Both the position numbers and the translations under genes were made by a program. From Bacteroidota bacterium (lineage in GTDB: Bacteria; Bacteroidota; Bacteroidia; Palsa-948), in assembly GCA_016213435.1 (NCBI GenBank), contig JACRAL010000105.1, positions 1 through 34,063 of the forward strand: 34,063 nucleotides of DNA, written 5' to 3'. Each line of letters starts with the position of its first letter. Position 1 is the stretch's first letter. The notes beneath the pieces are model-generated. The model made no database searches. It saw nothing but the letters and a program-made list of their open reading frames with translations, and was not told the origin of the DNA. Below, in pieces: positions 1 through 34,063 of the stretch.

Positions 1-1
1 G

Positions 2-112
2 AACTTTAAGCGAATGATGAACAAGTGGAAGAAGAATCCTACACTTTTTATTTTTCTCCGATGGATATTTCGGTTTTTATATCCATTAAACGAGTTATCA
101 GTAAAAATTTAA
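2..112 (+). CDS. Possible 3' end of a gene entering from the left
   Basis: The second forward frame is open from the window edge to a TAA at 110-112 and would give the last 36 residues of a basic, aromatic-rich protein (it contains KRMMNKWKKNP). I do not recognise it. An 8-bp perfect stem (61-68 with 79-86) lies inside it. A frame open over 110 bases is weak evidence, so this is only a possibility. Confidence 0.15.
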   Translation, partial: NFKRMMNKWKKNPTLFIFLRWIFRFLYPLNELSVKI

Positions 113-250
113 CTGAAAATTACTTTTTGAGGTGCGACTAAATAAGTCCTCAAGATGTTTTGCCTGCGTGACAATGGCAAAATCCCTTGCTGAGGCAATA
201 TAATACCCGTCTTGTCCTTTTTCAATAGAAAATTGAATGATGTTTGTCAT
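98..250 (-). pseudogene. Truncated HicB-like antitoxin fragment
   Basis: The start of this small protein (IIQFSIEKGQDGYYIASA, then IVTQAK and LEDL) resembles the N-terminal beta-alpha fold of HicB-family antitoxins, which usually run on for another 20 or more residues including an acidic helix. Here the reading frame ends soon after LEDL in a serine/asparagine-rich tail that does not look like the family, so the gene appears frameshifted or cut short. I placed the start at the internal ATG (MTNII) because the family begins close to this motif; an upstream ATG at 284-286 would add 12 residues. No HicA toxin is visible nearby. The resemblance is from memory of the family pattern and rests on about 35 residues. 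Confidence 0.4.
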
Positions 251-323
251 ACATAGAATAATACTATACTGAATCGAGAAAGGCAACTGACGCAGGAAGG
301 TTCAGGGTAATTAAAAATTAAGA

Positions 324-353
324 AGCCGTCTCAAATTCATTTCTGAAACGGCT
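324..353 (-). terminator. Rho-independent terminator of the small gene at 390-638
   Basis: AGCCGTCTC (324-332) pairs with GAAACGGCT (345-353) through nine pairs including one wobble, with a 12-base loop. Read on the minus strand the stem is followed by a T-rich run (TCTTAATTTTTAA), which fits an intrinsic terminator for the minus-strand gene just upstream. Confidence 0.6.
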
Positions 354-389
354 CCTGTTTAAACAAACTATTTTATCCTCTCTTCTCTA

Positions 390-638
390 TTACTTACTAT
401 TATCATTCGTAATTTCTATTCTCGTAGGTTCAAGATTCATTTTTTGAATTTGAACTGGACTAACGGCACTAACAACTTTCATGCTTATGTGGTAGACAAT
501 GATCAATGATACTATCCTAGAAATAGTTCTCACCAAGTCAAACTTGATGGCGAATTTACCTATTCCTTTTATTCCTATTGGTATCATTATTTCGCATTTA
601 ATTTTAAAGATATCATTGCCTCCATGAGAGGACTTCAT
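390..638 (-). CDS. Small hypothetical protein, possibly membrane-associated
   Basis: This is an 82-residue protein I do not recognise. Residues 34-60 (around VRTISRIVSLIIVYHISMKV) could form one membrane or amphipathic helix, and the C-terminus is polar (LEPTRIEITNDNSK). Support for it being real comes from its surroundings: a plausible Bacteroidota promoter lies upstream at 781-809, and a good intrinsic terminator follows at 324-353. The 135-base leader between promoter and start is long, so the transcript could instead be a small RNA. No homology can be claimed from sequence reading alone. Confidence 0.4.
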   Translation of the reverse strand: MKSSHGGNDIFKIKCEIMIPIGIKGIGKFAIKFDLVRTISRIVSLIIVYHISMKVVSAVSPVQIQKMNLEPTRIEITNDNSK

Positions 639-780
639 TCTTAAGTAAAGTTTTCCAAATTATGTGCTTCTGTAGGCTTTTTGCATCTGCACATTACTGT
701 TGTTGTTTTTGTCATACTTATTTAATTTTATAGTTAGGTAATTGTTTACGTATCTATAATTAAAAAGTTACAACTATTGA

Positions 781-809
781 CAAATTTATATGAATAGTAT
801 ATAGTACAA
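781..809 (-). promoter_or_regulatory. Candidate Bacteroidota promoter for the 390-638 transcript
   Basis: On the minus strand TAAATTTG (781-788) matches the Bacteroidota -7 consensus TAnnTTTG exactly, and a TTG (807-809) lies 18 bases upstream, close to the expected position of the -33 box. Transcription would start near 774 and run into the small gene at 638-390. The surrounding stretch 639-895 has no gene. It holds three copies of TTGTCATA (one near 706, two near 829-845). Confidence 0.4.
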
Positions 810-873
810 TAGTATGTTGTAGGGCCATTGTCATATTGTCATACTTTGATTTTGGGGTTAGACCAGCAACATT

Positions 874-895
874 AAGCCGCATGAAAATGCGGCTT
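874..895. terminator. Hairpin terminator after the methyltransferase gene
   Basis: AAGCCGCAT (874-882), GAAA, ATGCGGCTT (887-895) is a perfect 9-bp stem with a 4-base loop directly against the stop codon of the adenine methyltransferase gene. The T-run is better on the plus strand (CTTTTATAT) than on the minus strand, but the position fits termination of the minus-strand operon 2646-896. Confidence 0.6.
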
Positions 896-1684
896 TTATA
901 TCTCATAATTCCCCGTCAGCACCTCCATTTTCCTCTTCCCTGATTTATACCTTGCCGTCATAGACAGAGGCATTTCAATTTCTTTCGTATGCCATTTGTT
1001 TTTCTTGATGTATTTTTTCAGCAATGGCGAAGGATAAGAACTTAAAAGAAACTTTCCTTTCATGTTTGAGAGCAGTTTCAACAGGTTCTCAAAATCCTGC
1101 TCCGAGTAGCCGTCATAGTGCCCCATGCCGGAATTGAAGTAAGGCGGATCACAGTAGAAGAAACTGTTTTTGCTGTCCCTTGATTTTATGACATTCAGCG
1201 CATCGCTGTTTTCAATTTCGGTTTCTTCCAATCGTTCTGCATATTCCTTTGAGAAACTGTCGCGCTTTTTATGAAGGCGCTTTGCCGAAGTATTTCTTTT
1301 ACGATCATATCCCCAAGTTGAATCGAGGCGCGAGGCGTAGCCCTGATTAGCCACGACCCAGATCGCCCATGCGCGTTTAATATCACTGAATAACTCCGGA
1401 AAGCCCAGTACCGCTTTAGCCGCGTGATAATGCTCTTGCCGACTGTGCAGGGTTTGCTTTATTTCCTTCTCTAATTGCCTGTATTTTGTCTTGACGATTT
1501 TATAAAAATTTATCAGGTCTCCGTTGGTATCGTTGATGACTTCTATCTCGGATTTTGGCTTGGCAAAGAATATCGCCCCTCCTCCGAAGAAAGGTTCGCA
1601 GTAGAGATTATGTTCCGGTATCAGAGGCAGAATATCGTTTACCAGCTTCTGCTTGCCTCCGTAGTAGGTCAGAGGAGGTTTCAT
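896..1684 (-). CDS. dam: D12-class DNA adenine N6-methyltransferase (Dam-like)
   Basis: The 262-residue protein transfers a methyl group from S-adenosylmethionine to adenine N6 in DNA. It starts with TYYGGK (residues 6-11), followed by the AdoMet-binding motif EPFFGGGA (30-37); the catalytic motif DPPY is at 179-182, followed by YDGYSEQDF. This order is that of the MethyltransfD12 (alpha class) family, and the length is close to the usual 260-280 residues, so it looks intact. No restriction endonuclease is adjacent, so it is probably a solitary phage/mobile-element type methylase that marks DNA or protects the element. The start ATG overlaps the stop of the upstream 96-residue gene (ATGA), which implies translational coupling. 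The target sequence cannot be read from the protein; GATC is only a guess. Confidence 0.93.
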   Translation of the reverse strand: MKPPLTYYGGKQKLVNDILPLIPEHNLYCEPFFGGGAIFFAKPKSEIEVINDTNGDLINFYKIVKTKYRQLEKEIKQTLHSRQEHYHAAKAVLGFPELFSDIKRAWAIWVVANQGYASRLDSTWGYDRKRNTSAKRLHKKRDSFSKEYAERLEETEIENSDALNVIKSRDSKNSFFYCDPPYFNSGMGHYDGYSEQDFENLLKLLSNMKGKFLLSSYPSPLLKKYIKKNKWHTKEIEMPLSMTARYKSGKRKMEVLTGNYEI

Positions 1685-1971
1685 TGTGCTTCCCGAATTT
1701 TAGTTAATGCTTCGTAAAGAATCCCCCAAAACGCGTAGGGTACTTGCGTATCGTAAATGGAACGAAGCGATTCGTATTCTTCAGTCAAAAAAAGTTCTTT
1801 GTATTTTTCTATGTCTTCGTAAACAGCGATCACGGTAGTGCCGTCTTCTTTCTTCAATGCTTTTTTGCTGATCATCAGCTTTTCAAAACCGCCTTCTTTG
1901 TCAATTTCATTTTCCAGTTTGCATAATTGCTCGGGGTTGAATGGGTAGTTTTTTAATTGAGCGTAAGTCAT
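1681..1971 (-). CDS. Small hypothetical protein coupled to dam
   Basis: This 96-residue protein is not recognised. It is rich in charged residues and aromatic positions (YAQLKNYPFNPEQLCKLENE at residues 3-22, later VPYAFWGILYEAL) and has no signal peptide or membrane segment. It looks like a small soluble alpha/beta or helical protein. Its TGA overlaps the ATG of the methyltransferase in the arrangement ATGA, so the two are very probably co-translated. It may be an accessory or regulator of the methylase, but that is inference from position only. Confidence 0.6.
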   Translation of the reverse strand: MTYAQLKNYPFNPEQLCKLENEIDKEGGFEKLMISKKALKKEDGTTVIAVYEDIEKYKELFLTEEYESLRSIYDTQVPYAFWGILYEALTKIREAQ

Positions 1972-2084
1972 TTGTTGTTATTATTATAATAGTAATTCTT
2001 TTTTGTAAGAGTTTCTTTTGTTATCAGCAATTTTTGCGGAGGTTGCTCGGCAATTTTTTCTGAAGGCAGGCAGGTTATTCCGGC

Positions 2085-2456
2085 TTATTCCCCATCTTTC
2101 CCCTCGTAATCCACAGCCGGAATGCTTAAATTTGAAAGACGATAGTAAAGCCGTTTCTTCCCTTTTCTTTTTTCAGGAGTATCAAGCCGTTCTCCTGCAT
2201 CACTGAAAACAGCTATGAGTTTCCGGCTCACAAGAACATCGGTGGCGGAAGTAATCGCGCGGGTGGAGCTTCCTGTTTTGCTTATCAACTGGCTTGAGGA
2301 AATCCAGTCGCTTTCTTTTCTGCTTCCATTTTTGTTTTGCCAGCCGATAGTTTGCCGGATAATGATCAAAAGCAATTTTAGTTCTATGCCTTTTAATTCT
2401 TTCAAGTACTCGTCAAATACTTCGTTCGGCACGAAGGTTACCTTATGCCTATTCAT
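2085..2456 (-). CDS. Winged-helix replication-type protein (phage O / RepA N-domain-like)
   Basis: The 123-residue protein begins FVPNEVFDEYLKEL, followed by a helical stretch (GIELKLLLIIIRQTIGW) and a typical second helix-turn-helix half (SSSQLISKTGSSTRAITSA, roughly residues 53-71). This order resembles the N-terminal DNA-binding domain of phage replication protein O and related plasmid initiators: an opening with start residues near FVPN, the W at the end of helix 3, then a serine-rich recognition helix. It is shorter than full initiators and carries no ATPase or primase domain, so it could bind an origin and recruit host factors, or act as a regulator. It overlaps the upstream 65-residue gene by eight bases, so both lie in one operon with the dam pair. 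Confidence 0.5.
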   Translation of the reverse strand: MNRHKVTFVPNEVFDEYLKELKGIELKLLLIIIRQTIGWQNKNGSRKESDWISSSQLISKTGSSTRAITSATDVLVSRKLIAVFSDAGERLDTPEKRKGKKRLYYRLSNLSIPAVDYEGKDGE

Positions 2457-2646
2457 CTAACTGAATGACTTCTTCCTTCTTCGGCTCATGTTCGAAAAGG
2501 TGGTATTCGACATCAGGCAAATGAAAGAAACTTAAAAATATTTTTCCGCTGTCAGCTATCTTAAGCAGCCCTGCTTTCATCCATTTTATTTTACGCTCTC
2601 CATTTTTCTCGTAAACTTTTTTACTGCACACATTAAATAGTTGCAT
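2449..2646 (-). CDS. Small mobile-element-associated hypothetical protein
   Basis: The 65-residue protein starts MQLFNVCSKKVYEKNGERK and continues with a beta-rich pattern (KWMKAGLLKI, GKIFLSFFHLPDVEYHLFEH) and an acidic tail. I recall small proteins of this build (N-terminal F-N-V-C-x-K-K-x-Y, then a W-x-x-x-G-x-L-K strand) in Bacteroidota plasmids, phages and integrative elements next to replication genes; their function is not known to me. It is the first gene of the minus-strand operon 2646-896 and overlaps the next gene by eight bases. Confidence 0.55.
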   Translation of the reverse strand: MQLFNVCSKKVYEKNGERKIKWMKAGLLKIADSGKIFLSFFHLPDVEYHLFEHEPKKEEVIQLDE

Positions 2647-2854
2647 ATATGTCGTTAAGATGTTTGGTTTGTAATCTTCGACCTTGCTGTTTGCACAGCG
2701 GTATACGGAGTGAATTTCTCCCCCTGTGTGCCTACGCTGTAAGTTTTCATAAGCATTCTCACTTTTTTTCCTCTCACCCTCTCCGCATGCCGCTGTGCCC
2801 GACCTTCCTGCGTTAGCGGGCAGTTATCAGTCAGGCACAAATTCAGTAAAGAAC
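2647..2854 (-). promoter_or_regulatory. Structured leader upstream of the replication/dam operon
   Basis: This stretch of about 200 bases lies between a strong terminator and the first gene of the operon. It contains several potential stems, for example TGCCCG (2796-2801) with CGGGCA (2817-2822), and CACAG near 2694 with CTGTG near 2735 enclosing GGAG/CTCC. An open frame (2655-2867) runs through it but has no protein-like character and overlaps the terminator. A regulatory leader or origin is possible; no known riboswitch was recognised. Confidence 0.25.
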
Positions 2855-2894
2855 AAAAAAGCACCACCAGAAATTAATCCGGTAGTGCTTTTTT
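2855..2894. terminator. Bidirectional intrinsic terminator
   Basis: AAAAAAGCACCACCAG (2855-2870) pairs with CCGGTAGTGCTTTTTT (2879-2894) through 16 positions, two of them wobble, with an 8-base loop. It has a T-run on both strands, so it can stop transcription in either direction. It separates the integrase transcript from the operon that begins at 2646. Confidence 0.75.
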
Positions 2895-2931
2895 CTGACA
2901 CTGTTTTTCGTCAAACTTTAAGGGTGATTTT

Positions 2932-3079
2932 CTTTATTTAATTCGTTTTCCTGTCGCGGAAACTGATATTGTGCGACAGAGTAGATTTATATTAAATAAA
3001 GGGTTTTTATTCCCCTCTTAACGCTACCGGATATGATATAATTTTTCTGAAAGTGCCGTTTGTTTGAAAGTATATCATA
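2932..3079. repeat. Nested inverted repeats downstream of the integrase
   Basis: Three perfect inverted-repeat pairs lie here: CTTTATTTAA (2932-2941) with TTAAATAAAG (2992-3001); inside it CTGTCGC (2951-2957) with GCGACAG (2973-2979); and TATGATATA (3032-3040) with TATATCATA (3071-3079). No gene occupies 2895-3119. The nested dyad of 70 bases looks like a recombination, transfer or replication site rather than a simple terminator. Confidence 0.45.
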
Positions 3080-3119
3080 GCCACCTGATAATGCAATAGT
3101 AGCTGTGGAAAAATCTTTT

Positions 3120-3986
3120 TTATAAAAACTTCATGGCTCTGTTCTCCAGTTCATTCCCCCAGTATTGCAGGTAGGCAAAGCTGGAATTTGGCGATACATG
3201 CCCGAGTATTTGCTGTATATCCACCACCGATGCTCCGCGCTCAAGCATTTGATGGGCTTTGCCGTGCCGGAATGAGTGCGGTGTGATCCTGTCGGGAATG
3301 TCTAATTTTTTTCTAAGATGTTCTATGGTTCTTTGAACCTGTCTTGGATTTAGGCGTTCGCTGTACTTCCCGCCTTTGTATGATCCGACAAAAAGCGCAA
3401 TGGAATCGGTTTTGGCTTTTGACCGGAGCGGCAGATATTTATTCAGCAGCAGTTCATTTGTTGTTTCCGACCAGAAGATTCTCCTGTGCACGAAGGCTTT
3501 CCTTGTTTCAATCGTGGCGAATTTTTTTTCAAAATTGATGTTGCTTATATCAATGCTTAGCAGTTCTGATACCCTGCATCCTGTTTCCCAGAGTATGCGT
3601 ATGATGAGATGCCTTTGGAGTCCGATAAAATCATCGGGAGGTACTTCATTGATGAGTTTCTGAAATATCTCTTCTGATGTGACTGGCATTTTTTTGGGAT
3701 AGTATCTCGGAACGACTACTTTGTTCGGGGACAAAACGGCATTGTCTTCCCCGTGCCAGAACTTGAAGAAGCCATGTAGTATCGCTATGCAGTATTCATG
3801 GGTTCTTTGCGAGTAAATACCTTTAATATGATTGCTGAACCGGGTTATATCCTGAAAGTTTATGTCTCTCAGTTCCCTCTTTTCTACGAAACTATTGAAA
3901 CGATTGAGCCATCGCTGGTACGGATCTTTCGTCTTTGGCGAATGGTCTTTTTTCCATTCTATATACGCACTTATTTTTTCTTGCAT
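3120..3986 (-). CDS. Tyrosine recombinase / integrase (XerC/D-like)
   Basis: This 288-residue enzyme would cut and rejoin DNA through a covalent 3'-phosphotyrosine, catalysing integration or excision. Residues 1-85 form a core-binding SAM-like domain and 100-288 the catalytic domain. The expected active-site set is present: R138 in TGCRVSELL, K163, H237 and R240 in HSFRHGKA, H263 in LGH, and Y272 nine residues after that histidine in SFAYLQYW. The length is that of compact phage or element integrases without an arm-binding domain. It is followed by nested dyads (2932-3079) and preceded by another palindrome-rich stretch (4024-4192), either of which could be its substrate. Whether it moves the element ending at the tRNA fragment near 25950 is not shown; the two are 22 kb apart. 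Confidence 0.93.
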   Translation of the reverse strand: MQEKISAYIEWKKDHSPKTKDPYQRWLNRFNSFVEKRELRDINFQDITRFSNHIKGIYSQRTHEYCIAILHGFFKFWHGEDNAVLSPNKVVVPRYYPKKMPVTSEEIFQKLINEVPPDDFIGLQRHLIIRILWETGCRVSELLSIDISNINFEKKFATIETRKAFVHRRIFWSETTNELLLNKYLPLRSKAKTDSIALFVGSYKGGKYSERLNPRQVQRTIEHLRKKLDIPDRITPHSFRHGKAHQMLERGASVVDIQQILGHVSPNSSFAYLQYWGNELENRAMKFL

Positions 3987-4023
3987 ATAAGCAAAACCGC
4001 CTACCTACTTCCACTCGGCTTAC

Positions 4024-4192
4024 AGACCTTGTGGTTTGGATAGACGGTCTCGCTTGCGCCCCGATGAATCGGAACGGTCAGCATATGCTGACACCTTGAT
4101 TATAGCGATGTGTCAATACCTTTGTCAACCACCATTTATCTGTAAGGATAATCCCCTATTTAGCGGGATCAATGGTCTTGCGACCATAAATG
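4024..4192. repeat. Palindrome-rich region upstream of the integrase
   Basis: This gene-free stretch holds AGACC/GGTCT (4024-4050), CCGA-TGAA-TCGG (4061-4072), the perfect 16-base palindrome GTCAGCATATGCTGAC (4077-4092), two TGTCAA direct repeats near 4111 and 4122, an inverted pair CCATTTAT (about 4132-4139) with ATAAATGG (4185-4192), and ATGGTC-TTGC-GACCAT (4172-4187). It could be the integrase promoter/operator or a recombination site. In the rest of the gap (4193-4470) I see nothing but AT-rich sequence. Confidence 0.4.
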
Positions 4193-4470
4193 GATATATG
4201 TATTTGGTATGTTAATTTTTAATTTCTAACCAATTATATTATATAGGATAGGGGGAATCTGTCAAGTGAAAGGTTATGCAACCAGTCAACTAAAGCAAAA
4301 TTGGGGTAATAAAAAGAGTGATTTGTTGAGAAAAATCTGAGACAATAACTCTTTAATAATATTTGAAGAATTTAATCTCCCATTGAAAATGTATTTATTA
4401 ATTGCTAATAACGATATTATATAGCATTTATTTTGTGTTGGCAAATGTAATTATTATTTCTAATTAGCAT

Positions 4471-4658
4471 AATGCCATTTCAGGATTTACGCATTAAAAT
4501 TTCATAGTGCAGTGTGTAAGATGTAGTTTTGAAAACAGGTTAGGTACATGGTGACTCGAATGTTATTCTAATTTGTGAATAACCTTATTGATAATGTAAT
4601 TGGTTGATATTTAATGCGTATAACAAATTTTTAAATGCGTAAGTCCTGAATGCCATTT
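4471..4658. mobile_element. MITE-like element with target-site duplication
   Basis: A 168-bp unit (4481-4648) has terminal inverted repeats: CAGGATTTACGCATT at the left and, on the opposite strand at the right end, CAGGACTTACGCATT, with one mismatch in the first 15 bases, continuing into AT-rich similarity. It is flanked by the identical 10-base direct repeat AATGCCATTT at 4471-4480 and 4649-4658, a convincing target duplication. It has no room for a transposase, so it is probably a non-autonomous derivative moved by an IS elsewhere. A 10-bp duplication would fit some IS4-family elements; that assignment is inference. The right end supplies the last codons and the stop of the neighbouring minus-strand gene. 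Confidence 0.8.
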
Positions 4659-5285
4659 CATTTCATAATTATACATCAATTTTGGGTTCGGTGGCTCCCA
4701 AACAACAATACCTGACTCAGGAACATCAATTATTTCCGTTTTTATTGGAATTGAGCATTTATTCCTAAAACACTCTTGACATATAACTTGCTTAATATCT
4801 AGTCCTTTTGAAACTTCAAGAACCATTTTTAATTTCAGTGTCGGTTCATATATCGTTTTACAAACAAAGGGAACTGAAACCAAATGATCATCATGTAATT
4901 TCCAAAATAGTTCAACTTCAACATCATCATTTTTTTGTGGAACGTGCCCAAAAAAGACCTCGTATCCTGAGTAAGAATCTACTCTAGGTAATTCTACATA
5001 CCGCTGACCAAGCTTCGTACAGGACATTTCATATTTATTTCCTGTCCAATTAAATTGATCTTTATATTTTGAAAGACCATCTCTTAGCGCTGTTAAGGTG
5101 TATGCCCTAGTATGAGAAAATTCTTTTTTATTTATTATTTTATGTGTTATAACAGCGTTTTTTATAGTGAAATCATTATCAATCCCCGGAAATGAATGTC
5201 CTCTATTTTGTTTAATTTTTTGAAAAGTACGAACAGAAACATAAATAAAAATTAAAACAAATAAAACTATTATATTTGAATACAA
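4611..5285 (-). pseudogene. Hypothetical membrane-anchored protein altered at both ends
   Basis: The 224-residue frame has an N-terminal hydrophobic helix (IIVLFVLIFIYVSV, residues 5-18) and a soluble domain with a four-cysteine-like patch (CQECFRNKC, about 167-175); I do not recognise the family. The last 12 codons and the stop lie inside the MITE at 4481-4648. Joining the two target-duplication copies predicts an original ending KWHYAN and stop at 4460-4462. At the 5' end the only start candidate is a TTG at 5285, yet the frame stays open and protein-like back to 5426 (for example LPEFGNEIFLEVVK and GGVLYILHEIVETI), where it hits a TGA at the edge of a palindromic repeat block. The true N-terminus may have been removed by that block. 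It may still be expressed from the TTG. Confidence 0.55.
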
Positions 5286-5443
5286 TGAGCTGTACGCAGC
5301 AGGAAGAATTTCAATTATTGTCTCAACTATCTCATGTAAAATATATAAAACACCTCCGATTATTAGGGTCTTTACTACTTCAAGAAATATCTCATTGCCA
5401 AATTCAGGTAGCTTAAATTTATTGTCTCATACGGGGAGAAAAA

Positions 5444-5582
5444 CCCTCACCTTTAGGTGAAGGCTTTAGCATCCATTTTTTGAGAATTGTTTTTTTTAAT
5501 AATACTATGTTTTTCAATCCTGGTGTTTTTTTGGGTGGACTTAAAGTCCACAATTTAAACCCCTCACCTTATAGGTGAGGGT
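5444..5582. repeat. Cluster of short palindromes (GGTGAGGG family)
   Basis: The gene-free stretch contains CCCTCACC-TTTA-GGTGAAGG (5444-5463), the near-perfect palindrome GTGGACTT-A-AAGTCCAC (5535-5551) and CCCTCACC-TTATA-GGTGAGGG (5561-5581). The first and third share the same stem sequence, about 115 bases apart, which suggests a dispersed palindromic repeat family rather than gene-specific terminators. The unit abuts the truncated 5' end of the neighbouring gene. Confidence 0.55.
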
Positions 5583-5725
5583 AGTTTAGTTTTCGGTGGG
5601 TTTTTATCCTTGTTATCGCTCATTTCAACAATAATTACTTATGGCAACTACTACTTATTTAATTACGAAGATAGCAATTCCAATTCAAATTTATGTAAAA
5701 AAATATAAATGTCGTTGCACGCATT

Positions 5726-5792
5726 GCAAGATTGCGTTTGGACTGTCCTATCGTCCTGCCCAAACGCAATCTTGCGGGGGAAGCATTCCCCC
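5726..5792. repeat. Large double hairpin repeat downstream of a T9SS gene
   Basis: GCAAGATTGCGTTTGG (5726-5741) pairs perfectly over 16 bases with CCAAACGCAATCTTGC (5760-5775), loop 18 bases, and is followed at once by GGGGGAA-GCA-TTCCCCC (5776-5792). It lies just past the stop of the 454-residue gene. It is too GC-rich for its surroundings and lacks a clean T-run, so I favour a dispersed repetitive element that may also act as a terminator. A spurious arginine-rich frame runs through it. Confidence 0.6.
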
Positions 5793-5819
5793 GACCCCTA
5801 AATTCCAGAAAGAAGAATC

Positions 5820-7184
5820 CTACTGGATAATAACCTTCTCCATATGGCACACCTCCCCTTCCACTGTACAAACCTCAACGAAGTAAATCCCTTTCCTAAA
5901 ATCAAAAGTATTTATTTTTAGTTCCTTCTCAAACTTCTGCTCAAAGATATTCTGCCCTAACGAATTTTTTATTCGTGCAACAAACCCCCTCTCCTTTGGA
6001 GAGGGGTGGGGTGAGGCGGTCAACTCAATGTTTATTTCCCTCTTTGCCGGATTAGGAAACACTTTAAACTTTAAACCTGAAACCTGCAGCTCTTGCACTC
6101 CCACTCCCTGCGGGCAAGTATTTCCATAGCAGGCAATGTTATGCGCTGCAACTCCCCCTATGGAATCAAAACTCCCTCCTGCATATAAGTTGCCATTGTA
6201 AACACAAAGAGCTTGGGGTGCGCCATTGTGAGGGCTATGAGAAATAGATGACCATGTACTTCCATTATATTTTGCAAAAGTTGTATCACTGAATCCTGTT
6301 CCCCCTACATACAGTTCATTATTAAACATACACATTGTAAGAGCGCCACCGGTAATTGCAAATCCACCCGGAGAAGAAAGATTTGTTCCATCCCATTGGG
6401 CTACAGACCAAACAGGAACAGTACCAGCGTAAGTAATTCCGCCACCGATATATAGTTTGTTGTTTATTGTATCGGCACATAAAGAAGTTACCCAATTGGG
6501 TCCAAACTTTCCACCTACGCTGTCCCATTTAGTACCATTCCACCGAACACAATTATAATAGTTATTGGAAACATTGGGTAGGCTTACATGACCTCCAACA
6601 TACAATTCATTATTAAAAACAGTCATACAGTCTACACTATTGTCACCATAAAAACTTCCTCCCACACTTGTCCATTGGCTGCCGTTCCATTTTGCTATGC
6701 GACCAAAGGGCTGGCCGTTTATTTGTGTAAAATTGCCTCCAACATACAACTCTCCTTTATAAACAGCAACGGCTGATATCCAATGATCATTATAAAAAAC
6801 ATGAGCTGTTGACCAATTGCTGCCATCCCATTTTGCAAGTCCATAAGTGTTAGAAGTACCAGGCCATGGATCTGTTCCTGCGTATGTAAAACCACCGCCC
6901 AAAACTAATGTATCATTGTAAATTGTCATATCATAAGTTTCAGCGTCCTGCGTTCCTGATACAGGATTGAATTTTTGTCCGTCAAAAAAAATCAAACCGG
7001 TGTCCTTCATATTGTTGCAGGAGGCAATACCCGCTCCTACTATGTATAAATTGTTTTGGTAGTCAATCATTTTGCCGGTATTGTATCCGGAAAGACAGTC
7101 ACCTAATCCTGACCAGCTTTGTGAAAATACACCGGCATTTGCCAATACAAACAGCATTATTATTATACGCGTTTTCTTATACAT
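5820..7184 (-). CDS. Secreted beta-propeller-like protein with T9SS type A sorting domain
   Basis: The 454-residue protein has a signal peptide (residues 1-21, MYKKTRIIIMLFVLANAGVF then SQS), about six to seven repeats of roughly 45-55 residues pairing ELYVGG-type and AKWDGSNW-type strands (residues 22-355), and a C-terminal sorting domain from about 368 (FKVFPNPA...GIYFVEV...KVIIQ). It would be exported by Sec, taken over the outer membrane by T9SS and anchored or released there. The repeats suggest a beta-propeller or related surface fold used for binding; no catalytic residues are apparent. Residues about 390-400 (SPHPSPKERG) come from a palindromic repeat inserted within the sorting domain. 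The gene begins three bases after the stop of the 1997-residue gene, so the two form an operon. Confidence 0.85.
   Translation of the reverse strand: MYKKTRIIIMLFVLANAGVFSQSWSGLGDCLSGYNTGKMIDYQNNLYIVGAGIASCNNMKDTGLIFFDGQKFNPVSGTQDAETYDMTIYNDTLVLGGGFTYAGTDPWPGTSNTYGLAKWDGSNWSTAHVFYNDHWISAVAVYKGELYVGGNFTQINGQPFGRIAKWNGSQWTSVGGSFYGDNSVDCMTVFNNELYVGGHVSLPNVSNNYYNCVRWNGTKWDSVGGKFGPNWVTSLCADTINNKLYIGGGITYAGTVPVWSVAQWDGTNLSSPGGFAITGGALTMCMFNNELYVGGTGFSDTTFAKYNGSTWSSISHSPHNGAPQALCVYNGNLYAGGSFDSIGGVAAHNIACYGNTCPQGVGVQELQVSGLKFKVFPNPAKREINIELTASPHPSPKERGFVARIKNSLGQNIFEQKFEKELKINTFDFRKGIYFVEVCTVEGEVCHMEKVIIQ
5985..6017. repeat. Palindromic repeat inserted in frame in a T9SS gene
   Basis: CCCCTCTCC-TTT-GGAGAGGGG (5986-6006) followed by TGGGGTGAGGC. 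It matches the unit at 30223-30253 at all but one base of the shared 31. Here it is read in antisense and encodes HPSPKERG inside the C-terminal sorting domain, without breaking the frame. Confidence 0.8.
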
Positions 7185-7187
7185 TTT

Positions 7188-10100
7188 TTATTCTTTTATC
7201 AATACCATTTTTCTGTGTTCCATTTCCATTCCATCTATGTCCATGCTATACGTATATACACCGCTGTTCCATGTATTCGTACTTATCTGCAATTGGTTAA
7301 TTCCTTCCATTAAATTATAGGAGCCAATCTGCTTTCCGTTCACATCATAAATCCGTATCATACCGTTGCTTCCTTCAGGTAAAATGTATGGAATTATCGT
7401 GGTGTTGTTAAACGGATTGGGATAATTTTCTCCGAGATATTTATGCTCCGGAGTAAATTGATATTCATTGCTTTCAGAATTCATCTGCATCATGCGCAGG
7501 CTGCTGTTCAATTGGAACTCATCGCTGAACTGCTCATTAAATACAATGAATAAAATGGCTCTTGCATTGGTGCGGGCAAGGCAGGATACCGGCATTGTTG
7601 CAACCTGTCTTACCAATTGCTCCTGCACGCTGTCCATTTCAAACACAGTTTTGCCGCTTTGCTCCAGATTCAGCAGCATGCTTTGAAGGTCAATGAATGC
7701 CTGCTCTTCTGCCGAGCTTGCCGTCATTGCCGATAATTGTGTTTGCGCTTCGGCAAATCTTCCTGCTGCAATCAGTGTAGCTGCAATGGTTTGATCGGCT
7801 TGCACTGAATTTTCAATTCTTAACATTACAATGGCTGAATCCACATCGTTGGTATCGGCATAATACGTAACAGCATCATTGATCAGCATTTGTCTTTTAA
7901 TGGTTGCCGATTCTAATTGCCTGCTGATGAGCGTAAGCGTGCTGTATTGAGCGCTGAGTTGTGCTGCCTTAATTTGATTTACTATTCCCGGAGGCATAGA
8001 ATTAAGTTTTGCATACAAAGCAGTACGTACATCATCTGATACAGGAGAATTCGGGATTATCACATCCTTGAAAATTCCGGGAGGCGTTTGTGCGCTGCGG
8101 TTGATGAATGCAAGCAGCACTTCGTCACTCAGGGGCGAAGCGGCAAGCAGCATGTCTTTCAGGTTTCCGGCAGAAACAGTGGTATTGTTAGTGCTGCTGC
8201 TGGCGGTTCTGAGTTGAGCAGATGCTTGCCCGTTGATGGCGGCAATCAGTTGTGTTGTTTGCCCTTGGTCAAGATTAGCAAGTGTATTATTATATACTAT
8301 CCCTAAACTATTGATTTGTGTTGTCAGATTAGATATGCTTGCAAGCCGGCAGCAGGATGGATTGCATCCGCATGGGTCAGGCGCTGGAAAACAGGAAGTA
8401 CTGTTTTTCGTATATGTTGATTGAAAAAGGTTAGCAGTGGTAAGAACTTGTCCAGTAGCAGGACCGTTTAATCCCGGTTTCACTGAAGGACTATTACTCG
8501 GGTCATGATGAAGATAATTGAATGGGGTTGTAGACCATATATCTTTAAACTGGTTTGGCAAAGTTTGATTGAACTCATTTCCTGCCGGATCATGGGTGGA
8601 TGTATTGGCAAAATTCCCCTGGTTGGCAAGAGTAACCGCAGGAGTTGAAGCGGGCAAGTACCAGTCAAGAAAATAAGGTGAAGCAAGTTGATTATTATTT
8701 AAATGATTATTGCACTTTATCTGCAAAGCAGGATTGGTGCCATGCACTCTTACTCCTGTTTTGCAACGGTCAAATGTATTGCCCTTAGCATCAAAGCCGA
8801 TAGTTCCTCCGGCTGTGCCCGAAGAAAATGCCCATACCCCGAGACTCATTAATCGAAATGTATTATCATTTACATTAAAGCCGGAGCAGTTATCCATAAG
8901 CAAAGCCACCATATTATTTTGAGTTGTAACAGAAAGGGTTGGATTAAATGAATTATCTCTGATGCCATCGTATTGTGAACCGCCAATCGTTACCCATCCA
9001 TATACATTGGTTATGTACTCAAATCTATTATACTCAATGCGGTTACCAAAAATAGTAGAGTACCAATTAACGAACGTTATGGCGCTTTTCATGTTATAAA
9101 ATTTATTCCCGGAACCCGTGCCTGGAATATACCAGTTAGCACAATTACCGGAGATCACACCGTACTCAGCATTGTTTAAGGTATTATCCATAATGCGCAG
9201 GCGTTGTGTGCCATCGCTATATATATCAGTATAAGTTCTTTTGAGGGAATTTGCATATCCGTAAGAGAGATTATATACATCCGGATACCGGTAGCCAAGC
9301 GTGTTATTCAGATCATAACCCGGGTCAAGCAGTGCATCAGATTGGAAAGAACAATTTTGCACCCTGCTTATTTCTGGAAACTTATAAGGAAATACTTTTA
9401 TGCCATAGCCATTATTTTTAAACAGACTATTGGTGGTTGCAATCAATATTCCTCCGCTTTTTGCAGATATATAGGAAGCGCCATTGGGCTGCCCGAGAAC
9501 AACGGCATTGTGAGCATCCAGGATACTGGAATTATTCTGAATTACAATTTTCCCCTGGTAAATCTGCGCCTGAGTTTTTGCTTCATCTCCCCATACTTCC
9601 ACCCCCTGCCACATAACAGGTAAAGTTGCCTGGGTAATGTTTCTCGGGGGATTGCAATCGCTGCAATATTTGGTGACAATCTTGCTGCACATAATACCAT
9701 CAAGGGTGGAGTTGTCTAAGGTAAGTGATGATCCGGGTTCGATAATTAATTTTCCCCAAGGACCAAATAGTACCTTTTTAGTTGAGAAAGTAACCGCCTG
9801 ATTATTGGTGATTCTTAAAATTCCTCTTATAGAAACAAGGTTTGTGTTTCCAAAAAAGTTAACTGCGTCTGCAGCAGATGCAATGGTTTTATTTCCATTA
9901 TAAGTATAAGGATAATTCAATGAACAACAATTATCATTATAATCTGCAGTTGTAGGTGTAACGTGCACTGTATAAGAAGTGCTGGTACAGCACTGATTAG
10001 CATTGCAAGCTTTCTGCGTAACCACATACTCTCCCGGCTTTGAATACGTATGGTAAACAGTGGCAACAGTAGTTGTAACCGGAGGAGTTCCGTCTCCAAA

Positions 10101-13100
10101 ATTCCACTCCCGGCTATTGGTATTTAGAGTTGTGGAAGCCATAAACATGAATTGGCTGCCCATGCAATATTCATCGTAATAACCGAATTCTGCATTGGGA
10201 GGTGAAGGAATAACAGTAACTGTCATCCCATCAGTGCTTTGACATCCGTGGGCATCGGTAACTAAAAGATTATAGGTAGTTATACCGATAGTAGGAGTTA
10301 CAGTTGGATTTGCAACATTTGAATTAAATCCGGCAGGGACAGAGGTCCATGCATATGTATTTGTTGCTACAGGAAGACTGCCTATACTAACAGGAGTACC
10401 AGAACATGTAGTTTTATCATTGCCTGCATTAGCGATTGGCAAAGGATAAACAGTAAGATTAAGGGTTGCAATTGCTGTGCATCCATTAGCGTTGGCAACG
10501 GTTACAGTATAAGTTCCTGAAGCAGTTACCGGTATAGTTTGTGAACTTGCTCCTGTGCTCCATAAATAACTGTTGTATCCCGTGCCTGCATTCAATGTTG
10601 CACCCTGTCCCTGGCAGAGGATTGTGGGTCCGGTAATAGTGACTGTGGGCGTGGAAGAAATAGTAACTTTTGCCAAAGCAGTATTACTGCAGCCGCTGGC
10701 ATTGGTTCCTGTTACTGTATAAGTAATGGTTGCCGTAGGATTAGCTATTACAACAGCACCCGTGGTTGAACTTAATGCTGTGGCAGGCGACCATGAGTAG
10801 GTGCTTGCTCCACCGGCTGTGAGAGTGGCAGCACGTCCAATGCAAATGGTTACAGAAGCGGGAGCCACAGTTATTGTGGGCAAAGGATTTGTTGGCACCG
10901 TTATGCCTGCAGTTTTTGTGCATGCGGCAGCATCGGTAACAGTTACCGTGTAAGCGCCTCCGCATAAATTGGATATAGCAGAAGTGGTTGCTCCTCCCGG
11001 ATTCCATGAATAAGCATAAGGCGACTGTCCACCTGTTACACCCGCTGCGGCTGACCCGTTGCACACAGCCGAACAGGCCGCATTTGTTTTTGACAGGGTA
11101 ATTGCAATGGCGGTATTACCGCCAACAGTTGTAGCGGCCGTTGCAGAGCATCCTTGCGCATCCCTTACGGTAACCTGGTAATTTCCTGCAGAGAGATTAT
11201 TTGCAGTTTGTGTAGTTTGTGCAGGAATGGTGTTCCATGAATAGGTGTAAGGGGTACAACCATCTGATGGAACTGCTGTTGCGGAACCATTACTGCAACC
11301 GTTAGAAGGAACAGGGGTTGCGGTAACACTTACATGAGCTGGAACAGTGATTCTGACAACCTGATATAGGGTACCAGATGTTGTGGTAAAGGGGCCTGAA
11401 AACCCGCTGCTGATAGGAGAGCCCGCATAATCCTGCGCCTCTGCATTAATAAATTGCATGGAAGTACAGCCGAAAAGAGTAGCTTCTGTTTTAATTGCCA
11501 AATAATAAACGCCTGGGGAGAGAGAGCATAAATTGGAAAGAGAAAATGTTTTACTTGCATGATCGCCACACCAAGAACTTGTGCTGCCACAACCGTTAGG
11601 AGGTGCAGCCGCACATGCAGCAGAAGGTGAAGTTGAGCAATATTGAAAATATTCAGCATCTGAAGTAATAGTTTGGATAATATTATTACCGGCATCTGTC
11701 AGGTAAAAATTATTGAGTATGCCCATTGCACACACACAAAGAGGGCAAGCACAATTCTGACTTATATCATAGGTAATAGTTACCGAAGGGCTTGGATTGC
11801 TGCAGCTAATATCGTGGACAGAGGAATTGTACTTTATTGCAAAATAATCTCCGCAGCTTAGTCCTAAATTTTTTATAACAAGTTTTGACAGAGAGAAATT
11901 ACTTCCGATAAGCTTAAGATAATAGATATTATTTTTTACATATCCTTTTTTCGTTATTAAAAGAGTGTCATTCCCACCCGATGAAATAGCTGTAAATACA
12001 TTTAAAGAACTGCAAGAACCACTGCAAATCATCATCTTGCTTATGCTACCTGTATTTTTTACAGCAGTAACTGCTATAGATGAAGAATCCGCCATAAACT
12101 TAAACCACATCACACTGTCGGTCATGGTGATGTTGTTTACAGTGGTATCGCCTCTGCCTAAATCAATAGCAGTAGCGCAGGAGGAGCCGGGAAGGTTTGG
12201 CGATGCAGGAGAGAACTCCCAAAAATCATTTTGCGAGGCACCATCCCATCCTGTGCCTAAATACCCTTTAGTGCCAATAGAAAAACCGGAAGCGAACATT
12301 CTTGCTGTTCCTCCAAAGTTTGCTTTCTGGGTCCATGCATTAGTTGCCTGATCCCAAGCCCAGAAGTCAGAATAATAAGGTCCGCTTGGATAAATTCCGC
12401 CTGTACCTATATATCCTTGTGTGCCGATAGAAAAGCCGACAGCAAAATGTCTTCCCGCGGCAGGAAAATTGGCTTTTTGTACCCATGTGTCTGTTTGCTG
12501 ATCATATTCCCAGAAATCCTGAAAATAAGTTGACAGAGTTGATCCCGATCCACCACCACCCAATCCAATATATCCTTTTGAGCCGATAGAAAAACCCACA
12601 CCGCCTTGTCTGCCTGATCCCGGGAAGTTAGACTTCTGTGCCCATATATCCGTTTGAGGATTGTATTCCCAAAAATCCTGGTGAAAATAAACCGGATAAT
12701 CGGTAATGTTCCATCCTGTGCCTATGTATCCTTTATTTCCAATGGAGAAACTTACTGCGCCATTCCTTTGTCCTCCTAAAAAACTTGCCTTTTGCGTCCA
12801 CCCATTTGTTGTCTGGTCATATTCCCAAAAATCGGATTGGTCGGTTTGACCGCTTCCGTTCCATCCGGTACCGATATACCCTTTAGTGCCGACAGAAAAA
12901 GAAAAACCAACTGCAACAAACCTTGCTATGCCAGGGAAAGTAGCTTTTTGTGTCCATGTGTCTGTTTGCGGGTCATATTCCCAGAAATCTTGAAACAAAG
13001 TAGTGCCATCCCATCCTGTTCCCATATATCCTTTTGTGCCAATGGCAAAACTGGTTACCCCAAACCTTGCTGTTCCACCAAAGTTGGCTTTCTGTGTCCA

Positions 13101-13181
13101 GGTGCCTTGCGAGAAAGAAAGTTGTGCAAAGAAAATTGCGATGACTCCGATGGAGCAGGTGAGGGTAAATAATTTTTTCAT
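7188..13181 (-). CDS. Giant multidomain T9SS surface protein (kelch, SprB-like, PKD, beta-helix)
   Basis: The 1997-residue protein has a signal peptide (1-24), six kelch-type repeats of about 50 residues (25-325; units with IGTKGYIGTGW and DFWEYDPQTDTWTQKA), a carbohydrate-binding-like or pre-peptidase-like sandwich (330-450), a cysteine-rich region (450-600), two SprB-like repeats (about 620-762, CSNGSA...YSW...LSAGNYQVTVRDAQGC), Ig-like repeats (770-990), a PKD domain (995-1075, WNFGDGTPP), a right-handed beta-helix-like part (about 1100-1550), an alpha-helical TPR-like stretch (1600-1900) and a T9SS sorting domain (about 1915-1997, YPNPFN...). This architecture fits a very large adhesin or surface sensor. 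It is first in a two-gene operon with the 454-residue protein. The kelch part is close to the 391-residue protein at 16067-17242, which suggests a shared module. Domain borders are by eye. Confidence 0.85.
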   Translation of the reverse strand: MKKLFTLTCSIGVIAIFFAQLSFSQGTWTQKANFGGTARFGVTSFAIGTKGYMGTGWDGTTLFQDFWEYDPQTDTWTQKATFPGIARFVAVGFSFSVGTKGYIGTGWNGSGQTDQSDFWEYDQTTNGWTQKASFLGGQRNGAVSFSIGNKGYIGTGWNITDYPVYFHQDFWEYNPQTDIWAQKSNFPGSGRQGGVGFSIGSKGYIGLGGGGSGSTLSTYFQDFWEYDQQTDTWVQKANFPAAGRHFAVGFSIGTQGYIGTGGIYPSGPYYSDFWAWDQATNAWTQKANFGGTARMFASGFSIGTKGYLGTGWDGASQNDFWEFSPASPNLPGSSCATAIDLGRGDTTVNNITMTDSVMWFKFMADSSSIAVTAVKNTGSISKMMICSGSCSSLNVFTAISSGGNDTLLITKKGYVKNNIYYLKLIGSNFSLSKLVIKNLGLSCGDYFAIKYNSSVHDISCSNPSPSVTITYDISQNCACPLCVCAMGILNNFYLTDAGNNIIQTITSDAEYFQYCSTSPSAACAAAPPNGCGSTSSWCGDHASKTFSLSNLCSLSPGVYYLAIKTEATLFGCTSMQFINAEAQDYAGSPISSGFSGPFTTTSGTLYQVVRITVPAHVSVTATPVPSNGCSNGSATAVPSDGCTPYTYSWNTIPAQTTQTANNLSAGNYQVTVRDAQGCSATAATTVGGNTAIAITLSKTNAACSAVCNGSAAAGVTGGQSPYAYSWNPGGATTSAISNLCGGAYTVTVTDAAACTKTAGITVPTNPLPTITVAPASVTICIGRAATLTAGGASTYSWSPATALSSTTGAVVIANPTATITYTVTGTNASGCSNTALAKVTISSTPTVTITGPTILCQGQGATLNAGTGYNSYLWSTGASSQTIPVTASGTYTVTVANANGCTAIATLNLTVYPLPIANAGNDKTTCSGTPVSIGSLPVATNTYAWTSVPAGFNSNVANPTVTPTIGITTYNLLVTDAHGCQSTDGMTVTVIPSPPNAEFGYYDEYCMGSQFMFMASTTLNTNSREWNFGDGTPPVTTTVATVYHTYSKPGEYVVTQKACNANQCCTSTSYTVHVTPTTADYNDNCCSLNYPYTYNGNKTIASAADAVNFFGNTNLVSIRGILRITNNQAVTFSTKKVLFGPWGKLIIEPGSSLTLDNSTLDGIMCSKIVTKYCSDCNPPRNITQATLPVMWQGVEVWGDEAKTQAQIYQGKIVIQNNSSILDAHNAVVLGQPNGASYISAKSGGILIATTNSLFKNNGYGIKVFPYKFPEISRVQNCSFQSDALLDPGYDLNNTLGYRYPDVYNLSYGYANSLKRTYTDIYSDGTQRLRIMDNTLNNAEYGVISGNCANWYIPGTGSGNKFYNMKSAITFVNWYSTIFGNRIEYNRFEYITNVYGWVTIGGSQYDGIRDNSFNPTLSVTTQNNMVALLMDNCSGFNVNDNTFRLMSLGVWAFSSGTAGGTIGFDAKGNTFDRCKTGVRVHGTNPALQIKCNNHLNNNQLASPYFLDWYLPASTPAVTLANQGNFANTSTHDPAGNEFNQTLPNQFKDIWSTTPFNYLHHDPSNSPSVKPGLNGPATGQVLTTANLFQSTYTKNSTSCFPAPDPCGCNPSCCRLASISNLTTQINSLGIVYNNTLANLDQGQTTQLIAAINGQASAQLRTASSSTNNTTVSAGNLKDMLLAASPLSDEVLLAFINRSAQTPPGIFKDVIIPNSPVSDDVRTALYAKLNSMPPGIVNQIKAAQLSAQYSTLTLISRQLESATIKRQMLINDAVTYYADTNDVDSAIVMLRIENSVQADQTIAATLIAAGRFAEAQTQLSAMTASSAEEQAFIDLQSMLLNLEQSGKTVFEMDSVQEQLVRQVATMPVSCLARTNARAILFIVFNEQFSDEFQLNSSLRMMQMNSESNEYQFTPEHKYLGENYPNPFNNTTIIPYILPEGSNGMIRIYDVNGKQIGSYNLMEGINQLQISTNTWNSGVYTYSMDIDGMEMEHRKMVLIKE

Positions 13182-13791
13182 TTGAAAATATTTAGTTGAA
13201 TTCTTTGTTTTATTTTATTTAACGACATAGTTCTATTCCTCTAATTAAAATTAGGTTAATTTCAATAGTATATTGTACTCAATCTTCGTTTAATAATAGC
13301 ATAATAAAAAAAACGGCTAAGGATAAAAAAATTTCATTTGCGTGCTCGTGGCAACAGTCCTTTGTTCTTAGCGTTTGAAGTCAGTTTCATGTTCGGGGTT
13401 TGTTCTACTTTCGTAAAACATATTTCAACCTCCAGTAAAAATCGACCTTTTAATTTTTTTATGCTGTTTGTTTTAACTCTACTTATACTACTTGTGTTTG
13501 TTCGTGTTTTATGAATGTTTGTTTTGACCAAAGATAATCATAGCACCCAATTTTCATCCACCTTTGTGGTTATTCAACCATGTGGGTTTCATGTGAACAA
13601 TGGATTTTTGAAATTTGATGTTGATGGTAAGTATCAGCAAATGTATACAAAAGAAACACTAAAGCAATATCTTTAAATACCCAAACGATAGGTATTTATG
13701 TCATATATTATTTATGCTTTTCATCATGTTTTACTGCAAAACTATCTCTGCGTGTGACTGAAAATATTTTGTACTAGATTTTTGAAGAAAT
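13182..13791. other. 600-base intergenic region upstream of the giant gene
   Basis: No convincing gene lies here. It must contain the promoter of the giant-protein operon (minus strand), but I found no clear TAnnTTTG box. Near 13237 there is a perfect 14-base palindrome (CTAATTAAAATTAG). A 65-codon frame (13334-13531) begins at a TTG and is low-complexity, with repeats of the AACAAACA type; inside it the sequence GGAGGTTGAAATATG on the minus strand looks like a ribosome site but leads to only 17 codons. I do not call these genes. Confidence 0.4.
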
Positions 13792-15030
13792 TTATTTCAT
13801 CTTCTTTATCTTCTCCAGCAACTCCTCTGTAACACTTGCATCTGCTCCATCCTTCTTTGCAAGTTCAATGGCTTTTTCGGCTGCTTTGATTGCTTCTTTT
13901 TTGTTCTTCATTTTATACAAAAGAGCTGCCTCCGTATCGTTGTTATAATAATTGCTTTCCAATTCTACGGAGCGTTTAATCCAAGCCAGCGCTTTTTGCA
14001 AAGATTTTTTATCTGTGATTTTTTCGTTCTCATAAACATCCCAGGCAGCGCCATTCAGGTGATTCCAATCATTCATCTTGTATTTATTGATATATGTATC
14101 CTTGAGTTCCATATACTTTTTCATATCCCCTTTTATCTCAAAATAACTGATATTGGCGTACATTATCAATTCATCTGCCCGCTCAAGACCGGAATTTTTT
14201 ATCTGATCAATAGCCGCTTTGTATTTCTCTTCATTTATTGATGCTTCATACTTTCCGTCCACTATTTTATATTCAACATACCTCCTCAATAAATCACCAT
14301 AGAACACATCATAAATTTTCTTATCCACTTTTTCTTTGCCAACCACTGCATGGAATTTCTCCCTGTTTTTCAGCAGGTTTTGAAATCCCTGACCTTCGCT
14401 GTTTCGGCAGTGTTTATTTATCACCTCAAAGTTTTCTTTCGTAATCCATTCCCTTTCGGACAAAGCATAGAAATACCAGAAAATAATTTCGGTTTGTTCC
14501 TCATACATGCCTGCCTCTGCCAACTCATCTATGTAGGGACGGATGAATTCGGGATCGCGCTTGCCGGAAGCATATTTATCCTGCCAAACTGTGAGCCGTT
14601 GTTCAGGGTCTAACGCTTTTTCTCCGAGTGCAACAAACTCCTTCACCGCCCTTCCGCCCACTGCCCTGCGCAGCACTCTTCCTGTGGAATCAAGAAAAAG
14701 CAAAGAGGGGTAAGCGCTTATTTTGTACTCTTTGGCAAAGGATAGTCCTTCCCCTTTTTCCGCGTCTATGGAATAACAAATAAACTTCTCATTGTAGAAA
14801 CGGGCAACGGTATCGTTGGTAAAAACATTTTTCGCCAGCCATTTGCAGGGTCCGCACCATGTGGTGTAAACATCCACAAAGATGGGTTTGTTTTCTTTTT
14901 TTGCTTTGGTATAAATTTCGGCAATGGTTCCAGTCTCAAAACGGATGCCTTTATATTCTTCGGTTGAATTCTGTGCGTTAACAGAAAAGACGAGGAATGC
15001 GAATAATGCGAGGAGGAGAAGTTTTTTCAT
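13792..15030 (-). CDS. Exported thioredoxin-family protein with helical C-terminal domain
   Basis: The 412-residue protein has a signal peptide (1-19), a thioredoxin fold (about 30-150) with the redox pair C59-x-x-C62 in TTWCGPCKWL and the cis-proline motif SAYPSLLF, then a helical TPR-like domain (about 170-405). The fold suggests a periplasmic disulfide reductase or oxidase. It is the last gene of the peptidase/kelch operon, 35 bases after the lipocalin-like gene, so its job may be thiol exchange for the exported partners; that is inference. The length is typical of Bacteroidota thioredoxin-TPR fusions, and no key residue is missing. Confidence 0.88.
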   Translation of the reverse strand: MKKLLLLALFAFLVFSVNAQNSTEEYKGIRFETGTIAEIYTKAKKENKPIFVDVYTTWCGPCKWLAKNVFTNDTVARFYNEKFICYSIDAEKGEGLSFAKEYKISAYPSLLFLDSTGRVLRRAVGGRAVKEFVALGEKALDPEQRLTVWQDKYASGKRDPEFIRPYIDELAEAGMYEEQTEIIFWYFYALSEREWITKENFEVINKHCRNSEGQGFQNLLKNREKFHAVVGKEKVDKKIYDVFYGDLLRRYVEYKIVDGKYEASINEEKYKAAIDQIKNSGLERADELIMYANISYFEIKGDMKKYMELKDTYINKYKMNDWNHLNGAAWDVYENEKITDKKSLQKALAWIKRSVELESNYYNNDTEAALLYKMKNKKEAIKAAEKAIELAKKDGADASVTEELLEKIKKMK

Positions 15031-15065
15031 TGTGCTTTCATTTTGAATGATGATTATTTTTTTAT

Positions 15066-16070
15066 TTAGTACGCAACATAAATGTACCCACTCTTTTCAT
15101 GTTTCGTATGTAATTCCGTTTTTGTCAGCTTTGCAATAATAGAACTCGTACTTTTATCAACACCATCCGGTGTCATCACCAAAATTTTATTCTCATTTAG
15201 AAGTTGGAATTTTCCAGTCGAGGGAGTCACTGTCCCATTTTTTAGAATAGATGTACATATATATGTACCATTATTAAAGAATTGTAAAATATATGTGAAT
15301 TTTAAATCTACGAGAGAACCGCTTGAATCTATTTGAGTGGCGAATTTCCATTGTTTATATAAGGTAACCGTAGCAGTATCATTTTTTGGGACTGGCATTT
15401 CTTTACTATTTTGTTTACTTTGACCTGTTCTTTTATTGCTTTCTGTCTTTGGCATGTTTGTTTTTATGTTTGCAATACATTTTGCAGCATTTTGTATATC
15501 ATCGGCTACCTTTTCTTTTATTTCACAATCATGTGTAGTTTCTGTATTCACCGAACGCCCAAATGCGAGTCTCATTTTTATAATTTTATCTTTTGTGATT
15601 CTTGAAATATCTTCATCTGTCAGAATGAAAAATTCTGTTCCTTTTTGTGTTTGATATTCATCAGGATCACTTTCTAATTTAAAATTGCTTTTATCTGAAA
15701 ATTGTATATAACAAGATTGTACATATGCTGCATCTTGAAATGTGGCATTAGCAAGAGTTTGAGCGGGATTCAAAACTAATAAAGCAGCACCGGCAGCACC
15801 ACCAGCCCGGTAAGTAGCGCTAAGACCCATCATTCTTTTCCCATTATTATATTTAAAAGTCACATACACATTGATTTTCGATGCATTACCAACAGTTTGA
15901 CTTATAATCTTAAATCTTTTTGTTTGTGCAATTCGTTCAAAAGTAAATTCATCTGTTTTATCAATTTCAAAATTGCACCTATTGTTTTCCTGTGCATTGG
16001 AAGTAATATTTGCTGCTATTATTAGATAACTGGTAATAATGGATGAGGAAATTATTTTTTTTATTTTCAT
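15066..16070 (-). CDS. Exported hypothetical protein with C-terminal lipocalin-like domain
   Basis: The 334-residue protein has a signal peptide (1-27). Residues about 30-200 are a beta-rich region with a glycine/alanine patch (RAGGAAGAALL) that I do not recognise. A polar linker rich in K, S and N (about 200-230) is followed by a beta-barrel-like domain (about 235-334: YKQWKFATQID, LQFFNNGTYICTS, GKFQLLNENKILVMTPDG). The last part resembles the small lipocalin-like families (W near the first strand, then G-T-Y) common in Bacteroidota. Its ATG overlaps the stop of the kelch gene (ATGA), which shows coupled translation. The ligand is unknown. Confidence 0.65.
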   Translation of the reverse strand: MKIKKIISSSIITSYLIIAANITSNAQENNRCNFEIDKTDEFTFERIAQTKRFKIISQTVGNASKINVYVTFKYNNGKRMMGLSATYRAGGAAGAALLVLNPAQTLANATFQDAAYVQSCYIQFSDKSNFKLESDPDEYQTQKGTEFFILTDEDISRITKDKIIKMRLAFGRSVNTETTHDCEIKEKVADDIQNAAKCIANIKTNMPKTESNKRTGQSKQNSKEMPVPKNDTATVTLYKQWKFATQIDSSGSLVDLKFTYILQFFNNGTYICTSILKNGTVTPSTGKFQLLNENKILVMTPDGVDKSTSSIIAKLTKTELHTKHEKSGYIYVAY

Positions 16071-17242
16071 TTTTGAATGATTAATTTTTTTACTGCTGTT
16101 CCTTGCCCGGTTTTTATTTGCAGAAAATAAATGCCGTTGAGATGGTTGCTTAAATCAATTGTTGAATTAGTGAGTTGCTGAATTGCTGATTGATACACTT
16201 TTTCTCCGCAAACATTGTAAACAGAAATTTCTCCTTTGGTGATTTTAGAGGTAAGAGTGAACTTTCCGGCTGAAGGATTGGGATAAACAGAAATATTGAT
16301 TTGATTGTTAAATTCATTAATACTGGTGCCGGCAGGGTCGTATTCCAAAAAATCTTTTTTAAAATTGTTGGTGCTGTCATACCCTGTTCCGATATATCCT
16401 TTTTTCCCGATAGAAAAGCGTGCGGCTCCGCTTCTTGCCGTTCCGCCAAAATTTATTTTCTGTGTCCATGTATCATTTGCCTGATCCCATTCCCAAAAAT
16501 CCTTGTAATTCGCGTTGTTTCCATCAGTTCCTAATCCAATATATCCCTTTGTGCCAATGGAAAATCCCACTGCGCGAAATCTTGCCACACCGCCAAAATC
16601 GGTTTTCTGCGCCCAAGTATTGTTTGCCTGATCCCATTCAAAAAAATTTCTTGTTGGTACAGCCCCTCCTCCTGTCCCCACATATCCTTTTGTTCCGATT
16701 GAAAAACAGACTGCCGCATGTCTAGCAGTGCCGATGAAATCCGTCTTCCGTGTCCATGTGTCAGTGCCAGGATCATACTCCCAAAAGTCCGAAAGGTATG
16801 TTCCATCGTACCCCATCCCGATATATCCTTTATTTCCAATGGAAAAACTAACGGCATCTCTCCTTGCACCTCCCAAAAAATTGGCTTTCTGTATCCATGC
16901 ATTCGTATTGGGATCATACTCCCAAAAATCCTGCATCAATGTGCCATTGGTTCCTGTGCCGATATATCCTTTTGTGCCTATAGAAAAACCTGATGCCTGC
17001 GCTCTTGGTGTGCCACTGAAACCGGCTTTTTGCGTCCATGTGTTTGCTGCCTGATCCCATTCCCAAAAGTCCCCTGTGTATCCGCCATCGCTGCCTGTTC
17101 CGATATACCCTTTGCTGCCAATAGAGAAAGCAACAGCATTTTGTCTTGCGGTTCCGCTAAAGTTAGATTTTTCTGTCCATGCGCCTTGTGAAAAAGAAAA
17201 GCAGGGAAGAAGAAAAAAGAATAAGAGTAATTTTGCTTTCAT
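16067..17242 (-). CDS. Six-blade kelch protein with T9SS sorting domain
   Basis: The 391-residue protein has a signal peptide (1-18, ending FSFSQG), six kelch-type repeats of about 49 residues (22-303; each with FSIGTKGYIGTG and FWEWDQANNTWTQK), and a sorting domain (316-391) with VYPNPSAGKFTL and a KKLIIQK end. A closed six-blade propeller is complete on its own, so it is likely a surface binding protein exported through T9SS. It shares its repeat type with residues 25-325 of the giant protein. It lies 13 bases after the peptidase gene and overlaps the next gene by four. A 60-base stretch of its sorting domain (16148-16207) is 58/60 identical to that of the peptidase. Confidence 0.88.
   Translation of the reverse strand: MKAKLLLFFFLLPCFSFSQGAWTEKSNFSGTARQNAVAFSIGSKGYIGTGSDGGYTGDFWEWDQAANTWTQKAGFSGTPRAQASGFSIGTKGYIGTGTNGTLMQDFWEYDPNTNAWIQKANFLGGARRDAVSFSIGNKGYIGMGYDGTYLSDFWEYDPGTDTWTRKTDFIGTARHAAVCFSIGTKGYVGTGGGAVPTRNFFEWDQANNTWAQKTDFGGVARFRAVGFSIGTKGYIGLGTDGNNANYKDFWEWDQANDTWTQKINFGGTARSGAARFSIGKKGYIGTGYDSTNNFKKDFLEYDPAGTSINEFNNQINISVYPNPSAGKFTLTSKITKGEISVYNVCGEKVYQSAIQQLTNSTIDLSNHLNGIYFLQIKTGQGTAVKKLIIQK
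16148..16207. repeat. 60-base near-identical copy, first of two
   Basis: This stretch matches 17337-17396 at 58 of 60 bases, while the flanking sorting-domain codons diverge freely. It encodes IQQLTNSTIDLS and neighbours on the minus strand. Such a sharp block suggests recent copying between the two genes or a small repeated insertion. Confidence 0.7.
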
Positions 17243-17255
17243 CGTGTTTAGGTTT

Positions 17256-18809
17256 TTATTTGTTGATGATTAGTTTTTGGGTTGCTGTGCCTTGCTCGGT
17301 TTTTATATGGATGAAATAAATCCCATTGGGCTGTGCGCTTAAATCAATTGTTGAATTAGTGAGTTGCTGAATTATTGATTGATACACTTTTTCTCCAAGG
17401 ATATTGACAATAGTAAGTTCGGATTCCTGCTCTTGAGTTTCAATGGTAAATGTTCCGGTATTTGGATTAGGATATATTTCTATATGTATGCTGTTATATA
17501 TATTTGAAACACTTACAACGCAGCCTGAGGATGTTACTAAAGAAGCATAATTGCCACTAACCCATCCGTCTTGCTGAGATAATTTGTCGGGCGAATAAAT
17601 ATGGAACCATCCGACAGGATTTTCAAAAGGAATAAACCGCTGTGGTATATTTAATGTTGATCCGCCATATAATCCTCCTAATTGAGTACTCGATGTTGAA
17701 GCCGTTTGATAAATCCACGCTGAGAGTTGATTTATTTCCATCTGACACAGGGAATTATTCTCGCTTGAATATTGAGTTCCTCCAACATTTCCCGCAATCC
17801 ATCCGGATGCGCTCCATCCTTCAATTGTTGCATTTGGTAAATGAATCTGATACCACACATCTGAACCCGATGTTACTTTTCTTGAAGCAACAAAGGCAGG
17901 TGTCTTTCCATCGCTTCTTTGCGAAGCGCTGCTTATTACGAGTGACAGCGAAGAACTCGTGCTTGGATAATCTCTGATATTTATGGATGGATTACTTTGG
18001 AGATACGTAATTTCTAAAGGAACCTGAGAGGATAAAAGCTGAACCGTGTTGTTTAAAAAAATATTGGGGTCGTGATAACCGAACCAATTTGGATGACCCG
18101 GCATATTTGTTCCGGTATTTCCCGGAGTATATCCCCATGGCGTTGTATTATCATCATTACTGGCGCTAAGTATTCCTCTGTCTTTCGCTTCAAAATGAAG
18201 ATGCGGGCCAAAACCATTGGCATCGCAAACAACTAAACTTGACCATGAAGAATAGCCGGAAGGATAAGGTCCTGCGGGTGTTCCGCAGTTGCAATTTCCG
18301 GTGAGACATTCTCGCAAATATTGTTTGTAAGAATTTCCCATAATTCCAATTACAGAACCCGAAGTAACCGTTTGTCCAACAGAGATATCAGAATAAACTG
18401 CATCCAAATGTCCGTAGAGGGTATATAATCCGAGCTGGGAATGGTAAATAATAACACATTGACCTAATCCGTGATTCATTCCGGCAGTTGGGGCATTTAC
18501 CCATGAATATGTACTCGTAGAAGAATTCCATACTCTTAAATTATTATTGCCATTACTATTAATCTCAAGTCCAAAAATTTTCACAACTATTCCTGTTGCC
18601 GCTACCTTGATGGGGGTCGAATAACTATAATTATTAATGGAATTATTGATCATATCCATTCCGGTGTGATATTTATTAGGCGAACCATTATTATAAGATG
18701 CATACCATTGAGTAGTGTTTCTGTTATCCACCGGACTAACGAAACTCTGTCCCCACCCGCTTGATGCGCGCAGAAAGAACAAAGCAGCAGTAAAGATTTT
18801 TGTTTTCAT
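17256..18809 (-). CDS. T9SS-exported M23 (LytM-type) metallopeptidase with SH3-like domains
   Basis: The 517-residue protein carries a signal peptide (MKTKIFTAALFF...), an M23 peptidase domain (about 25-220) with zinc ligands H48 and D52 in YHTGMDM, a YGHLD motif and H203/H205 in GPHLHFE, two SH3-like domains (about 270-340, NIRDYPSTSSSL; and about 365-435) and a sorting domain (about 445-517). M23 enzymes cut peptide cross-links of peptidoglycan; SH3 domains often bind the wall. Export through T9SS points to action on other cells or the environment, by inference. I chose the ATG at 18807-18809, next to the signal peptide; the ATG at 18837-18839 would lie inside the upstream palindromic operator. 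It is first in an operon with the kelch, lipocalin-like and thioredoxin genes. Confidence 0.9.
   Translation of the reverse strand: MKTKIFTAALFFLRASSGWGQSFVSPVDNRNTTQWYASYNNGSPNKYHTGMDMINNSINNYSYSTPIKVAATGIVVKIFGLEINSNGNNNLRVWNSSTSTYSWVNAPTAGMNHGLGQCVIIYHSQLGLYTLYGHLDAVYSDISVGQTVTSGSVIGIMGNSYKQYLRECLTGNCNCGTPAGPYPSGYSSWSSLVVCDANGFGPHLHFEAKDRGILSASNDDNTTPWGYTPGNTGTNMPGHPNWFGYHDPNIFLNNTVQLLSSQVPLEITYLQSNPSINIRDYPSTSSSLSLVISSASQRSDGKTPAFVASRKVTSGSDVWYQIHLPNATIEGWSASGWIAGNVGGTQYSSENNSLCQMEINQLSAWIYQTASTSSTQLGGLYGGSTLNIPQRFIPFENPVGWFHIYSPDKLSQQDGWVSGNYASLVTSSGCVVSVSNIYNSIHIEIYPNPNTGTFTIETQEQESELTIVNILGEKVYQSIIQQLTNSTIDLSAQPNGIYFIHIKTEQGTATQKLIINK
17337..17396. repeat. 60-base near-identical copy, second of two
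   Basis: Partner of 16148-16207, with two differences at adjacent positions in the middle (AT instead of GC). It lies in the sorting domain of the M23 peptidase. Confidence 0.7.
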
Positions 18810-18830
18810 CGTGTTTGATTTTTTATGACT

Positions 18831-18847
18831 GGTTGTCATTTATGACA
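18831..18847. promoter_or_regulatory. Operator-like palindrome 1 over the peptidase promoter
   Basis: GG-TTGTCATTTATGACA contains the palindrome TGTCAT-TT-ATGACA. It overlaps a minus-strand -7-like box TACCTTTG (18846-18853), so a protein bound here would block transcription of the M23 operon. A second, closely related site lies 41 bases away centre to centre. Confidence 0.6.
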
Positions 18848-18853
18848 AAGGTA
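18846..18853 (-). promoter_or_regulatory. Candidate -7 box of the peptidase operon
   Basis: The minus strand reads TACCTTTG, a full match to the Bacteroidota -7 consensus TAnnTTTG, about 37 bases upstream of the ATG at 18809. I see no good -33 box at the expected distance. The two palindromes lie on either side of it, one of them overlapping. Confidence 0.45.
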
Positions 18854-18871
18854 TGTAAAAAATAATATAGT

Positions 18872-18888
18872 GGTCATAAATGATAACC
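18872..18888. promoter_or_regulatory. Operator-like palindrome 2
   Basis: GGTCATAAATGATAACC is an inverted near-copy of palindrome 1 (two mismatches in 17) and itself contains TCAT-AA-ATGA. It lies between the regulator gene (start 18938) and the promoter box of the peptidase operon, about four helical turns from site 1. Confidence 0.6.
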
Positions 18889-18937
18889 TTATTTTTTAGG
18901 AATACTCTGACCTTGCATATTGAAAACAAAATACACT

Positions 18938-19168
18938 ATGGCACTTTCAGAGGAAAAGGATTTCCTTATTCAATTAGGAAAACAAATAGCGAAGCTGAGA
19001 AAGAAGAGAGGAATCAGCCAGATTGAATTAGGCTACAGATGCGATTTCGAAAAATCAAACATGAGGAGAATAGAAGCAGGAAGAACTAACCCGACTGCGC
19101 TTACAATTCGGAAAATCAGTAAAGCTCTTGATGTGCCATTAAAAAAGATTTTTTATTTTAAAATTTAG
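18938..19168 (+). CDS. XRE-family helix-turn-helix regulator
   Basis: The 76-residue protein is almost entirely one HTH_3/Cro-C1 domain: IGKQ-type helix 1 (LGKQIAKLRKKRG, about 13-25), ISQIELGYRCDFEKSNMRRI (26-45) as the helix-turn-helix, and GRTNPTALTIRKISKALDVP (48-67) as the last helices. It binds DNA as a dimer in all likelihood and would recognise the paired palindromes at 18831-18888. I chose the ATG at 18938; a TTG at 18920 would add six residues. It is divergent from the M23/kelch operon and the only plus-strand gene in this part of the window, so it is the obvious candidate for control of that operon and of itself. Confidence 0.88.
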   Translation: MALSEEKDFLIQLGKQIAKLRKKRGISQIELGYRCDFEKSNMRRIEAGRTNPTALTIRKISKALDVPLKKIFYFKI

Positions 19169-19189
19169 AAATAAAAGTTCCAGATTTTT

Positions 19190-19957
19190 CTATTCAAGGG
19201 TTTTGAAAGTGATTACTTTACCTATTGTCGCCCCGTTCGCATTAACTGCTGTCATTCGGAATGAATAATTAGTATTCGGGGCGAGACCTGTCAATATATA
19301 GGTCATCAGAATATCTGAAATACCCTTAAGAGCATTTTGAGTACCGACATTATTTGCATTGAACTCAAACCAAGCTGATGCAGGAGATCCGTTAGGATTA
19401 ACGGAGCCATTCAAAGCAACAGAGGTTCTTGTAATATTACTAGCAGTTAATGTATTTACTGTTGGCGTCCTAAGTTTTCCTCTTAATAATTTTTCGATTT
19501 CATCCTTATATTGATTATTTTCTTTATTAAGTTTTAAAATCTCTTCAGTCATTGATTCTGCCTGCATCTTTTTTTGTTTTATGACATTCTCTATTTCGGC
19601 ATAATAAGAAGTTGCCTTTTTCACTCTATCTAAATTGTTCTTTAAATCATTCATGCTTTCTTTTAGATTCTTTATTTCAATTTTATCATGAGTAATTATG
19701 GCATGATATCTTCCAATTGTATCTCTCAATTCAGATTTTTCATTTTCTAATCGTTTCTCCTCTATTTTAAAAAAGTCTGATTTAATGGCATAAAATGTAG
19801 AAACGATTACAACTAAAAATGTTAAAAAAGAAAAAGTGGTTTTAGGAGCACGCCATTCGCGCGCATACCAATTATATTTCAAATCGCGTATTTCACGCTT
19901 TAATTTTTCTTTCTCTAATTCTATTTTTTCTTTTTCTATATCCTTTTCTTCGCTCAT
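19190..19957 (-). CDS. Membrane-anchored coiled-coil protein with FN3-like domain
   Basis: The 255-residue protein has an acidic/basic coiled coil at the N-terminus (EKEKIELEKEKLKREIRDLK, residues 7-26), one transmembrane helix (about 42-58, FSFLTFLVVIVSTFYAI), a long coiled coil (about 65-160), and a fibronectin-III-like domain (about 166-255, NTLTASNITRTSVALNGSVN and LTGLAPNTNYSFRMTAVNAN). The N-terminus would lie in the cytoplasm and the FN3 domain outside the inner membrane. I do not know the family. It is separated from the mobilization genes upstream by a terminator at 20032-20058 and seems to be a single gene facing the regulator. Confidence 0.7.
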   Translation of the reverse strand: MSEEKDIEKEKIELEKEKLKREIRDLKYNWYAREWRAPKTTFSFLTFLVVIVSTFYAIKSDFFKIEEKRLENEKSELRDTIGRYHAIITHDKIEIKNLKESMNDLKNNLDRVKKATSYYAEIENVIKQKKMQAESMTEEILKLNKENNQYKDEIEKLLRGKLRTPTVNTLTASNITRTSVALNGSVNPNGSPASAWFEFNANNVGTQNALKGISDILMTYILTGLAPNTNYSFRMTAVNANGATIGKVITFKTLE

Positions 19958-20031
19958 TTATATCGTATTGTTCCCAGCTCAATAAAGAGACAATCAAAAC
20001 TATTAAAATATTCTTAGTCTTGTTAAAAATA

Positions 20032-20058
20032 AAAAGCACCAACTGAATTGGTGCTTTT
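20032..20058. terminator. Bidirectional terminator after the mobilization operon
   Basis: AAAAGCACCAA (20032-20042), CTGAA, TTGGTGCTTTT (20048-20058) is a perfect 11-bp stem with a 5-base loop and an A- or T-run on each side. It follows the last gene of the mobilization operon (stop at 20062). Confidence 0.75.
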
Positions 20059-20061
20059 GAC

Positions 20062-20307
20062 TTAATCTTCTTCTTGTGGCATTAGAGAATGAAAAATAAA
20101 CGTCAAGGAAATAATTAGAACGATAACTCCAAAACTTTCCATAATGAATAACACTGTTTGTCCCTTAAGTGCTATTTCAATAAGTGAAAGATAAACAGTT
20201 AGAAAACTAAATGGCTCTCCTAGGAAATATGCCAACATCCAAGACATAAGTGAGCTTGTAATCAAAAATCCTAAAAAAATAGATGTAATAATTTTTATTT
20301 TTTTCAT
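20062..20307 (-). CDS. Small two-helix membrane protein
   Basis: The 81-residue protein has two hydrophobic helices, about 6-28 (IITSIFLGFLITSSLMSWML) and about 52-74 (VLFIMESFGVIVLIISLTFI), with a short polar C-terminus. I do not recognise it. It lies 109 bases after the relaxase stop, and the gap contains the hairpin CCTCA-TATT-TGAGG (20366-20379). It may be the last gene of the mobilization operon or an independent gene. Confidence 0.55.
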   Translation of the reverse strand: MKKIKIITSIFLGFLITSSLMSWMLAYFLGEPFSFLTVYLSLIEIALKGQTVLFIMESFGVIVLIISLTFIFHSLMPQEED

Positions 20308-20349
20308 TTCTTATTTGTTTTGAAAAGTACTGAAGGGAAAAATACGATT

Positions 20350-20384
20350 GCCCCTGATTACGGGACCTCATATTTGAGGGGTGC
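20350..20384. repeat. Hairpin after the relaxase gene
   Basis: CCTCA-TATT-TGAGG (20366-20379) forms an inner stem. Alternatively GCCCCT (20350-20355) pairs with AGGGGTGC (20377-20384) with one bulge. It may be a weak terminator or part of a transfer origin; no nic-site consensus was recognised. Confidence 0.3.
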
Positions 20385-20416
20385 CATAGAATTTATAGCA
20401 TATACTCTTTATCTTG

Positions 20417-21256
20417 TCAAGCCCTTGTTTTAGCCATATTTTTCTTCCCCCCTCTCATGATTTGAATCTGTCTCTGTCTTTCCACCGTTCTATTTAATTC
20501 CACCACCTTAGCAATATTTATCTGTAGCCGGTTAAATCTGAATTTTCTGTTTTGATACAACACTCCCGTAAATTTCCCTCCCCGCTCATAAGGATTAATG
20601 CTGTTGTCTTTCAGTCTCTGCAAAAAATCTTCCATTGAGTTAGATTTTGAAAGGCACTGATCTATTTTATCCGCCAGTTCTTCTTTCAATGCTTCTCTCC
20701 CCGTTCGCAGTTTGATTTGATATTCTTTGTCAGTGATTTTCGCTTTGTCCTTCTTTTCATGCTGAACAATTGATTTACTGAGTTCGGGATATACCTGTTG
20801 CTGAAACGACTGAATATTCTTTTTTAATGTTTGAAACTGCTCCTTACTCATCCGCATCGCCTTCCCTGTTTTGTATTCCACACCGGAGGCGATTATATGA
20901 ATATGAAAATGTTCTTTATCTGTATGTGGAACAGCAAGAAAAATTCCATTGGGGTTTCTCTGCCGGATGTATTCCCTTGCCATATCTTCCATTTTCTCAA
21001 GAGAAATATTCTCTTCGTCTTTGTGAAAAGACAATATTTCATGCGTGAGCATAACGCTGTCTTTTCTTTTACGGGTTCTGTATGTTTCATTCTGCTTGAA
21101 TTGCTCCGTCCAATCATCAATAGTATTGCCTCTGAGGTTATGAGCAATAACAAAACTATTTCCTCTTTCATCAAACAGACGATCTTTATCGTGCAGCATA
21201 TAATCAAGCAGCTGTTTGAAGCTGGGTCGCTTTCTTGTTTTGATTTTAACGATCAT
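20417..21256 (-). CDS. MOB-P-like relaxase (mobilization endonuclease)
   Basis: The 279-residue protein would nick one strand at the transfer origin and stay bound to the 5' end through a tyrosine. Motif I is QLLDYMLHDK with Y19, motif II is LTHEILSFH (about 70-78), and motif III is HTDKEHFHIH (H111, D113, H116, H118, H120), the metal-binding histidine set of the Relaxase/MobP family. It is rather short, with no helicase or primase domain, and has a basic C-terminus (MRGGKKNMAKTRA). It overlaps the MobC-like gene by 11 bases. As no T4SS pore genes lie in the window it probably acts with a helper conjugative system. Confidence 0.92.
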   Translation of the reverse strand: MIVKIKTRKRPSFKQLLDYMLHDKDRLFDERGNSFVIAHNLRGNTIDDWTEQFKQNETYRTRKRKDSVMLTHEILSFHKDEENISLEKMEDMAREYIRQRNPNGIFLAVPHTDKEHFHIHIIASGVEYKTGKAMRMSKEQFQTLKKNIQSFQQQVYPELSKSIVQHEKKDKAKITDKEYQIKLRTGREALKEELADKIDQCLSKSNSMEDFLQRLKDNSINPYERGGKFTGVLYQNRKFRFNRLQINIAKVVELNRTVERQRQIQIMRGGKKNMAKTRA

Positions 21257-21734
21257 GGTTTATGGTGGCTATTATCTCAGGCGGATGACGCAGCAGTTTA
21301 TCTACTTTCATTTCTATGGCTTCGATTCTCTTTTCAATTTCCATATAGGGTAGATTTTTCCGTTGTCTTACTTCGTTTAATATCTGCGAGAGCATCTGCT
21401 CTATGCCTGATACCTGCTGCCTGTCAGGAACGAGATACACTTTATTGATATACGCCAAGGCAGATTTTTTTAGAAAAGAACTTGTAGTCATATTATGACT
21501 ACTCGCTGCCCTTTTTATTCTCTCGTATTCTCCGTTCTTTTTTGATAGTCCTATAGGAAACTCCGGTCTGTCTTTTCTCCTGTTTTGCTTGTACTGAAGA
21601 AAATATTTTTTCCAGTATTGTTTCTTGGCTTGCTTGATTTCCTCTTCAGTTCCATTTTCCAATACACCCACGGAATCAAGATACGCCCATAGGCTTGTAT
21701 TCTTCCTGATTCTATTGCGGGCTTTAGTTGTCAT
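21246..21734 (-). CDS. MobC-like relaxosome accessory protein
   Basis: The 162-residue basic protein lies directly before the relaxase, overlapping it by 11 bases, and begins 11 bases before the coupling-protein stop. The central part (YERIKRAASSHNMTTSSFLKK, about 75-95, given in part) has the ribbon-helix-helix pattern of MobC/BfmC-type accessory proteins, which bind the transfer origin and help the relaxase. A helical C-terminal segment (IEQMLSQILNEVRQRKNLP and IEAIEMKVDKLL) may provide oligomerisation. The N-terminal 60 residues are basic and helical. Family assignment rests on pattern and position. Confidence 0.7.
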   Translation of the reverse strand: MTTKARNRIRKNTSLWAYLDSVGVLENGTEEEIKQAKKQYWKKYFLQYKQNRRKDRPEFPIGLSKKNGEYERIKRAASSHNMTTSSFLKKSALAYINKVYLVPDRQQVSGIEQMLSQILNEVRQRKNLPYMEIEKRIEAIEMKVDKLLRHPPEIIATINHDR

Positions 21735-23154
21735 TAAGCTTTAAAGCGGGTAAGGTGTCAGGGAGGTAGTTAGGTAGCACCGGAGGCATTATTTCGCTAT
21801 ATAAGCGGAAAATGCGCGATTCATAATAGGGTTTCAGCCGGAGGATAACGGGCGGATGATGCCCGCAGAGGAGCAAAGCGCGGTTTAGCTTCATGGTGCG
21901 TATTTCGTCCTTTGTCATAAGCTCCCGGGTTGCTTTCCTGCCTTCTTTGTCTTTGTATTCAAATTTCCCGAGGGTTTGCTCCAGTTCGCGCGAAGTTTCC
22001 AAAGATTGTCCGGTAAAGAACATTTTTGCAAAGCAGTTTGATTTGATCGCATCCGCCTCGAATCGTCCATAATTATGAATGATCTGGGCGAAGTCCTGCA
22101 CGATGAGCATTATTCCCGCTCTGTGTTTTCTCACATTGGCGACTGCGGGCGGAAGCGTTGGTAAAATAAGTGATGCGGTTTCATCCAAAAGGAAAAACAT
22201 ATCCTGTTCATCTTCTTTCGGAAATCTTGAAAGTATATGCGAGAAAAATTGTTCTGTGAAAATACTCGTAAGCGTTGAATAATATTTCTGATCGGCAACG
22301 GAGTTTTGTATAAACAGAGCAGTTGGTTTATTCCTGAACTCCTGCATATCTATGTTGTCGGTAGATGTTACTTTTGCGATGGATTCATCAGAGAAAGTTT
22401 GTAATGCTGCTTTACAGGTAGCGACTGCTCCTGAAACTATCTTTTCATCCGCGCTCAGGAAACTTTTGTACTCGGAAAATAGATTTTCATCTGCGTGTTT
22501 GGAAAATAGTTTGTCCACCTGTTCGGGATTTCCACCCATTGCGTTTAATAATAATCTGACGTTGTATAAATTCTGAAATTGTTTGTCCTGTTTTTTCAAG
22601 AGAGTAATAAGCATGGCAAGCAGGGCGATTGCGGAGTTTGTCCAGAAAGCATCTTTGTTCCCGTCTTTACCCAATGCATTCTGCACGAGCATGCTTGATA
22701 CTTTCTGAATTTCTGAAGATGTATTCGCTCTCTGTAAAGGATTGAATCCTGAAGATGCATCGGGCTTGGAAAAATTCAGTTGTTTAATTGAATAATTTTT
22801 ATCTTTCAAATACCCTGCAGATTTATTATAGAGTTCTCCCGATGGATCGTGGATTACAAAACTGCCTTTCATGGTATAGAGGGATGGAATCAAAACGATG
22901 GAGGATTTTCCCACGCCTGTGCCTCCGACTATCAATGCGTTCTGGTATGAATTTTTCACGGATAGATTTTTATCACCCGTTAAACAGAAGCCATACTGCC
23001 TCGAAGAAAGAAGCGTTCCCTGAGAAGCGAACTCGGCTTTGTATCCTTGTTTCTTATTGGGAATTCCGGTTACAGCAACTTCAAGCAAATCAAATCCTGT
23101 TTTGATTGTGCCTTCGATTATGGAAAATGTTGTTTCAAATATTTTTTCAAGCAT
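21724..23154 (-). CDS. VirD4/TraG-like type IV coupling protein without membrane anchor
   Basis: The 476-residue ATPase has Walker A GGTGVGKS (77-84), Walker B FFLLDE (320-325) and the TraG/VirD4 features FVIHDPSGE and VANVRKHRAGIMLIVQDFAQ (residues about 340-359). Such proteins bring relaxase-bound DNA to the secretion channel. Unlike typical VirD4/TraG, no N-terminal transmembrane helices precede Walker A: residues 1-70 are amphipathic or soluble. A 46-residue membrane peptide and a multi-span membrane protein are encoded just upstream and may take over anchoring. The gene overlaps the MobC-like gene by 11 bases. The assignment as a coupling protein is sure; its membrane arrangement is inference. 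Confidence 0.9.
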   Translation of the reverse strand: MLEKIFETTFSIIEGTIKTGFDLLEVAVTGIPNKKQGYKAEFASQGTLLSSRQYGFCLTGDKNLSVKNSYQNALIVGGTGVGKSSIVLIPSLYTMKGSFVIHDPSGELYNKSAGYLKDKNYSIKQLNFSKPDASSGFNPLQRANTSSEIQKVSSMLVQNALGKDGNKDAFWTNSAIALLAMLITLLKKQDKQFQNLYNVRLLLNAMGGNPEQVDKLFSKHADENLFSEYKSFLSADEKIVSGAVATCKAALQTFSDESIAKVTSTDNIDMQEFRNKPTALFIQNSVADQKYYSTLTSIFTEQFFSHILSRFPKEDEQDMFFLLDETASLILPTLPPAVANVRKHRAGIMLIVQDFAQIIHNYGRFEADAIKSNCFAKMFFTGQSLETSRELEQTLGKFEYKDKEGRKATRELMTKDEIRTMKLNRALLLCGHHPPVILRLKPYYESRIFRLYSEIMPPVLPNYLPDTLPALKLNDN

Positions 23155-23166
23155 GGGTATTATTTA

Positions 23167-23307
23167 TTATTTGATAGTGTCTTTCAGAAAATCATTGATC
23201 TGTTTAAGGATTATTTCCGCCAGCTTGCTTATCCCGTAAATGCACAGCAGAAATGCCTTCCAGATTATCTTGGCGATCCCTGTAATAAGTGTCTCTATGA
23301 GTTCCAT
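23167..23307 (-). CDS. Tiny membrane peptide before the coupling protein
   Basis: The 46-residue product (MELIETLITGIAKIIWKAFL...) is almost wholly one hydrophobic/amphipathic helix with a charged end (NDFLKDTIK). I chose the internal ATG at 23307 because the longer frame would run 55 bases into the upstream gene, and the stretch after that ATG is the only membrane-like part. It ends 12 bases before the coupling protein ATG. A role as a membrane anchor or partner of the anchor-less coupling protein is suggested by position only. Confidence 0.5.
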   Translation of the reverse strand: MELIETLITGIAKIIWKAFLLCIYGISKLAEIILKQINDFLKDTIK

Positions 23308-23342
23308 CGGTATTTGGTTTTGGTTCGTGTTGTTTGTTGTCC

Positions 23343-24065
23343 TTACAAAATCAAGTTCGCTCCTATATTCACTTTGGCTCCTTTGCTTTCCAGCCATTTT
23401 TTGTAAAAGCCCGACACTTCCCTGAAAAGTTCGCTGTCATAGTTATTTTGGGGCTGGTAAATCAAATACACCTCAATGCCTTTCAGATCAGGCATCGGTA
23501 TTTCACTTTCTAGGATTCTCCTGACTGAATTGGGATTTGTTTTGATAAGCTGAAATTTTTCCGATTTATAGAACGAAATCAGCGAGGTGTTTTCCATCAG
23601 GTCTGAATACACTACGAGTATCCTGCGTTTGGCTGTGCTTTCTGAAAGGCGTTTGAGTTCCACTGCAATCGGCAGATAAAGCGATGAATAATTTCTACCG
23701 GATGGAACGGATTTCACTTTTTCAAACGCGCTGTCTATCTTTAATAGAAACATCTTTGATTCGTCTGTCCTGTCATAATAATTAGAAATGTATTCGCAGG
23801 CGGGCGCAAGGTTTGCTTCATGCACGGAATTAAAATCTACATCGCTCAGCATGAGCAGGCGGAATTCATATCCCTGCCATAAATCAGTACTGGTATGGAA
23901 TGAATTCCTGACAGCGGTGGAATCAGGGACAGCAAGAAAACTATCCGTCTTGTCAAGCATGACGGTCTCGGATACTGAATAGGCATTTGTATTGCAGGAG
24001 TAAAAAGCTGTACCTGCTCCTGCGCTGAGAAGAATTACTGTGATTGCTGTAGTGAGTTTTTTCAT
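23343..24065 (-). CDS. Lipoprotein with a von Willebrand A-like fold, mobilization operon
   Basis: The 240-residue protein has a lipoprotein-type signal (MKKLTTAITVILLSAGAGTA then FYSC, lipidation cysteine near residue 24). The body resembles a Rossmann/vWA fold: a strand with LLMLSDVDF (about 70-78), RRILVVYSDLMENTSLISFY (about 147-166) and KGIEVYLIYQPQNN (about 195-208). In this fold the D-x-M-E-N-T/S part is where metal-ion-dependent adhesion sites occur, though the full DxSxS motif is not present. I know similar vWA-like lipoproteins from Bacteroidota mobile elements but not their function. It starts five bases after the membrane protein stop. Confidence 0.6.
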   Translation of the reverse strand: MKKLTTAITVILLSAGAGTAFYSCNTNAYSVSETVMLDKTDSFLAVPDSTAVRNSFHTSTDLWQGYEFRLLMLSDVDFNSVHEANLAPACEYISNYYDRTDESKMFLLKIDSAFEKVKSVPSGRNYSSLYLPIAVELKRLSESTAKRRILVVYSDLMENTSLISFYKSEKFQLIKTNPNSVRRILESEIPMPDLKGIEVYLIYQPQNNYDSELFREVSGFYKKWLESKGAKVNIGANLIL

Positions 24066-24070
24066 GGTAA

Positions 24071-25180
24071 TTAGTCTTTTAAATAGGTGAATGATGAATA
24101 ATTATCGCCTCCTGTTTTTCTGTTGTGGAAACAATCCGGAGCCATGCGGTCAGGGCGGTGCGTAAGATTGGCGGATTTAAAAGCTTCCACTGCTTCTGCC
24201 GACCATCGCCTGATGCGCTCAATCAGATGTTTTGCATATTCCGGCTTATACAAAAGCATGCTCAATTTTTTGCTAAGTTCCTCCTTGATGGATTTGATTT
24301 CGGCTTCCAGCCGGGATTCCTGATTTTTCAGGTTGTCATAATGTTCTCTCTCCTGAAGATGTTTTGCATATTCCTCCTGCTGGTGTTTAGGGATGGTATT
24401 TTTATAAATATACCAGACGGTGCCTACCCAAAAAACTAGATTCATAAATACAAACCAGATAGGATTAATGTGAAAATGTGCCTGCTGCTCCATATTTTTT
24501 GCTCTTAACACAGCCATCATGTAAAACACCCCCGTCACGAGCAATGTAACTCCTATGGCAACCAGTCTTTTCTTAAAAATATCATTGGCGCTTTCTTTCA
24601 GGTATCTGGCAAGCTGTTTAGCTAACACAAATATTCCACAGGTTATACCTACGGACATAATGAGCGCAGAAATCCAGCTGCCGCCTATCAATTGCAGTGC
24701 AGTGATGTTGAGTACAGTTTCTGCAAGTCCTATAATGCCAAGAACTGCATTGACATTCTTGCTGGCGGGAGCAGGAATGGTTTTATGGATGGATTCCCCA
24801 TTTTGTTCCTTTTTGAGTTCAAAGTTGTGAAGCTCTGTCTCCGCAGCCTGTTTTTTCTGTTCCTTCTCTTTTGTCTTTTCATCCGCTGCGGCAATAAGCA
24901 TCTGGGCTTCTCCTTTGCTTGTCTCGTGCTGTAGTTTCTGATTCACAAGGGCCATCATTCCATCATGCCCGGCAACTATATCGCCTGTGTAGAACTCAAG
25001 GGAATCACCCTTCAGATGAGGGCGGTTCTGTTTAGCAAAATGCATTCCTTTAATGCGGGCTTGTTTAAGCAATTCCTGATGTCTGGTTTCCAGCATTGCT
25101 TCCAGTTGCTCATCGTAAATCCCGCCTGTGGAGTTTAGATCATTGTTTTTCATGTTGTGTGGTGTTTTGGAGTTGAACAT
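24071..25180 (-). CDS. Multi-span membrane protein of the mobilization operon
   Basis: The 369-residue protein starts with a helical soluble region (about 20-140, charged and glutamine-rich), has about four hydrophobic helices (about 144-165, 168-187, 204-225 and 243-260: NAVLGIIGLAETVLNIT, ISALIMSVGITCGIFVLA, VAIGVTLLVTGVFYMMAV, PIWFVFMNLVFWVGTVWYIY), a coiled coil (about 265-310) and a soluble tail. I do not recognise the family. It may form the membrane platform for transfer. An ATG nine codons in is an alternative start. Spacing to the gene before it is 11 bases and to the lipoprotein five, so it lies in one operon with the relaxase. Confidence 0.65.
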   Translation of the reverse strand: MFNSKTPHNMKNNDLNSTGGIYDEQLEAMLETRHQELLKQARIKGMHFAKQNRPHLKGDSLEFYTGDIVAGHDGMMALVNQKLQHETSKGEAQMLIAAADEKTKEKEQKKQAAETELHNFELKKEQNGESIHKTIPAPASKNVNAVLGIIGLAETVLNITALQLIGGSWISALIMSVGITCGIFVLAKQLARYLKESANDIFKKRLVAIGVTLLVTGVFYMMAVLRAKNMEQQAHFHINPIWFVFMNLVFWVGTVWYIYKNTIPKHQQEEYAKHLQEREHYDNLKNQESRLEAEIKSIKEELSKKLSMLLYKPEYAKHLIERIRRWSAEAVEAFKSANLTHRPDRMAPDCFHNRKTGGDNYSSFTYLKD

Positions 25181-25191
25181 TTATTTTTTGT

Positions 25192-25638
25192 TTAACGGGT
25201 TAGTTGTTTTCCCTTGTCTTTCCCTTTTTCTTTTTCATCTCGCATTTCATTGAGTTCAGTTTCTCTTTTCATCTGTTCAAGCGCTTTGTCTTTTTCCGGT
25301 TCTGTGCTTTCTGCTATCTTCTCGTGGGCAAGGGATTGCGTGAACTGCTGTAATTTCTCTTTTGCTTTCTCAATAAATTTCTTCTTGAGGGCGTAGAGAT
25401 TGAAATCAGCGGGGAAAATTTCCTTGCCTTCGCGGTCTTTGGCGGTGTACTTCATTTTTTTGTTTTCTGCGTCCCACTCGCGGAAAAATCTTGCAATAAC
25501 TTGGCGCTTACCATCTTCTGTTTGCATCACAGCCATAAAATGTTGTCCCTTTTCAGCGGTGCTGTATTCTATAAATACAATTTTGCCGTAAGCGAAAGGG
25601 CTTCGCTGTTTCTTGGGTTGTGTGTTTTGTGTGTTCAT
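25192..25638 (-). CDS. First gene of the mobilization operon, hypothetical
   Basis: The 148-residue protein has a beta-rich N-terminal part (FAYGKIVFIEYSTAEKG, MAVMQTEDGKRQVIARFF, about 15-55) and a highly charged helical C-terminus (about 85-148). It is rich in Lys, Glu and Gln and has no signal or membrane segment. I do not know the family. As the first gene of the operon 25638-20417 and a charged soluble protein, it could bind nucleic acid or act as a regulator. That is inference. Confidence 0.55.
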   Translation of the reverse strand: MNTQNTQPKKQRSPFAYGKIVFIEYSTAEKGQHFMAVMQTEDGKRQVIARFFREWDAENKKMKYTAKDREGKEIFPADFNLYALKKKFIEKAKEKLQQFTQSLAHEKIAESTEPEKDKALEQMKRETELNEMRDEKEKGKDKGKQLTR

Positions 25639-25943
25639 TGGATTTGGTTTTAGTTAATATGGAATTAAATTTCTGGGGTAAAATTAATTCAACGGGTTTG
25701 GAAAAATGTTACGCCTGCCGCAAAGGATAAGCGTCAACTACGTCAACCAGAAAAAATCATTTTATGAGACAACGGGAACGCTACTTACTTCTCTGCTTTG
25801 ACTGGAAGTATTTTGAATAAACCCAAACGAATGATTTAGAGTGCCGTTGGAGTGCTGTTTTAGAGTGCTGAAATGCAGGGTTTTGCACCTTTTTGCAGGG
25901 TTGAGAATTGTATTTTCGCTAAATTTTTAAAGTTCTTGTTGAA
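25639..25943. other. Gene-free end of the element with clustered direct repeats
   Basis: No gene is seen. The mobilization operon promoter must lie here. From 25839 there are three direct repeats of GAGTGCYG (25839-25846, 25850-25857, 25863-25870) and two of TGCAGGGTT (25874-25882 and 25894-25902), the latter 20 bases apart, about two helical turns. This is the pattern expected of arm-type integrase sites next to an attachment core, but it is not proof. Confidence 0.45.
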
Positions 25944-26005
25944 GCGTGTGGACTCAAACACCAGTAGGCTTAACACCTGTACGAGTTCGATTCTCGTCTT
26001 CGGTA
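25944..26005 (+). tRNA. Partial tRNA-Leu (3' half), probable attachment site
   Basis: The sequence has CTCAAAC around the anticodon loop (anticodon CAA at about 25954-25956), a long variable arm (AGTAGGCTTAACACCT), the T-arm ACGAG-TTCGATT-CTCGT (25981-25997) and the acceptor 3' strand CTTCGGT (25998-26004) with discriminator A. The D arm and a proper 5' acceptor are missing; the bases upstream are element-like. The anticodon stem is not paired at its ends (GTGGA against ACCAG), as expected if the 5' strand comes from the element. This fits an integrated element whose target is a tRNA-Leu, with the intact gene at its other end, to the left of this window. It is not a functional tRNA as it stands. 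Confidence 0.7.
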
Positions 26006-26011
26006 CTGGGA

Positions 26012-26048
26012 GGGAGTTTTCCGAATAAAAAGGAAAGCTCCCTTTTTT
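26012..26048 (+). terminator. Terminator of the former tRNA-Leu gene
   Basis: GGGAGTTTTCC (26012-26022), loop GAATAAAAA, GGAAAGCTCCC (26032-26042) pair over 11 positions including one wobble and are followed by TTTTTT. It sits seven bases after the tRNA fragment, where a native tRNA terminator would be. Confidence 0.75.
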
Positions 26049-26080
26049 ATTTTCATTGCAGTTGTGTAAAAAAAAGAAAC

Positions 26081-26293
26081 TCAGATCAAACCAAGATTGT
26101 TTTTATCCAGAATAAATTTTGCTTTCACTACATCCTCTCTGTTTACAAGCACTTCAATATCTCCAAATTTATATAGAGAATCCTGGTGATTGGCTACAAC
26201 ACTTTGAATTTCGTTATGAGCAAGCAGGCTTTTTACAAGTTCGGCTTTCTGTAAATTTCCGGAAGAAAATATGACTGCCCAGTTTTTATCCAT
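26081..26293 (-). CDS. DUF2007-family small protein
   Basis: The 70-residue protein has the typical pattern of DUF2007 (putative signal-transducing): WAVIFSSGNLQKAELVKSLL, then a small middle part, and IEVLVNREDVVKAKFIL at the end. The fold is ferredoxin-like, related to the GlnB type; the role is not established. The start overlaps the LUD gene stop by eight bases, so both are in one transcript. It ends just before the element boundary. Confidence 0.8.
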   Translation of the reverse strand: MDKNWAVIFSSGNLQKAELVKSLLAHNEIQSVVANHQDSLYKFGDIEVLVNREDVVKAKFILDKNNLGLI

Positions 26294-26945
26294 CCACTAA
26301 GAAAACATAAATTTCTTTGGGTCCGTGCGCGCCTTGCACCAATGTTTTTTCAATATCAGCCGTACGGCTGGGTCCTGAAATATTTACGATCATGGAGGGA
26401 AAATCGTTCTTATATTTATTTTTGATGCCGCCCAATGCCTCTTTGATGGTATAAACTAATTGAGAAGAATAAGCAATAACAATGTGATAATTGGCAAAAG
26501 CAGGTAGTATTCTTCCGGAAGTTTGTTTGGAAGAAACGAGCACACTTCCGGTTCTTGCTGCCAGAAATTCGCAGAGAGAAACTCCAACATTCACATGGCG
26601 AACATCTTTTTCGTTTTCTGAAAAATCAATTCCGGATTTTTTTAGTATCTCTTTCGCTTTGTTCTCAAAACAAAATATGCCTTCCCCGTTTTTCTCGTGG
26701 TTGTCCCATTTATTCTCTTCCATTAACATTGAAAGATTTTCAGAGAGTTCTTTTTCGTTCTCGCAATAAATAAATTTCCCGTTGAGTTTTGTGAATTGCT
26801 GTGCGAAAATTATTTCCAGCGGTTCCTCCGCTTTTTGGTAAATGTCGCTGTCAAAATCAATATTGGCGGTGCTGGAAGATTTTTGAATCAGCGCCTTCCT
26901 GACCTTTTTTAGAATTTTCTCCTTGGTGGTGGTTTCTTGGTGCAT
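26286..26945 (-). CDS. LUD-domain protein (LutC-like)
   Basis: The 219-residue protein has the LUD fold found in LutC and LutB of lactate utilisation: GVSLCEFLAARTGSVLVSS (about 124-142), then HIVIAYSSQLVYTIKEAL and GPSRTADIEKTLVQGAHGP near the end. The characteristic S-R-T-A-D-I-E motif is present. The usual partners LutA and LutB are absent, so this is a single-gene LUD protein, as often seen in Bacteroidota next to ftsH. Its specific reaction is not known to me. Confidence 0.88.
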   Translation of the reverse strand: MHQETTTKEKILKKVRKALIQKSSSTANIDFDSDIYQKAEEPLEIIFAQQFTKLNGKFIYCENEKELSENLSMLMEENKWDNHEKNGEGIFCFENKAKEILKKSGIDFSENEKDVRHVNVGVSLCEFLAARTGSVLVSSKQTSGRILPAFANYHIVIAYSSQLVYTIKEALGGIKNKYKNDFPSMIVNISGPSRTADIEKTLVQGAHGPKEIYVFLVDG

Positions 26946-27000
26946 CTTGAATCAGCGAAAACGAATCAGTACGAAAAATACGAAATAGCTCGTTTCTTGT

Positions 27001-29229
27001 TTAAAACAGTGTTGGTTGTTTTTTATCGCCTGTTTCTTCCGGATTATTTACTGTCGAATCTGCAGGTTTGTTATCAGTCATGCCATTATTTTCGTTTTGT
27101 GATGAGGTTACGCCATTTTCTGCAGCAGGAGCTTGTGCCGACATTGTTGAAGAAAGTTGAGAAGCTTTTTTCTCTTCTTCCGTTTCAAACGGACGTTTGC
27201 CAAAAATTGCTTCCAGATCTTCTTTGAAGATGACTTCTTTCTCAAGCAGGAACTGTGCAAGCTTTGTCAGCTGCTCTTTGTGTTTAGTTAAAATATCCTT
27301 CGCCCGTACATAGGCAGTTTCAACGAGCAAACTTACTTCCGTATCGATCCGTTCCGCAGTTTTTTCGCTGAAAGGTTTCTGAAACGACATTTCAGAATTT
27401 CCGGAAGAATCGTAAAAACTAATGTTGCCGATTTTTTCATTCAGTCCGTAATACATCACCATCGCGTACGCCTGTTTCGTAATTTTTTCAAGGTCGCTTA
27501 GTGCCCCGGTAGAAATTCTTCCGAACACCACTTCTTCTGCTGCACGACCGCCTAATGCGGCACAAACTTCATCCAGCATCTGTTCTTTTGTAGTTATCTG
27601 CCTTTCTTCGGGAAGATACCATGCGGCTCCGAGCGATTTTCCGCGGGGAACTATGGTTACTTTGACAAGAGGATGCGCATGCTCAAGAAGCCAACTCACA
27701 CTGGCATGCCCTGCTTCATGATAGGCAATCACTTTTTTCTCATCCGAAGAAATGATCTTATTTTTCTTTTCCAGGCCGCCAATCACTCGGTCAACCGCAT
27801 CTAAAAAGTCCTGACGCTCTACTTCGTGTTTGTTTTTTCTTGCGGCAATGAGAGCAGCTTCGTTGCAGATGTTGGCAATATCAGCTCCTGAAAAACCCGG
27901 AGTTTGTTTGGCAAGGAATTCTACATCTACACTTTTTGCAACTTTTATCGGTTTGATATGCACTACAAAAATTTCCTTTCGCTCGTGAACATCCGGTAGG
28001 TCAACGTAAATCTGACGGTCAAAACGACCCGCTCGAAGCAATGCTCGGTCAAGGATATCAGCACGGTTGGTTGCCGCAAGAAGAATTACTCCGCTGTTGG
28101 TGCCGAATCCATCCATTTCGGTAAGCAATTGGTTGAGTGTGCTTTCGCGTTCATCATTTCCTCCCTGTACCATTCCTCTTCCGCGCGCTCTGCCGATGCC
28201 GTCAATCTCATCAATGAAAACAATGCAAGGCGCTTTTTCTTTCGCCTGACGGAAAAGGTCGCGCACACGTGAAGCGCCTACTCCTACAAACATTTCTACA
28301 AAATCAGAACCGGAGAGAGAAAAGAAAGGAACTTTTGCCTCGCCCGCCACAGCTTTTGCCAATAGAGTTTTTCCTGTTCCCGGAGCGCCAACGAGCAACG
28401 CGCCTTTAGGAATCTTCGCTCCGAGTTCAGTGTATTTTTTCGGACTCTTTAGAAAGTCAACAATCTCTTTTATTTCAATTTTTGCTTCTTCAAGTCCAGC
28501 AACATCGTTGAATGTGATATTAACCTGTGTGTCTTTGTCATACAGCGCGGCTTTTGATTTTCCGATACTGAAAATATTTACACCAACACCGCCACCACCG
28601 CCCATCAACCTGCCCATAAGAAAGAACCAAATGGCAACCATAATCACAAGTGGAAATATCCAATTCATGTATTCGCTCATGCCGGTTCTGTTCTCGCTGC
28701 TGGGAAGAACACGGTCTTTCGGGTCAAGGTCTTTTTGCACTTCGTCCAATTGGCGCGTGAAAGATTCTTTTTCAATTTTCATCACAAAGTGGGGACCAGG
28801 ATTTATTTCTTTTGTAAGCGGGCGCTCGCGAACTTTGTCGAACTTAGGTTCTTTGAGACGATCTGTCTTGATATAAATTTCTGCGGCTTGCTCGTTCACG
28901 ATTACGATCTTGCGCACATCACCCGGTTTAAGATAATTTTCTACAAGTTCTTGCCATTCGATTTTTTGAGTGTTGTCAGTTACATTCGTAAACCACATCA
29001 CTGCAATCCCAATAAAAATGAAAATATAAATCCAGTAGAAGTTAAAATTTCCGGAATTCTTAGGAAGTTTATCTTTCAGCTTTTTAAACTGAGTTTTTGA
29101 ATCTAATTCCTTTTTGCTGTTCCCTCCGGAGGGGTTTTCCCCGGAAGAGGTAGTTCGAGATGATGTCTTAGGAGAATCTTGTCCGACTGGCTGCGATTCT
29201 TCTTTTTTTATTTTTTGCTCTTCGCTCAT
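27001..29229 (-). CDS. ftsH: ATP-dependent zinc metalloprotease FtsH
   Basis: The 742-residue protein degrades membrane and soluble proteins at the inner membrane. It has a polar N-terminal tail, transmembrane helices at about 63-81 and 190-206 with a periplasmic part between, an AAA+ module with Walker A GAPGTGKT (281-288), pore motif FVGVGA (314-319), Walker B IVFIDE (336-341), and a peptidase domain with zinc motif HEAGH (504-508) and third ligand D579. The C-terminus is a long acidic/polar tail. The N-terminal extension of about 60 residues rich in S, K and E is longer than in E. coli FtsH but common in the phylum. It lies between rsfS and the LUD gene. Confidence 0.98.
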
Positions 29230-29267
29230 TTTTGATTCAATGGATTACACCGATTCTTAAGGCAAGA

Positions 29268-29843
29268 TTAAGTAGATTTCTTTTTTGGTTTTACTATCTT
29301 TTTAGCTGTTTTTTTCTTTGGTGAAGATTTGGTCTTGCTCAATTTTTTTGCCGGTACCTCTTTGGCTTTCTCATTCTTACTGGCACGGGCGCCTATGCGG
29401 ACTTTTGTTTTTGTTGCAACTTTTCTTTTTACCTTCTCTTTTGGAGAGCGAGGAGCAGGCGTTGTCACATCTTTGATTTCTGCATCTGCCCACATATCTT
29501 CTAAACCGAAATGCTGTCGGATATGCGGCTGAAAGATATGCACTACCACATCCACATAATCCATTAAAACCCATTCAGCGTTTTGCAAACCTTCTACGTG
29601 CCATGGGCGGCTTCCGGTTTCTTGCTTTATGTACTCTTCAACGCTTCCGGCTATCGCCTGAACTTGGGTGCGTGAATTTGCTTCGCAGATCACAAAATAA
29701 TCGCAGGGAGAACTTGCATTTTTTTTCAGATTGAGGCACACAATCTCATTGCCTTTTTTTTCTTCAATGCCCTTTACTGCGTATCGGACTAATGTGGATG
29801 AAGTCGTTTCTTTTTGCTTTGCAGCTGTTGGTTTTTTGGTCAT
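29268..29843 (-). CDS. rsfS: Ribosomal silencing factor RsfS with lysine-rich tail
   Basis: The 191-residue protein contains the complete RsfS domain in about residues 15-125 (CDYFVICEANSRTQVQAIAG, RPWHVEGLQNAEWVLMDYVD, VVVHIFQPHIRQHFGLEDMW). RsfS binds ribosomal protein uL14 and blocks subunit joining when nutrients are scarce. The usual length is 105-130 residues; here a further tail of about 60 residues is very rich in lysine, serine and proline (KKKTAKKIVKPKKKST end). The tail would bind RNA non-specifically. It is 38 bases upstream of ftsH. Confidence 0.93.
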   Translation of the reverse strand: MTKKPTAAKQKETTSSTLVRYAVKGIEEKKGNEIVCLNLKKNASSPCDYFVICEANSRTQVQAIAGSVEEYIKQETGSRPWHVEGLQNAEWVLMDYVDVVVHIFQPHIRQHFGLEDMWADAEIKDVTTPAPRSPKEKVKRKVATKTKVRIGARASKNEKAKEVPAKKLSKTKSSPKKKTAKKIVKPKKKST

Positions 29844-29936
29844 ATTTTGTAATGGGTATAAAGATATAACTTTTCCGCCATCTAATTTGAAGGACGATTG
29901 AGCAGAACTATTATTTTAGCCGCTCGCAGAAAAAAT

Positions 29937-30734
29937 ATGAATACCCTGTTTGTTGGACAGAACATCATTCGTGTGGAGCAAACAGATTCCACAAACTCGC
30001 ATTTAACACGTTTGCTTGAGAATGAAAAATTTCCTGAAGGAGCTATGCTAATCACTCAAAAGCAAGTGCAGGGCAGAGGACAGCGTGGTGCAACATGGGA
30101 AAGCGAACCCAATCAAAATCTTACACTAAGCATTCTCTTGCAGCCAACCTTTTTGCTGCCGGATGAACAATTTCAATTGAATAAAGCAATTTCGCTGGGA
30201 GTGATGGAAATGATTAGCAACTCCCTCTCCTTTGGAGAGGGTTGGGGTGAGGCGAAAATAAAATGGCCCAACGATATTTACATTAGCAATAAAAAAGTTG
30301 CCGGCATTTTGATTGAAAATTCTGTAAGCGGGAAAAAATTACAGCAATCCATCATTGGCATAGGGATAAATGTGAATCAGGAAAAGTTTTCCGCGAAACT
30401 TCCAAATCCAACAGCTCTTAAACTTGTTACCGGAAAAGAATTTGATCTGGGTGAGTGTTTGGAGCAACTGTGTTCTTGCATTGAGAGCAGGTATTTGCAA
30501 TTGCGAAGTCCCTCCTCTGTCCTCCCCATTAGGGAAGAAGCAAAGCAAACAGCCATTGACTCAGATTATCTAAAAAGCCTTTACCGGTTTAGCGAATGGG
30601 CAAGTTATAAATTCAAAGGTGAAATTGTTGAAGCAAAAATTACCGGAGTTACTAAACTTGGGAAGCTTGTGTTAGAAACTAAAAAAGAAAAAATATTGGA
30701 GTGTGATTTTAAGGAGGTGGAGTTTTGTAAATAG
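29937..30734 (+). CDS. birA: Biotin-[acetyl-CoA-carboxylase] ligase BirA
   Basis: The 265-residue enzyme activates biotin with ATP and attaches it to the carrier domain of acetyl-CoA carboxylase. QTDSTN (15-20), the biotinyl-AMP loop GRGQRG (46-51), KWPND (109-113) and GIGINVNQ (141-148) are present. No DNA-binding domain precedes them, so it is a non-regulatory class I BirA. I chose the ATG at 29937; a TTG at 29898 would add 13 residues with no family match. Residues 96-105 (SLSFGEGWGE) come from a palindromic repeat inserted in frame just before KWPND. Another foreign-looking segment (191-204, SPSSVLPIREEAKQ) precedes the C-terminal SH3-like domain. Divergent from rsfS. Confidence 0.95.
   Translation: MNTLFVGQNIIRVEQTDSTNSHLTRLLENEKFPEGAMLITQKQVQGRGQRGATWESEPNQNLTLSILLQPTFLLPDEQFQLNKAISLGVMEMISNSLSFGEGWGEAKIKWPNDIYISNKKVAGILIENSVSGKKLQQSIIGIGINVNQEKFSAKLPNPTALKLVTGKEFDLGECLEQLCSCIESRYLQLRSPSSVLPIREEAKQTAIDSDYLKSLYRFSEWASYKFKGEIVEAKITGVTKLGKLVLETKKEKILECDFKEVEFCK
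30223..30253. repeat. Palindromic repeat inserted in frame in birA
   Basis: CCCTCTCC-TTT-GGAGAGGG (30223-30241) followed by TTGGGGTGAGGC matches the unit at 5987-6017 in all but one base. Here the plus strand encodes LSFGEGWGE within the loop before the KWPND motif of BirA. The frame is kept. Confidence 0.85.
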
Positions 30735-30736
30735 CC

Positions 30737-31129
30737 TTACACCTCCTTCATCTTCTCCACCAACAGATTGAAGAATTTCTTGAGGGGTTTTTCCACCATC
30801 ATCGCCATCATGGGATTCAGATCGGCATCAAAGATAAATTGCCCGGTGCATTGAGTGGGAGATGTTTCGGTAAAAAGTATGTCGAGCATAAAATTAAAAG
30901 GCACTTTTCCGTTGGATGTAACTTTAATTAAAGTATTCGGAACTTTTTCAACGATTTTCATTCCTATGGTTGCCATTCCTGTGATAGTGAAGGAGCAATC
31001 ATTTTCCGTGCTCTGCCAGTTGGTTGCCTGCGGAGGCATTAATTTCTGAAAGTTGTTGAAATTAGTGAGGAAAGAAAAAATTTCCGATGCGGGTTTATTT
31101 ATTTCGGATTTGTCGCTTTCTATTCGCAT
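30737..31129 (-). CDS. SRPBCC-family protein (START/polyketide cyclase-like)
   Basis: The 130-residue protein starts RIESDKSEINKPASEIFSFL, the usual first strand and helix of the SRPBCC ligand-binding fold, continues FQKLMPPQ, then beta strands (FTITGMATIGMKIVEKVP, FMLDILFTE, TGQFIFDADLNPMMAMMV) and the long C-terminal helix (LKKFFNLLVEKMKEV). It binds a hydrophobic ligand in a cavity in this family; the ligand is unknown. It ends two bases from the birA stop, in convergent orientation, and lies 19 bases after the pyrE stop, so it is likely the second gene of the pyrE transcript. Confidence 0.85.
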   Translation of the reverse strand: MRIESDKSEINKPASEIFSFLTNFNNFQKLMPPQATNWQSTENDCSFTITGMATIGMKIVEKVPNTLIKVTSNGKVPFNFMLDILFTETSPTQCTGQFIFDADLNPMMAMMVEKPLKKFFNLLVEKMKEV

Positions 31130-31148
31130 GAGTCGATGAAAAGAAAAA

Positions 31149-31829
31149 TTATTTCATTCCACCCATAGGGCGTACAGGTTCTTTTCCATCTTGTCCCCAT
31201 TTTTCAGGGGCTTCACGCCAGGATTTCAGAAGAGCAACGTCTGCTTTGGTAATCACCTCTTTTTTCAAAGCTTCCTTGGTGAGTGTTTCATAATCGCAAA
31301 GATGATATACAGGGCATTTTTCCTTTTTGAAAGCATCCGCAGAAACTTTGAAATTATAGGTGAAGATGGAGATCATTCCCTGAACAATACAACCTGCATT
31401 GCGAAGAGATGTAACTGCTTTTAAGCTACTTTTTCCGGTAGAGATAAGATCTTCAACGATCACAACTTTTTGTCCTGCACCCACCACACCTTCGATCAGG
31501 TTGGTAAGTCCGTGCACTTTTGCTTCGGCACGCACATAGCAAAAAGGAAGATTGAGCGCATCAGCAATCATCATTCCATGTGCAATTCCTCCTGTGGCAA
31601 CGCCACAAATCACATCGGGTTTCCCCATTTTTTCATGGATGACCTTGATGAACTGGTCGCACAGATAATTGCGAATTTTGGGATATGAGAGAGTTCTTCT
31701 GTTGTCGCAATAAATTGGTGCCTTCCAGCCCGATGCCCAAATAAAAGGTTTGTTGGGTTGTAGTTTTATTGCTTTAATTTGCAACAGGTGTTCCGCAATT
31801 TTTACAGCGGTTTCCTGATTTACGATCAT
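31149..31829 (-). CDS. pyrE: Orotate phosphoribosyltransferase
   Basis: The 226-residue enzyme makes orotidine 5'-phosphate from orotate and PRPP in pyrimidine synthesis. The PRPP loop is VVIVEDLISTGKSS, and the family parts FIWASGWKAPIYCDNR, GVATGGIAHG and FCYVRAEAKVHG are visible. I chose the ATG at 31829; a TTG at 31853 adds eight residues and overlaps the divergent gene start. The C-terminus (EKWGQDGKEPVRPMGGMK) is a short tail. It is divergent from the Nudix gene with 24 bases between starts. Confidence 0.95.
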   Translation of the reverse strand: MIVNQETAVKIAEHLLQIKAIKLQPNKPFIWASGWKAPIYCDNRRTLSYPKIRNYLCDQFIKVIHEKMGKPDVICGVATGGIAHGMMIADALNLPFCYVRAEAKVHGLTNLIEGVVGAGQKVVIVEDLISTGKSSLKAVTSLRNAGCIVQGMISIFTYNFKVSADAFKKEKCPVYHLCDYETLTKEALKKEVITKADVALLKSWREAPEKWGQDGKEPVRPMGGMK

Positions 31830-31853
31830 AAAATAAAATTTAGTACTCCGCAA

Positions 31854-32459
31854 ATGTATAAAGTTTTTTCAGGTGAAAGGTGTATTCTGGTTTCGGGTAA
31901 GAAAATAAAAGCCGATCACAAGGACATAAAACTGCTTCGTTTCGCCTCTGCCGAAGCATTTCACAGGGAATACAAGCAATTTGTACGTTCGTCAGGTCTG
32001 AAAAAACTAATCGTTATTGGGGACGAAGAAAAGATTTGGCAAGTGTTTCGCTCTTTTTTTTCATACATTGAAGCGTCTGGAGGACTGGTAAAAAATGAAA
32101 AAGGAGAACTGCTGATGATATACCGAAACGGGCATTGGGATCTACCGAAAGGAAAAATGGAAAAAGGAGAATTACCTGAAGAAACTTCTCTCCGCGAGGT
32201 GCAAGAAGAGTGTGGAGTGAAAAAATTAACAATTATAAAACCATTAAATTCTTCCTATCATATTTTTTTTCAGAGTAATAAAGAGTGTATGAAACGGACT
32301 TATTGGTTTGAGATGACTTGCAAAGATTCAGCAAAACCTGTTCCGCAAGCAGAAGAAGGAATTACAGAAGCACAATGGATGAGCAAAGAGGAAGTGAAAA
32401 AGATAATACATAAAGTTTATCCTTCTCTTCAGGAGATTTTAGAGCCCCTCCTAAAATGA
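31854..32459 (+). CDS. Nudix hydrolase
   Basis: The 201-residue protein hydrolyses a nucleoside diphosphate linked to another group. The Nudix box is complete at residues 100-122: G100, E106, R114, E115, E118, E119 and G121 (pattern Gx5Ex7REUxEExGU). The N-terminal 75 residues are a separate domain seen in Bacteroidota Nudix proteins (VSGKKIKADHKDI, FASAEAFHREYKQF). The substrate cannot be told from the sequence. I chose the ATG at 31854 because a longer frame from 31779 would overlap the pyrE start. Confidence 0.92.
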   Translation: MYKVFSGERCILVSGKKIKADHKDIKLLRFASAEAFHREYKQFVRSSGLKKLIVIGDEEKIWQVFRSFFSYIEASGGLVKNEKGELLMIYRNGHWDLPKGKMEKGELPEETSLREVQEECGVKKLTIIKPLNSSYHIFFQSNKECMKRTYWFEMTCKDSAKPVPQAEEGITEAQWMSKEEVKKIIHKVYPSLQEILEPLLK

Positions 32460-32486
32460 CCTTTGGTTGTCCATTAGAGAGGACTT

Positions 32487-33932
32487 TTATTTTTTCTTTT
32501 TGATCTGAATGAAAGTCGTATCAATATCCTGTGGCTTATCAGCAGGGGATTGCAAAATATTTCCTTTGGGATCGATCAGGAAATAGGTGGGAACAGTAAG
32601 TACATTAAATTCTTCTTTCGCTTTTTTGTAATTATCGCAGTAAAGAAATTTCCAGCCTGCCCCGTTCTTATCGTGGTCCAATTTTGAATTTTTTTTCAGA
32701 AAATTTTTCATTGACTCCGGTTTTTTGTCCACCGAAATACTGACGAAAGCAATCTTATTTCCATATATCTTTTTTAATTCCGGAATCATCATCATTTCCT
32801 GTGTGCAGGAAGAGCACCAGGTGGTCCAGAAATTCAAGTAAACATATTTTCCTTTGAAATCGGAAAGCGAAATAGTTTTTCCATCCATATCCTGAAAGGG
32901 AAGAGTTGGAGCAGGATTTCCTGTGTTCATAACCGAAAATTTCTTTTTCAGATTTTCAGCGCTTCTGCGGTTTTCTCCGGCTTTGCATTGTGTGGCTGCC
33001 TGATCAAGAATAGCTAATACGGAACTTACTTTGCAAGCCGGATAACGAAAATATTCTGCCAGTGATTTAAGGATAAATGTTTCCCGAATCGTATCGTTCG
33101 CCAAGACATTAATTTGTTTGAAATATTCCATCAGAGAAGCGAAATTTTGTTTGCCGATCTCATTCTGGGTTTGTGGTTCTGCCATGAAAGCACTTATGGT
33201 GACGGCAAAGAACTGATTGAAAAACATCATGTAGTCGTTATTGCCCAGTTGAATGGTTTTGTTCTTAAAATATTTTTCAACTATTTTTTCATTTTCTTTT
33301 AGCGTGATGCTTTCTTCCAACTGGGCAAAAGTGTAATCAATGTAATTGTTGAGATAGCGTTTATTGAAGGCAGAATATTTTTGCACACAAAGAGTTTTCA
33401 TTGTGTCAATTCTTCCGAAGAAGAAAGAACTTTTCGTTGAAATTAACGGGCGATTGTATTCCAGAAAAGCTTCGTATCTGTTGCTGAAATCAGCCATCAG
33501 GTAATTGATCTCGGTTGAGTCAGAATTATTGAACATCATACTCACAGGAACAGCAATGCTCAGGGTGTTTACTGCATCGGAATCTTTTGCGAGAAAATCT
33601 ATGTCGTATGTTCTGTTTGGTTCTGCAATCATTTCTGATTTTGCATTATCTGCCATCAGATAGATGTACGTTGGCTGAGAAATAGAAAAACTTAGGGCGA
33701 AATTTCCTTTTGCATCAATGAGACTGCTTGCCAGTTCTTTTTCCCTGTAAGAAATATAATCGTCATAAGTATAAGCGTATATCTTGTTTGTTTCCAAAAG
33801 ATAGCTCGTATCGGCTTTTCCTTTTATTGTCACATTTTGGGAAAGACATAAGTAAGAAGGTAATAGGCTGACGGTGAACAACAATAGAAACTGTTCTATT
33901 CTGCTAATTGTTATTTGATATTTTTTTTTCAT
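32487..33932 (-). CDS. TlpA/ResA-family thiol-disulfide protein with N-terminal extension
   Basis: The 481-residue protein has a signal-anchor-like segment (about 11-31), an N-terminal beta domain like that of Bacteroidota TlpA proteins (about 33-115, DUF4369-type pattern VTIKGKADTSYLLE), a helical middle domain (about 140-325) and a thioredoxin domain (about 337-481) with C373-S-S-C376 in TTWCSSCTQE and the cis-Pro motif TVPTYFLI. It would reduce or isomerise disulfides in the periplasm. The start of the gene lies 78 bases from the ATG of a divergent transposase-like frame. Confidence 0.9.
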   Translation of the reverse strand: MKKKYQITISRIEQFLLLFTVSLLPSYLCLSQNVTIKGKADTSYLLETNKIYAYTYDDYISYREKELASSLIDAKGNFALSFSISQPTYIYLMADNAKSEMIAEPNRTYDIDFLAKDSDAVNTLSIAVPVSMMFNNSDSTEINYLMADFSNRYEAFLEYNRPLISTKSSFFFGRIDTMKTLCVQKYSAFNKRYLNNYIDYTFAQLEESITLKENEKIVEKYFKNKTIQLGNNDYMMFFNQFFAVTISAFMAEPQTQNEIGKQNFASLMEYFKQINVLANDTIRETFILKSLAEYFRYPACKVSSVLAILDQAATQCKAGENRRSAENLKKKFSVMNTGNPAPTLPFQDMDGKTISLSDFKGKYVYLNFWTTWCSSCTQEMMMIPELKKIYGNKIAFVSISVDKKPESMKNFLKKNSKLDHDKNGAGWKFLYCDNYKKAKEEFNVLTVPTYFLIDPKGNILQSPADKPQDIDTTFIQIKKKK

Positions 33933-33948
33933 TGTTACAGTTCGTTAG

Positions 33949-33980
33949 TTGAAACTATGCGCTTTCAGCGCAAGACTTTC
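33949..33980. repeat. Imperfect hairpin, possible IS200/IS605 left end
   Basis: GAAACTATGCGC, loop TTTCA, GCGCAAGACTTTC pair through GCGC and GAAA/TTTC with an internal loop. A hairpin with mismatches just upstream of a transposase start is typical of the single-strand ends recognised by IS200/IS605 (Y1) transposases. Assignment depends on the partial gene at 34011. Confidence 0.35.
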
Positions 33981-34010
33981 AGTTGCTACACAATTTTGTA
34001 AGTTTGCGGA

Positions 34011-34063
34011 ATGAGTAATACCCCAAGGTATGGCAGTCATAATGTATCTCGGTTGACGGCTCA
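34011..34063 (+). CDS. N-terminus of a probable IS200/IS605-like transposase (cut by window end)
   Basis: The first codons read MSNTPRYGSHNVSRLTA and run off the window. The motif YGSHNVSRLT resembles, from memory, the start of some Y1 (IS200-type) transposases, where a conserved HIVW and KYR follow. Only 17 residues are visible, and the catalytic HuH motif and tyrosine are not in the window. The upstream hairpin at 33949-33980 supports it. Confidence 0.5.
   Translation, partial: MSNTPRYGSHNVSRLTA

Follow-up and report, generated by a model that had tools for sequence, protein, structure and literature searches.

Gene content of the window

The window analysed here, 34,063 nucleotides long, is the entire contig C55 of a draft metagenome-type assembly of a Bacteroidota bacterium (216 contigs, 97% complete). 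Its plus strand contains, at positions 25953-26006, the 3′ half of a tRNA-Leu(CAA) gene. An operon of six genes, all on the minus strand, lies to the left of this half tRNA, and core genes coding for a LUD-domain protein, FtsH, RsfS and others lie to the right. The placement of mobilization genes on one side and core genes on the other, as described in an earlier note on this DNA, was borne out by a protein-domain reading of the window. Base composition showed no mark of the border between the two parts.

The first gene of the mobilization operon (25192-25638), whose product has no assigned function, is kept in several sister elements. It is followed by a gene for a probable membrane protein (24071-25180), another gene without assigned function (23343-24065), and genes encoding a VirD4/TraG-type coupling protein (21724-23154, Pfam E 6.5e-51), a MobC/NikA-like mobilization protein (21246-21734, a weak Pfam match below the cut-off) and a MobA/VirD2-like relaxase of the MobP type (20417-21256, Pfam E 3.6e-19). 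A relaxase accompanied by accessory mobilization genes is one mark of an integrative and mobilizable element (IME), and both are present, the MobC-like match being the weak one. No type IV secretion apparatus was found among the window proteins scanned or among ten scanned proteins of a sister element (G174), these scans covering part of the genes. Scans of genome contigs and viral contigs with the relaxase peptide gave no match, and its best plasmid matches were only 24-31% identical.

The remaining genes on the left are also on the minus strand. A cargo region (5820-19957) codes for kelch-repeat and other secreted proteins, a thioredoxin-like protein and an M23 peptidase. Beyond it lie genes for a XerC/D-like tyrosine recombinase (3120-3986), a phage O-like replication protein (2085-2456), a small protein (1681-1971) and a D12-class adenine DNA methyltransferase (896-1684), the last two being kept in sister elements; the contig ends to the left of the methyltransferase gene. 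The XerC/D-like gene, the tyrosine recombinase gene visible in the window, is conserved in the element but is unlikely to encode its integrase; it is probably a conserved passenger, and in sister elements it sits away from both ends. A 36-base repeat, 94% identical and beginning CCCTCTCCTTTGGAGAGGG, occurs both in the cargo (5983-6018) and in a core gene (30219-30254).

The half tRNA-Leu and its flanks

The half tRNA can be read directly. It begins with the anticodon loop CTCAAAC (25953-25959) and continues with the 3′ strand of the anticodon stem, ACCAG (25960-25964), the variable arm, the T-arm ACGAG-TTCGATT-CTCGT (25981-25997), the 3′ acceptor strand CTTCGGT (25998-26004) and the discriminator A (26005). 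Behind it stands an intrinsic terminator (26012-26042), whose hairpin arms are GGGAGTTTTCC (26012-26022) and GGAAAGCTCCC (26032-26042), followed by a T run. The earlier note had recognized this 3′ half from loop to discriminator, its terminator and the absence of a 5′ half, and all three are seen in the window. The mismatches that it placed in the anticodon stem are there as well (27-43 G.G and 31-39 A.A). ARAGORN detected no complete tRNA in the window, and no Rfam family scored above the cut-off at the half-tRNA site.

Intact tRNA-Leu(CAA) genes are present in two genomes of the same genus (G004 and G001), and the half in the window is 95% identical to them over 58-59 bases (E 1.7e-20 and 5.4e-20). 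Identity covers the tRNA from the loop to its 3′ end and, save for a shared TGG, breaks off one base to the left of the loop, so that the stretch shared with the intact gene is bounded on its left by the loop. The 32-base 5′ half of the tRNA is absent from the window, its best ungapped match being 20/32. The match of the whole half tRNA is far beyond chance. Other tRNA genes of the same assembly, for example those of tRNA-Met (on C22) and tRNA-Leu(GAG), are followed by terminators of this form, and the 3′ flank of the half tRNA therefore looks like the original flank of the tRNA gene. The same half standing alone, without an element, was not seen in relatives; those found carry intact genes.

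Three direct repeats, GAGTGCCGTTG, GAGTGCTGTTT and GAGTGCTGAAA, are located at 25839-25873 on the plus strand, and two TTTTGCA motifs, also seen in some sister ends, lie between them and the core (25881-25897). Ends of sister elements contain two or three direct repeats near GAGTGCGGAAA. A matrix was built from the sister ends, without the window, using training sites picked by eye, so that its scores are descriptive. When both strands of the whole window were searched with it, a single pair scored above 8 (25850 and 25863), with a weaker third site at 25839. The spacing of the window repeats, 11 and 13 bases, is that of two sister ends (G315 and G068), and, as in G315, 90 bases separate the last repeat from the loop. 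Since the repeats agree with those of the sisters in sequence, in spacing and in how far they lie from the loop, they tie the end in the window to the same integrase family. Judging from this likeness, they are probably arm-type sites of the element's integrase.

On the chromosomal side, the usual order across the class is LUD-domain gene, small DUF2007-like gene, cdsA, with no tRNA gene in between. In the genome under study cdsA is on another contig (C23), which shows that gene order has changed in this lineage. A repeat of ~135 bases precedes cdsA (C23, 1-140) and also ends the window contig on the right (33925-34063); it is dispersed and probably breaks the assembly. Within the genus, tRNA-Leu(CAA) does not keep a constant place. 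In G004 the gene lies between ybeY and an acyl-CoA dehydrogenase gene; in the genome under study no tRNA-Leu was found before the dehydrogenase gene, and ybeY was not found. Since relatives have no tRNA gene at the chromosomal place seen in the window, an empty site could not be shown. In the other same-genus genome (G001, C31, L076, 1473-3030) a gene for a large serine recombinase ends antisense inside the intact tRNA-Leu(CAA) gene; serine recombinases are unusual at tRNA genes.

Sister elements and the family integrase

A match to the relaxase was found in 27 of 395 genomes of the class, and the most closely matching loci have the same operon as the window, gene for gene. At eight related loci, from seven genomes, the right side could be read (two further contigs, in G195 and G072, break off here). 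We counted a half tRNA where a recognisable 3′ half contained a fully paired T-arm; taken alone, the T-arm pattern has an expected frequency of 0.09-0.14 per 7 kb. By this measure five of the eight loci have a 3′ half tRNA at or near the right end: tRNA-Met (CAT) in G005 (contig C95), a CAT tRNA in G068, tRNA-Asn (GTT) in G174, tRNA-Leu (CAA) in G315 and tRNA-Phe (GAA) in a second locus of G005 (contig C70), the last ~4 kb beyond the operon. All five halves begin at or near the anticodon loop. None was found at the loci of G004 and G088, which are of moderate similarity, and of G326, nor at more distant sister loci. The copy on C70 of G005 (L135, 9175-20000), the second of the family in that genome, has stop codons interrupting its relaxase gene, and with two integrases around the half tRNA-Phe the locus resembles a decaying tandem array.

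Two sister elements are seen with both ends. In G174 an intact tRNA-Asn gene lies 34.8 kb to the left of the half tRNA-Asn; their identity covers 43 bases, beginning with the first base of the loop and reaching the end of the tRNA, and the terminators behind them differ. In G315 intact and half tRNA-Leu(CAA) are ~65 kb apart, the target being the same as in the window. Both elements encode a tyrosine integrase of ~470 amino acids (472-485), 113-118 bp inside from the intact tRNA. A small gene beside it, without a Pfam family, was taken for a candidate excisionase gene. The methyltransferase, O-like and Xer-like genes occur in sister elements in the same order as in the window. One of the complete elements, that of G174, contains a CBASS-like set (C12:72001-92000, L131, 256-4925) consisting of a SMODS/DncV-like cyclic-nucleotide synthase and a SAVED-domain protein, with kinase-domain and caspase-domain proteins nearby.

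Public genomes were scanned with an alignment of the integrases, which gave 11 integrase loci, titled Bacteroidota or uncultured bacteria. In eight of them an intact tRNA lies 110-180 bp past the integrase gene: Leu(TAA) in six cases, Leu(CAA) in one (that of G315) and Asn in one (that of G174). No relatives of the integrase were found in IMG/VR. The Leu integrases group together with support (98/98) in the integrase tree, and the Leu(CAA) integrase falls among the Leu(TAA) ones with moderate support (87/88), so that a switch of target between isoacceptors can be placed on the tree. We consider it somewhat more probable than the contrary that a single Bacteroidota integrase family has switched among the anticodon loops of five or more tRNA genes (Leu-TAA, Leu-CAA, Asn-GTT, Phe-GAA and CAT tRNAs), and that in doing so it retained its arm sites and exchanged the tRNA 3′ half that it carries.

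The genome under study has another split tRNA, a 3′ half tRNA-Asn(GTT) on contig C40 (L165, 2450-2505), flanked by a 414-amino-acid integrase of another type and by a fragment resembling the family integrase. With no arm repeats and a different integrase on its left, it was rejected as a second member of the family and is probably the product of a different element.

Origin of the half tRNA and relation to known elements

The earlier note had proposed that a tyrosine recombinase integrated the element into the anticodon loop. This is supported by the sister elements, which show both ends, and by the operon and arm-like repeats that the window shares with them. We therefore think it very probable that an IME has inserted in the tRNA-Leu(CAA) anticodon loop and that the window contains its right-hand ~26 kb; a displaced tRNA fragment that starts at the anticodon loop and stands at one end of the element is the sign by which anticodon-loop islands are recognized. 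The loop at 25953-25959 is the probable crossover region, as suggested by the tRNA pair of G174, in which identity of the ends starts at the same loop base.

How this copy's left end arose, where exactly the crossover lay, and how the element is excised and transferred are inferred as follows. A tyrosine integrase of ~470 amino acids, expected to be encoded just inside the missing left end, would have carried out recombination between the chromosomal tRNA gene and an attP site that bears its own copy of the tRNA 3′ half. By this exchange a whole tRNA, composed of the native 5′ half and the element-borne 3′ half and terminator, would have been regained at the left end, while the native 3′ half with its own terminator would have been displaced to attR, the right end of the element, at 25953. 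After excision, the relaxase, the MobC-like protein and the coupling protein may let the circle travel by way of a helper conjugation apparatus.

The left end of the element in the window, with integrase, candidate excisionase and intact tRNA-Leu, is missing from the draft, and this copy is not seen whole. DNA, Rfam and pattern searches of the assembly revealed neither an intact tRNA-Leu(CAA) nor its 5′ half (a 23.6-bit tRNA-like match on C183 proved to be a simple repeat). The earlier note had named the lack of an intact tRNA-Leu with this 3′ half in the genome as evidence against its proposal; the lack is real as far as the assembly goes, and we read it as an assembly gap, since the contig breaks off within the element, and intact Leu(TAA) and Asn tRNA genes, as well as any full integrase of the family, are likewise missing from the draft. 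A tRNA-Asn is indispensable to a cell, and absence from this draft is thus weak evidence.

That no integrase of the window copy was found in the assembly would also fit an origin of the half tRNA as a scar or a tandem-array junction, where another element had split tRNA-Leu and the mobilization element is a second insertion or a remnant that has no working integrase. The two integrases around the half tRNA-Phe of G005 provide a tandem-like case. However, the operon and the family's arm-like repeats are directly beside the half tRNA, at the usual distance for the family and as in the sisters, and such an origin seems improbable to us. Still less credit can be given to a false joining of an element contig to a core-gene contig at the tRNA half: the assembly is a metagenome-type draft in 216 pieces and core gene order is altered exactly here, with cdsA elsewhere, but the same junction anatomy is found in independent assemblies and the 3′ flank has a terminator of the type that follows tRNA genes in this very genome. 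Trans-joining of the separately transcribed halves of a split tRNA gene, for which the lack of an intact tRNA-Leu(CAA) in the assembly might be cited, was rejected as scarcely conceivable, because sister elements restore an intact gene at their other end; nor was a separate 5′ half found in the assembly.

Insertion into tRNA-Leu(CAA) is an event, and follows a mechanism, of an ordinary and well-known kind. The usual mark of a tRNA island is a split target gene that is whole again at one end and displaced as a fragment at the other, and 2083 islands with anticodon-centred sites are recorded in Islander (PMC4383910). The sister elements, with a restored tRNA at one end, a displaced 3′ fragment at the other and a tyrosine integrase by the restored tRNA, are like Islander class A islands and do not differ from them in principle. 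NBU1 and MTnPi4 are Bacteroidota IMEs whose listed site is the 3′ end of tRNA-Leu; the relaxase of NBU1 is of the MobP type, and no coupling protein is listed for this element (PMC5704250). Compared by description only, the element in the window resembles both as a probable Bacteroidota IME with a tRNA-Leu target and, as expected from its sisters, a tyrosine integrase, and NBU1 also in the MobP relaxase. It differs from both in that identity starts at the anticodon loop, and from NBU1 in having a coupling protein of its own. No paper describing this family was found among the open-access papers searched, and the family appears to be undescribed.

With the half tRNA, one end of a mobilizable element in uncultured Bacteroidota is exactly located, and both ends of its relatives place this element in a family. 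The CBASS-like set in the G174 element shows that the family can carry defence cargo. With related integrases, conserved arm-like sites and different tRNA targets, these elements are useful for asking how the target of an integrase changes.
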